Source: Amyelois transitella | Taxonomy: Eukaryota > Arthropoda > Insecta > Lepidoptera > Pyralidae | Assembly: GCF_032362555.1 (NCBI RefSeq) | Contig: NC_083531.1 | Span: 1,612,001 to 1,676,000, forward strand | DNA: 64,000 nt | Direction of reading: 5' to 3' | Shown: positions 1 through 64,000 of the stretch, piece after piece | Layout of the letters: every line of letters begins with the position of its first letter | Position numbering within the stretch: the stretch's first letter is position 1 | Program-made: the position numbers and the translations under genes | Notes under the pieces: model-generated | What the model was told of the DNA's origin: nothing | Databases searched by the model: none | Seen by the model: the letters and a program-made list of their open reading frames with translations, nothing else

Positions 1-3000
1 ATGATATTTTTTCGATCCGCCGGGATAGTGCAATAGACGGTAGGATAGTGTTATAGAAATATTATTGTAACCAATTTCCTAGGTATATTATAATGATGCG
101 GTTTTGCTTGCATTCTTATAGCACTCTTGTTTTTAATCATCTGGCACTTTCATATTAATTCTATTGGAAGAACGTGATGATTGGATAACATTAACTCTTG
201 CTAGAGTTGAATTGAAAAGTGCTATACTAATGTTAGTTTCGTTGTTAAAACAAACTTTGATTTCGTATGTACTTAAACATTTGTTCATCGATCTTGCGAC
301 AACGGCTTGTTTTATTCTGAATAAGAATTTGAGAATAATTTTCGACTTATTGTTATTTAGAATGAGATTTGCCCGTTTAAAGATTATTAACAAATTAATC
401 GGTAAAGGCACCGTATCCCGATCGACCACGGACGTTTTATAGACTGTAGTAAAAAGACTTGCGCGAATTTTTTGAGGGTTTTTTCATGATTTTGATGCGG
501 TTTTTTCGTGTTGTGTATCTTTTTCAGAATTAAATGAGGCTTGATAGTGCCTTGGTATTGCGACTGCGTACGGCGTACCCCTCCCTAGTGTGAGAAAATG
601 TTGAGAACATCATCTGAGCTCAACTATGCTGTTGATTATCTGAATTTTGAAGTCCTTTTTTACTCGGTTGATTCGACCCAACATGCAACCGTTGTCGCTG
701 CTAAATAGAGACTGGGTTATACCGTCTCTAATAACAATATCGTTTTGACTCGCGACGCCGATTTTCGAACTACACACCTTCAAATGTTTGGGCACGCGTT
801 CACCTTAAAAAAACAATTAAGGATGGAATTTAAAGGCGCGCTTTGCTCGCCCCAAGCTAACGTTTCTGTAGGCTTTAGCAAAATTAAGATTGTTCATTAA
901 CCATTCTCTTGGCACGAGCAAAATGAGCCCCGTTTCGATTTTTCTAAACGTTAAGTAGGTACAATTTCTATTATAACTAAATAGAGAGCATTTTAGTAAA
1001 AATATTTGCCATAATACGAAAGCTGCGATGACTTTTCCGTCGCCGCCAACAAATAATATGACACAATGTTCAACTAAATCAATTAAATGGTAGACAAGAA
1101 TATTTGCAAGAATTATATTTTCCTAGTATTTAGAATATGTATGTATATGGCGACACGAAAAGTCACGTAGTTGTCTCGTTACAGAGTGGTCACATGCGGC
1201 GTGACGTAACGTTAACTCTAGTTATAGAAAAATATTTAGTAGATTCAGTAATAGCGAATAAACGATCTCAGGTCGTTTTCTCTTTATAAATTGATAACTA
1301 GAAATTTCCTAGACATTTTTGAACACGCCTTAAGTACGCCCCAGACTCTCACCTCACTCGCTTGGCACCTCGATTTTTACCGCTCAGACGGTCCCAGCGT
1401 AATTGTTTACTGCATTTTCAATTAAATTTCCACTTTGGTAGATGTATTTTTTTTAGTTGCAATACTTCATAAAATTTAATAAAAGAAGAATATTATTTAT
1501 GCCTCTGAATAGATGTGTGATCATTTGCTTTTTTAATTTATTTTTAATCATTTTCGTGCATTTGATGTAAAGTTTTTTTTTTTTGATGAAATTGCTCAAA
1601 TATATTTGGTGAAATTGTTTGGTGCCCCCTAATCCTCCTGTGAACTAGTGAAGAGGCGGGACGCGTGAGTGTGATGTGTGGTCGCCCTGTCCCATTTTGT
1701 ATTTTTGTATTTTTATAAAAAACGACAATTGTGAATTCGGACGTGTTCTTTTTTTACTTTGCGCGCAACGTTAGTAGCTGTTGAACGCTTGGGTGACTTG
1801 ATTTTTTTTAATGGTGTTGGTCTCCACGACCTAACGGATCTTCAAGTGGTGCACTGTCACTCGGGACCTTCAGATTATAACAACCATTGAATAAGATTTG
1901 AAGTTATTATAATAATTCTTTAACTTAAATGTCTTATATTAAACTGACGGTCCCACCTTTAAGGTCTGTACAACCCAGCGATTAAAAACTTAATTGGTGT
2001 TAGATTTTATAAACCGAGGTGTGTTTGGGATATGTGGTCTCTGCGTTTAGATTTCTCATAGCGCTAGAAGCTGTTTGTAGTGATGGCGGGTGTCGACGTC
2101 GGCTGTAATGTTGTTCATGGAGACTCATTGCGATGTCTTTCAATGAGCAGTATAAGCCGCTAGTTTGCAAGGATTGTGTGTAATCTAGTTGAATTGAAAC
2201 ACGGGAGAAGATTCATTGGCTTCGTTGTTTTGTAGCCCCCGACCAGGTATCAGATACGGCGGTTATCAGCCATAATTATGATGCTGCCTTTGGTGATTTG
2301 GTGGCGCTAGCGTCGACATGAGCATGTGTTTAGTGTTGCCAAACTTGACTTTACTTTCTACCGTGACCAGGTAGAGAGGTATTTCTTAATTTGAATTTGT
2401 GTACTCGTCGGGGGTGTATTAATTTTATAAAGTTTATTAATTATTGTCTTATTGATTGTTCGTCCCGCAGTGTTTTGACATGTTTTAGTTTTTAGACGAA
2501 GTTTGCGTTTGGAGTACCTATTAGGTTTTTTAAGTTCGGAAGTTTCTGCGGGCCGATATGTTTTCATTTGTTTGTTGAGCGATTATTACACAGTGTAACA
2601 TTATTTGTAAACGTCTGAGTTTAAATGGCAATATTTTTAAAGTATTGCGTTGTCTGAGGACGTTTGAGAAAATGGCACTGTGTATTAAGCGCTATAGTTT
2701 GTAGGCTGTTTTTGCTTCCTCGTTTACGCCGCTTCGCGGGTCTGTTCTTGTTGTAATAAATTGTTGTCGCCAGCGCGCGGTCGAGTGTGTGTGATTAGAT
2801 TGAATTCTTTTATTTTAGACGTAATCTCGTGGTTTCATATCACTTGCTGCGGCGCACCGCGGGGGGCATTGTCATTCTTTAATATTCTATGAAGTATTTA
2901 ATAGCATGTGTACATTGTTTTGTCATAAAATTTGTACTTGATATTGTAGCTAACTTGACGACTTGTTGTTGTTGATGACAATCGATGTTCAACCCCTCGT

Positions 3001-5993
3001 TGTTTCAGAGTGACTTTTTTTCGCACTTTTTCACTTGCATGTAAATAGGTTCATACGTTGAACTTTTCTTAGTAAAAATTAAAAAAAAAATAAAAATCCG
3101 CATAAATAAGGTTTTTTACGATTTACGGCGGCGGACCGTGTTAGAGAAATTTTTGTCTTGGCGTTCGCTTACGGGCGCTCTGTAAATTGTGCTAGGGTCT
3201 CTAGTGAAATTACATAATTTTTAAAGAATAGCGAATGGTAGTGCAATTCATTAAATACATTACCTAGTTGTGTATGATAATATAATGAGAAAATAGTACC
3301 TAAATACATTAAAAAGTTGCTAGACAATATTGTTTTGAAGTTTTCCTGCACCGTCGTCGGTTTTCACGTTTCATTATTTAATGTTAATACTCGTGTTTTT
3401 GACTAATAGGTGCATTGAAATTATTTTTTTAATAGACTTTATAAGCCAACTCCACGGTAAATAAACATTGTTCTATTCTTTTTCTATCTGGGAGTCGGTT
3501 TGAATATCATTTAAATTGATTTGACATAAGATTTATATATTTTTATAGACAGTTATTTCAGTGACTTGTTAAATAGAATCCATTTCGTTAAAAATTATTT
3601 GCTACAATCATTTTTGTAACGCATTACATTCGGTTCGGTATTCTTTGGTACCGACAGGCGTGGATGTGCAATATTTTTTTAATGAATTCGTCGAAGCTAT
3701 AAAACATTTGTTGTTCATCCACGTCTGGCTGCACCACACATTTGACTTTTTTAAACTAGTGACAGCTTTAGTGAGAGATATTTAAGATTAATTTAAGCCT
3801 TGTTTTTAGAATAAGCACACGGTATTAAACACTATAGTTTGTAAAACTTGTACCGAACCGAGTGGATTTTTTTTTACTGGGAAATTTCAATGTTTTTATG
3901 TATTCCAGGTATCTAATGTGTTTCTATGCTTTTGTATGTAGTCGGATTGTTCATGCAGTTGAGACTATTGTGGAGACATTAAAATGAATTTGAAATCTTT
4001 TTCCTGTGTTTCATCTTGTAGTTTGTGTGTGGGATTCGTGCAATCGGTTTTCTTTGTGGTTTGTCGCACACGGTCGAGAGACGCTAGGGGTGTCATGTAA
4101 TTTGCTATGAACTAGCAGTATAATGGAAACCCAATTTTCCCACCATGAGAACTTACTAAGTGGATTACAGGCGTGGTTATTCACAAATAACACTCGAATG
4201 TCGCTTTTTACCAAACGAGAAATTAAGACATGTGACCAACTGATTACCTATGGTCTATCGATAAACTAATTCCTGCCTCTACGCAATAAAAAGTACATTA
4301 CACACCTACTCTAAGCGCCGCAGTCTATTGATCGTGTGTGAAAACCAAATTCATGCTTTTGACACATCGTAATTTGTGTGCATCTCCAAATTTTGACCAA
4401 AGATTCGTCCAAAGACGACACCAAAAAGACAGGGCGATAGTGCCCAGTGATTTTTTTTATTTAATTTCTGGAGATAGCCCAGCCGCGGATATGATTTGAT
4501 TCCAATTTTACTTAAAGTAAAGAATAATCATCAAGTGTTACAAGAAAATTTTCAGCAATAACAAATGTTGACATTTCTGCACAGACATGTAATTTTTTTT
4601 TTAATCTGTGCATTTGTGCGACTGATGAAAAGTCTATCGACAACATAAAATCATATCTGCACCTGTTTGCTTTTTAAAATCATATCTCATCTCTATCATC
4701 CGCTTCTTTTGATATATTTTTGAAATTATGCCTATTTATATTTTTTACCGTTTTTTATTACATTTTTTTTATTTAACTAGTTGTTCATTGTAGTTGTTTT
4801 ATATTTTTTATTATTAGTGTTTAGTAGTTTAATAATTCAGTATTTTTCCAAGTTTTCTATAAGTAATTTTACACTGCAATAGATTAAGCTTTGCCAATAA
4901 ATGAAGGCAAATTGCACATTGGCCATAAGAAATTAAATTTAAGGTTAATCTATTATATTTAACATTCGAATGAAAATAGTGAAAAAAATGTAAAAAAATC
5001 GTTTTGTCGGTAAAATAAAATTGCAATGTAGATTCAGAAATTTCTAAATCAGAGCTTTACTGGTAAGATTATTATGTTTATTTTACAGTTTTTTTCCCCT
5101 ATAATAAATTGTGGTTAACACCCTAAAGTTTTTATATATTTATGTAAAAATTTGTAGACGTAACTACGTAGTTTGAATTTACCTGTTTTTCATTTATTTT
5201 TAATGAGAGTGAATTATATTTTTTTGTTGTTTGAAATAATAGTATTAATTATTATAATAGCGTTATGTGTTACCTGCAAGGGAATAATCGATAATCAACG
5301 TTGGCTTAGGTCGGTCACAAGCGTGCGATGCATCGACTTGACCACTTATAGCTGTAGTTAGGACCACTAGTCGCCCGTCTGTGGTCGTCCTTAGTCACAA
5401 TTTGCCAACGTGATATTGGAAAGAAATTGCGATTTTTAGACATTTTCAATTATAAGTGATTACGCGAAGAAACCCGGTTTCGTCTCAAGACAAATATATT
5501 GATGATCATCCGCGGAGACTGGTCTTCTTTGTGTAAACACGCTAATCCCTGCAGGTCTGTAGGTATTGTTTAAAACTGAAATACTTGAATTTTTATATGA
5601 ATTTTATTATTATAATATGGTATTTTACTAAATATTAGTCCAATATTAAATCTTTTACGCTTGTTTTATTTACCTATATCCCTTATAATTTACAACTGAC
5701 TGGAATGCGATAATTTAGCCCCAATTGTCCCATCTTTGGACACCAGGATAGACGGGGAACGTTTAGATCTGACTGAACTCTGACGGAGATTGACCCGTCG
5801 GGTTCACTAAGGACCACCATACTACCGGCCATGCATCTGGTAGTCCTGATGGTGCATGTCTAAAACTAAACCACTGAGGGAATTGTGTTATGAAAACTAT
5901 TCCATACAAATTTTATGAAGGAGTCTGAGGGTTGACGATTTTCTCAACTAGCGTTGCACAAATATCAGCTACGAACGTGACTTCAAGGCAACT
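1..5993. other. AT-rich stretch without a recognisable gene
   Basis: No open reading frame here resembles a known family, and the short ones that exist overlap on both strands. Unlike the rest of the window this stretch carries no copies of the interspersed repeats. Between about 1,620 and 4,290 it has long T tracts and scattered ATTTA and TGTAAATA motifs, and an AATAAA lies at 4285-4290. That composition would fit a very long 3' UTR of a plus-strand gene to the left, but this is inference only. Confidence 0.4.
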
Positions 5994-6249
5994 TACATAT
6001 AATCACGTCTTATGGGGTAGACAGAGCCAACAACTTGAAAATTCTGAAAGGCCACGTTCAGCTGTTTGACTTAATGTTAGAATTGAGATTCAAATTCAAG
6101 TTGCTAGAAAAATTCAGGTTGCTAGCCCATTGCCTAAAAGAATCCCAATTTTATAAGCCTATCACTGAGTCGCCTTCTACGACATCCATGGGAAAGATAT
6201 AGAGAAGTGTTATTCTTTTTCTATTGGTGCTGGGAACCAGACGGCACGG
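5994..6249 (-). repeat. Repeat A copy (SINE-like retroposon), near full length
   Basis: Reads from the ACATATAATCACGTCT end through the block with CATCCATGGGAAAG to the GTGCTGGGAACCAG end. It matches the other repeat A copies in order and spacing, with a small internal duplication around 6105-6125. Confidence 0.8.
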
Positions 6250-6373
6250 ATTTAAGGATTAGGTACAACATAACTGAGTAGCTTATCTATAACAGTTTTG
6301 GACGCCGCCGTGTAGGTATATAGGGTAGACTTATAAACGTGGGTAAGTACCTATGCTGCTTTACAATAACAGT

Positions 6374-6600
6374 TGTAGCGGGAGCGATGATTATGGCTAG
6401 ACCGCCAACAAAGGGAAGATCTTCCGCCAGGCTAGGTGTGATGCCTGGGGAACCGCGGCTGCGACGATGTTGTCTCTGAAGTTGTATATATGCCGCAATC
6501 CGTGAAATCTTTGCTTGCGAGATTTAGAATCTTAGCTGTTATTGGCTGATAGCGTCGCGTGATTGGCTGTTGTCACTTGTGGCGTAGAGATGTCGCCACA
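6374..6600 (-). mobile_element. Solo LTR of an LTR retrotransposon (family 1)
   Basis: The 227-bp unit reads TGTGGCGACATCTC to CTCCCGCTACA on the minus strand, so it has TG...CA ends. It is flanked by a 4-bp direct repeat CAGT at 6370-6373 and 6601-6604. A TATATA stretch near the middle could be its promoter. Two related copies lie at 20793 and 53664. No internal coding region is left, so this is the product of LTR-LTR recombination. Confidence 0.75.
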
Positions 6601-6645
6601 CAGTCAAGATTAAATAAGATCACTTTTGGTATACTTAACATAAAT

Positions 6646-6712
6646 ACATATAATCACGTCTAAATCCATTGCGGGGTAGACAGAGCCAACAGTCTCGAAA
6701 AGTATGAAAGTA
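6646..6712 (-). repeat. Repeat A fragment (3' end only)
   Basis: Only the CACGTCTA...GGGGTAGACAGAGCCAACAGTC end of repeat A is present. This fits 5' truncation on insertion. Confidence 0.7.
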
Positions 6713-7815
6713 TGTACCGTCTTCAAAAAAAGAAGATATTTTTTTATTATTAATATTAAAACTAGAGATGTTTTTCTTTTTACTAAAGTTTTTATTGATA
6801 TTCATAAAGAAATTGGGTAGGTAATGAGAAAATGAGATTTTTGATTTAATTTTTATTTCAAATTTATTGCTTGCTATTCACATTACAAATAAACAATTCA
6901 GTTGTTATAAGGCATTCCTCATGTTTGCAATAGTCCATGGACACATACTCATGTACAATAAGGCATATAATATATCTGTAACCAAAAATTTACCTCACTG
7001 ATATAGGATCTGAGCACAAGCGATTTTCAACCGAGCTGAATTTACGTTAAGTACCAAACTGATAAAAATATAGTATGTACCTTCATCAATTTTGATTAGT
7101 AATGACATATTATTCTGCTCAGAAAACCTTTAATTTATCATTTAAGTATTTTATTACAATTGTAATAGTTTTTGCCATAAAAAAAAACAATTATTTATTG
7201 ACTAAATTAATATTCGCTATAAAACTTGTATAAGGTACTTGGCCCCAGCTGTCATTCAGAGTAAACCACAACCTTCAATAATTGTAACTATACAGTAGAA
7301 AAAAAATATAAAGGTATTGTTTCTTACGATATATTAAGGAAACAAGGTGGACGAAAAAAAAGGGTATACAAACTATTAAATAAATCTGAAAGAAACTGAG
7401 GCCTTTTATTGTTAACAATAACTAAAGAAACTAAAATAAATAAGAATCTCAAAAATCTTACAAACTAAAAATAAAACTATGTAGCTATACATATAAACAA
7501 AATATGTAGGTAGCTGTATATTCCGTTTCAATCATTCCGTTAAACAGATTAATGTAGCGAAAAAAAGAAGTGAAAATAAAAATTTTATGAAAAAACATCT
7601 CTGAATAAAAAGGTTGAGTGCTACTTATGAGCCAATTCATAGGAATTCATAGGAATTTAAGTGAAAACTTAAAATATTTGTGTTTTCAGTTAAAACACAC
7701 TTTCACTAAAAAAACTTATTAATTTAAAAAAATAAATTAATAAGTTTTTTAGTTTAACCAGATAAACGTTTAAAAAAAAATAAGCAAAAAATACATTTTA
7801 TTGACGAATGGACTT
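6713..7815. other. AT-rich intergenic stretch with one hairpin
   Basis: No gene seen. An AT-rich inverted repeat pairs 7706-7726 with 7733-7752 (one bulged base, 6-nt loop). Otherwise there are short A and T tracts only. Confidence 0.5.
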
Positions 7816-7822
7816 ATTAAAA

Positions 7823-8560
7823 CGGCCAAGTGCGAGTCGGAAACGCGCGCGAAGGGTTCCGTACCATCATCTCGTTTACTTTATGGAAAATATACAACTG
7901 TTTATTATGATCGACCAAAAACATTTATTGTATGGGAGGCCCATTTAATAAACCCTTTTTTTTATTTAATTATTTATTTTGAACTTATTAATTTTCATAC
8001 TTCTATGTAAATTATAAGCTCTTCCTTTATTAATGTTGAGCAAAAAAATTCGAAAAGAACACGTTTATTGTATACACTTAATATTTATTATTATTTTTAA
8101 TATTTGTTGTCAAAGAAGCAATGGAAATTCATAATTTGTAAAAATTTCAGCTTTTTAGCTATCACAGTTTTTGAGATACAGCCTGATAACAGACAGACGG
8201 ACTGGCAGACAGTGGAGGCTTATAAATATGGTACCATTTTTACCGTGTGGTTCCCGGCACCTTGCCGTGTGGTTCCCGGCACCAATAGAAAAAAGAATAG
8301 GACCACTCCATCTCTTTCCCATGGATGTCGTAAAAGGCGACTAAGGGGTAGGCTTATAAATTTGGGATTCTTCTTTTAGGCGATGGGCTAGCAACCTGTC
8401 ACTATTTGAATCTCAATTCCATCTTAAAGCCAAACAGCTAAACGTGGCCTGTTAGTCTTTACAAGACTGTTGGCTCTGTCTACCCCGCAAGGGATATAGA
8501 CGTGATTATATGTACCATTTTTACCGTTTTGGCACGGAACCCTTAAAATCATCTAAATTT
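7823..8560 (+). repeat. Interspersed repeat with GTTCCGTACC motif, split by repeat A
   Basis: Contains GAAGGGTTCCGTACCAT near 7850 and the matching GGCACGGAACCC near 8530, with a GACAGACGGACTGGCAGACAG block between. This arrangement is common in lepidopteran intergenic DNA. A repeat A copy is inserted at 8246-8511 and has duplicated its target, so this element is older than that copy. Confidence 0.6.
8246..8511 (+). repeat. Repeat A copy with a 15-bp target-site duplication
   Basis: Starts with a doubled TGTGGTTCCCGGCACC end and finishes GACGTGATTATAT. The 15-mer GTACCATTTTTACCG occurs directly on both sides, at 8231-8245 and 8512-8526, inside another repeat that is otherwise continuous. This is the clearest evidence in the window that repeat A moves as a discrete unit. 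The copy lacks the usual (TATG)n tail. Confidence 0.9.
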
Positions 8561-8994
8561 AAAAAGTATTCGCTTTTTACCAGATCTAATATCCACGTCA
8601 CAAATATAATTGTACTACCTATGTACAAATTTGTATATCCAAAAGTATTAACCCACAGATCACCCCCAATAGATTGAGCATCTTTCAATACTTGTACGCG
8701 TCGACAAGTCACCAAACTAAGAGGAAGTGCCGGGTCGGAAGTGGAAGCTAGTTATGTGACATAGAATGAAAACGCCAAAATTGTTATCGATGTTTCTTAA
8801 TTTCTAACTAATACACTAACGAATCATCTGTGATAACTGATCACATCATTATTGCGTGGTAACCGCGTGCGCCCGTACATGCAGAATCTATCGGGGCTAA
8901 TTTGGGTATTAACCTTACAAAATACCTACATATCACTTTATCAAGTGTATCAAACTAGTGTTTCGAACTACGGTATTTGAATTCCATGACATTT

Positions 8995-9385
8995 TACTTC
9001 CACCTGGCTTTAGTCCTGGTTACATCCTCACCACTTTGGGGTGGAACCCGGGGTAAGCCCTTGACCATGGATCCTGGGTTGGGTGAGTCAGGTTTTAACA
9101 CGAAGCAACTCCCATCTGAGGTCTGCAAACTTTGCAGGGGAACCAAATTGGATTTGGAACCGTATTGGATCATATGCTTGTACACCCAGATGCCTGAATG
9201 TGCAGCTTTCCTCACGATGTTTTCCCTCACCGTAAGAGCATCGGTTAGTATTCAAACTAATGTACATAACTTCGAAAATAGTAATTGGTATATGGTTGTG
9301 GTATTTGAACCGGTGCCTTTATGCGCGACGCTTATTTTAACCAGGCACCTTACCGATTCGCCCACCAACGCTTTACTATAAGATG
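8995..9385. repeat. Interspersed repeat (family D)
   Basis: Shares with 46810-46985 the segments GGTTACATCCTCACC and GACCATGGA..CTG..TTGGGTGAGTCAGGTTTT, in rearranged order. Open frames across it on both strands are a by-product of the repeat and do not resemble a known protein. Confidence 0.55.
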
Positions 9386-9529
9386 AATATAATATACATT
9401 TAGCCAATCTGAATATTAACAATAATTTATTAAATAATTCTTTTAAAATACAAAAAACTCACAAAAATTATAAACATGTCAGTTCGACAACCAAGTTTTA
9501 TATACTCATTAATGGTATCATATAAAGAT

Positions 9530-9774
9530 ATAATCACACCTTTCTTTCTCGGAGGGATAGGCAGACACTATATCTTTCAACTTGCCAGAATTATTGTATG
9601 TAGTTCTTTTGCTTTATACATCCATCAATTTAAAGTCATGGAAAAAGATCCACGTTCAGCTATTTGGCTTTAAGATAGAATTGCTGAACGTGGCCTATCA
9701 GTCCGCTCAGGACTGTTGGCTCTGTCTACCCCGCAAGGGATAAAGACGTGATTATATGTATGTATGTATGTATG
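9530..9774. repeat. Repeat B fragment followed by partial repeat A pieces
   Basis: 9530-9600 is a degraded minus-strand repeat B end (ATAATCACACCTTTCTTTCTCGG). A short minus-strand repeat A piece follows, then a plus-strand 3' portion of repeat A from 9683 that ends in a (TATG)n tail to 9774. Confidence 0.65.
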
Positions 9775-10224
9775 AAAAAGATCCCTAAATGGGATAAGTC
9801 TGCCTTTGTATATTTTGTCCTACAAATTTACTGTATTTCCACTACTATGAAAAAGAGGTTTGAGCATTATGTTTGGTAGTTCATTTTTTTAGATAAATTT
9901 ATGAGAACAAAGATATATTTAATTCCTTTAAGAAACTTTCTGCTAAATTCTTGAAACATCGACAAATTCTTACAAAATAGAGTGAGTCCATTCTGTCAAT
10001 ATGGTAAAAAAAATGTCGAAAAAAAAAACCTATTAATAAAACTAGCAAAGGGATGAAATTAGTGTAGAAGTCAGAATTCTATACCAAATCAGACAAAATA
10101 CATTACCTATATAAATTTTGTGCTTCCATGTCTCATAATGTCATGGGATCCTTCTTCCATCATGAAATTTAAGAGACAATATTATTAGTTTTCTTCAATA
10201 CCTATTTCTAAATCTTTCGCACAA
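9775..10224. other. No gene seen
   Basis: AT-rich sequence between the repeat pieces and the zinc-finger gene. It probably includes the 3' UTR of that gene, since the gene runs leftward. No strong poly(A) signal could be chosen. Confidence 0.4.
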
Positions 10225-10788
10225 TCATAATCTCTTATGAATGCGATTCAGGTGGCTCTGCAGAGATTCCCTTGCTTTAAACTTTAGAGAACACAATTCA
10301 CATTGGAATGTTCTATTTTTAAATGTATGCTTGTTCTGCATGTGCTTAGCCAGTTGTTCCTTGTTCAAAAATTTCTTCTGGCATTTCAAACATGCATTCT
10401 CTTGCATGACCTGTTTCATTTTCAAATGCCGACGAAGGCAATACCTCGATTTGAATGTGATTGAGCACATCTCGCATTTAGACTTGCTCTTCGCCTGGTG
10501 ATGCGTTTGACAGTGAATATCCAAATTAGCTTTCTTATTAAAAACTATTTGACATTCATTGCATTCAAAAGTTTCTTGACGTTGTTGTAACTCGTGATTG
10601 GAAGTCATGTGGCGGAAAAAATGGCTGTTCTGAGTGAATTTGAGACGGCAGTACTGACAGGTGTAGATATATTTAACTTCTTCGACTCCCTTTGTGGAGG
10701 GTAAGGCGCCGTCTTCGAGGCGTCTCAATCTATTTGCTGGTCGAGTAATCCTTATTTTAGGACCAGTCCTAAGAGGTTTTTTATTCAT
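10225..10788 (-). CDS. C2H2 zinc-finger protein, 187 aa
   Basis: Probable nucleic-acid-binding protein, likely nuclear. After a basic N-terminus (about residues 1-30) come five C2H2-type units at about 41-187: YTCQYC...H-x4-H, FECNEC...H-x3-H, SKCEMC..., NACLKC...H-x4-H and FQCELC...H-x4-H. The spacing C-x2-C-x12-H holds throughout. The third unit has its first His but no second His at the usual place, so it is degenerate. There is no KRAB or ZAD domain. The frame stays open upstream to a possible acceptor (TTTCATAG, exon start at 10815), but the nearest upstream donor (at 10985) does not join in frame, so the ATG at 10788 is the likely start. The specific target is unknown. Confidence 0.75.
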   Translation of the reverse strand: MNKKPLRTGPKIRITRPANRLRRLEDGALPSTKGVEEVKYIYTCQYCRLKFTQNSHFFRHMTSNHELQQRQETFECNECQIVFNKKANLDIHCQTHHQAKSKSKCEMCSITFKSRYCLRRHLKMKQVMQENACLKCQKKFLNKEQLAKHMQNKHTFKNRTFQCELCSLKFKARESLQSHLNRIHKRL

Positions 10789-11599
10789 AACTGGGCCTTT
10801 TTGTGCTCTGTCGACCTATGAAATCAATATCTCATAGCTTTTACGAGTATTTCTTGAAAATGTTCAGTGTTTGACTCAACACGTAGGCAGTCCAATTATT
10901 AGTTGACGAGAACAAAAATTTCGTGTTAAACGAATATGTTACACTGGTTGCACTACGTAACAACAATATATTTTCAAAATCTTACAGTGTTGGCCTGGAG
11001 AACGAAAAATAACTGTATTTTTCCAAAAATACAAATCCTTTCTTTTCGTGAAAAACTACAAACATTGACAGTTGACACAAACTAAAAGACAATTTTGACT
11101 TTGATATAGCTGTCATGCGCGTTCTGCGCGTCATTTGTTTTTTTTTGTAGGTGGTGATGTATATTTGACAAAGGAAATTGAAAGCATTGAAAGTAAAAAA
11201 AGCTACTACCATTCTAGATTGCTCGATAACTCGATATGTAGTTCAAATTATTGTTTTTAAAATGTATCTGAGATTTTATAATTTTAACAATATAAACATA
11301 AATTAAATAATATGTAAATATAAAAAAATGAAAATGTGTTTATTAGCAACATATACATGTAATGCAATAGTGAGAGTTCGAAAATTTAAAGGAATTAATA
11401 AGTTTAAAAACTTTAAAAATAAAAATTTTGCATTATCTTGTATATTCTGATCTATTAATCAGATTTTATCAATGGGAATAACGACTTTTTTGAATAGTCA
11501 CATAGAGGCTCGTCCCAATGCTTTAGGGAATCCCTTCCCTAGAGTCTAAAACATACTTTCCATTAATTTGTAATATTTAAACATTATCTATGAATAATC
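10789..11599. other. 5' region of the zinc-finger gene; no other gene seen
   Basis: Probably holds a noncoding first exon of the minus-strand zinc-finger gene, ending with a good donor (GTAAG) at 10985. The rest is AT-rich and featureless. Confidence 0.35.
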
Positions 11600-11638
11600 G
11601 ACCGAAAGCGTATATTAAATTAATATACGCTTTCGGTC
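11600..11638. repeat. Perfect 39-bp palindrome
   Basis: A 19-bp arm beginning GACCGAAAGCG (11600-11618) is followed by a single A and then its exact reverse complement (11620-11638). It is not part of any repeat family seen elsewhere in the window. Confidence 0.9.
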
Positions 11639-11671
11639 CGCATGCTGCGTGGTAGGTAAGAAGGAAAAAAA

Positions 11672-11790
11672 GGAAAAAAAAACTTTATTTAGCTCAAAAG
11701 GTTTCATTGTAAATTGGTTATTATACTGAAACAAAATTATATGATGCGACCAAAAGGGTTACTCAGCATAATTATATGCATGTGTAGGTA
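11672..11790 (-). repeat. Interspersed repeat end (family G)
   Basis: Carries AAACTTTATTTAGC and GATGCGACCAAAAGGGTT. The same motifs occur inverted at 26895-27035. It looks like the 3' end of a retroelement with an A-rich tail. Confidence 0.5.
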
Positions 11791-12245
11791 GGTGGGTAAA
11801 TAATAGATACTAATCCAAATTATATTAAGCATATGAAAAATTACGTAAATTTACATTAGGTATAACTTGACCATAGACTCAGACACTACCTATTAAAAAA
11901 AGGCCACTCCAAACCTTCATTCATCTCTTTCCATATGTCTTAACTAAGGGAACTTGAGCACTTCGACTTAACTAGTGCAACACAGCAAGCATGATCATGA
12001 TCTAGTCACTGAGGTCAAGCTGAAGTCCCTTGCCTTATTTGCCTTGACTGACCTACTTCTGGATTGTAGAAATATCAGGTAAGGACCCCAGGCTCATCTC
12101 CAAAGAGGAAATAACCGAAACAAAAGTCAAGGCGATGATTTGATACCTAGCAATAATGACTGCCAATGAAATTTTTTTATCATGAAAATAACGAAAACGA
12201 AATACTCGAAGCTTCAGGTGGATAAAATTGTAAATTTGAAGTTAT
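11791..12245. other. No gene seen
   Basis: AT-rich spacer with no repeat copy or coding signal that I can support. Confidence 0.4.
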
Positions 12246-12580
12246 GCCATGTGGTTTTCGGCACTTAAGAATAAGGACGACTCCTATATTTTTTTCCAAG
12301 GATGTCTTATAAAAGCGAATCTGGGGATATGGTCGTGCCCTCGCCAAGACGAGCCAAGCCAAGAAAATCAATTTGGCTGTGTGCTGGCTGCTCTTCCACA
12401 AAAATTAAAAAAAAATCAATGGAAAGTCTAAAAAAGCTAACATGGGATTTCTCTCTTAGACGATAGACTAGCAACCGGTCACCATCTGAATCTCAATTCT
12501 ATCACTTTGCCATAAAGCTGAAGTCATTTTGAGAACGTTGACACTGTCTTTCCCGTAAGGGATAAAGACGTAATGTATGT
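12246..12580 (+). repeat. Old, degraded repeat A copy
   Basis: GCCATGTGGTTTTCGGCAC at the start and GTCTTTCCCGTAAGGGATAAAGACG at the end align with repeat A. About 110 bp of unrelated sequence (12327-12437) interrupts it, and divergence is high, so this is an old copy. Confidence 0.65.
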
Positions 12581-12786
12581 GTTTTACAAAATTATATATC
12601 AACAAAATAATAACAAAGACAAGTTAATTATTATGTAACAATAATCGAAATTAAAAAAATCACGTACAATCATTTAACAATCGATTAAGAATATTGAATT
12701 ATCGTCACGTCTTTTATCAATTGTAATCAAGTTAAAAGAATCGAAATCGAATGACGAAATAATTTTGATTGTTAAACATCTTTTAG

Positions 12787-12794
12787 TATAAAAA
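12787..12794 (+). promoter_or_regulatory. TATA box of the carboxylesterase gene
   Basis: TATAAAAA lies 50 bp before the ATG. That puts the expected transcription start near 12,818 and leaves a short 5' UTR. Confidence 0.6.
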
Positions 12795-12843
12795 CAGTTG
12801 AATTAAAAACAAAAGCATAGTTTTAAGATAAACAAGCAAAGGA

Positions 12844-15031
12844 ATGGGTGTTTACACAGCCGTAATTTTTGGCGCGTTTTTTGTGTTTATTGAGGTAGCG
12901 GGTTCCTTAGAACCTTCGAGAATCGTGGTAACGAAACAGGGGAAAGTTGAAGGTGAATTAGCCAGTAATGGGTTGTATTATGAATTTTTGGGCATTCGTT
13001 ACGGCGTTCCTGTAAAATTTAGGGTAAGTTTGACTGTTTTTACGATCGCACCCCTGTAACTTTCTATTAATGTTCAAAGTCCGTTACTTTTGTTCAATAT
13101 TGACTGAACGTAGTAAACATATAATTATTTTTTCTGAGCTTGTTTTCACTAAGTCTGATACAATTAACAATAACAAAAATATCATTTTCTAGGCCCCCGA
13201 AGAACCGCCATCTTTCGACGAAGTTTACAAAGCCGACAACAGAGCAGTATTATGCCCTCAATTCCTCACTACTGACCCCTTGGCAGCACCAAGTGAAAAC
13301 GAAGACTGCCTGGTTCTTAACATCTACTCCCCAAGCGCTGTCACCAATTCCTCATTACCAGTCCTTGTTTTTCTCCACGGAGGAGGCTTCGGCACTGGAT
13401 CTGGCTCTCCAAGCTTCTACGGCCCACAATACCTAGTCAGTCATGGCATTATTGTAGTTACGGTGAATTATAGACTCAACGCGTATGGCTTCCTCAATCT
13501 TGGCATAGAAGAGGCCCCTGGTAACGCTGGCTTAAAGGATATTAGAGCCGCTTTAAGATGGATCCAGGAAAATATCAAAGGCTTCAATGGTGACCCTGAT
13601 AATGTTACAGTAATGGGTCAAGGCAGCGGTGGTATAGCAGCTATTTATCTTACCTTATCTGATTCAACTAAAGGCTTATTCCACAGGATAATATCTGAAA
13701 GTGGTACTCTTTTTGCACCTCAATCCTTCGATCCAAAACCACTAAGAACCGCGAGCCAGGTTGCTAAATCTTTGGGCCTAAACACAATGGACCCTAAGAA
13801 ATTGCTTAAAACATACACAGAAACCGATATCATCAAAGTAGAAGAAGCTATTTCAAAACAAATGAATCCTAAAAGCGTTTTTTTGCCGTCAGCGGAAAAG
13901 GTTTTCGAAAACGAAGAGGCTTTTATAACTGAATCTCCTTATGCTATTTTATCAAGTGGTTCCTTCCATCCAGTCCCAATCATTCTCGGTCTGAATACGG
14001 TTGAAGGACTGACTAGTACTTTAGATTACAACACTATAACCAGCCAAATGGATAGAATTAAAAACGAAGATTACTCAGCCCTCGATCAGAGGAGTCTCAT
14101 AGTAGCCAAAGACGAAATTGAAGAATTCAGAACCACTTTGAAGGAGTCATATTTCTCTAATACCACTTCTGACGAAGCTTTGATTGGTGGTATTATTAAT
14201 TTGAATACGGACTTCTCTTTCGTGGGGCCGATGTCGTTGTTTTCTGAATTGTATTCGAATCATTCTGACGTTCCGATTTACGAGTACATTTTCAATTATA
14301 TCGGAAGCAGGAATTTGGGCCGGCTGCTGACTAATAGTAGTTTGAATGCTACGGCGCACCAAGATGAACTGTTTTACCTGTTCGAGTTAGAACGTGTACC
14401 TCTGCCTATGAATGAAGATGACGCTAGAATGGTTACCTTTATGACAATGATGTGGACTAACTTTGCACGATACGGGTAAGATTTTTTATGACTACACTTT
14501 ATTGCTTATCAATGCCCTTTGCCTCCATACACACATATTATTTTGTAAAGAATAAACCTTTACCCTAATCATAAGCAAATAAATATTATATTCTAAGGAT
14601 GAAGCGATAGATTAAAGGCTTACTTTATGGAAGGTGAAGCGAAATCAGAGAAAGAGACAGGAAAGGATATAAGATAAAAATGAAAGAAATAAATTTATGG
14701 ACTGAATTTATAGCCGGAGTTACGAGTTCCGCACATGAATTTTTATACAAAAAATCGGAACGGTTGTCCGTTTGCTCCTAACACTAATTGTATTTATTAC
14801 ATATTTTATTTATTTCTATTTATATAAGTAGTAGAGTTAACTTAAAATATCAACATAATCTATTTAAATTATTTCAGCTCACCAACTCCTGAACCACGTA
14901 ACGGCGAATGGTTCCCATACCCCTACCACCTAGCCATAACCCTGGAACCCCAATACGTGACGCCGCTCACGCCTGACCGCGCGTACTTTTGGCGCGCTTT
15001 GTACAGCCAATATGGCGCTGACATTAATTAA
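12844..15031 (+). CDS. Secreted carboxylesterase-family protein, predicted catalytically inactive
   Basis: Type-B carboxylesterase (alpha/beta hydrolase). Three exons: 12844-13023, 13193-14475 and 14878-15031. Introns are GT/AG and keep the frame (phases 0 and 2); the total is 538 aa, normal for the family. A hydrophobic signal peptide covers about residues 1-21. The oxyanion-hole motif HGGGF is at 122-126, the acidic triad residue Glu331 lies in GLNTVEG, and the His449 region reads TAHQDEL. The nucleophile elbow, normally G-x-S-x-G, reads G-Q-G-S-G at 202-206. Gly204 stands where Ser should be and a Ser is shifted one place to 205. The rest of the fold looks intact, so this is probably an expressed, non-hydrolytic paralogue (binding or chaperone-like role) and not a decayed gene. 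No ER-retention signal or GPI tail is seen. The substrate is unknown. Confidence 0.85.
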
Positions 15032-15491
15032 AAATGGCGGGAAGATTAACGGTATTACTTAAATAATTTATTGTAATTTTAAGTTAGATTTGTTATATAT
15101 TTTGTATTTATTTTATGTATTTTCCCCAATATTTATTTTTTTGTTAAGTATTCAATGCGTTTTGTAAAAGAAAATTTTATACGTTACATTCTATCTTATG
15201 TATTTCTTTCTTAAAGTCTGTATATTTAATTTACCTAGTCTGAATTTATATCGGTAAAACTTTTTTTAGAAAAAGAACAATATATAGCCTCCAAATATTT
15301 ATTTTTGTATTTATATAAGTAGAAATAATGGGTTTATTAGGTTTTTTATTTTTATTCCTGACATCACTACTTATATAAAAATTTAATATTAAGTACAGTG
15401 TCGTATTTTAACATGCTATATTACATTTACAATATATGTATATTTATTTATAAAATTATTTGTTATTGAATTGTACCTATCATATTTGAGA

Positions 15492-15497
15492 AATAAA
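15492..15497 (+). terminator. Poly(A) signal of the carboxylesterase gene
   Basis: AATAAA in an AT-rich 3' UTR 460 bp after the stop codon, followed by a T-rich stretch. It is the best candidate for transcript end, though other AT-rich hexamers are nearby. Confidence 0.5.
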
Positions 15498-15680
15498 ACC
15501 ATTTTATTTTCAACGTTGTTTATTAAAAAATCTACAGAACCATATTAAAAATATTGATTGTAGACATCGTAGAGTATTGTACAGTCAACAACATATCCAA
15601 CTTACACAAAAGACACATAAATTTTTAAATTCCTCTGCAGTTTAAATTCTATTCTTACATTTTTTCCTTAATGTACATAA

Positions 15681-15979
15681 TACATACATACATACATATG
15701 GTCACGTCTATGTCCCTTGCGGGGTAGACAGAGCCAACAGTCTTTAAAAGACTGAATGACCACGTTCAGCTATTTGGCTTATTGATAGCCCATCGCCTAA
15801 AAAAGAATCCCAAATTTGTAAGCCTATCCCTTAATCGCCTTTTACGATGTCTATGGGAAAGAGATGGAATGGTCCTATTCTTTTTTGTATTGGTGCGGGG
15901 AACAGTCAGTCTTTTCAAGACTGTTGGCTCTGACCACCCCGCAAGGGCTATAGACGTGACCATATATATGTATGTATGT
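15681..15979. repeat. Inverted pair of repeat A copies
   Basis: A nearly complete minus-strand copy (15681-15903) runs straight into the 3' third of a plus-strand copy (15904-15979). Both outer ends carry (TATG)n or (CATA)n tracts. The pair can fold into a hairpin through the shared CTTTTCAAGACTGTTGGCTC block. Confidence 0.8.
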
Positions 15980-16837
15980 GAAACGGGATAGCGATGTTTA
16001 TCGCGGGATAATACTGTGTCGCGCGTGTCATTCTACGGAGACTGCTCTATTCAGGGTATTTATGACATGATGTTCGCTGTACTTTCCTATATACAATATT
16101 CCTTATACTACTTATTTTCCTACTGATATCAATTTTTATTTTTATTAAATACATAAGTATTATTATTATCAGGTTTTGTGCGTGGTCTAGAAACTTTATA
16201 AGATAATAATATAATATAGGTAATAACTCGACTGTAAAAACGAATTTCAATGACTTAATTAATTTTTTTATTATTATTTCTTTAATGCATGCTGTACAAT
16301 TCTCAAAGCATTTGTTATATCTTGATACAATAGTTATAGTAAGGCACTTTCGTTATAAGAAAAGGCACAAATTAGGCACTACTAGCTAAACCGCTTGACC
16401 GACTTTCATGAAATTTAAAATAGGGTTAGTTCCAGACTCGCGTCACAAGTTTTTGCGGGCGAACAGCTAACTAGTATGAATATATATATTATATAGAAAT
16501 AACATTTTATTAGGGCCCACATCTTTGAACATATAATTCGTAATATCGACAAAAATACAAAGATATTTGCACCACTTTTGTCGACCTCGTCGACAGCTAA
16601 CTACAAACTGACTCTAATAAAAAACGCATCGCCTCAACTGAATCACTTCAAAATATTCAAATTACATTCTAATTCGAATATCAATACCTACTTCCAAATT
16701 CAAAACTCAACAAGCAAAGTCAAACTTTGCCTCCAATTCGTGGCAAAGGAACAACACCGCATACTGCCACTGTAACTGACATTTTATTTCTTCCGTAACA
16801 CGTTTTCCAGGCAAATAAATCAAGTAGCATACACCTT
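15980..16837. other. Spacer between convergent genes
   Basis: Lies between the 3' ends of the carboxylesterase (+) and TMEM26 (-) genes. It probably includes the TMEM26 3' UTR. A short degraded Helitron-like piece (CTAGCTAAACCGCTTGACCG) is at about 16380-16480. No gene seen. Confidence 0.4.
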
Positions 16838-17192
16838 TCAACTAGAACTGGAGTCGCTCGAGCTGCTGTCGCGTTTCCTTTTGCTCTTTTTGTCTCTGTG
16901 CCTGAAAACAAATAAAAATAAGATTTCCAGAATTTAAATTTTCTTCGCTCCTAATAGTTGCAGCGTAATGTTATATAGCCTAAAGCCTTCCTCGATAAAT
17001 GGTCTATTCAACACAAAAAGAATTTTTCAATTCGAACCAGAAATTCCTGAGCTTAGCGCGTTCAAACAAACAAACAAACTCTTCAGCTTTATAATATTAG
17101 TATAGATGGTAGCAAAATTAGTGTACTCACCTGTCATGCTTCTCCTTGCGTTTAGGGCTTCGTTTAGGGCTCTCGCGACGGATCCGATGATG
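16838..17192 (-). other. In-frame coding extension downstream of the TMEM26 stop
   Basis: After the TGA at 17195-17193 the same frame stays open to 17131 (20 codons, with CGTCGCGAGAGCCCTAAACG). It then meets a good donor (GTGAG, 17130-17126). An acceptor (TTTTCAG) at 16904-16902 leads to an exon, 16901-16838, that continues in frame for 20 codons and ends in TGA with a Ser/Asp-rich tail (HRDKKSKRKRDSSSS). The composition is the same Lys/Arg/Ser-rich type as the end of the upstream protein. It is either a readthrough or ancestral C-terminus or, if the TGA always terminates, a spliced 3' UTR. Confidence 0.65.
16951..17108 (-). repeat. Helitron-like or SINE-like repeat (family H), partial
   Basis: Matches 28209-28487 and 59379-59640 in inverted orientation: CTTCAGCTTTATAATATTAGTATAG at one end, with AATGGTCTATTCAACAC inside. 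Confidence 0.6.
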
Positions 17193-20100
17193 TCAAATGC
17201 CCGAGTCGTCGGTCGTGTGGTGAATGTTATTCAGGGATTCCTCGGAGGACTCCGATTTTTGCTTTTTCTTTGAGCTGGAGAGAGAGAAGATGAGAAATTG
17301 AGAATTACATACATACATACATATAGTCACGTCTATATCCCTTACGGGGTAGACAGAGCCAATAGTCCCGAAAAGACTGAATGGCCACGTGCAGCTGCTC
17401 GGCTTAATTATGGTATTGAGATCCAAACAGAGATAGGTTGCTAGCCCATCGCCTAAAGAAAGAATCACAAGTATGTAAGCCTATCCCTTAGTCGCCTTTT
17501 ACGATATCCATGGGAAAGAAATGGAGTGGTCCTATTCTTTTTTATATTGGTGCCGGGAACCACACGGCACATTGAGAATTCTAAGAATCTTATTATATTA
17601 TTACTTTGGAACTAGCTATCGCCAACTGCTTCGCTTCGAATACCTACAGAGCCACATACAGCGCGTATTTAATTCAAAACGCATAAAAAAAAAAAATACA
17701 GGTTTTTCGCAAATGTATGTATGTTGTATTTCGCGTTAGTATTTAGCGCGAATAAAACGGACTTGCCACTATTAGTATATCTCTAGGTTTGGATTACAGA
17801 TATACTACTCTGTCAAGAAAGTAGCAGGAAAATATCAATAATACACAAACTGTTTGTTATTCATCCAAATTTATTTTATCACCTTCAAAATATGCTCCTT
17901 TAGAAACGATACACTTACGCCAACGAATAATCCAATCATCAAAACATTTTTTAAACGCTGTTTCCGGAATTGAGGTCAGTTCTCGCCGCGAATTCTCTTT
18001 TATGTCTTCTACCGATTGAAAACGGGTGCCACGAAGTGGTAATTTGAGTTTAGGAAAAAGAAAAAAGTCGGCTGGAGCCATATCTGGTGAATATGGTGGT
18101 TGCTCGATGGTATTTGTTAAGTGTTTGGTTAAAAATTCGTTCACAATGATGGCCTTGTGCGAAGGTGCATTATCATGGTGCAAAATCCAAGAATTTTCTT
18201 TCCACAAATCTGGCCTTTTTCGTCGGATTTGCTCTCAAATAATATTCCTTATTTACCGTTTGACCTTCCGGCAAGAATTTCGAGTGCACAACACCGCGAT
18301 AGTCAAAGAAAACAGTCAACATGACTTTGACTTTTGAACGACTTTGGCGTGGTTTTTTCGGTTTCGGTTCAGTTGGAAGGCGCCACTCCGAAGCTTGTTG
18401 ACTAGTTTGCATGTCAAACTCGTAAACCCACGTCTCGTCACCAGTAACAATGCGTTTCATGAATGTTGGGTCGGAATTGACTCGTTCTAGCATGTCCTCA
18501 GAGACTCTCATGCGATTGAGTTTTTGAAAAAAATTCAGGTCTTTTGGGACTAGCCGAGCGGCAACATGTTTCATACCCAAATTATTAGTTAAAATGGTAC
18601 GGATCGACTTGTGAGATACAGAAAGTTCGGTGGCTATCTCTCTCAAAGTTGAATGAGGATTTTCAGTCACTATTTCCTTCACTTTTGCGATGTTAACTTC
18701 AGTTGCAGACGTTGATGGCCTACCAGAGCGAGGCAAATCTTCCATCACATCTCGACCGCTTTTGAACGCTTTGTACCACTCATAAGCACGAGTTTTTGAT
18801 AAAGTCGATTCACCGTAAGCCTTCTGTAACATTTTCAGTGACTCCGAACACGATATTCCATTGGCAATGCAAAATTTAAGACAAACTCTTTGTTCGATGT
18901 TTTTATCCATTATGAAATTAGCAATACACACTAGATATGATATAACTAAAAATAGCACTGTATTTAATGTAAACAACAGATGGAACTCAAACTCCGCGCC
19001 AAAATGGAAAACAGTTGTGCCAATCTAACAACAACAAAAAAAACAAAAATTTGAATTTGGAACCATAAATAAATAATCCATTCCCGATACTTTTTTGACT
19101 GAATGTATCTACTAATTTAGCAGAGAAGTGATTTAATTTGAATAACGGAGCACTCGGTAAAATCCTACTAATATTATAAAATTAAATGCGAAAGTTTGTG
19201 GGTATGTCAGGATGTCAGTATGTATGTTTGTTACTCTTTCACGCAAAAACTACAGAACCGATTACGATGAAATTTGGTATGTGGGTAGCTGAAGACCCAA
19301 AATAACATATAGGCTACTTTTTATCCCGGAGTTCCCGCGGGATTGATAGGGTTTCCATGCGGACGAAGTCGCGGACGGCCTCTAGTAAAAGATATTTTAT
19401 TTTAAGTTACATATGTATAAGATGAGAGGCAGAGTTATGACATGAAAATATAAAACAAAATCTATCAATTCAAAGATGAAATTAGAAAAAAAAAACCTCT
19501 TAAATTCTAAAGAGGTTCGTCTCTCCAACAGTCACACCACGGAGGCTGCATGGTCAATAAATTAGTGCTCGATTAAATAAACCGCGGGCAAAAAAAAGTA
19601 AAATAATTTATTTAAAATACTCTTACCTCTTCTTCTTTTCATTTTCCATTGAAACCTGATCCTTGAATAATGTAGACAACTCCAGTTCCCGTATTTCGTC
19701 GGAGTTTGTCAGTATTATAGCTCTGGAATAAAAATAAAGCATGATAAAGATGTTTACTTATTTCATTGCGGAGGTCAGATGGGAGGATGTGCCGTGTGGT
19801 TCCTGGCACCAATAAAAAAAAGACTGGGACCACTGCATCTCTTTCCCATGGATGTCGTTAAAGGAGACTATGGGAAAGACTTACGAACTTGGGATTCTTC
19901 TTTAAGGCAATGGGCTAGCAACCTGTCACTATTCGAATCTCAATTCCATCATCCAACTGAAAGTGGCTTTCGAGTCTTCTGTAGATTCTGTCTGTATGAT
20001 AAAACGTAATCTTTTTGTATGAAGTTTACATTTTCTTACAAAAACATTTCATGGGGATATTAGTATAGGTATTTGTTTTTCGCTTATACTTATACAATAG

Positions 20101-23100
20101 TTTAATTTGTTCGGTCAAATTAGTCTTCAGCGTTATATATTTAACATTGCAATGAGAACCAATCAATGCCTCGCTACCCGGAGAGTCACCTTGACACGGG
20201 GCGGCCGAATCACCTGCTAGTGTTGGGATAAAACGTTTATCGATACGCTTAATGACGATAATACGATTTAATTGTCGATGCAAAAAAGAATTAAAAAATC
20301 GTAACTCAATTGTTATTGTTACTAATAATATGGGCATTAAAATTTACATACACATATCAATATTTTAAAAATATGAAACATATTCAAATGGCAATGCTGC
20401 CGGGCTTTTGGGCACACTCACGCGAGTTGATGTTATGCAAGAACTGTAAATAAAATTTTAGTCTGTAATCATCTTTTTTTATATAAGTAGTTTTAGTTTT
20501 AAAAATCAGAGGAAGCAATTGTCAGTAATAAGATTTAAAAATACTTTTCTTTACTTAGGACCGATCGATTGATTGGCCAAATAATTTTTGACATTTTATT
20601 ATTAAAAAACAAGGGAGATTGAAGTTCCAAATTTCCAAGCTCTGTTTCATCAAACCAACTGAAAATGTGCTAGATTTATTTAACAAGAAAAACTATTTTA
20701 TAGAAATCACTTTTTAAAAAATGACACATACCTATCTACGTACCTATGTAAAGCTATCTAAGTATGTCGTTACTAATTTCATTTAATTCTATTGTGGCGA
20801 CTCCACTAACGTCACACGTCATCAGCCAATCACAGCGCTTATGCTAATTCTCCATACTAAAGATTTCACGGATTGAAGCATAAATACAACCATCGACTCA
20901 ACATTGCCGAAGCCTTGGATTCCTAGGCATAACACCTAGCAGGAAGATCATGAGTGGCGGTTGAGTTCGAATCAACGCTCCCGCTAAACTATCGATAACG
21001 TTTCTTCCCATCCCTAGGCAGGGCGCGGCCTGAACGCCTGAACAATCATTTGACCCTCTACTACAAATATATGTATGTATATCTGTGTATTGGATAACGT
21101 CTGGCGCCTTGTAGGGTGAAGGGTGTTGGTTCCCTTCTATTTAGATTTGGACGCGGCTAAATTTGCGGGCGTTTTACGAATGTCTCTACAAACATCATCC
21201 CTTGCGGGGTAGACAGAGCAAGTCTTAAAAAGGCTGTAAGGTGTAAACACGTTCAGTTTTATGGCTTTATGATGGAATTGAGATTCATATAGTGACAGGT
21301 TGCTAGCCTACAAGAGGAATCCCAAGTTTATAAACCTATCCCTTAGTCGCCATTTATGACATCCATGGGAAAGATATTGAGTAGAGATGATGAGAAACGA
21401 ACTTTTTCTGATTGTCCCGGGTCTTGGATGTATAACTATATAAGTATTTATAATAAAATAAAATACAGTTAGTACAGTTGAGTTAGTATCTTCAAACACA
21501 AGTTTCGAACTTACTTCGAGGCTAACTCAATCTGTAAAATGTAAAAAAAAAATATTTAAATAAAAAAAACACAAAAATTGAACTTACCTGATCCTTCCTC
21601 CGTCCACTTTGTCATGTCTCCTGTCACTGATCATGGATATTGAGGTCTCGCCAGCACCATGCTTCTTCTGCTTTTTATCTTTGTGTTTTCTGTACAAAAA
21701 AATATAAAATAATTGTAAAAGCCGTGAGCATCTGTCATATGTACTTATGAGAACTGAGTATTTAGATTTAATCTTTTAAAGCAATGTATGTATAGTATAC
21801 AGTTGGTGTGCATATTTAAAAAAAAAAAACAAATAACATTTTGATTTGATAACCACAATTTTGGACTTTTTGGCGGGAACCCAAACGTCATGTTGTTTTG
21901 CTGTAATATTTTTTCAAAATATGTGTCTTATGATATATTAATGATTTAAAAGTGTGGATTATTGATTATTAAATGTTTTTGGACAAGCGTGAGTGTTATG
22001 GAGTGTTACAATATCGGTTTTATTCACTTTTGATGTTGTCACAAAAAGTCCTGAGAAAGGACGGAGTAAAACACTCACAGCCATAACTCGACCAATACAA
22101 AGTAAGTAAAATCTATGACTAGACTGTTTAAACTCGACACTGCCAAAAATAATCATGAAGAAGTTAGATTCTGTTTGCTGGTAGAGATTTCTTTAGAAAT
22201 TAGCAGAAAACCTACGTAATTTTGTTTCTTGTGTTTATCATTCTCGATGTTCTCTGTGTAAATAAATAAATTAAGAAAATAACAAAAACTTCATCATAAT
22301 TTGTCATAGCACTTTTATCACTCACTTGTGTTTTTTGTCCTTGTTTTTTTTCTCAGCGGACTTATGCTTGTGTTTCTTCCTGTAAACAGACCCGCCATTC
22401 CCTTCGTCCACCGTCTCCAAATGTAGCACGTAGAGGCGGTATATCTGCAGGAGGATTACCTGACGAACATTGACACAATATAAATGTGTGATTCTACAAT
22501 ATCAAGACTATTTGGCTGTGTCTACCCCGCATAGAATCAAAGCGATAGCCATAGATAAATCCATAGCCATAAATTAATCATTAGATCCAGAATATTTTTA
22601 TTCAAGATGCTACGCGGTATTTAATGGCATAATAATCAAATTCAAACTTTTATTTGCATAATATAACTGTGTGCTATATATATATATAATCTGTGGCTAA
22701 TTCTATCATAAAGCTGAACAGCTGATAGTGGCCTATCAGTATCTTTAAGACTGTTGGCTCGACCCCGCAAGGGATATAGACTTGACTATATGAATGAATA
22801 ATCTAAGGTGTAAGCGACTCATTCAACGTTAGACACTACAAAAAGGACCGAACGGTAATATAACGATGGGCTTTATAACTATCACACTCCAGCAGAATCG
22901 CGGGAAAAAGTTAATAAATTAAAAAAAAAAACAAGTCTAGGAAGACTCACCAAAGTGTTCTTGCAAGTGAAGAATATGTTCATGTAGTTAACTATTTTAT
23001 AGTGACATATGATCAGCAGTCTGAAGGCGAGGAATGGAGCGTCCTGTAACGCTATGTTCATAATGATGGCGCACACTTCAATCGAGCAGCAGCACGCGCG

Positions 23101-26100
23101 GCTGTTCCTGTAAATTATGATATATTATCTGTCAAATTGACATGATTACAAATAAAAAAAAAACAAAAAAAAATACATGCATCCCACTTCTGATATGTAA
23201 ATATCAGAGGTGGGATAAGATCTTTATACGTTATGTACCTATATACAAACAACATAACTTGGAGTACTTAACGAACAAACATAAAAGTAACTTCGAAATA
23301 GCTATTTTTTACTACTGGTTGAACTAAATACAAACTTATTTAAATAAAACGGAAGTATTAGTAACTCGAAAGAATATTTAATAACTGTTCAATGACAAAA
23401 ATGTACTTATTTATCATTTAATTCATCCTCTGATGATGCGAGAGAGAGAGATAATGTTTTTCGAACATACATATAAAGCATGCTTTAAAGCGCAATTGTA
23501 TTCTCAAACCTGCTGGCTTATTCACGAACGTTGACAAGACACGCTTATCTTTCATCTTGCTCTTACTCTGGGGTTAACCTTCAAGATAGAGAAAGAGGGA
23601 ACATAAGCCTTGAGAATATTTGCAGACCGTTATTTTAGGCAGAAGGCTGAGAATACGCTGTGAAGATAGATAGAGTAAGGAAAAAAGATCTGTATTTTAC
23701 ACCGTCGAATGAAACCAATAATGGGGTCTCTTGAGTCGCAAAAACTTTAATAACATAAATATTTTTTTCGCATAACGTTCTTAGGCATAATCATCGTTTC
23801 GCATAATACATGATTAAATGAAATTTATGCGAGACGTTGATTATGCTAAATAATTTTAGGCAAACAGATGATTATGACATTAAACTTTATCCTTGACAAT
23901 GAAAGCCGAAAAAATAAAAACAAAAATAATCACCGTGCATGACCGTGTTAGAGGCGTAGCGTGCAGTGTAAATACGTACATTTCAGACCTATTAGCTGCT
24001 CCCCTGGACTTCCTGGACTTAGTAGCGGTCAGGACCACTGTGAACTGTACCAGGGACCACGACCAGATGGCCAGGGTCAGGAGTACTAGGACCTTCTCAG
24101 TGGCAACCTTCTCGTCTTTGAAGGAGTCGAAGAATTCTATGATGTCGGCAGCTGTGCCTGGAGAAGAATTCTTATGACAGTGTGTTCCCATGATTTTCCC
24201 AACTTCAATACTGCTCTGGTAGTAAAGAAAAAGTGTGCCGTGTGGTTCCCGGCACCAATAAAAAAAAAGAATAGGACCACTCCATCTCATTCCCATGAAT
24301 GTCGTAAAAGGCGACTAAGGGATAGGCTTATAAACTTGGGATTCTTCTTTTAGGCGATGGGCTAGCAACCTGTCACTATTTGAATCTCAATTCCATCATA
24401 AAGCCAAATAGCTGAACGTAGGCTACGTTATATATTTTATAATAATATTTCAATGGCTATGCGTAATAATATTTCAATGGATGTCGTAAAAGGCGACTAA
24501 AGGATAGGCTCACAAACTTGGGATTCTTTTTTAGGCGATGGGCTAGCAACCAAATTAAGCCAAATAGCTGAACGTGGCCATTCAGTCTTTTCAAGACTGT
24601 TGGCTCTGTCTACCCCGCAAGGGATATAGAGGTGATTATATCAGTATGTAGTAAAGATAAAACATAATGTGTGCCAGTTGCTTTTCTTTTCTCGCAATCT
24701 GACCGTAAAATTCAATTCATGCTAATCTTGAACATCACCGATCGGTAACAAGTCTATGTGTCTTCAACAGGCTTCACTTTAGAGAGTGTGTACTGGAATT
24801 GCATAATTTACTTCCTTCTGCATCATTCAAATATCAGACGACACGGCGAGGGCTGCGATATTTGATATCCCTACCCTTCAAGTTTGCGATTTGCCAATCA
24901 TTCATCATGCGAACGGCTGTGATTTGGAATTCTCTCCCCGCACTTCTCTTCCGCGATCTATACAACTTGGGGATTTTCAAGGCAAGAGTAAATAGGCATT
25001 GTTTGAGCTTGTGTGCGTCACCTATGACTGCAGCTTGCTTACCACCAGGCAAATTAAGGTGAAACTCACTCAAATTATTATAATAAACATTCATATAATC
25101 ACGTCTATATCCCTTGCTGGGTAGACAGAGCCAACAGTCTTGTAAAGACTAATAGGCCACGTTCAGCTGTTTAGCTTTAAGATAGAATTGAGATTCAAAT
25201 AGGGACAGGTTGCTAGCCCATCGCCAAAAAGAAGAATCCCAAGTTTATAAGCCTACCCCTTAGTCGCCTTTTACAACATCCATGGGAAAGAGATGGAGTG
25301 GTCCTATTCTTTTTTCTATTGGTGCCGTGAACCACACGGCACGGCACTATTATAATAAAAAAGTAAAAATAAACTTAAGATTATTCTTTTAGGCAATAGG
25401 CTGGCAGCATTCTATGTTTTTTTTGGGTACCAGATCAGCATGGAAGCTGTATCTCCAGTACACTTACCAATATAAACCAGTAGAAGTTGGCTGAGCTGAT
25501 CCCTGGTCAGGTCTCCTTTAGGCAGTAACCACCTTCCCACAATGAGGGTCAACATCAGAAACTGTTCTATCAGCGTAACCCACATATCTGTTGGGATTTT
25601 GGTCGCTCCAGGAATGGGGATTTCAGTCTGGAATAGAATAACAGCTTTAATTTTCTCATTAGACAAAATAAGACGTTTAATCACCGGTGTAAAATTTAGT
25701 AACAGGATAAGGAGCAGTGTTATAAGGTAATGTTGTTATAATAATAAATAATAATAATAAATTTATTTATTCAAATTCAAATTCAATTTACAGCAAGACA
25801 GACAAAAAATTTTGTATGCATAGGAATTATAATTCTCTGCTCCCTAAGCTAGGAACGAACCTGTATTTTAGGGAGCAGTGAGTCTGGTGTGATTAATTTG
25901 CATACGCGTAATTATACAAACCAAAAAGAATAACAAAAGTATTAACAGTAGGCCTAACTGATATTTATGTGACGATATAGAGACAAGAATAGAAAAGATA
26001 ATAGGTACTTTAATGATTTGATCATGTTGAAAAGATAAATGAAAGCAGGTTAAGAAAATATACAAGTCGTTATAAGAGTATAAGAGTCAATTTCTATTAG

Positions 26101-29100
26101 CATCATAAAATAATGTAATGTAGTAGACCGTAAGTATTATAGCATAATAAATTTTAAGCATAACGTTCTTTCGCGTAACGGTTTACACAAAACTATTTGT
26201 ACCTTACCTAGCCTAAAAGTTAATTATGCCACATTAACCCGTATGCCTATTATGCAAAAATATTGTATGCCAAAGAAGAATAGGACATAACAATTTATGC
26301 GATAAAAAGTGGCCCCATAAAAATGCTACATACTTACCTCTAAAGACTCTTGATTGTTAATATTATTATTCTTGTTGGCGAGGCGAATGTCCACTTTGTG
26401 TAGTTCTAGCAGCCAAATAGCAGGAACTACCAGGCCGAGGTAGATGAAGACCGACGGGCAGAACCTGAGAACAATGTGAGTTCAACTACAATAGAAATTA
26501 TAACTTGTCTTGGAAGATATTGCAATGCGATTAGGCATCATCTCGTGCATTACCTTACACACATAAAAACTCCCTAGCACCGATGTCTACTTGTTATTTT
26601 GTATTGATATTTTTAATACATACATACATACATATAGTCACGTCTATATCCCTTACGGGGTAGACAGAGCAAATAGTCCCGAAAAGACTGAATGGCCACG
26701 TTCAGCTGCTCGACTTAATGATGGAATTGAGATCCAAATAGTGACAGGTTGCTAGCCCATCGCCTAAAAAAAGGATCGCAATTTTATGAGCCTATCCCTT
26801 AGTCGCCTTTTTAATATGTATTCATATTTTTAATATGTATCCTTTATATTGAATGGCAAAGCCTCCGTACTAGGTTCCACTGAAAATTAGCGCATTGTGT
26901 AACCTCAACATACACATGCATATGCTGAGTGGAAACCCTTTTGGTCGCATCATATTTTTCTTTTTTTTTAATTTTTTTTTCTATGTTAATGAACAATGTA
27001 ATGTTTCATCTTGCGCCAAATAAATATTTTACTTTCTTACTTTCTAAATATAATTACGTCTAATATCGAAGAAAATGCTGCAGTGCAGTTTGTTACCGCT
27101 TCTTCTGCACTGACGCCTTGGAAGCGGCAGTAGGTAAACTTAGTTTTAAGTAATTTATTTGACGTCAACCAATTTTGTTAAACCTTACGTTTTGACAATT
27201 ATTAAGCGATATGAAGTATCCTATAATAATGAATAAAAATTTTCAATTTTGAATTTTATCCCTTTGAGCCAAGAAGAAAAGAAAATTAATTTGCCGTTGA
27301 ATATATGGACTTTAGCAGGTGACTGTACACTGTCAATGATGAGTAGGGCGCGCCACATTAGTGGCTGACGCGGAGGGAAGTAAACATCGCTAAATTAAAG
27401 TCACTTCCATGCAAATTATCTATATTATCTATATAAAACGACTGAATTTGTCGATATTAAAGCTTTAACTGTATAAAAATAAATTATGATTATAAAATAT
27501 GTCGCGAGGTTTGAATCGCCTATCAATATTTAATGAAATCGCACTATAAGTTCTTTACAATCTTTTGTTATTATATAAATTAATCGTGTATTAAGAGGTT
27601 AAAGGTTGGATGGTTAAAACTTTTATTTTCTTCTCTATAGAGCATGTAAATTAAAGATTTAAAAAAAAATTCTTTTAAATTTTAAATATGCTTTTATTAA
27701 GAAAGTAAACTTTTGCTTCTTGCTTCGCTCGGGTAGGAATTTCCGGAAAACCTTCAGACGTAACAAATACATAAATACATACATATCATCACGTCTATAT
27801 CCCCTTCCGGGGTATACAGAGCCAACAGTCTTAAAAAGACTGAAAGGCCACGTTCAGCTGTTCAGCGCTTTTAGATAGAATAACAAATACCTAACACTTA
27901 AACCTACTATTTATTTGTTACTGAACGTTGGTTTTTAATCTGTGTTAAATGTCGACCAAGAGCTGTTAAGAGGAATATACGCGCCAGAAAAACCTTCGAT
28001 AGAGCTAGATGGAAAGATATTGGAGAGGCATGTGCCCATCAATAGGCGAATTTATGATGAAGAAGAATATTAGTTGGAATTCAGATTGTAAATTAAGGTT
28101 TTATGTTCAGTAATATTTCTTACAAATCTACAAAATTTTATTAAAATCAAACCAAAGGTTAGAGAGTTATCGCGTTACAAATATAAATACCTACATACAT
28201 ACTACAAAAATCTATACTAATATTATAAAACTGAAGAGTTTGTTTGTTTGAACGCGTTAATCTCAGGAACTAACTACTGGTTACAATTGAAAAATTCTTT
28301 TTGTGTTGAATAGATCATTTATCGAGGAAGGCTTTAGGCTATATAACATCACGCTGCAACTATAAGGAGCGAAGAAATAATGGAAAATGTGAAAAAAACG
28401 GGGAAAATTATTCATCCTTGAGAGCTTCAATGATGCCCTAAATAACTATTTCACTCGGACGAAGTTACGGGCACAGCTAGTGTAGGTATTATAATTAATT
28501 AACTTCTACAGTGACAGACTGACTCAGAAATGACTAGAGGCTGCATATTTCTGTAAATTCCCACATGAACGAAGACCCGGACGATAGCTTAGTGACGAAA
28601 TAAGTCTCCGTTCCGCTTGACAGGCCGTTCATTGAGAATATAATGTCAAGCGTGCAGAAGGTCGTTGACATGAGGGAAAGGTGTTACATTACCTTATTTT
28701 TATTTATTAACATACATATATATATATATAGTCACGTCTATATCGCTTGCGGGGTAGACAGAGCCAACAGTCTTGTAAGTACTTATAGGCCACATTCAGC
28801 TTTTTGGCTTGATGATAGAATTGAGATTCAAATAGTGACAGTTTGCTGGCCCATCACCTAAAAGAAGAACCGCAAGTTTGTAAGCCTATCCCTTAGTCGC
28901 CTTTTTCGACATCCGCGGGAAAGAAAAGGAGTGGACGTATTCTTTTTTTTATTTTACGCTTGTCCTAGAAGCTGTAAAAAAAATATCTAATTTCCCATGG
29001 GAACGCAGGTCGAGGTAGCATTTTATAAGGAGTTATTCTTACCATTTCCATTCCTGATTTTCCTTGATTGTCAACGTGAATATTCCTTCGAAGATCAAGA

Positions 29101-29245
29101 GCAGAATCGGCGAGGCTAAGTACCAATACTCGATATTATTTTTAAAAAGCGTCACTTGCCATATAGCTATAATTCCGTGGCAGGCAAAAACTAATCGCGT
29201 TATAACGGCTTTTATCGTTGCCAAAACTTTGCCTACGTTGGCCAT
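17193..29245 (-). CDS. TMEM26-family multipass membrane protein
   Basis: Nine coding exons, all joining in frame: 29245-29043, 26464-26338, 25627-25468, 24157-23980, 23107-22951, 22459-22326, 21689-21588, 19722-19627 and 17274-17193. They give 413 codons including the stop. The order of conserved blocks matches the TMEM26 family: an N-terminal segment with EYWYLASP and KENQEWKWF, then VVPAIWLLELH, then IGTAADIIEFFDS, then LQDAPFLAFRL and a closing FTCKNTLVILLQIYRLYVL. Several hydrophobic stretches (about 14-34, 41-60, 71-90, 125-143, 180-205, 235-290) predict an integral membrane protein. After about residue 300 the tail is lysine-rich (KKHKHK, KHKDKKQKKH), cytosolic by composition. Function is not well known; vertebrate TMEM26 is a marker of beige fat. 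The frame ends at a TGA that is followed by further in-frame coding sequence, listed separately. Introns hold a mariner and many repeat A copies. Confidence 0.85.
17307..17570 (-). repeat. Full-length repeat A copy with 10-bp target-site duplication
   Basis: Flanked by ATTGAGAATT at 17297-17306 and 17571-17580, which defines both ends of the element: GTGCCGTGTGGTTCCCGGCACC on one side and (TATG)n on the other. It lies about 30 bp from the acceptor of the TMEM26 exon at 17274. Confidence 0.9.
17803..19107 (-). mobile_element. mariner (Tc1/mariner) element, inactive
   Basis: About 1.3 kb, the usual mariner size. The ends form imperfect inverted repeats, with GTCAAGAAAGTAGCAGGAA near 17812 against the complement of TTCCCGATACTTTTTTGAC at 19081-19099. 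Each end abuts a TA. It sits in a TMEM26 intron in the same orientation as the gene. Confidence 0.8.
17857..18910 (-). pseudogene. mariner transposase with frameshifting deletion
   Basis: Reads from MDKNIEQRV (ATG at 18910) through the HTH region (SVSHKSIRTIL), the RTGRP-like linker LPRSGRPS and the first catalytic Asp in TGDETW. The second and third Asp lie in HHDNAPSH and SPDMAPAD, 34 residues apart, which is the mariner DD34D signature. Near 18,220, just after KEYYL, the frame shifts: about seven residues are missing and the downstream part continues in another frame (WKENSWILHHDN). The product would be truncated before the second catalytic Asp, so the copy cannot supply transposase. Confidence 0.85.
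19163..19387 (+). repeat. Helitron-like nonautonomous repeat
   Basis: Starts CCTACTAATATTATAAA and ends GCGGACGGCCTCTAGT, with TACTCTTTCACGCAAAAAC and CCGATTACGATGAAATTTGG inside. The same element is at 53835-54036 and, diverged and inverted, at 37440-37620. The CTAGT end and lack of terminal inverted repeats suggest the Helitron-like elements known from Lepidoptera. Confidence 0.65.
19789..19970 (+). repeat. Repeat A copy, 3' part missing
   Basis: Begins GTGCCGTGTGGTTCCTGGCACC and runs to TCTCAATTCCATCAT, where similarity stops. It lies within a TMEM26 intron about 65 bp upstream (in the gene's sense) of the exon at 19722. Confidence 0.75.
20793..20988 (+). mobile_element. Solo LTR (family 1)
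   Basis: TGTGGCGACTCCAC at the start and CGCTCCCGCTAAA at the end, flanked by a 4-bp repeat CTAT at 20789-20792 and 20989-20992. It shares AAGATTTCACGGATTG with the copies at 6374 and 53664. The terminal CA has mutated to AA. Confidence 0.7.
21195..21560. repeat. Repeat A (-) followed by tRNA-derived SINE tail (+)
   Basis: 21195-21386 is repeat A without its (TATG)n end. It abuts 21392-21560, the body of the tRNA-type SINE (GATGAGAAACGAACTTT, GGGTCTTGGATGT, GAACTTACTTCGAGGCTAAC) with its tRNA-like head lost. Confidence 0.7.
22700..22800 (+). repeat. 5'-truncated repeat A
   Basis: Only the last 100 bp are present, from TTCTATCATAAAGC to GGGATATAGACTTGACTATATG, followed by AATG repeats. Confidence 0.65.
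23755..23880. repeat. Patch of recurring GCATAA motifs
   Basis: The short motif CGCATAA, GGCATAA or ATGCGA recurs about every 15-25 bp on both strands. A similar patch is at 26125-26300. It may be the subterminal part of a nonautonomous DNA element, but no terminal inverted repeats were found. Confidence 0.35.
24229..24648 (+). repeat. Repeat A insertion, partly doubled, with 9-bp target-site duplication
   Basis: A first copy (24235 to about 24423) lacks its 3' end and is followed by a second one (about 24478-24645) starting at GATGTCGTAAAAGGC. The whole is flanked by TAGTAAAGA at 24220-24228 and 24649-24657, so it probably inserted as one event. Confidence 0.75.
24770..25087 (+). mobile_element. 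3' end of a non-LTR retrotransposon (truncated)
   Basis: The frame from 24799 reads through FKYQTTRRGLRY, MRTAVIWNSLP and LYNLGIFKARVNRH. This is the pattern seen at the C-terminus of many LINE reverse-transcriptase ORFs (a serine/arginine-rich stretch, then W-N-x-L-P, then FKxxVxxH). Everything upstream of the last 90 codons is missing. A repeat A copy has inserted into its AT-rich tail. Confidence 0.6.
25088..25347 (-). repeat. Full-length repeat A copy with 12-bp target-site duplication
   Basis: Flanked by TATTATAATAAA at 25076-25087 and 25348-25359. It inserted in the tail of the LINE fragment, so it is younger than that element. Confidence 0.85.
26619..26817 (-). repeat. 5'-truncated repeat A with 18-bp target-site duplication
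   Basis: Flanked by GTATTGATATTTTTAATA (26601-26618) and the same 18-mer with one mismatch (26818-26835). The GTGCCGTGTGG end is missing although the target duplication is complete. This is the signature of incomplete reverse transcription. Confidence 0.8.
26895..27245 (+). repeat. Family G end followed by family E repeat
   Basis: 26895-27035 matches 11672-11790 inverted and ends in an A/T tail with CAAATAAATATTTTAC. 27058-27245 carries GAAAATGCTGCAGTG and GCCTTGGAAGCGG, shared with 35062, 56385 and 62668. Confidence 0.5.
27246..27767. other. TMEM26 intron sequence; nothing recognised
   Basis: AT-rich intronic DNA between repeats. No coding or repeat signal that I can support. Confidence 0.4.
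27768..27873 (-). repeat. Repeat A fragment (3' end)
   Basis: ACATACATATCATCACGTC through GGCCACGTTCAGCTGTTCAGC, then similarity stops. Confidence 0.7.
28209..28487 (+). repeat. Family H repeat
   Basis: Starts AAATCTATACTAATATTATAA and ends GACGAAGTTACGGGCACAGCTAGTG. Its inner block GAAGAGTTTGTTTGTTTGAACG is shared with 59379 and 16951. The TACTAATATTATAA start and CTAGT end point to a Helitron-like element. Confidence 0.6.
28706..28960 (-). repeat. Repeat A copy
   Basis: From ACATACATATATATATATATAG through TTCGACATCCGCGGGAAAG. The extreme GTGCCG end is missing. It lies just inside TMEM26 intron 1. Confidence 0.75.
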
Positions 29246-29285
29246 TTTGGCTGTATAACTGATACAACATTGATGTTTGGCTGGG

Positions 29286-29293
29286 TGACGTCA
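29286..29293. promoter_or_regulatory. CRE-like palindrome upstream of TMEM26
   Basis: TGACGTCA, the consensus CREB/ATF site, 41 bp upstream of the TMEM26 start codon. A single 8-mer match; its function is inferred from position only. Confidence 0.35.
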
Positions 29294-29549
29294 TATGATT
29301 ATGTTTATTTAAAAAAAACGGTTATCTTCTCATTTGAAAATAGAAGTTTGATATCGAATCTAATGTAGTAGGTAGTTAAATTTGGAATTCCGCCATGTTG
29401 AATTTTTTTGATTTTATTAAAAAAAATGTATTATTCAACTTGGTAAAATTAAAATCTTTTTTTTTATAATAACTGCAGCACTTTATCGTTATTTTTGAAA
29501 AGGCACATTAAATTGTTTTAACGTAATTTATTTTGTTACAAATTTATTT

Positions 29550-29921
29550 ATGATCGCCTCCATCGCGAACTTATTTCGCGGACAACGAAAAGGCACTGAT
29601 ACAAAAAGATATTATCTTCTCCAAATGCATTCATTTCCCGACCATTCCCTGAACTACAAAATCTACACTGTCCATTACCGGCTTCCTTTTATGGTTGTAG
29701 AGTGTTCTAACAAGAAAAGGGGCAATGGATGTAGTTTTATTTGGAAATTTCGAGATGGGGTCAAAAGTCTGCGCGCGCAAATCAGTGAATGGCCAATCAC
29801 AAGCAGTTTCCGAGAAAAAGGGCTTGGAATGTATTACAAAATTGCCTTTTACGAGGTTCCAGGAGGATATATCCCTATGTTAAATGTAATAAAGGCCAAA
29901 ATCGAGTGTATTCCGTTTTGA
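29550..29921 (+). CDS. Hypothetical 123-aa protein, unrecognised
   Basis: An uninterrupted frame from an ATG, about 300 bp upstream of TMEM26 and divergent from it. The predicted protein has no signal peptide or membrane segment. It is moderately basic and rich in aromatic residues (KRYYLLQ, GCSFIWKF, GMYYKIAFYEVPGGY). I do not recognise the family. No poly(A) signal or intron is obvious. The length is above chance for such AT-rich DNA, but it could still be spurious or an old transposon remnant. Confidence 0.3.
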   Translation: MIASIANLFRGQRKGTDTKRYYLLQMHSFPDHSLNYKIYTVHYRLPFMVVECSNKKRGNGCSFIWKFRDGVKSLRAQISEWPITSSFREKGLGMYYKIAFYEVPGGYIPMLNVIKAKIECIPF

Positions 29922-30202
29922 ACATGGGACCATTTATTTTTAGTATAGGTATTTCATTGCTTAGTCATCATTTTCTACAATTTTATTATTGGCAGTGGCG
30001 TAGTCGTCAAGAGTGTCAATAAGGGCAATGAGTTCGATTCCCAATTTGAAAAAAAAATATTTTGGCTCAAAGAAAGTAACGAAGGGAACGAAAAAGGTTT
30101 CGTACCTATTTAAATAAAAGAACAACATTATGCATGGGCAGCCTATATCCCTTAATCGCTTCTAACGAAATTCATGGGTAAAAAATTAATTCATACAGAT
30201 AG

Positions 30203-30452
30203 TTATCACGCCACTTTCCTGGCGGGGTAGGCAGAGACCACATCGTTCCATTTGCCACGATCACTGCATACTTCTTTCGCTTCATCCATATTCATAACTC
30301 TCTTCACGCCAGCTCGGCGGTTTCGGGTACTCTGGACCTGACCCTTTGCCAGGACGTCCTTAATTTGATCAAGATACGTAAGATATTCATACGAGTACCT
30401 TTTTTCACAAGCTCGGCAGTTTAGGGTACGCTCGACATGACCTGAATCCAAC
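30203..30452 (-). repeat. Repeat B, longest copy in the window
   Basis: Read on the minus strand it encodes a stretch with [27 protein letters not shown] and DRGKWNDVVSAYP, then the CGTGAT end. A Cys-containing block (CRACEKRYSYEY) lies upstream. It resembles the C-terminal end of a LINE ORF and shares the terminal GTGAT-TATG motif with repeat A. Confidence 0.55.
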
Positions 30453-30839
30453 AGATTTTTAAGTTTGAGTATTTAAAAACATTATGATATTTTTACATAG
30501 CTTTATTGAATAAAAAATATTATCCTTAGCGTAAGGTGTGTAGAACATAGTTTTAAAAACATTACTTTACATGTTAAACAATATATATGTATATATTTAA
30601 GGCAAAAAATAGTTTCTTTACAATCTAAAGACTCTGTCAGCCTTTTAAGTAAAAAGACGTGAACAATCTTATTGAAAACAACAAATCATATAAATAATAA
30701 CACATTGCATTTGCTGATTATTTAAACATTTTACATAAATATAGTATCGTTAATTTAATATTTTATCCCAAAACAAAACTTATTTTGGCGCAAGTACAAT
30801 CTGTGTGATTTTCCATATAAAAAATTAAGGCATTTAGTC
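30453..30839. other. No gene seen
   Basis: AT-rich sequence downstream of the MOCS3 stop; may include the end of the MOCS3 3' UTR. Confidence 0.4.
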
Positions 30840-31116
30840 TAGTACCGGTATCATACAAGGCTATCGGTACCGTTACCCAAAATACCAGTATTACTCTTAT
30901 CAATTAAGTGAAAAGTTGTCGGTGAACTATACATATCAAACTGAAGATTATGATACCGGTACCACAAAAGGCATATCGTTACCCAGACACCGGTAATTTC
31001 CCTAATAAATATATTTGAAACGGTGAACTATTCATATAAAAAGTAGGATTATGTTATAATACCGGTACCACAAAAGGCAATTAGTACCGGTACCCAATAA
31101 CACCTGTATTTCCTTG
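30840..31116 (-). repeat. Degenerate tandem repeat in the MOCS3 3' UTR
   Basis: Three units of about 105 bp. Markers are TACCGGTACCACAAAAGGCA at 30955 and 31060 and the ACCGGTATT-type block at about 30886, 30989 and 31101. The last unit runs into the final codons and stop of MOCS3, so the other two look like diverged copies of a segment that spans the stop. Confidence 0.6.
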
Positions 31117-34100
31117 TCAATAGACTGGAAACTCGTGGTCTACATCCCTGGACCAAGCGTGAAGACCTCCTTTCAAATCTTTTATTTTGTCTATATGATC
31201 TTTTTCAATTAATTCTAGAACTTTCTTCGCGACCATTTGGGAGTCGTTGCCCCGTCTGCATACAAACGTGACTACAAAAACAAATACATAAATTATTAAT
31301 CACTTAACTCTTTAAATTTTGTTGATTTTATTTGACACAAAAAATGAGAAAACTTACTGAAATCATGAAAAAAAAAAACAACTACGTAAAAAAAATTATC
31401 ACAAAGTTCGAACATTCTTGAAACAGTAGATATTAAAAAGAGTTAAGAGTAAACATATTCTCAGAAAATCGGTTTCAATTACTGTTCTTTGAATTTAAAA
31501 TTTATGTCAACAGATGTGAAATTTCTCCTTTAGTCGCAGTATATGATATTCGCAAAACATCATAAGAGCAAGACATTATAATCTCAAAATAGCACATTCT
31601 CAAAATATGATATTCTCAAAATATCATAATAGCTAGACATAAGATTCTCGTAAAAACACATTCACGAAATATGATTTTCGCAATATACCACACTCGCAAA
31701 ATATGATAAGCTCAAAACATTATATTCTAAGTACAGTAAGGCATATGTAATTGATATATTACGATATATGACAAAAATTTATGTAGCTAGACAAAAAAGA
31801 GCGGAGGAGGTGACCGCTGGAAGTGCTGGAAATGGTAGATATATTATAAGCTCAAAACATTATATTCTAAGTACAGTAAGGCATATGTAATTGATATATT
31901 ACGATATATGACAAAAATTTATGTAGCTAGACAAAAAAGAGCGGAGGAGGTGACCGCTGGAAGTGCTGGAAATGGTAGATATATTATTTCGAAACATAGT
32001 ATTATTTGTTAGGTATTACAAAACAAATTATTTATTCTTATTACAAAAAACAAAATAAAAAATATTCTTATTATTATTAATTATATTCAAAATATATTTA
32101 CTACTAATATTTCTGTAAAACACTTAACCGTTTTAGACATACCGGAAGACTTATTGTTTTAAGTACACAATCATTGACGATACTTTTAATTTTTTTATTT
32201 TTGTCTATCGTTTTTTTATTTCGTTTCTTGTCAGCAAAATGTAAATTGTTTCTTTCTAGTTTTACTTTTTGTATTTTTGCTTCTTTTTTCATTAATGCTA
32301 TAAATTGATACAATGTTGGCTTTTTAGGAATTTTACTATTAATTCGGCGATGCCATCCTTCGACTCCATTTGTAGTTCTGTTTTTTTGATCATAACAGCT
32401 TAATATAGAACTGCTTATCTTTTTCATCCACTGATTATTAAAATAATCAAGAAATTTATTAATGTCTCGGTCTCGTGATGACATTTCCATAATCGTGTAG
32501 AATGTCTCCGGTATCAAATTTGATGGTAGCAGTGGTAACAATGAACAATATTGCACAATTTTTCGATTTTCTGCAGAGAGATCGAATTCTTTGCTTTTTT
32601 TGAAAACAGCGTTGCAAAAGTGATAATAGCAGCCTTTGACGGTTGCATTTGGGAATACCTGGTTTACAGCTTTAACAACAGGCAGTTCGTAATCGCACTT
32701 GTACATATTTAAGTTCAATCCGAATTGTAGTTTAAGTATAGAAAAAAAGCACTCGTACGTTTTTTGCTGTTTGTTGGGAAGTAAAGCAAAAATTATTGGA
32801 ATAAAATTAATTGTTTCTTCAGTACGTGCCACGTCGACATGTAAGCTGTATAGTTGATAATACGGCTTAGGTACAATCTTAAACGTACCGTCTCCGTAAA
32901 TACTTGATACCGTTTTTAAATATTCACGTATCTCTGCACGTGTCAACATTGAAAAAAATATAATACGGCCAAATGATTCATGTACGTCGTATAAATAGAA
33001 ATCTCCTACTAAGTTATCTGGAAGTCTTATGTTAAATGAGTCTTTTTTCAAGTTATCCATATTTAAATATTTATTTCTAGCTCTGTACAGAGTATCTTTT
33101 TTTGACGCAAATATTGGTATTTCATGTTCTTGACCCTTGAAATCGTGTTTTAAAATATTGTTCTCAAAAATCTTTTGCGCAGAAGTAAAATTGGTGCACA
33201 CCTCATTCTTACAGTCATCAACAATCAAATCTATTAGGTTGCTTGTAAAATTGGGAGAATCACAGACATGCTTAGCGGGTCTGATAATTTCATTGTTGGC
33301 GTTGAGAGTTATTGACGTTCTGCATTCTTGTTGCTTAGAACACCGCCAGTTTGTCGTCCCAGATTTGTTTTTTAAATAGAAATTGTACCTGTATCCCTGA
33401 TAGAGTAACACCGGTTTATTTTTTTGACTTTTGATGAACTTTATTTCATTATTATTACATTTGAATTGTTCCATATTTATGCCTAAGCAGAGAAACACTA
33501 ATTAAAGCAAAGTATTTTACCCTCTGAGGCAATAAATAATATGTTTAATCAAAGTTGACGTTTTTCCTGTCATTATTAGTCATAAATAATAAAGGAAAAT
33601 AAATGGCCAGCCAGTACCACGTTTTAGGACAAGAATCAATTAAACGCAGTCTTGGTTTTATTGTAGCTGATGTTACTTTTGGATCAAAAATATCGTGAAA
33701 TGCGAATATGATATTTGATTGAATATGATTTCCTGAGTATTAGCTTTTTTGCAAATATGATGTATTGGGAACATTATGATTCGCGAATATGATATCTAGC
33801 TATTATGATATTTTGAGAATATCATATTTTGAGAATGTGCTATTTTGAGATTATAATGTCTTGCTCTTATGATGTTTTGCGAATATCATATACTGCGACT
33901 AAAGGAAATTTCTTAGTCGCCTTGTACGGTTATCTATATAAAGATATGCACTATAAAAAATAACTTGCTCTGGGAAGAGAAAGGAAAGTTAGTATTTTAC
34001 AGGAATCCTTATAAACTTAGCAACATTTTCAGGGTAACCTAACTTAAAATATTAGATTATATTCAAAATAATGAAACTTTTTAAATGACAACTACCCACG

Positions 34101-37100
34101 ATTGGGTAAGTCAGATTTTTAAACGAACTTCTGATCTCCGCAACCTAACCCGTATTGAATCATAATTCTTCATTCCCTGGTTTTGATTTAAAAAAAATAA
34201 CATTTTATTTTATACAAACCTTGTGAACATTTCCTAATATCATTGACTAAATCTTCAAAACGTTTCCCTTGCAGCCTTTCAATCGGTTTATTCACAGCGC
34301 CATCTATGCTACACATTTTGAACTCCTCCTCGTTCCGCACGTCTACCAATAGATGGCGTTGTTCTGAATTAGAATTTAATTTTTCGGCCAGTTGTATCGG
34401 CGATATACGGCAATGTGATGGTAAAATGTTTAGTTCTAAATCCTGTAAAAAGAAAAAGTTTTTTTTTATCCTGTCAGCCAGTATGGATATGTTTGCTTCG
34501 TCTCAAAATGGCGTTTGGCACTTTTGGTCCACTCGCTTACTCATGGATTGCGTAAAAGGCGATTAAGGGAATAGGAGCACATTTATTCAGTACAAACATT
34601 TGGACAATCAAGAAAAAGGCTTTTCCTCTTTTAGGCGATGTACTAGCAACCTGTCACTATTTGAATCTCAATTCCATCATCAAGCTAAGACTTTTGGCTA
34701 TCCCTTAAGAGACAGACTTGATTATATGTAAGTATTAATACACTCAAAATCATTATTCGATTTGATACAATTTCGAACAGATATAGAATAGACCTAGGCT
34801 AGGTACATAGTTTTCTTTTATTCCTAGTTATTTTTAAAGCTTTATTCAAAGCTTATCTCTCCAATGGCTCTGTCCACTCAGCACAAGAAAAAAATGACAG
34901 AAAATAGCTTTTATCTTGTCCCAAATAATATTATAAATGCGAAGGTAAGTAAGTATTATTTGTTTGGTGTCGCTTCACGCATTATTTACCGAAACAATTC
35001 TGACATTTTGCGTATATATAATTAGGAGTCTGATGAAGGAAATTATTTTTAACACGGCAAAACCATGGAGAGATTTAAGTGATCTATATTTGTAAATTGA
35101 CGTACGATGAAAATGCTGCAGTGTAGTTTGTTCCACCGCTTGTTCTACACATGCGCTTTGGAAGCTATAATTAGATTTAAGTGATGTGACGTCAATAAGT
35201 GATACCTTGTATCCAATTTGGAAAATATATCTATTCTATTCTATTCTATCTTTAGTGCCCGTGGAATTTGCGCAAAACCTGTATTCTTTGTTAAGGTGGC
35301 GCTACATTCGCGGGCGAAGCTACGGGTAAAATAAAGTTAATAATAAATAAAACACAGTGAGTTGTTAAAAATTATTTTAATACAAATTTGCATAAGGTAC
35401 AACGTTTCCGACATATTGAAATATTTTCATATTTATTTACTACTGGCAACATATTCAGTCAGAAAAAAATTACAATCGGTTTTTTTTATAATAATAAATT
35501 TACACACATTTTTTTCCTATAATTTTTAACATTTTGGTAGTTTTTATTATAGGCAACCTATGCAGTTGGATCCAACGACTACCATGGATTTTGACAATAG
35601 TACCATGAGTTCAAATCCTGTTCTTTTTCTACTATTTTCTAATTTTACTAGAATATGTTTTTGATAATTACCACACTACAAACGGATATAAGGCTACCAT
35701 CGATTTTGATAATTGGACTGCGCTTTAAATCCAGATTTTATTTCTACTATTTCAAATATTTAGTAGTTATATGTAACTGACAATGACCACACTAGGTACA
35801 GCCTGATAAAAAGGCTACCATCGATTTTGATAATAATACTGCGCGTTCAAATCCTGTTCTTTTTCTACATTTTGGTAGTTATTTATCACTGGCAACACAT
35901 TATGCTGAGCTACCAAATCGCACACGTCCGTATCATTTTTGGGCTTAAAAATTCTTATATTTTTCATAGCGACTACTTTGGAAAACGTTTTGCGCGACGC
36001 GGGACTCATATTTTTCGCTTTCATATCTTTTATATATTTATTATACAACTGATATTGATTTTTTATATAATCTATATCTATATACTCTACGGTAACGCCT
36101 GATGTCAAACAATACTGACATTTCGGCTGTGTCTTTGGTAAATTGTCTATGTACGAATCTACGTTTAACGATTTAATTGGTTTTTTAGTCATTTTTGGCC
36201 TTTCTTCTTTGACTAACCAGCACCTAACCATAGCTTCTTTAATACCTAGAGTATTCAAGAACATAGTACGACAAACCGCTAATCTTTGGTCCTTATTATG
36301 TAGGTGATAAAGTTTAGAATCGCCCTTCCTAGATTTATCACCTTTATGTTTCAACCTACGTCTTTTCGGAGGCACCGAATCAACTAGAGATCTCACAAAA
36401 TTCTTTTTGCCTTTCCAGTCTAGATTATTCCAGAAGTAACTGAATATCTGCTGTCTCTTTTCCTCCGAGAACTCCGAGCAGTATCGCGCCGTCCCTTTCG
36501 CGCAAAACTCCGATGTACAGGCTGGTCCTATTTTCCGTTCCGATTTCGGGACATCCTGTATCCATCTCTTTCCCTCGTGTGCGTTCGTAACGCGGAAACC
36601 GTAGTAACTCTGACCGGTCATTCGCTTCTCCTTCTCTTGTCTTCTCTTCTCAGATTTGGCGCGTAACTCTTGCTTTTTCTAAAAAACAAAAAAGAAAACT
36701 AAATTCAATATTTTTTACAATAGAATACAGTTTAGCATATACATAATATATATCAAAACCGCGAATGTAACAATAATATATATTGTGACAAAGAATACAC
36801 TTATAAACACTCAACCGATTTTGATGAAATATAGAAATTGGACATAAATACAAGTGAGTATTTACCACGGGAATAATGACGCAGTCACGAGGCGAAATTT
36901 TATTCTTAGTTAAGTTTTAATTGTAATATTTGAAAAGTACAATACTTTGCGCAATCAGGGCTTTTTTAAGTTTCCAATAATTTATATTAAGTTTCCAATT
37001 AATGTATTGAAGTCATTTAAATAATTTAAAGATACAAAGAATTTTGTACAATCAAAAACTGAAACTTACCTTATGTGACATTCGCAGTTTTGAAATAAAG

Positions 37101-40100
37101 CACACTCACACAGTCACACAAAACAAAAAAAAACTTTTAATCAATAAATAAAATATATATTTGGTGAACTATATACATCTACAAGGTGAGGCAACATGTA
37201 CTTGACACTTCCGTTTCCTGTTCTGCGCTCACTAGGATCACGGAAAAAAAATTTAAAAAGTGCCATAGAATGTCGTAAAAATGAGTAAGGGATAAAAATT
37301 TAATTGTATGTATGTGTGCATGAATGTTTGTATAATCAAGTCCAATGAGTTGTAACAGTAATTTATAATTCATTAAAAAAAGAGGGAACATATAATGACT
37401 TTCTCCTTAGCCGGAGCTTTACAGAATAACTCATTCTAACTAAAGCCCGCCCGCGACTTCATCCGCGTGGAATCCCACAAGAAATCCGGGATAAAAAGTA
37501 GCCTATGTGTTATTCTGGGTTTACAGCTACCTGCATACCAAATTTCATCGCAATCGGTTTAGCTGTATTTGCTTAAAGGAGTATCAAACATAATATACCA
37601 ACTTTCGCACTTATTTACTTATTCCCGGCAAAGTTGTTTTGCATTTTGTGGGTATGAAAAATAGATGTTAGCCGATTCTCAGACCTACTCAATATGCTCA
37701 CAAAATTTCATTAGAAACGGTCAAGCTGTTTCGGAGGAGTACGGGAACATTGTGACACGAGAATTTTATATATAAGATTAGGATGACTTGTGTGAGAGAT
37801 GATTGGATCAGTTAAGACTTAACGTACTTATTTGACAAAACATATCTTTAAATTAATCCAATTAATTTTAATTTATATAAAGCGTAATAAACATGCGGGG
37901 ATCGTGGCAAAAAGAAAGATGTAGTCTCTGCCTACCCGTCCTCGAAATACTAATGATATCTCCCTTATTATTTATTCGGTGTCCAGTTTTAGCCTCCTCC
38001 ATTTTTGGGAGCCCGGGGTTCAGTAAAAGAGACATATTCATGTATGCTTACTTGAGTTGGGATCTATTTCTATAAGAAGGAGAGGTGCCGGGAACCACAC
38101 GGTTCTCGGCTCAAATACAAAAAAAAAGGACCACTCCATCCATTTCGCATAGATGTCGTAAAAGGCGATTAAGGGATAGACTTATAAACTAAGGATTCAT
38201 CTTATAGGCGCTGGGGCTAGCAACCTGACACTATTTGAATCTCAATTCTATCATTAAGCCAAACAGCCGAACGCGGCATATCAGTCTTTCAACACTGCCG
38301 GCTCTGTCTAGCCCGCAAGGGATATAGACGTGACTATATGAATTAATGAATGAATAGAGAAAAAATGCCGTGTGGGTCTCGTACATGTAAAGCAAGCTTC
38401 CACGCTGGTATTCTCACTGTGATTGGCTGATGGTGTATGACGTCATTTATGTGGCCAGTTAACATTGAAAACTGAACAATGACAAGGTTAGGTAAGGTAG
38501 GAGTAGGTTCGAAACGAAAGGAAGATAGGAGAATATAGAATGCCGTCTGGTTCCCGGCACCAATACAAAAAAGAATAGGACCACTCCATCTCTTTCCCAT
38601 GGATGTCGTAAAAGGCGACTAAGGGATAGGCTTTCACAAACTTGAGATTCATTTTTTAGGCGATGGGCTAGCAACCACCTGTCACTATTTAGTTCTCAAT
38701 TCTATCATTAAGCCAAATAGCTGAACGTGGCCTTTCCAGTCTTTTCAAGACTGTTGGCTCTGTCTACCCCACAAGGGATATAGACGTGACCATATGTATG
38801 TATGTAGAATATAGAATTAGTCAACAAACCTTCTCCTTGGCCTGCGCTTTGCAGAACACCTCGTAATCTACCAATTGAGTGACAGTTGGCTGGTCGGAAC
38901 AAACTGCACATTGCTCACAGCGCGGTCTCAATCTGACTGTGGATGCAAAAAAAAAAAATCTACATTCAAGTTCTTAAACAATTTGTGTGTTTGTTTCGGT
39001 GTTGTGCCGTGTGGTTACCGACGTGATTTAATCAAGTGATTTGTTTCTTTTATTATATACTTTAGCTTCTTTTACTATATTTAAAATTTCTATGCAATAA
39101 AGATATTACAAACAAACAAACAAACGCTTTAATAGAATAGGACCAATCCATCTCTTACTGGTGGTTGTCGTAAATGGCGACCAAGGGATAGGCTAATAAA
39201 CTTGGGATTCTTCTTATAGGCGATAGGGCTAGCAACCTGTCGCTAGTTGAATCTCAATTCTATCATTAAGCCAAGCAGCTGGGCGTGGTTTTTCCAGTCT
39301 TTTGACGACTGGTGGCTCTGTCCACCCCGCAGGGGATATAGACGTGATTATATGTATATTTAAATGTTGTTGGCTCTGTCCACCCCGCAGAGCATATAGA
39401 CGTGATTATATGTATATACATATAAATGTTGTCAGCACTGTTGACCTCGCAGGGGATATAGACGCAACATACATATACATATATGTATGTATGTATTGTA
39501 TTTATACATACATACATACATAAAATCACGCCTCTTTCTCGGAGCGGTAGGAAGAGACTTCCTCTTTCCACTTGCCACGATCTCTGCATACTTCCTTCGC
39601 TTGTATTATTTTTTTTATTGTATATATATATGTATATATCTCACCTGTACCAAAACTGGTGTCTTCGCCGTCGAATAACAACATTCTCTCCACCAACAAC
39701 TGTTTGTGCGTGTGTCCTGCTATGCATTTAATGGCTTCGAGGGCTTGGAGGGAGCCTGTGAAAAAAATATATCAATTTCATACAACACCCTATGTGTGGA
39801 AAAAAAAAAACTTTACATTTTCCTGCCGCGGGAGTGCTCGAAAAAATTTCTTTAGCAATAAGTAGTGCCCTTATACTGAATTTTTCTATACTTTGAGTTC
39901 TTTTCTTATTTTTTCCTTGATCCTACATAAATATATAAAAAGAAATACTTTGACATCAGGAAACTGATTCAAGGTTCTTTGGTCTGAATTTTCAGCCTGG
40001 GTTGTGAATGTTAAACTATTTAAATATTAATCATAATGTATATGCCGTGTGGTTCCCGGCACCAATACAAAAAAAAGAATAGGACCACTCCATCTCTTTT

Positions 40101-43100
40101 CCATGGATGTCGTAAAAGGCGACTAAGGGATGGGCTTATAAAATTGCGATCCTTTTTTTGGGGGTTGCTAGCCCAGCAACCTGTCACAATTTGAATCTCA
40201 ATACTATCGTTGAGCCAAACAGCTGAACGTGGCCTATCAGTCTTTTCAAGACTGTTAGCTCTGTTTCTAATATAGACGTGATTGTATATACATATGTATG
40301 TATCCTGTCTTCTCTGGATGTCGTAAAAAGCGACTAAGGGATGGGCTTGTAGGCTTGGGTTTCTTCTTTTGGGCGATGTGGTGGCGACCTGTCACTATTC
40401 GAATCTCAATTCTATCATCAGACCGGAAAATTGAACGTGGGCCATCAGTATTTTCAAGACTATTGGCTCTGTCTACCCTGCAAGGGACATAGACGTGACC
40501 ATATGTATATATGTGACCTATAACACCGGTGACAGCGCCGCAGACCCCGGAACTGGAACAACTGGAGACGGCGTGCGCAGGCGGCGGCGCGGGGAACACG
40601 CAGCGGTAACACGGCCCGATGTATGTGTGGTCCTGTGATAAATACATACATATATACATATGCTCACGTCTATATCCCTTGCGGGGTAGACAGAGCCGAC
40701 AGTCTTGAAAAGACTGAATGTCCACACCGGAATTCCGGGGTTCGAATCCCGGTCAGGGCATGATGAAAAATTAACTTTTTCTTATTGGCCTGGGTCTTGG
40801 ATGTTTATCTATATAAATATTTATTATAAAATATAGTATCGTTGTGTTAGTATTTCGTAACACAAGTCTCGAACTTACTTCGAGGCTGACTCAATCTGTG
40901 TAATTTGTCCTGTATATATTTATTTAATTCAAACTTAAATTCATTTATTTTTATTCAGATATCATGATCCACTTTGTTAGTAATATAGAAAACATAAAGA
41001 TAGTTTTGGTAAATATGTATGTAGAAATAAAATATTAAAAGGTACGTATGTATACCTTACTTTTAAAATTTTTAAAGGTAAGTTATACATATAATCACTT
41101 CTATATCCCTTGCGGGGCAGACAGAGCAAGCAGTCTCGAAAGACTAATAGGCAATGTTCAGCTGTTAGGCTTAATAATAGAATTAACATTCAAAAAGTGA
41201 CAGGTTGCTAGACTATCGCCTAAAAGAATCCCAAGTTTATAAGCCCCTTTGTCCCTTTGTCGCCTTTTACGACATCCATGGGAAAGAGACGGAGTGATCC
41301 TATTCAAACAGCTGAACGTGGCCTATCAATATTTTCAAGACTGTCGGCTCTGTCTGCCCCGCAAGGGATACAGACGTGATTTTATGTATGTATGTATGAA
41401 TACTATTTACCTTTTCGTTAGGATTATTTTCAGCGCGGTACCCGTATATCGTGAGTTGTCCTTCCATTTTGAGAGCGCTGCCTGATATTAATGGTTTCTG
41501 AAAATAAAAAATATTATTATAATTATATTTATGCCGTGTGGTTCCCGGCACCAATAAATAAAATAGGACTACTCCATCTCTTTCCCATGGAAGTCGTAAA
41601 AGGGATAGGCTTACAAACTTGGGATTCTTTTTTTAGGCGATGGGCTAGCAACCTTTCACTATTTGAATCTCAATTCTATCATTAAGCCGAATAGCTGAAC
41701 GTGGCCATTCATTCTTTTCAAGACTGTTGGCTCTGTCTACCCCGCAAGGGATATAGACGTGACCATATGTATGTATGTATACATATTTATACAAAATGGC
41801 TTGTGGTTCCCGGCACAAATGTGAAAAAAAGAATAGGAACAACTCTTTCCCATGGATGTCGTAAAAGGCGACTATGTGATAGGCTTTTAAACTTGGGATC
41901 CTTTTTTTAGGTGAAGGGCTAGCAACCTGTCACTAACTGTGCCGGGAACCACAAGGCATTCTATCATTAAGCCAAATAGCTCAATGTGGCCTATCAGTCT
42001 TTTCAAGACTGTTGGCTCTGCCTTCGCCGCAAAGGATATAGACGTGACCATATGTATGTATGTATGTATGTAAACTCACCTTAGCCGTAACACACGCGTC
42101 GTTCAACAGATATCTCGTAGGCACATTGTCAGTGCAATCCAAAACAATGTCATATTTGTTTATAATTTCCAAAGCGTTCGCTGAATTCAGTTGGACGTTA
42201 TAAGCAGTAACATTGATTCGGGAGTTTATGCTGAAAGAAAATTAGTTTTATTTCAATTACATATTTATACTTTGTGAATTTTTCTTCTTTGGTGAAATAC
42301 ATACCTACATTCAGGTACATTCAGACTGTTGGCTCTGTCTACCCCGCAAGGGTTATAGACGTGACCATATTTATGCAAGATAGAATTGAGACTCAAATAG
42401 TGCTAGTAATAGGTTGCTAGCCCATCGCCTAAAAGAAGAATCCTAAGTTTATAAGCCTATCCCTTAGTCGCCTTTTACGACATTCATGGGAAAGAGATGG
42501 AGTGGTCCTATTCTTTTTTCTATTAGTGCCGGGAACCACACGGCACGGCACTTGTTAGATGTCGTTAAATATAAATTCGTCGTTTTTCGTAGATGGCGCT
42601 AAATTCACGCCGACGAAGAAAAGCAAGTAATTAAATCAAGATAATTCCTCTACTCATTCAAAGCTTTACCTTCTAAGACTCTGTGCGGCCGATTCAGCCT
42701 TGCTCACATTCTGATCACATTCCGCATGCAAAATTTGCCGATGTATGTTTGTCAGTTCCACCGTATCGTAATCCACTATGCCGATTTCACCTGCAAATAA
42801 TTTAATTACAATATAACATTTTGTGAAAGGGAAATTTCACATTTTCAATTCGACATACATACATAAAATCACGTCTATATCCCTTGCGGGTTAGACAGAG
42901 TCAACAGTCTTGAAAAGACTGATGATAGGCCACATTCAGCTGTTTGGCTTAACGATAGAATTGAGATCCAACTAGTGACAGGTTGCTAGCCCATCGCCTA
43001 AAAGAAGAATCCCAAGTTTGTAAGCCTATCCCTTAGTCGCCTTTTACGACATCCATGGGAACGAGATGAAGTGGTCCTATTCTTTTTTTTTTTTTTTCAT

Positions 43101-44988
43101 ATTGATAAAAAGATTATTATATAGTTCCTATGTATGTTGTTGAAGACGACTAAGGGGCAAGCTTAGGTAAACTTGGGATTGCTTTTGAAGGCGATGGGCC
43201 AGCATCCAGTCACTATTTAAATCTCAATTCCATCATTAAGCCATACCGCTCAATGTGCACTTTCACTCATTGCAAGATTGTTGGCACTATCTTCCCCGCA
43301 AGGGATATAGACGTAACTAAATGTATGTACGACATCCATGTGGAAAATATTGAGTGGTCCTATTCTAAAGTACTAAGAACCAAACAGTATTGCTGAAGAC
43401 ACATATAAAAAAAGTCGTGTGGTTCCCCGCACCAATACAAAAATAAATAGGACCACTCCATCTCTTTCCCATGGATGTCGTAAAGGGCGGCTAAGGGATA
43501 GGCTTATAAAATTGCGATCCTTTTTTTTAGGCAATTGGCTAGCAACCTGTCACTATTTGGATCTCAATTCCAACATTAAGCAGCTGAACGTGGCCATTCA
43601 GTCTTTTCGGGACTATTGGCTCTGTCTACCCCGCAAGGGATATAGACGTAACTATATGTATATGTACGACATCCATGTGGAAAATATTGAGTGGTCCTAT
43701 TCTTAATTGCAAAGAACCATACGGTAATGTTGAAGACAAGTCCAATCCCATTGGGGATAAGTCCGCCATTGTACATACATACATATGATCACGTCTTTAT
43801 CCCTTACGGGGTAGACAGAGCCAACAGTCTTGAAAGACTGATAGGGCACGTTCAGCTGTTTGGCTTAATGATAGAGTTGAGATTCAAATAGTGACGGGTT
43901 GCTAGCCCATCGCCTAAAAGAAGCATCCCAAGTTTATAAGCCTACCCCTTAGTCGCCTTTTACGACATCCATGGGAACGAGATGGAGATGCCATTGTACA
44001 TATTCTTCTAAATCCAATAACTATTTTGTAATTTGCTATATTTATTTTTATGTGCAATAAAGAGTTTACAAACAAACAAACAAGTATAAAACAAGGGAAA
44101 GATCACATACCAACTCCTGCTCCAGCTAAATACATGGCAGCCGGACATCCCAAGCCACCGGCGCCTACGACCAGCACTTTGGAAGTACATATCTTCTCTT
44201 GGCCCAGCACTCCAATGTCTGATAGAAGTATTTGGCGGGAGTATCTGGAAATGATGATGATTATGATGACATTAAATTATTACGATAAAAAGCAAAGATT
44301 TAGGTAATGTAACCCACAAAGTCGTGTGGTTCCCGGCAATGCCGTGTGATTCCCGGCACAAGGGGGTAACAACCCCCCTCCCGTGACCCCCCCTTGCCGG
44401 AAGCCTATAGGCTAACTAAAAAAAACTATAGATAGTTTTTTTTTTACGAATTTTTTAAGTTTTCATATAAAAAGTGTGCTAAAGGTCATTAACCGCTCGA
44501 TGGGCAAAGGGGGGGGAAAGTAAGAAGGGATGAAAGGGGTGAAGGGGAGTTAATATCATACAAACCCTCCCCCACCCCCTCCCCAACCTCTCTGGCGGTG
44601 GCCCGTTTTAAGAGTTAAGCCGAGGATTGTCCATAGAAGTCTTTTTCCTTACCTATATCTTTCTTACCTCTCAATTGCCCATTTGGGGAGTTTATCTCCG
44701 TACTGAGTCTTGTTTACATGCACATCAAACTGTTGGTACTGGTTGTCTGTCTGTTTTATCACATTAACTTGTTGTTGCTGGAACAAAGATACAATAACGA
44801 ATAATTTAACAAATTACACGGCTAAATCCTAAGCTTTGTTTAATTTGTGCTAAACGTAGGTAAATAAAGTAAGGATTTTTTATAACCTGTATCAATTCCT
44901 TTCGTGCTGTGTACAGTTCTCCCTCTTTCGCAGATAATATTTGCCGTAATTCTGCTATTTCACACTCTAAGTGGTTAATTCTATCCAT
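31117..44988 (-). CDS. MOCS3: MOCS3/UBA4: adenylyltransferase and sulfurtransferase
   Basis: Activates the ubiquitin-like sulfur carriers MOCS2A (molybdopterin synthesis) and URM1 (tRNA thiolation) by adenylation, then passes them sulfur; cytosolic. Eleven exons join in frame: 44988-44887, 44777-44668, 44244-44111, 42790-42670, 42230-42080, 41497-41411, 40632-40518, 39755-39645, 38936-38830, 34442-34220 and 31271-31117. They give 471 aa, close to the usual 450-460. A short coiled-coil-like start (about 1-40) precedes the E1/ThiF domain: GAGGLG (98-103, ATP), IVDYDTVE (120-127), NIHRQ, DCTDN (187-191), PCYRC (zinc pair), candidate catalytic Cys260 in SSCSSSGV, and CEQCAVC (317-323). The C-terminal rhodanese domain has LLVDVR (377-382) and the active-site loop CRRGNDSQ with Cys425. 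All key residues are present. The donor after exon 1 is GTTATA and after exon 7 GTCACA, both weak. Confidence 0.93.
31706..31985 (-). repeat. 140-bp exact tandem duplication inside the MULE
   Basis: Copy 1 is 31706-31845 and copy 2 is 31846-31985, starting ATAAGCTCAAAACATTATAT. They look identical. It lies between the left terminal repeat and the transposase 3' end, so it may be a very recent slippage product or a feature of the family. Confidence 0.9.
32104..33498 (-). CDS. MULE transposase with FLYWCH-type zinc finger
   Basis: 464 codons uninterrupted. A start at the second Met (MEQF, 33474) is equally plausible. Residues about 12-80 form a FLYWCH-like zinc module ([23 protein letters not shown]). 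The MULE DDE domain follows: Asp203 in YGDGTFK, Asp269 in KCDYELPVV upstream of VKGCYYHF, and Glu380 in NGVEGWHRR. These are the expected catalytic triad and the C-x2-H signature. The basic C-terminus ([13 protein letters not shown]) may be a nuclear signal. Nothing appears broken, so the protein could be active. The element lies antisense to nothing and in the same direction as its host gene. Confidence 0.9.
   Translation of the reverse strand: MFLCLGINMEQFKCNNNEIKFIKSQKNKPVLLYQGYRYNFYLKNKSGTTNWRCSKQQECRTSITLNANNEIIRPAKHVCDSPNFTSNLIDLIVDDCKNEVCTNFTSAQKIFENNILKHDFKGQEHEIPIFASKKDTLYRARNKYLNMDNLKKDSFNIRLPDNLVGDFYLYDVHESFGRIIFFSMLTRAEIREYLKTVSSIYGDGTFKIVPKPYYQLYSLHVDVARTEETINFIPIIFALLPNKQQKTYECFFSILKLQFGLNLNMYKCDYELPVVKAVNQVFPNATVKGCYYHFCNAVFKKSKEFDLSAENRKIVQYCSLLPLLPSNLIPETFYTIMEMSSRDRDINKFLDYFNNQWMKKISSSILSCYDQKNRTTNGVEGWHRRINSKIPKKPTLYQFIALMKKEAKIQKVKLERNNLHFADKKRNKKTIDKNKKIKSIVNDCVLKTISLPVCLKRLSVLQKY
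34500..34735 (+). repeat. Degraded repeat A copy
   Basis: Recognisable from CATGGATTGCGTAAAAGGCGA to CAATTCCATCATCAAGC, with a collapsed 3' end. It lies 60 bp upstream (in the gene's sense) of MOCS3 exon 10. Confidence 0.65.
35062..35250 (+). repeat. Family E repeat with ATTCT-repeat tail
   Basis: Contains GTAAATTGACGTACGATGAAA, CTGCAGTGTAGTTTGTTCC and GTGATACCTTGTATCCAATTT, then TATTCTATTCTATTC. The same unit is at 56385-56590 and, shorter, at 62668-62800. The simple-repeat tail suggests a LINE or SINE 3' end. Confidence 0.65.
35570..35880 (-). repeat. Tandem copies of the 3' coding end of the nested gene
   Basis: Three units of about 118 bp start at about 35577, 35692 and 35812 (CTACCATCGATTTTGATAAT type). 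The rightmost contains the last codons of the nested gene. On the minus strand each could encode a similar tail ending in an aromatic/Asn-rich stretch and a stop: [17 protein letters not shown], then [17 protein letters not shown], then [17 protein letters not shown]. Confidence 0.75.
35815..37081 (-). CDS. Two-exon transposon-related protein nested in MOCS3 intron 9
   Basis: Exon 1 (37081-37070) holds only four codons, MSHK, before a GTAAGT donor. Exon 2 (36678-35815) follows a TTTTTTAG acceptor in frame; total 291 aa. A basic start (about residues 4-22) is followed by [17 protein letters not shown], then [52 protein letters not shown] and CQYCLTSG, and ends soon after [10 protein letters not shown]. 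Proteins with this order of blocks are common, multi-copy and uncharacterised in insects and look like the N-terminal half of a transposase. Here the catalytic half is absent and the tail is replaced by an unrelated 30 residues. Same strand as MOCS3, so it would need its own promoter. I infer a co-opted or decaying transposon gene. Confidence 0.6.
37440..37785. repeat. Two adjacent Helitron-like repeats
   Basis: 37440-37620 is the inverted, diverged form of the 19163 element (ACTTCATCCGCGTGG, CCGGGATAAAAAGTAGCCTA). 37622-37785 (CCCGGCAAAGTTGTTTTGC to TTTTATATATAAGATTA) matches 47567-47782. Confidence 0.55.
37893..37960 (+). repeat. Repeat B fragment
   Basis: GGGGATCGTGGCAAAAAGAAAGATGTAG through CTGCCTACCCGTCC matches the 3' end of repeat B, without the tail. 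Confidence 0.5.
38088..38350 (+). repeat. Repeat A copy with rearranged 5' end
   Basis: The 5' part reads GTGCCGGGAACCACACGG (the complement of the usual end) before the normal body starting at GGACCACTCC. It ends GACGTGACTATATGAATTAATG. Confidence 0.7.
38542..38805 (+). repeat. Full-length repeat A with 12-bp target-site duplication
   Basis: AGAATATAGAAT flanks it at 38530-38541 and 38806-38817. Its (TATG)n tail lies 25 bp from the splice donor of MOCS3 exon 9. Confidence 0.85.
39000..39605. repeat. Repeat cluster: LINE tail, repeat A with tripled end, repeat B
   Basis: 39040-39124 is a LINE-like 3' end (ATGCAATAAAGATATTACAAACAAAC). 39125 to about 39360 is a plus-strand repeat A whose last roughly 60 bp (TTGGCTCTGTCCACCCCGC to GACGTGATTATATG) is repeated twice more, up to 39480. 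39515-39605 is a minus-strand repeat B end with its (CATA)n tail. Confidence 0.65.
40042..40300 (+). repeat. Repeat A copy
   Basis: From TGCCGTGTGGTTCCCGGCACC to GACGTGATTGTATATACATATG. The stretch GTCTACCCCGCAAGGG near the end is partly deleted. Confidence 0.8.
40308..40515 (+). repeat. Repeat A copy abutting the MOCS3 exon 7 donor
   Basis: 5'-truncated (starts near CTGGATGTCGTAAAAAGCG), ending GACGTGACCATATGTATATATGTG. The last bases overlap the splice donor of MOCS3 exon 7 on the minus strand (GTCACA at 40517-40512). Confidence 0.75.
40641..40925. repeat. Repeat A (-) fragment followed by a tRNA-type SINE (+)
   Basis: 40641-40727 is the (CATA)n end of a minus-strand repeat A, next to the MOCS3 exon 7 acceptor. 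40731-40925 starts in a SINE head at GGGGTTCGAATCCCGGTCAG (exact Pol III B box) and runs through GGGTCTTGGATGT and GAACTTACTTCGAGGCTGAC. Confidence 0.7.
41086..41398. repeat. Inverted pair of repeat A pieces
   Basis: Minus copy 41086-41306 and plus 3' fragment 41307-41398. The plus copy's (TATG)n tail ends about 12 bp from the donor of MOCS3 exon 6. Confidence 0.75.
41533..41782 (+). repeat. Repeat A copy with 8-bp target-site duplication
   Basis: ATATTTAT at 41525-41532 and 41783-41790. The body has a short deletion after GTCGTAAAAGG. Confidence 0.75.
41800..42072 (+). repeat. Repeat A copy abutting the MOCS3 exon 5 donor
   Basis: Contains an internal inverted GTGCCGGGAACCAC piece at about 41938 in place of the CTCAATTC block. 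The (TATG)n tail ends at 42072, leaving about eight intronic bases next to MOCS3 exon 5 (42080). Confidence 0.75.
42313..42547. repeat. Inverted pair of repeat A pieces
   Basis: Plus 3' fragment 42313-42372 joined to a minus copy 42373-42547 that lacks its own 3' end. They read like one element with an inverted end. Confidence 0.7.
42857..43095 (-). repeat. Repeat A copy
   Basis: Nearly complete, from ACATACATAAAATCACGTC to GTGGTCCTATTC followed by a T run. Confidence 0.8.
43130..43325 (+). repeat. Degraded repeat A copy
   Basis: GAAGACGACTAAGGGGCAAGC through CTTCCCCGCAAGGGATATAGACG; many substitutions, so old. Confidence 0.65.
43412..43990. repeat. Repeat A (+) and repeat A (-) facing each other
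   Basis: 43412-43665 plus and 43773-43990 minus, about 105 bp apart, giving a long potential hairpin in MOCS3 intron 3. The short spacer contains CGACATCCATGTGGAAAATA, also seen at 43329, so part of the region is duplicated. Confidence 0.75.
44000..44090 (+). repeat. LINE-type 3' tail
   Basis: TATTTTTATGTGCAATAAAGAG followed by TTTACAAACAAACAAACAAG; resembles 39040-39124. Confidence 0.45.
44322..44362 (+). repeat. Two copies of the repeat A 5' terminal hairpin only
   Basis: GTGTGGTTCCCGGCAATGCC and GTGTGATTCCCGGCAC in tandem, without the rest of the element. Confidence 0.6.
44508..44584. other. G-rich and C-rich tracts (G-quadruplex potential)
   Basis: In MOCS3 intron 2. 44565-44584 is four C runs of 3, 5, 5 and 4 with single-base spacers, so the transcribed MOCS3 strand carries four G runs with one-base loops, a strong quadruplex pattern. 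About 20 bp away, 44511-44547 has G runs on the other strand, so the two could also pair with each other. Confidence 0.7.
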
Positions 44989-45981
44989 TTTTTTTTATGA
45001 GCTTTATTTGAATATTAAATTTTATAAAAGAAATGAAATTTGATTGTTTGTTTGGCAAACAATCTTTTTCGCTCGCTTGCTCTGACTGATTTGACTTTGA
45101 CGTGAGTTGAAATAATTGACATTGATAAATAATGACATTCCTTTCTTTACATAAGGGGTAACATATGCGAGTAAGTCTGCGAGTTTACTTCATCTTAAGT
45201 ACATACGTAAAAAAATAACGTCTCTTTCCCAGAGGAGTAAGGTAAGCAGAAATTATATCTTTCCACTTGCCCTGAACCCTGCCTAGTTCTTTCGTTTCGT
45301 CTTCGTTCGTCGCATTACTACAGGCGTGTTTTATATAGATATGTTTTTTTGTTTAGTAATAATGCTCTAAATGTACCTTATAATTTTTTTTATACAATAT
45401 AGTTACATACGTAATTATAGGAGTTAGATATTTTGTATCGCGCACTTTTTTATAGATCTTTTAAAAACATATATTTTTGTAGTACATCGTATGCTTATCG
45501 TATGCCTAAATAATTAACCTTGTGCTCCGCTTACACAAAAAAGGTTTTCGGAAGCGGTTTTATTACCGGATAACATTATATGTAAATATTGATACATCCT
45601 GTCTGAAATCTAATTTATTTCATTTATTTACTATTTTAGATTAAAAACTAACATAATGGGTCGACCCACGTAGAAGTAGGAAAAGGTAGCGTCAAAGAAT
45701 GATGAATATCCCTTCGCAAAAGTTCTTTGCTCTTCACTATCGTGAACTGTCAAGTGAACTTTTTTTACGCATCTGTCAAAACCAATCAAAGGTGGTTAAC
45801 CCGGCGTTGATTGCATCTTGTAATTTTACAAATTCCACAGAATTTTGTACGATTGATTTTATATCAGTTTATTGAATTTCTATTTTAAAAACGTTACTTT
45901 TTTTCTCCCGATTTCTTATGATATTTTTGGCAATGTGAGTTGAGTGTAATTTCATCGTGTTTGCAAAACAAGGCGATAGAA
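44989..45981. promoter_or_regulatory. Divergent intergenic region between MOCS3 and Dicer-1
   Basis: The MOCS3 ATG (44988) faces the Dicer-1 5' region. A noncoding first Dicer-1 exon probably ends at about 45981 (GAAAG then GTATTT). No clear TATA box on either side. A degraded minus-strand repeat B lies at 45205-45310 (TAACGTCTCTTTCCCAGAGG). Confidence 0.45.
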
Positions 45982-46651
45982 AGGTATTTGTTGTTATATT
46001 TTTATGAAATATGTATCGTAATAATGCTGAGAAATGACTTCAAGTGATGTTTAATGAGAAATCATCGTATCGGTAGTCAAGTTACGAGCTTCAATAATAG
46101 TTGAGGTCATATTTGTTTTGGAATTTCGATTACCTACATCATTCTTGTTTAATTCATGTAAACCGTCTTATTTCGCCCACTAATTCTTTCGTAGCGTATT
46201 TCCAATTGTATCCATAGCTGGTGCCTTCACAGCTTTACTAAAGCTACGTTAAGTAGTTTTGGCCAAAGTTAATTATCTTTTAACTCAGTGCCTGCTTTGA
46301 CAAAGTAATTTTGTAAATGTTTTTTTGGCAACACATCAGTATTAAGGTCTGCCTTCAGACATCAGGGAATTACAGAAGAATACAGGATTTTACCAGTATA
46401 AAAGATACACTATGTCCTTCTCCAGACTCTCATTTTATAAATATGTGAAGTTTCAGGAAGATTGGTTTATTAGAAAATGTGTGAAGGGCAAACAAACAAA
46501 CAGACTTACTTTGGCATTTACAATAATAAGTTGGGTTAGATTGCCACAGAAGCTAATCTAATCCGTAAAGGAAGGAGACTTATCCCACAAAGGGAACTTT
46601 TCCAGAAGACTGATTATAGTCAATAAACTGTTGTTTAATTACATTTTTCAG

Positions 46652-49600
46652 ATGATGGATAGCAACTGTTCCCGTTTCACCCCAGCGGAGGGCGGGGCGA
46701 GACTTGCAGCGGCTGCGAGTGAGCGCAACATACTGGCCGTGGAGTACCCCGCGTTCATATCAACACGTTTGGTGTACGAACACGCTTATAAGATCAGGGG
46801 GTGAGTTCTTGCTTCTTATTGCTGCTGGTTATAGTAGCGGTGGCATCCTCATAAGTCTGGAGAGGAGCCCGGTGTACAGTCTTGACCATGGACCATGAAT
46901 TGGGTGAGTCAGGTTTTTTCCTGGTAATAGATCTGGTTACATCCTCACCCATCTGGCGAAGAGCCTGGGAGCCTCGCATAACGCGAAAACTGTTGCTCCT
47001 ACTTAAATGAGTTTTTTATACAGCCTCTGTAACGCAGCGGTAGTGCGCTTGTCTGTGACACCGGATCTCCCTGGTTCGAATCCCGGATGAGAAATGAACT
47101 TTCTCTGATAAGCCGGGGTCTTGGATGTTTATTTATCTATATAAGTATGATGATTTATTATAAAATTTGTATTGTTGAGTTAGTATCTAGTAACACAAGT
47201 TTCGAACTTACTTCGATCTGTGTAATTTATCCAGGATAATTATTTATTTATAACATAATATCTAATGTTAGGTTTGAGCCAACTTATAATCAGGTGCACA
47301 AAAATTTCTCCCCTCAGGGAGTCTCCCTCTCTCGAACAACAGCTAGTCCATAGAATAAAATGAAATTCAATATTATTTGTTGATTAGTTAAGAAGGTCCT
47401 GGCAAAGTGTCAGATCAAGAGCACTCGAAACCGTTGAGTTCGCATGAAGACAGTTATGAATGTGGATGAAGCGAAGGAAGTATGCAGAGATTGTGGCAAG
47501 TGGAAAGAGGTAGTCTCTGCCTACCTCTCCGAAAAAGGAAAAAGGCGTGATTTTATGTATGTACTAGCTGTCCCGGCAAACGTTGTTTTGCCATATAAGT
47601 AATTTCTAGTTAAAAAAAATGTTAAGGGTGGACAACCCTCAACACTTAAGGGTATGAAAAATAGATGTTAGCCGATTCTCAGACCTACTGAATATGCATG
47701 CAAAATTTGGTTAAAATCGGTAAAGCCGTTTCGGAGGAGTACGGAGACAAACATTGTGACACGAGAATTTTATATATAAGATGTTTGTAACTATGCAAAA
47801 ATTTTCACCCCCCACCCCTCTCAGGGAGTTTTTCAACGATTTTCGTAAGCCAGTTAATAAAATAAAATATGTAGGTATGTATTTAGGTAAATTTTGTTTC
47901 GTCTTCGTCAGTTCTCTCTTCGACGGCAGCCAACGCTCAGTGCACATCGCCAGGGCGTCACGTGTGGAAGCCGTAGCGTACGATTACCGTGCGCTGACGG
48001 ATCTCGCGATAGCTCACGCTACGGACTATGGGGACGTTTACGATTGGTTCGCGGAGTTGGATAAAAAGGAGGTAGGTTATCTTTTGTTTTTGGTCTTAAA
48101 CTTTTGTTCGTGCAAATTTTAGTGTTTGCAGCGAGATGTACTCAGTTACATACGCATAGTTTCGTCCATATCCCCTGCGGGGAAGACAGAGCTAGCAGTT
48201 TTGAAAAGACTGATAGTCCGCGCCCGGCTGCCCGGGTCTATGAGAGATGAGGTCTTGAGATTCGTACAGTGGCTGTTTGCTAGCCCATCACCCAGAAAAG
48301 AATCCCAAGTTTAGCCTATCCTTTAGTCGCCTTTTACGATATCCATGGGAAAAATGGAGTGGTTCTATACTTTTTTGTATTGGTGCTGGAAACCACAAGG
48401 CACTGCCGTGTACTATACTAACTTAGTGTAATTTTTTCTTTCTGTAATATTATTTATTTAAAACTAAAGGTTTTTTCGGTAAATAACAACTTTGATTAGA
48501 AATAATATTTAGTTTATTGCAAACACAATTATAGTTCGGTTACAAGTACCGCGGGAAGAGAATTCAACATGGCAGACCATTTCTATCGTACCATAGACAG
48601 TTGGCGCCACGTAGTGGCAGCTACATGAACTAAACAAGGGTTGCGTTCAATTACTAACATCCACCCCTGAACGCAAGCCCATTCCATTTACACAAAACAA
48701 GAGCTTTTCTAAAGTTGTACCCTTGGTTAAAATATCGGCTACCATTTCACTACTTTTACAAAAATTAAATTTAACTTTACACTTATTAACTTGGTCTCTG
48801 AGAAAATGATACCTAATATCAATATGTTTGGTTCTTGGCAAATAACAATCATTATTAGCTAGTCTTATTGCACTTTGATTATCACAATTAATAATGATCG
48901 GGCTGGCCTGTTGCTGTCCAAGCTCCACATGTAGTTGCTGCAGCCAGAGAGCTTCCTGGGTGGCAGAGGACATGGACATGTACTCTGCCTCAGCTGTTGA
49001 GAGTGCCACAGTTGCCTGCTTGCGTGAACACCATGAGATAGCACCATTCTGTAAAATAAAAACATTACCAGTGTATGACTTGCGGTCATGCATGTCACTT
49101 GCCCAGTCAGCGTCGCAGTATGCTGCAATTGTTCCATCACCATCTTTGGTGTATACTAGCATTAAATCTTTGGTGCCCTGTAAGTATCTCAACACTCTTT
49201 TGACAGCAATCCAGTGTCCTGTCTTAGGTTCTTTATTATATCTACTTAACATATTGACTGTAAATGATATGTCTGGTCTTGTACATTGTGCCACATATAA
49301 GAGTGATCCTATTGCCTGTTGATATGGATTGTCACATACACTGTCATCTTCAGAGAACTTTAATCCCACTTCTACAGGGGTTTTTGCAGGCTTACAATCA
49401 GTCATTCCAAATTTAGCTAAAATTTCTTCAATATATTTCTTCTGATTCAACATAACTGCATTTCCTTTTCTTATTATGTGCAACCCAACACAATTACTGG
49501 CACTCCCAAGATCTTTCATATCGAAGTTAATTTTTAATTGTTCTTTAATCTTGTTTTTCACGGACAATTGAGATGTAAATAAAATCAGATCATCAACCCA

Positions 49601-52600
49601 TACAGCAATGAATGTATTCTTTTCCATATTATAATAAACACATGGGTCTGTTTTACATTGTAACATTCCTATTTCAAGCAAGACTTTATTGAGTTTTATG
49701 TTCCAAAGTCTACTTGCTTGTTTTAGTCCATAAATGGATTTGTGCAAATAACATACTTGGGAACCTTCATTATATAATTCTGGTTGTTCCATATATATCT
49801 CTTTATCTATTTCCCCTTGTAGGAATGCAGATACGGCATCCATCTGATCAATATCAAAATTAAATCTAGCAGCCAGAGCAAATAAGTAACGCAGAGTAGT
49901 GTACCTTGCTACAGGTGAATAAATTTCTTCGTAGTCTATTCCTTTACGCTGAATATAACCTTTTATGACTAGCCTCGCCTTGTATCGAACAATATTGCCA
50001 TCTTGATCTGACTTGGTCTTAAACACCCACTTTGAAGGCAAAGCTCTTTTGCTAGGAGGAAGATCAGTCAAGGTCCATGTCTTGTTTTTAATCAGTGAGC
50101 TATATTCCTCATCCATGGCCTTTCTCCACTGAGAAGCGTGTGGTGACGACAGTGCTTCCTCTACAGACTGTGGGTCAGACAAGTCAGTAAACATACAGTA
50201 CATATTACTTTCACTTACATGCTTCTCTGCTTTGTTACGATTTCTCAGATTCATACGTCCAATTTGCTGAGGAGATATATTCTTTGGAGGCTGATAACTC
50301 TCATCAAGGTCACCAACATCAGTCTCATATTCACTAGAGTTGTCTTCATCAGCCTGCCCAATGCCGGAGTAAGTATCTGACTTACTGGGAGATGGTGAAG
50401 ACACAGCTGACTCTTCGGAGTGATCATCCAATGGTGGATTGATGTTGGTAGCTTCTTGTGTTTTATTCTGTAATTTTTCAAAGAATATTACATCTCTACT
50501 AATGAGTATTTTACTTGATTTCGGATCAAATAAACGATATCCTTTGGAAGTCTCACAATACCCAACTAATATCATTCGGTTTGATTTTTTGTCCCATTTA
50601 CGCCGTTTTTCCTTTGGTATGTGTACCATAGCTTCTGACCCAAATATTCTCATGTGCGACAGATTGGGTTTTTTGCTAGTCCACATTTCATAGGGTGTCT
50701 TATATCCTAAAGATTTGGTAGGAGATCTGTTAACAATATAAGCTGCAGTAGCTATGGCTTCAGCCCAAAAACGTTTGTTTAGATTTGCATAAAACAACAT
50801 GCATCGCGCTCGCTCAACAAGGGTGCGGTTCATTCTTTCTGCCATGCCATTATGCTGAGGCGTATAAGGTGTTGAGGTTTGATGAGTTATACCACTGTTA
50901 GATAAATATTTTTCAAAGTGCACATTGCAATATTCTGTACCATTGTCTGTTCTAATGGTTTTAATTTTATAGCTTAATTTATTTTCTGCTTTTAACTTAA
51001 AATCCTTAAATATTTCCAAAACATTCAATTTATCTTTCATAAAATAAACATGCACCATTCTGGTATAGTCATCAATAAAAGTTATGAAATATTTCATACC
51101 TGCATGTGACAAGTTCTCCATGGGCCCACACAAATCCGAATGAATAACTTCCAAAGGTTGAGTTGCCCTGGTACCTGTATTTTTAAATGGCAGTCTGGCT
51201 TGTTTACCTTCACAGCATTGGATACATCTGGTGACATTACTACTAGCTGGAGTCAGAGTCACACCATCTGCACAGTCTGGTAATTTGCTTACAGCGGAAA
51301 CATGCAAATGAGCCATCCTGAAATGCCACAAATCAATGCTATTAATATTTTCTCCATCTGAAGTTAAGTGAGCTGTTTCACAGTTACTTTTGGTTTCTAG
51401 TACATACAACTTGTTTTTCAATGTAGCAGAACACACATATTTTCCACTTATATCATGTATATCACAGCCTGTGTCATTAAATGTTACTTTATGACCACAT
51501 TTAACTATGGTACTCACAGAAAGCAGATTGGTTGCCAATCCAGGAACATATAGGACATTTTTTACCTGTATCTTATTGCCCTGTGATAGGTAAATATCTA
51601 TGCAACCAAGTCCTTTTACCGGCAATGGTTCTCTGTTGGCCACTGTGATGCTATTTACTGATGGTGCTGTGACGTTGTACATCCAATCAACTCTGCTTGT
51701 CATATGCATGGATGCACCGGAGTCAATATACCACTTATCTTTCTCTTCTCCTACTGTAGCTGAAAAAGCTGCGACAAAACTTGACCTCTCTTCACTTTTG
51801 TGCTCATTTTTATTTGTTTTCTCAGCGCTCTTACAAAACTTGGCAAAGTGCCCATATTTATTACATTTGAAACACCGAGGGCCCTTATATTTTGATGGCT
51901 TTTGATTGTTATTGGTCTTCTTTGAGTTTGTAAAGAAAGCAGCGCTATTATCAGTTGTCTTTATTTCTTGTAGAAGTTTTGTTTTCACAAGATCAGCACT
52001 TATTTCAATACCCGAACTCTCCAGTCCCATGATCATGGGAGCATATACATCTGGAAGGCCTGCCAGCATGAGGGTTCCGAGCCACTCATCGTTTACTTCA
52101 AAGCCAATATTCCTGAGCTTGTGTGCTGTAGTCATGATTTTGCTTATGAAGTCTTCAACACCGCTGCATGACTCTAGAGATGTGTTGACTAAATCTTTTA
52201 GGAGACCAACTTTTCTGGTCAGTCCGCGGTCATCAAAGGCCTTAAGTAGATTATCCCACACTTGTTTGGCTGTTTGGCAGTTCTGTACATGTACATATAT
52301 CTGTGGATCCAGAAGTAATATCAACTTAGCCTTGGCCTTGACGTCTTTGGTAGCATTCACACTTTTCTCGGGACCCGGTTCAACACATTGCCACAAATCT
52401 TCATGTTCTAAATAAGTTTTTGCTGCAAACTTCCATGTAGCAAAGTTTTCACGTCCAGTGAGTTTCTCTAAATTGAACATTTGACCATGAGAGCTCATCT
52501 TGAAAGATACTGAAAAAATTTCACACGTGTCTTGTCGTTTTTTCTTAACCTCAACTTGAACTCGGTAACTGTTTTGCCGGTAAACTTGCGGAATATCGGT

Positions 52601-55600
52601 ATTTCTTATCTTTGTTATTTATTACAGAACTACGCTCTGCTACCATAAAGGTTTTTTCGGTAAATAACAACTTTGATTAGAAATAATATTTAGTTTATTG
52701 CAAACACAATTATAGTTCGGTTACAAGTACCGCGGGAAGAGAATTCAACATGGCAGACCATTTCTATCGTACCATAGACAGTTGGCGCCACGTAGTGGCA
52801 GCTACATGAACTAAACAAGGGTTGCGTTCAATTACTAACAAAAACCACAAATTTAATTCAGTCAGTTCAGTTCAGGAATATATCAAGGAAAAAAAAAATA
52901 AGAATAGAACTTAAACTAAAGAGAAATTCAGTAGGTACAAGGGCACTACTACTTATTTCTGGAGAAAGTTATGTTATAAATATACTTCCAGGTGGTCGTG
53001 TGCACTTCAGCGGTTCTGAAGCGGATCCTGGAGGAAGGTGTGATCGAGATCGCCAATATGAACGTGCTCATCATCGAGAGCTGCCATCTTATCTACAAAG
53101 ATGACAATTTGAAATATGTGAGTTTATAAAACCGTGCCGTGTGGTTCCCGGCAGTGCCGTGTGGTTCCCGGCACCAATACAAAAAAGAATAGGACCACTC
53201 CATCTCTTTCCCATGGATGTCGTAAAAGGCGACTAAGGGATAGGCTTATAAATTTGGGTTTCTTCTTTCAGGCGATGGGCTAGCAACCTGTCACTATTTG
53301 AATCTCAATTCTGTCATTAAGCCAAATAGCTGAACGTGGCCGATCAGTCTTCAAGACTGTTGGCTCTGTCTACCCCGCAAGGGATATAGACGTGATTATA
53401 TAGGTATATGTATGTATGTAAGTTTATAAAATATGAACGTATCTTGATCAAATTAAGGATGTCCTGGTAAAGGGTCAGGTCAAGAGTACCCGAAACCGCC
53501 GAGCTTGCGTGAAGAGAGTTATGAATCTGGATGAAGTGTGTAGAGATCTTGGCAAGTGGAAAGAGGTAGTCTCTGCCTACCCCTCCGGGAAAGAGGCGTG
53601 ATTTTATGTATGTATGCATGTATGTTAGTTTTATTTTTGTAGTTATATTTCTTTTGAAGACATTGTGGCGACATCTCTTCGTCACAAGTCACAACAGCCA
53701 AAAGCAGCGAAGAGTCTTAAACGCGCAAGCAATGATTTCACGGATTGGAACATATGTATAAATAATACAATGTCCGATACAACATCGTCAGAGTCGCGGT
53801 TTCCCAGGGAAACCTAGCCTGTCGGAAGATAAATGAGAATCCTACTACTATTATAAAGGCGAAAGTTTGTATGGATGTTTGTTACTCTTTCACGCAAAAA
53901 CTACTGAACCGATTACCATGAAATTTGGTATGTAGGTAGCTGAAGACCCAGAATATCACATAGGCTACTTTTTATCCCAGAGTTCCCGCGGGATTGATAG
54001 GGTTTCCATGCGGACGAAGTCGCGGGCGGCCTCTAGTATGTAATAATGTTACGTAGCGATAAGTTACTGAACGTGGCCTATCGGTCTTTTCATAACTGTT
54101 GGCTCTTTCTACCCCGCAAGGGATATAGACGTGGTTATATGTATGTAGCGATAAGTATATCATACAGATTGGGGGTTAGCAACATGACGACGCTCAAAAG
54201 ACTATATAACCATAGATTAAAATTACATACAAACGTCATACGTCTTCCGGAGTGGTGGACAGAGATTTTTTGCAAGACCTCTCAGATTTTTTATATCCAC
54301 ATTGTTTGTTACTTTTGGGTATTTGGGACCAAGAATAGAGTAAACGATTAATTATTAATTTTATTTAAGTAACGTGCTTTTTTAATTCTGCTTGCAGATT
54401 CTGAAGCTTTACAAAGAAAGCGAGGAAGATAAACGCCCTAGAATCTTAGCGTTAACATATCCACTATTTTTATCTACAAAAAAAGATGGCCACATTGAAA
54501 CCACAGACAACCAATCTCTAACTGTCAAAGACAATGAGCATAAAGATGATGCGGAAGCGAAAGGTAATGAAAATGTCGCAGAAAATATTGATTTCGTAAA
54601 AGGTGATAAGAAAGTAAACACAGGGAATAATGATTTGATAGATAATGATGAAAAACTAGAATCTACTGATGATAAACTTGAAGCACTCGATGACAATGAA
54701 ACTAAAATCACTGACAACCATGATACGAAAGAAGGTAATGCTGTTTCTGAATTAAATGATATGCCAACAAAAGCTACGAATAAAGATCTACAATATACAA
54801 GTGAAGAAGATTACAGTTTGTATGAGAATTATGATGATTTTGATATGTATGAGAAGCTCGAATGGAAAATTGAAGAGTTGGAGAAAGAAATTTGCTGTCA
54901 GATGGATTTGGCTGAAGATATTGACGGTGGGAAGAGGTGAGATTATCAAAATACAATCCATTATGAATGTGTATTTGTTTGTTTTCGTTCACGTCAAAAC
55001 TTTTGATCCGATCCATAAAATATACATACCTACATATAATCACGTCATTATCCCTTGCGGGGTAGACAGAACCGACAGTCTTTGAAAAGACTGATAGGCC
55101 ACGTTCAGCAATTTATGTAAATGGTAGAATTGAGATTCAAATAGTGATGATGTTGAAGATGTTGCTAACCCATCGCCTAAATGAGGAATCTCAAGTTTAT
55201 AAGCCTATTCCTTAGTCGCCTTTTACGACATCCATGGGATCGAGATGGAGTAGTCTTATTTTTTTTTTTTTATAGGTGCCGGGAACAATACGGCACATGA
55301 AATTTTTTATACAGCTAAACGTGACATTAAATTTTTGTTATTAATAAAAACTATTATTTCAGACTGTCAGGAACCCTTGCTAAGCCCAAGGAGTTGATAA
55401 TTGAATACAACACCCGCCCCCCCAACGAAGATCTGCCCGAAGCCTACGTGGAACTGGAGACTTTCATGAAGGACACGGTTCGACATGTCATGGAGTTCCT
55501 AGGGGATCATAGGTGAGACTAGATTTTGTCCTGGATTCTCCTCGCGTGGGAGTTTTCATAATTTCATCCTAAGTTGATTCTGTTCTGAAATTGTTTTAAC

Positions 55601-58600
55601 CTGCAACAAATCTGCTTATAGACAGTGCTTTTAAAGCGTGAATGCAGATGAAGCGGTAACAAAGTGCACTGCAATATTTTTTTTCAACAATGTCAACATT
55701 TCTATGTAAATTCTGTGCGAGCTGTTTAGAATAGAACCACTCCATATCTTTCCCATGGATGTCGAAAAAGGCGACTAAGGGATGGGCTTGAAAACTTGGG
55801 ATTCCTCTTGTAGACGATGGGCTAGCAACCTGTCACAATTTAAATCTCAATTATATGATTAAGGTAACCAGCTGAATGTGGTCTTTCAGTCTTTTCAAGA
55901 CTGTCGGTTCTGTTACCCCGAAAGAGATATAGAATACAATAGATATATTTTCCGTTTAAGTGCCGTGTGGTTCCCGGCACTATTACAAAAAAGAATAGGA
56001 CCACTCCATCTCTTTGCCATGGATGTCGTAAAAGGCGACTAAGGGATAGGCTTATAAACTTAGGATTCCTCTTTTAGGCGATGGGCTAGCAACCTGTAGC
56101 ACTATTTGAATCTCGGTTCTATCATTAAGCCAAATAGCTGAACGTGGCCATTCAGTCTTTTCAAGACTGTTGGCTCTGTCTACCCCGCAAGGGATATAGA
56201 CGTGATCATATGTATGTATGTATGTAGATATATTTTCAAATCGGATACAAGGTACCTATCAATTATTGATGTCATATCTCGAGAATTTTATATTATAAGA
56301 TCTATATATCTATGTATGACATAATCAGTTCTACATTCATACATGTTTTTTAATGTAGACAATGTGCATTCGTCCACGATTTAGATTTAAGAGATCTATA
56401 TTTGTAAATTGACGTCCTATGAAAATGCTGCAGTGTAGTTTGTTCCGCCGCTTCTTCTACACATGCGCTTTGGAAGCGGAAATTTATAATTAGCGGATTG
56501 AAAGTTATAATTAGATTTAAGTTATGTGACGTCAATAAGTGATACCTTGTATCCAATTTTGAAAATAAATCTATTCTATTCTATTCTACGTATTTAAGAA
56601 AGCGTGCAACGCCGCTGGCAAAAGCTACTAGTATGAATACAATTCCACTTTTGTTACAGGTTCGATCTGATAGAGATATACGGTGAAGACTTTATCGACG
56701 AGTTGAAGAACGTTCCCGACCCCACTGTGGCGCCGAAGAACTTCCTGAACCAGTTCCTTTATGTTTTGGACCAGTTGGGTGAGTTTTGCCGTGTGGTTAC
56801 CGGCACTTTGATAGAGTAGGGCACTCCCATCTCTTATCCGAGGACGTTGTAAAAGGCGACTGAGGGAATGGCTAATAAACTCGAGATTCTTATTCCAGGC
56901 GATGGGCTGGCAAACTGTCACTATTGGATGTTCAATTCCATCACTAAGCCATAAAACTGAATGTGGCCTGTCAGGTTTTGGAAGCTGCTGGCTTTGTCTA
57001 CCCTGCAAGCGATATACACGTGATTATATGAATGAAAGAGCTTACGGCTTAATGATAGAATAGAGATTTAAATAGGACGCTTTGCTAGCCCATCGCTTAA
57101 GATAAGTATCACAAGAATTATCAAGTATATATTACTTACAAAAAAATAGACCTACGTCCTGTAATATCTAGATACAATAACATTTTATTTCATCCATGGG
57201 GCATTAAATATAGTCTTATTTATTTTAACAGGGCCGTACGCCGCTGACAAACTAGCCTTCACACTTCTCGTGAAATTGGAAAAGTTAAGAGTGCGCGAGA
57301 AATATGACCGCCATTTTCTTCTACTCTGCCTGCTGACGACCGTATTCATCAAAATCCGTTGTTACACCGACTCTGTTTTAGAAAAATACTCAGATTGGGA
57401 CAAAATAAAGCTTTTCAGTGCACCGAAACTGATGAGGTTCGTCGAAATACTAGAGAAATTCCAACCGAACGAAGCGAAAAGCGAACATTCCATTAAAAAT
57501 ACTACAAAAGATGGCGTCGCCAAATTGTTGAACGACATAGACAATTGCGACTTTGTATCGCTGGGCAACAAGATTGAAGATCGCGTGAACACCTACGAGG
57601 CTAACTTGAAGGATATTGACGATAAAGTTGACAATAGTGATGTTAATAGTGAAGCTAAAGTTATAACGGACAAAAATGATGTAAACAGTGCAGCTAAAGT
57701 TATAACAGACAAAAATGATGTAAATGGTTCAGCTAAAGTTATAACGGACAAAAATGATGTAAACTATGAAGATAAAGTTATAACGGACAAAAATGATGTA
57801 AACGATGAAGATAAAGTTATAACGGACAAAAACGATGAAAACAGTGAAGATAAAGTTATAACGGACAAAAATGATGTAAACAGTGCAGCTAAAGTTATAA
57901 CGGACAATAATGATGTAAACGGTAAAAATAAAGTTAAAACGGACAAAAATGATGTAAACAGTGAAGCTAAAGTTATAACGGACAATAATGATGTAAACGG
58001 TAAAGATAAAGTTATAACGGACAATAATGATGTAAACAATGAAAATAAAGTTAAAACGGACAATAATGATGTAAACGGTAAAGATAAAGTTACAACGGAC
58101 AAAAATGATGTAAACGGTTCAGCTAAAGTTATAAAGGACACAGTTAGTGATACTAATGAAGTGAGTGACGCAAAAGTGAGTGAGCCCGGTGCGGGGAGAG
58201 CGGTTGGCGACAAGACTAGCGTGTGCGCGGGGCGGCGGGGCGGCGCGCGGGGCCGTGCGCGGGCGCCGGCGCGCGCGCCGCCCGCCGCGGACGCGCTGTG
58301 CGGGCTGGTGTTCCACCGGCACCCGCTCGTGGCCCGGACTATGTTCCATGTGGTGTCGGTGAGTTGGTCGCGGATTTCTATTTATAACAAACACAACAAC
58401 AACTGGAACAAATTACACAGATTGAGTTAGCCTCGAACTAACTCAACGATACTATATTTTACAATAAATACTTATATACATAAACGTCCAAGACCCAGGC
58501 CAATCAGAGAAAGTTCGTTTCTCATCATGCCCTGGCCGGGATTCGAACCCCCCGTCACAGACAAGCGTACTACCGCTGCGCCACAGATGCCGTCAAAAAT

Positions 58601-61600
58601 AGTATAATAAGTAAATTGGCTCTTAAAGTATATTTTAAAAGCTAATGATTGTAAAACTTGCTGTTATTCATCCAAATATAGAAAAATTAAAATAAATTAA
58701 TAATTACATACCATCACGCCTGTCTCCCATTGGGGTAGGCAGAGACCATGGATTTCCACTTGCTAATATCCTCACAGACCTCTCCCGCTTCCTCCACACT
58801 CATTACTCTTTTAATGCATACGTTGTTTACAGGACATGTGCCGTTGCAACCCCAAACTCTCTTACATCTGTGCTCAATACTGCGCCGTTGAAGACACTAT
58901 GGAGAGTGACTCCAAACAGCAGGGTAAAAGACATGAAACTGTTCTAAAGAAGTGAGTATTCTATATTTGACGAAAAAAATCAATTGACAATGGAACTACA
59001 TAGTATAAAACAAAGTCGCTATTTTAGTCTGTTCGTCTGTACGCTTAAATCTTTAAAATTACGCAACGGATTTTGATGCGGTTTTTTTTTGTTGGTAACA
59101 GGTAGAGTGATTCAAGAGGAAGGTTTTTATGTATAATTTTTTCCGAATTTTGCACCCGTGCGAAGCCGGGGCGGGTCGCTAATTAAAAATAAAATATGTT
59201 TTTTTTTTTTAACTATTGTTTTTAATTATTATCAACCTTTTTTTCATTATATTTTTTTGCAGATTCAGAATGCACGAATGCAACCTGCTTTTCGCCACGT
59301 CAGCACTCGAGGAGGGCATTGACCTCCCGCGGTGTAACCTGGTGCTGCGTTGGGATGTACCTGCTTCGTAAGCATGTCTATACTAATATTATAAAGCTGA
59401 AGAGTTTGTTTGTTTGTTTGTTTGAACGCGCAAATCTCAGGAACTACTGGTTCGGATTGAAAAATTTGTTTCTTTTTTCGTTGAATAGACCATTTATCGA
59501 GGAAGGTTTTAGGCTATATGACATCACGCTGTAACTTTTAGGAGGGAATAAATAATGGAAAATGTGAAAAAAAGGGGGGAAATTATTCATCCTTGAGGGC
59601 TTCAATGATGCCTAAAATTGAATTTAATAAAAAAATCTCTGTAGCGTCGACAACAGGGATTTTCTTTAGTTTGGATAAGATTTTGAGCAAATAAAAAAAT
59701 ATAGCTTGTAGCCATAATGCTTTTAATGAGTCCAAAGGCGACTAAGGAACAGCCTTATACATATAGGTACATGGGATTCCTCTTTTAGGCGATGGGCTAG
59801 TAACCTGTCACTATTTGAATCTCAATTCTATCATTAAGCCAAACAGCTGAACCTTTCAGTTTTTCGATGACTGTTGGCTCTGTCTACCCCGCAAGGGATA
59901 ATATGGTATGTTGTTATGTGTTTACAGTGTTTAATGTTTTGTTTCCAGCTACCGTTCATACGGGCTGTGCCGCGGCCGCGCACGCGCAGCCCGCGCCGCG
60001 TCCGCGCTGCTGTGCTGCAGCGGGGAGCTCGCGCGCACGCTGCTGCGCAACGTGGCCACTTACAGGGAGCTGGATCAGGTGATTATATCTTACGGGGCGG
60101 ACAGAGCCGGAGGCATGAACAACTGTTTAATTTATGTAATGCTATGACATATAACCCAATGAGATTAAAATAGTGATGGATTGCTAGCCCATCTTGTAGA
60201 AGAATCTCTGGTTTATTAATCTTGCCCTTAGTTGCCTTTTACAACATCAGAACCACACGAACATCACTGGAAAAAATGATTATTCATATATACATATCAA
60301 TAATACAATTCATATTAATTCTAAATCTCTGTTTTTCACTATATAAATTTCCCACAGATTATAAGCCGAAAGTGCGGCTGCGGTGTGCAAGATGAACCAC
60401 CACCTTCTGAAGAAGAAGACGCAGATAAACTGACCTGCGTCATCAAACCTTATTCTCCACACGACTGTGATAATAAACCTAGGAATAATGCTAGTTTTGA
60501 TAAAAAAGTTAATATTGATGATGGAAATGATAAACTTAATGATAAAGTTGAGACTGATATTAATAATATTGATAAAATTGAAATGATTGAAAATGCAAGA
60601 CATCTAACCACTGGTAATATGACTGATTATAGTAAAATTGATGATGTTGATAAAATGGAAATGATTGAAGGTGTAAGGCAACTGATTATTGATGATACAG
60701 CTAGTGAAGAAAACAATGCCAATGATTCTGTTAAAATGAATGATAAAGTAAACGTGACTGCGATAACCCCAGATGATATTGATAAAAATGAAAATGCTAA
60801 CATTGAAAATCATGATATAATAGCTGATAACAATAAGAATATTGAAATAATAGAAAATACAGAAGCGAAAAAGGAAGCTTTTAGCGAGAAATCAATAAAT
60901 AATTGTACTTATGTAAATAGATCAAATTTTGATAACAATTTTCAAATGTTACACAATATTTTAAACAATGAATCTATAAATACAGTTACAGCCGTGTCTC
61001 AAATAAAAATAACAAGTGAAAATTATATTAATTCAAATAAACCAAATGATGATTTAGACATTGCAGATATTAATAATATAGTAATTGTAAATAAAACGAA
61101 TAGTGCTAGTAGAAATATGGATATTGGTAACAATATTAGTGGAAATGCATTTAGTGAAACGAAAAGTGTTAAGTGTAATAGTGAAGTGAAAATTGTGGAC
61201 AATGATATTCCATTTGTCGATCTTAGTACTGCTATACCACTTATAAATAGGTAAGTTTATGTCACCTGTCATTCATATAGGAATCTCAGTGTTCTCATTC
61301 AGCCAAAAAGCCTAACGTGGCCCACCAGTCTTTTTAAGTTTCACATATTTAGTCACATTTATATCCCTTGCGGAGTAAACAGAGCCAACAGTCTTAAAAA
61401 GACTGAAAGGCCATGTTCAGCTGTTTCGCTTGATGATGAAATTTAGATTCAAATAGTGACAGGTCGCTAGCCCATTGACTACAAGAATAATCCAAAGTTT
61501 CTTAGCCTTTCTTTAGTCGGCTTTTACGATACCCATATTCTGAACTGCCTGGAACCACACTGCACTACTATGAATAGTTTCAGTAATACTTGAAACTCCA

Positions 61601-63022
61601 TTTAAAAAGCCGCTGACAAAGTATGAATTTCACAGATACTGTGCCAAACTGCCCTCCGATACGTTCACCCGCCTGGCGCCTCAGTGGTGGACGGAGCAGG
61701 TTCGAATCCCGGACAGCGCCGGGGAACTACACACGGCTTACATATGTACACTACGGCTGCCGCTTAACTGTCCTGTTAAATATAATATAGTGGTAAGTGT
61801 CAATTATGAATTTGGAAGCCAATTTTGTTCATGCGCAATAAGTCTCATTCGCAAAATGTCCATTGGTCGTAAATGTCTCTTTCGCATAATGTCCCCTGGT
61901 CGTAAATGTCTTTTTTTTTGCAAAATGTCCCCTGGTTGTAAATGTCTTTTTTTTTGCAAAATGTCCCCTGGTCGTAAATGTCTTTTTTTTTTGCTAAATG
62001 TCCCCTGGTCGTTAATGTCTTTTTTTTGCAAAATGTCCCCTTGTCGTAAATGTCTTTTTTTTGCAAAATGTCCCCTTGTCGTAAATGTCTATTTCGCAAA
62101 ATGTCCCCTGGCCGTAAATGTCTTTTTTTTTTGCAAAATGTCCCCTTGTCGTATAGATATAGTTGTTTTTATTTTTAACATACATACACATATGGTCACG
62201 TCTATATCCCTTGCGGGTTAGACAGAGCCAATAGTCTTGAAAAGACTGAATGGCCACTTTCAGCTATTTGGCTCAACGATAGAATTGAGATTCAAATAGT
62301 GACAGGTTGCTAGCCCATATCGTCTAAAAAAGAATCCCAAGTTTGTAAGCCTATCCCTTAGTCGTCTTTTACGACATCCACGGGAAAGAGATGGAGTGGT
62401 CCTATTCTTTTTTTGTATCGGTGCCGGGAACCACACGGCACTTTTTTTTTAAATAAAATATTTTCTTCGTTCGCCCAGGGTCACCCAATGAAAACCAGAG
62501 TGCTCGCCCGCCGCATGGTGGCGCTGCAAGCTTGCAGGATACTACACAAATCTGGCGAATTAGACGAACAGCTGATGCCTATTGGTATGTTTAGACATTT
62601 ATTTATTTATTCATTCATTTATTCATTCGTTTATTCATTCATTCATGTATTCATTCATTATATATAATATTTGTAAATTGACGTCCGATGAAAATGCTGC
62701 AGTGTAGTTTGTTCCGCCGCTTCTTCTACACATGCGCTTTGGAAGCGGTAGTAGTTATAATTAGATTTAAGTGATGTCACGTTAATAAGTGACTTATTAT
62801 TTAATATTTTCAAGACTGTTGAATCTGTCTACCCCGCAAGGGATATAGACGTGATTATAAGAATGAATGAATGCTTTTTATATTATTATTTTTTTTTTTA
62901 AAGGCAAAGAGAACTTCAAAGCGGCGGAATTGGAAAACTCAAATTTCACGAGCGACAGTGGCGACACCGGTGACGCGGCGAGACCGGGAACTACGAAGCG
63001 AAGGCAGTATTATTATAAGCGG
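46652..63022 (+). CDS. Dcr-1: Dicer-1, N-terminal 1,333 codons (incomplete at window edge)
   Basis: Produces mature microRNAs from pre-miRNAs in the cytoplasm with a dsRBD partner. Fourteen coding exons, all in frame: 46652-46800, 47912-48071, 52992-53117, 54398-54936, 55363-55512, 56660-56778, 57232-58358, 58833-58951, 59263-59367, 59949-60078, 60358-61250, 61636-61792, 62479-62584 and 62904-63022. Similarity to insect Dicer-1 is clear: [85 protein letters not shown], and [14 protein letters not shown] at the end. The helicase is degenerate: no Walker A at about 30-37 (VEYPAFIS) and ESCH (132-135) in place of DECH. Motifs V and VI remain. Acidic low-complexity insertions fill parts of exons 4, 7 and 11. 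The start follows an acceptor directly (TTTTTCAG then ATGATG), so the 5' UTR is in an upstream exon. PAZ and RNase III regions are not in view. Confidence 0.92.
46810..46985. repeat. Family D repeat
   Basis: Shares CTTGACCATGGA, TTGGGTGAGTCAGGTTTT and GGTTACATCCTCACC with 8995-9385. It starts right after the donor of Dicer-1 exon 1. Confidence 0.5.
47022..47255 (+). repeat. tRNA-derived SINE, full length
   Basis: A tRNA-like head has an A box (TAACGCAGCGGTAGTGCGC) and an exact B box (GGTTCGAATCC at about 47077). Then comes a body with GAAATGAACTTTCTCTGATAAG, GGTCTTGGATGTTTATTTAT and CGAACTTACTTCGATCTGTG, and a TATTTATTT tail. Related copies: 21392, 40731 and 58393. Confidence 0.8.
47393..47563 (+). 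repeat. Repeat B
   Basis: GTCCTGGCAAAGTGTCAGATC to GGCGTGATTTTATGTATGTA. One frame reads [20 protein letters not shown]. It has the same terminal motif as repeat A. Confidence 0.65.
47567..47782 (+). repeat. Helitron-like repeat
   Basis: Begins CTAGCTGTCCCGGCAAACGT and ends GAGAATTTTATATATAAGAT; matches 37622-37785. The CTAG-type end and hairpin-rich body fit nonautonomous Helitrons. Confidence 0.55.
48150..48413 (-). repeat. Repeat A copy
   Basis: Begins CATAGTTTCGTCCATATCCCC and ends GTGCTGGAAACCACAAGGCAC. It is about 80 bp after Dicer-1 exon 2. Confidence 0.75.
48465..48659 (-). repeat. 3' LTR of the copia element
   Basis: On the element strand it starts TGTTAGTAATTGAACGC and ends CCGAAAAAACCTTTA. 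The gag-pol stop codon lies just inside it. Confidence 0.9.
48647..52498 (-). CDS. copia Gag-Pol polyprotein, 1,283 aa
   Basis: Uninterrupted. Gag region with a CCHC zinc knuckle at 209-222 ([14 protein letters not shown]). Aspartic protease at WYIDSGAS (257-263). An integrase follows with the H-x-C-type start around [10 protein letters not shown] and CIQCCEG, then HSDLCGPM and RTDNGTEY, and [14 protein letters not shown]. Reverse transcriptase: [28 protein letters not shown] and the catalytic VWVDDLI. RNase [28 protein letters not shown] and [10 protein letters not shown]. The gene order gag-PR-IN-RT-RH is that of Ty1/copia. No stop or frameshift was seen, so it may still be mobile. Confidence 0.95.
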   Translation of the reverse strand: MSSHGQMFNLEKLTGRENFATWKFAAKTYLEHEDLWQCVEPGPEKSVNATKDVKAKAKLILLLDPQIYVHVQNCQTAKQVWDNLLKAFDDRGLTRKVGLLKDLVNTSLESCSGVEDFISKIMTTAHKLRNIGFEVNDEWLGTLMLAGLPDVYAPMIMGLESSGIEISADLVKTKLLQEIKTTDNSAAFFTNSKKTNNNQKPSKYKGPRCFKCNKYGHFAKFCKSAEKTNKNEHKSEERSSFVAAFSATVGEEKDKWYIDSGASMHMTSRVDWMYNVTAPSVNSITVANREPLPVKGLGCIDIYLSQGNKIQVKNVLYVPGLATNLLSVSTIVKCGHKVTFNDTGCDIHDISGKYVCSATLKNKLYVLETKSNCETAHLTSDGENINSIDLWHFRMAHLHVSAVSKLPDCADGVTLTPASSNVTRCIQCCEGKQARLPFKNTGTRATQPLEVIHSDLCGPMENLSHAGMKYFITFIDDYTRMVHVYFMKDKLNVLEIFKDFKLKAENKLSYKIKTIRTDNGTEYCNVHFEKYLSNSGITHQTSTPYTPQHNGMAERMNRTLVERARCMLFYANLNKRFWAEAIATAAYIVNRSPTKSLGYKTPYEMWTSKKPNLSHMRIFGSEAMVHIPKEKRRKWDKKSNRMILVGYCETSKGYRLFDPKSSKILISRDVIFFEKLQNKTQEATNINPPLDDHSEESAVSSPSPSKSDTYSGIGQADEDNSSEYETDVGDLDESYQPPKNISPQQIGRMNLRNRNKAEKHVSESNMYCMFTDLSDPQSVEEALSSPHASQWRKAMDEEYSSLIKNKTWTLTDLPPSKRALPSKWVFKTKSDQDGNIVRYKARLVIKGYIQRKGIDYEEIYSPVARYTTLRYLFALAARFNFDIDQMDAVSAFLQGEIDKEIYMEQPELYNEGSQVCYLHKSIYGLKQASRLWNIKLNKVLLEIGMLQCKTDPCVYYNMEKNTFIAVWVDDLILFTSQLSVKNKIKEQLKINFDMKDLGSASNCVGLHIIRKGNAVMLNQKKYIEEILAKFGMTDCKPAKTPVEVGLKFSEDDSVCDNPYQQAIGSLLYVAQCTRPDISFTVNMLSRYNKEPKTGHWIAVKRVLRYLQGTKDLMLVYTKDGDGTIAAYCDADWASDMHDRKSYTGNVFILQNGAISWCSRKQATVALSTAEAEYMSMSSATQEALWLQQLHVELGQQQASPIIINCDNQSAIRLANNDCYLPRTKHIDIRYHFLRDQVNKCKVKFNFCKSSEMVADILTKGTTLEKLLFCVNGMGLRSGVDVSN
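52646..52840 (-). repeat. 5' LTR of the copia element
   Basis: Same sequence as the 3' LTR by eye. It lies 150 bp upstream of Dicer-1 exon 3, on the opposite strand. Confidence 0.9.
53132..53420 (+). repeat. Full-length repeat A inserted next to the Dicer-1 exon 3 donor
   Basis: Flanked by AGTTTATAAAA at 53121-53131 and 53421-53431. The exon ends at 53117 and its donor is GTGAGT, so the left duplication begins inside the donor. The 5' hairpin is doubled, as in the 8246 copy. Confidence 0.9.
53447..53625 (+). repeat. Repeat B
   Basis: TTGATCAAATTAAGGATGTCC to AGGCGTGATTTTATGTATGTATGC, directly downstream of a repeat A. Confidence 0.65.
53664..54150 (+). repeat. Solo LTR fragment, Helitron-like repeat and repeat A end
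   Basis: 53664 to about 53832 is the LTR family 1 start (TGTGGCGACATCTC), cut off before its end. 53835-54036 is the Helitron-like unit (CCTACTACTATTATAAAGGCG to GCGGGCGGCCTCTAGT), which apparently replaced the rest. 54060-54150 is a 5'-truncated repeat A. Confidence 0.65.
55022..55298 (-). repeat. Repeat A copy
   Basis: From ATACATACCTACATATAATCACG to GTGCCGGGAACAATACGGCAC; about 85 bp after Dicer-1 exon 4. Confidence 0.8.
55725..56225 (+). repeat. Two repeat A copies in tandem
   Basis: 55725-55935 (5'-truncated, ends abruptly in GATATAG) and 55961-56225 (full, with a (TATG)n tail). Both are in the Dicer-1 sense orientation. Confidence 0.8.
56385..56590 (+). repeat. Family E repeat with ATTCT tail
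   Basis: TTGTAAATTGACGTCCTATG to GATACCTTGTATCCAATTTTG, then three ATTCT units. About 70 bp before Dicer-1 exon 6. Confidence 0.65.
56785..57035 (+). repeat. Diverged repeat A copy
   Basis: TTGCCGTGTGGTTACCGGCAC starts within about ten bases of the Dicer-1 exon 6 donor; ends CACGTGATTATATGAATG. Confidence 0.7.
57645..58140 (+). repeat. 39-bp coding minisatellite in Dicer-1 exon 7
   Basis: Twelve full units and one partial encode a 13-residue repeat of the type [13 protein letters not shown] (residues about 553-717). Variable positions are mostly the second to fourth residue of the unit. Length changes by whole units keep the frame. Confidence 0.95.
58393..58820 (-). repeat. tRNA-type SINE and repeat B, both antisense to Dicer-1
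   Basis: 58393-58592 is the SINE (B box complement GGATTCGAACC, GCGTACTACCGCTGCGCCACA head) and 58700-58820 is repeat B. Repeat B extends to about 12 bp before the acceptor of Dicer-1 exon 8. Confidence 0.65.
59379..59905 (+). repeat. Family H repeat and 5'-truncated repeat A
   Basis: 59379-59640 starts TATACTAATATTATAAAGCTG, 11 bp after Dicer-1 exon 9. 59735-59905 holds the last part of repeat A, ending GGGATAATATGGTATG just before exon 10. Confidence 0.6.
60084..60262 (-). repeat. Degraded repeat A copy against the Dicer-1 exon 10 donor
   Basis: TTATATCTTACGGGGCGGACAG through GCCTTTTACAACATCAGAACC. It starts within six bases of the exon end at 60078. Confidence 0.6.
61258..61566. repeat. 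Repeat A pieces in both orientations
   Basis: A short plus fragment (61258-61336) is joined to a minus copy (61340-61566), again just after a Dicer-1 exon (ending 61250). Confidence 0.65.
61848..62151. repeat. Intronic minisatellite, about 35 bp x 9
   Basis: The unit is GCAAAATGTCCCCTGGTCGTAAATGTC plus a T run of variable length. It lies within 60 bp after Dicer-1 exon 12. Open frames across it are a repeat artefact. Confidence 0.9.
62177..62443 (-). repeat. Full-length repeat A copy
   Basis: From ACATACATACACATATGGTCACG to GTGCCGGGAACCACACGGCAC. It ends about 35 bp before Dicer-1 exon 13, so the T-rich DNA next to it supplies the acceptor tract. Confidence 0.8.
62600..62872 (+). repeat. 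ATTC simple repeat, family E and repeat A fragments
   Basis: (TTTATTCA)n at 62600-62660, family E at 62668-62800 (truncated, no tail) and the last 60 bp of repeat A at 62808-62872. Confidence 0.6.
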
Positions 63023-63107
63023 GTGAGTGTAACTTATAGAATCTCCCTATTTTATTTGTGGCAATGGGAGTGAAACAACTCAATTGTAGACACTAAAAAA
63101 TAAACTA

Positions 63108-63385
63108 AATGCCGTGTTTTAGTATAAAACCGTTCCATATCTTTTTTGTGGATGTTGTAAAAGGCGAGTAAGGGATAGGCTTATAAACTTGTGATTCCGC
63201 TTGTAGACGATGGGCTAGCAACTTGTCACTATTTGAATCTCAATTCCATCATATTGCCATACAGGTGAAAGTGGCCTTTTAGTCTTAAGTGGCCTTTTAG
63301 TCTTAAGTGGCCTTTTAGTCTTATCAAGACCGTTGGCTCTGTTTACCCGGCAAGGTATATAGACGTGACTATATGTTTGTATACG
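63108..63385 (+). repeat. Repeat A copy with an internal tripled 18-mer
   Basis: AGTGGCCTTTTAGTCTTA is repeated three times at about 63271-63324. The 5' hairpin is lost and the tail is short. Confidence 0.75.
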
Positions 63386-63632
63386 TTTAATGTTGTGTTC
63401 GGCACAAATAATATGTACATATTTGTAGGTTGTCATAATAGGCTATTTTACACCATGTAAAAAAAAATATAAAAATGCACGTATCTTATAGATTTTGTAA
63501 AAAATAAAAGAAAAACATCGATCATTATTCATAAAAGTGCAATATGGATTTTATAATTCAATTTAAAAAATCCTCTTTTTTAATCTGTTCTTCAAAAGTC
63601 GAAAACGCTATCCGCCATGTTGGGTACTGACG

Positions 63633-63640
63633 TGACGTCA
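63633..63640. promoter_or_regulatory. CRE-like palindrome
   Basis: TGACGTCA, 123 bp upstream of the ATG at 63763. Single-motif match. Confidence 0.3.
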
Positions 63641-63762
63641 TACTTTTAGTAAACAAATATCGAATCGAAAACATATTGATGATGTTAGACTCTGTTTATT
63701 TTGAAATTTTAAAATTTCTATCACGTTTTTGGGTTTTTACTCTTTAATAATTTAATAGAATC

Positions 63763-63852
63763 ATGGAAGACGGTTTTGTGAAAGCAGACAATATAAATCT
63801 ACCGAGGATTAATACGTTAATGGTGGCGAAATTTTTTGCGTCCATAACATAA
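63763..63852 (+). pseudogene. Start of a SWIM/YqaJ-type repeated gene, cut short
   Basis: The frame MEDGFVKADNINLPRIN then LMVAKFFAS resembles, from memory, the N-terminus of a multi-copy lepidopteran family with a SWIM zinc finger and YqaJ-like nuclease domain. Here a stop follows two codons later with no donor in between, so only 29 residues are encoded. It is most likely a broken or fragmentary copy within a Dicer-1 intron. Confidence 0.4.
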
Positions 63853-63933
63853 CCTAAAAGTACTCAAAGGTTGTTGGTGTTATATTAACATGACTTGTGG
63901 TTACTTTACTATTTACAATGAATGCTAACTTAC

Positions 63934-64000
63934 ATCAAAGTGGTCTTCACAGAAATACAATCTTGATTTTGTAGACAATGCCTTTGGATCTCTTCTTGCT
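63934..64000 (-). CDS. THAP-domain exon, partial
   Basis: Minus strand from the window edge to a GTAAGT donor at 63933-63928. The only frame open throughout reads KALSTKSRLYFCEDHFD at its end, which is the typical C-terminal part of a THAP zinc finger (C-x2-H pair, HF). The rest of the protein lies outside the window on one side and in an unrecognised exon on the other. It could be a transposase (P-element type) or a host DNA-binding protein. Confidence 0.5.

Follow-up and report, generated by a model that had tools for sequence, protein, structure and literature searches.

Does the TGA that lies in frame in exon 9 of a moth TMEM26 gene end the protein, or do some ribosomes pass it and add a tail that is encoded on both sides of a further intron? 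We examined this question in a stretch of 64,000 nt from the genome of Amyelois transitella (NC_083531.1, positions 1,612,001 to 1,676,000), hereafter called the window. TMEM26 lies on its minus strand, spanning 16838..29245, and consists of coding exons 1–10, whose boundaries were read by hand from consensus splice sites and a single frame. The Pfam profile Tmem26 (PF09772) was matched by residues 7–283 of the 412-residue protein at 338.8 bits, compared to a cut-off of 22.2 (E = 3.5e-101; search with the first 412 residues). As the match spans the full length of the profile (1–285 of 285), the membrane domain is intact. Exons 1–8 set the reading frame, and exon 8 exits in phase 2, so that exon 9 reads SKKKQKSESSEESLNNIHHTTDDSGI-TGA. 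The features that bear on the question are collected in Table 1.

Table 1. Features of TMEM26 and of the region around its first in-frame TGA (coordinates are those of the window).
Feature	Position	Strand	Details
TMEM26 start and end	ATG 29245; second TGA 16840-16838	-	exon chain read by hand
Exon 7	21588..21689	-	102 nt, phase 2 in / 2 out
Exon 8	19627..19722	-	96 nt, phase 2 in / 2 out; direct in-frame splice to exon 10 possible
Exon 9	17131..17274	-	144 nt, phase 2 in / 2 out; holds first TGA
First in-frame TGA	17193..17195	-	TGA-CAT; 62 nt upstream of exon 9/10 junction
Frame after TGA, exon 9	17131..17192	-	HHRIRRESPKRSPKRKEKHD + two bases of split Arg codon
12-nt tandem duplication	17149..17171	-	1.9 copies, encodes SPKR-SPKR
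Intron 9	16902..17130	-	229 nt, GTGAGT...TTTTCAG
Repeat-element copy filling most of intron 9	16939..17108	-	
Exon 10, coding part	16838..16901	-	last base of split Arg codon, HRDKKSKRKRDSSSSDSSSS, TGA 16840-16838; enters at phase 2
AATAAA	16783..16788	-	first one past first TGA; 50 nt beyond second TGA; no ATTAAA earlier

A TGA in exon 9 with an in-frame, spliced continuation is a confirmed observation. The initial annotation had placed this TGA at 17195-17193 with C as the next base, followed by 20 codons to a good donor, an in-phase join to an acceptor at 16904-16902, 20 more codons, and a second TGA. All of these coordinates were reproduced. The exon 9 donor after the TGA is CAG/GTGAGT, with 62 nt between TGA and donor and the intron starting at 17130; the acceptor is TTATTTGTTTTCAG, with its last base at 16902. 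The extra peptide comprises 20 residues, one residue from the split codon, and 20 further residues, giving 41 in total (HHRIRRESPKRSPKRKEKHD-R-HRDKKSKRKRDSSSSDSSSS). Without splicing, the frame after the TGA ends after 21 residues at a TGA within the donor, and the splice is thus required only for the second half of the extension. Either way, a second open reading frame of at least 10 codons follows the first TGA (21 codons unspliced, 41 spliced).

Splice sites were scored leave-one-out on TMEM26's own nine introns. At 12.5 bits, the acceptor of intron 9 ranked first among the nine, and its near-perfect donor ranked second at 11.6 bits. The donor pattern MAGGTRAGT occurred six times on both strands of the window, compared to 1.78 expected. 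The acceptor of exon 9 itself scored 6.5 bits. Sites able to remove just the TGA were weak, the best acceptor between TGA and donor reaching 3.6 bits. The splice sites of intron 9 are better than chance, and on their strength exon 10 was taken as the probable true last exon. The first TGA would then fall within the last exon but one, at a distance of 62 nt from the junction.

The composition of the tail was evaluated against 20,000 dinucleotide shuffles of the tail, scored for an open frame and for richness in K, R, S, D, E, and H, a class that was picked after the tail was viewed and that also marks the tail before the stop. The extra residues had been described as Lys/Arg/Ser-rich, like those preceding the stop, and this description held: 38 of the 41 residues belong to the class, which is also enriched in residues 286–412. 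Its share was 0.22 in residues 1–285, 0.61 in residues 286–412, and 0.93 after the stop. No shuffle (0/20000) was both open and equally rich. For the exon 9 part alone (17 of 20 residues in the class) 2/20000 shuffles matched, and for the exon 10 part (20 of 20) 0/20000 did. Openness by itself was common: it was seen in 7536/20000 shuffles, and the +1 frame stays open over the same stretch as well. The amino-acid composition of the tail is beyond chance; its openness alone is not. The 12-nt duplication is not the source of this composition, since the exon 9 part was still matched by 2/20000 shuffles with one copy collapsed. The poly-Ser end does not come from a simple DNA repeat either, as the 11 serines of the tail are spread over five codons. 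At codon position 3, GC content was 0.61 for the tail versus 0.59 for the coding sequence before the TGA. Overall GC content was 0.55 and 0.50 in the two parts of the tail, compared to 0.32 for intron 9 and 0.41 for the 100 nt past the second TGA.

Codon usage gave no support for a coding tail. The model was small (1427 codons), being trained on four segments of the window: TMEM26 codons 1–363 and three stop-to-stop frames, of which one had no Pfam match and one matched over just 50 residues, and which may include noncoding bases. Frame 0 of the tail scored 0.8 bits, a value reached by 445 of 1950 noncoding comparison segments, these being overlapping windows, and exceeded by 82% of coding windows. 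The +1 frame scored higher (4.2 bits). Taken separately, the exon 9 part scored −2.6 bits (3118 of 6477 noncoding segments as high), whereas 3.5 bits were obtained for the exon 10 part (340 of 6477). When synonymous choice alone was considered, frame 0 scored 2.9 bits (139 of 1950 noncoding segments as high; near the middle of the coding windows) and the +1 frame −4.3 bits. With a model of this size, the full codon score and the synonymous-only score thus disagree in direction on frame 0 versus the +1 frame.

We tentatively favor functional readthrough of the TGA-C, yielding a second, longer product, while granting it somewhat less than an even chance. TMEM26 mRNA spliced through exon 10 would then give rise to two products. 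The majority of ribosomes would halt at the UGA-C in exon 9, releasing the 412-residue protein, and a minority would decode the UGA by near-cognate tRNA pairing and add 41 residues, resulting in a 454-residue protein that carries a strongly basic, Ser-rich tail. The spliced transcript, the readthrough itself, and selection on the tail are what we infer from the DNA. Readthrough is supported by the frame being taken up in phase by a well-formed last exon, by a tail composition that is rare in shuffles and resembles that before the stop, by a codon position 3 GC content near that of the coding sequence before the TGA, and by an overall GC content above that of intron 9 and of the 100 nt past the second TGA. 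It is weakened by the low codon usage score of the tail, with the +1 frame above frame 0, and by the fact that exon 9 is skippable in frame.

The frame, the splice-site strength, the tail composition, and the context of the stop are all observed in the sequence. The description of UGA-C as a leaky context in the initial annotation agrees with the available text of PMC5100048 for insects and of PMC3609751 for yeast. Among the conserved Drosophila and Anopheles readthrough candidates, as given in the accessible part of PMC5100048, TGA accounts for 61–76% of stops and C for 49–63% of next bases. In the spectrum of single-step nonsense changes of TMEM26, TGA-C made up 5.0–5.2% over the whole coding sequence, 1.9–2.0% in the last 120 codons, and none of the changes in exons 9 and 10 (the TGA site itself excluded). 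These frequencies favor readthrough about six-fold or more over random nonsense, provided that TGA and C are independent. This factor is softened by three considerations: at the TGA site the next base is C whichever stop arose; the extension crosses an intron, for which the table in PMC3840789, as far as available, holds two examples; and UGA makes up only 25% of the readthrough events reported from ribosome profiling (PMC3840789, in the part accessible). The last figure also makes TGA a weaker pointer than the conserved set implies.

Other signals that can accompany readthrough were sought near the stop. No stable RNA structure was found past the TGA (z-scores of +0.94 over 100 nt and −0.17 over 119 nt); in the accessible portion of PMC5100048, RNA structure within 100 nt of the stop is an optional feature, present in 9% of readthrough candidates. 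The 8-mer CAGCAGCA, likewise optional and found near the stop in 23% of candidates (PMC5100048, available text), was absent from a 379-nt stretch that starts 250 nt ahead of the TGA and ends at the second stop. The CUAG motif, also named in the available text of that paper, was absent, as the bases after the TGA are CAT.

Three options had been put forward for this locus in the initial annotation, namely readthrough, a recent nonsense change or assembly error, and a stop that is now tolerated and has a spliced 3' UTR behind it. All three survive, but a fourth, in-frame skipping of exon 9, had been overlooked. A recent or segregating nonsense change strikes us as a real, if doubtful, possibility. 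The ancestral protein would have run from exon 9 into exon 10, and a one-base change to TGA would be tolerated with the 42 lost residues being a dispensable low-complexity tail. The downstream frame and the splice sites are intact, as a recent event would leave them, and the stop sits in the penultimate coding exon, a position at which a nonsense change is unremarkable and a natural stop less expected. Moreover, such cases are dropped in PMC5100048, to judge from the text available, by requiring the stop beyond close relatives, whereas the present analysis covers a single genome; recent-nonsense and alternative-splicing classes are sorted out there by cross-species alignment. Against a recent nonsense change, TGA-C is a minor single-step outcome in TMEM26 (2–5%), although the next base would be C for any stop at this site, and the membrane domain is intact.

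Alternative C-termini, which we regard as unlikely, would arise if exon 9 were a stop-bearing cassette. Skipping it would join exon 8 to exon 10 (ENEKKK-RHRDKKSKRKRDSSSSDSSSS), and the exon 9 codons after the TGA would be 3' UTR. Stop-bearing cassette exons that give alternative C-termini are a known kind, and exon 9 resembles them in being symmetric, in carrying a stop, and in that skipping it leads into the following exon in frame. Exons 7, 8, and 9 are all of phase 2-2, exon 9 is a symmetric 144 nt, and exon 10 enters in phase 2. The skipped product is open and reaches exon 10 without readthrough, and by codon usage the exon 10 part of the tail comes closer to coding sequence than the exon 9 part does (3.5 versus −2.6 bits). 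However, both splice sites of exon 9 are strong (acceptor 6.5 bits, donor 11.6 bits), which makes skipping not obvious, and the K/R/S-rich frame past the stop in exon 9 (2/20000 shuffles, also with the duplication collapsed) is neither needed by this model nor demanded by the kind. An ordinary stop with a 3' UTR intron, in which case the open frame past the stop and the composition of that frame would be accidents, appears very unlikely. Open frames of this length are indeed common (7536/20000 shuffles), the +1 frame is open too, and frame 0 is not favored by codon usage; on the other hand, the composition of frame 0 is rare in shuffles, the phase matches, and an AATAAA follows 50 nt past the second stop. 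We give hardly any weight to other recoding, by selenocysteine or by A-to-I editing that turns UGA into UGG, or to an artefact in the form of an assembly error. Both selenocysteine and editing of this type would need a UGA, but the Lepidoptera examined in PMC2500217 are, in the text available, without selenoproteins, and the four Rfam matches obtained at 15500-18000 with E up to 10 include no SECIS. As for editing, the TGA lies outside all 18 inverted-repeat pairs detected at 15700-19700, in a search that short or gapped duplexes would escape.

Returning to readthrough, the longer product could act as a switch that swaps the C-terminus of TMEM26 and thereby changes its partners or location; this we consider improbable. 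The end of the short form, -DSGI, which we take to fit the class I PDZ-ligand pattern, would be buried, and a basic tail rich in SP and KR with a poly-Ser end would be added. By taking ribosomes across the last junction, readthrough might in addition spare the message from decay. In mammalian nonsense-mediated decay, the boundary is set at 50–55 nt; the TMEM26 TGA, at 62 nt from the junction, exceeds it.

Further copies of the gene were sought in the genome (327 Mb in 33 contigs). No second TMEM26 copy was found there, as all five Pfam matches were exons 1–5 of TMEM26 itself. Similarly, among 41 DNA matches to 16838-17274 (best 40 of 968 candidates scored), none except the gene's own locus reached exon 9 or exon 10. 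The repeat element in intron 9 accounted for at least 39 other genomic places, which match query bases 155–351 at 92–96% identity (best 40 of 968 candidates scored), and one further short piece of 40 bases was among the matches listed. No relative was detected in viral and prokaryote record collections with the 412-residue protein or exon 5 alone as queries, a search that is silent on conservation in insects.

Several other elements were observed in the window. By eye, the intron 9 repeat seems to recur in the opposite orientation in intron 1, at approximately 28205-28350. Intron 8 contains a mariner-like element (17860-19024, minus strand) with matches to Mos1-type HTH and Transposase_1 domains; it is broken, since the transposase is split over two frames (19024-18176 and 18234-17860). 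Outside TMEM26, an open frame of the carboxylesterase family (PF00135, E = 4.1e-98) lies at 13193-14476 on the plus strand. Two exons on the minus strand, one matching ThiF (44276-44106) and one matching rhodanese (34502-34191), appear by eye to be parts of a MOCS3/Uba4-like gene, and an open frame resembling a FLYWCH/MULE transposase adjoins this region (33501-32107). A single stop-free frame of 1323 codons at 48650-52618 (minus strand) looks, on visual inspection, like a copia-type retroelement polyprotein. At 61574-62218 (plus strand), a Dicer dimerisation domain was matched (E = 1.4e-07), and a Dicer gene may sit at the right end of the window.

The TMEM26 case shares with the Drosophila and Anopheles readthrough genes, as described in the accessible parts of PMC5100048 and PMC3840789, the TGA-C stop and an in-frame extension of tens of residues. 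Its basic tail is of the kind able to act as a nuclear localization signal, and some Drosophila readthrough extensions carry working signals of this type (PMC3840789, available text). The TMEM26 extension differs in crossing an intron and in showing no clear codon-usage coding signal; precedents for the former are two Drosophila extensions with a splice mark, RpL27A and RhoBTB, in the part of table 2 of Dunn et al. (PMC3840789) that was available. In bumblebees, 851 readthrough candidates were listed, at least 306 of which were judged functional (PMC7826183, available text). For Lepidoptera, the accessible text of PMC10917498 states that its authors were aware of no study on the frequency of readthrough. 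Their Automeris io Dll is comparable in that there, too, the gene model of a moth is interrupted by a stop codon, with readthrough raised as a possibility; it differs from TMEM26 in being another gene and in that the cause was left open by the authors (PMC10917498, same text). The TMEM26 case was not reported in the titles and abstracts among the matches listed for readthrough in moths, Lepidoptera, or Bombyx mori, or for insect TMEM26, a literature set covering few subscription papers.

Readthrough is well documented in insects, and the TMEM26 case would add to a known phenomenon. Should the stop reflect a nonsense change of recent origin, or exon 9 be a cassette, the case is an ordinary one. 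If the arrangement is conserved, it would represent readthrough with a spliced extension in a moth, with a membrane protein receiving two tails from one message.
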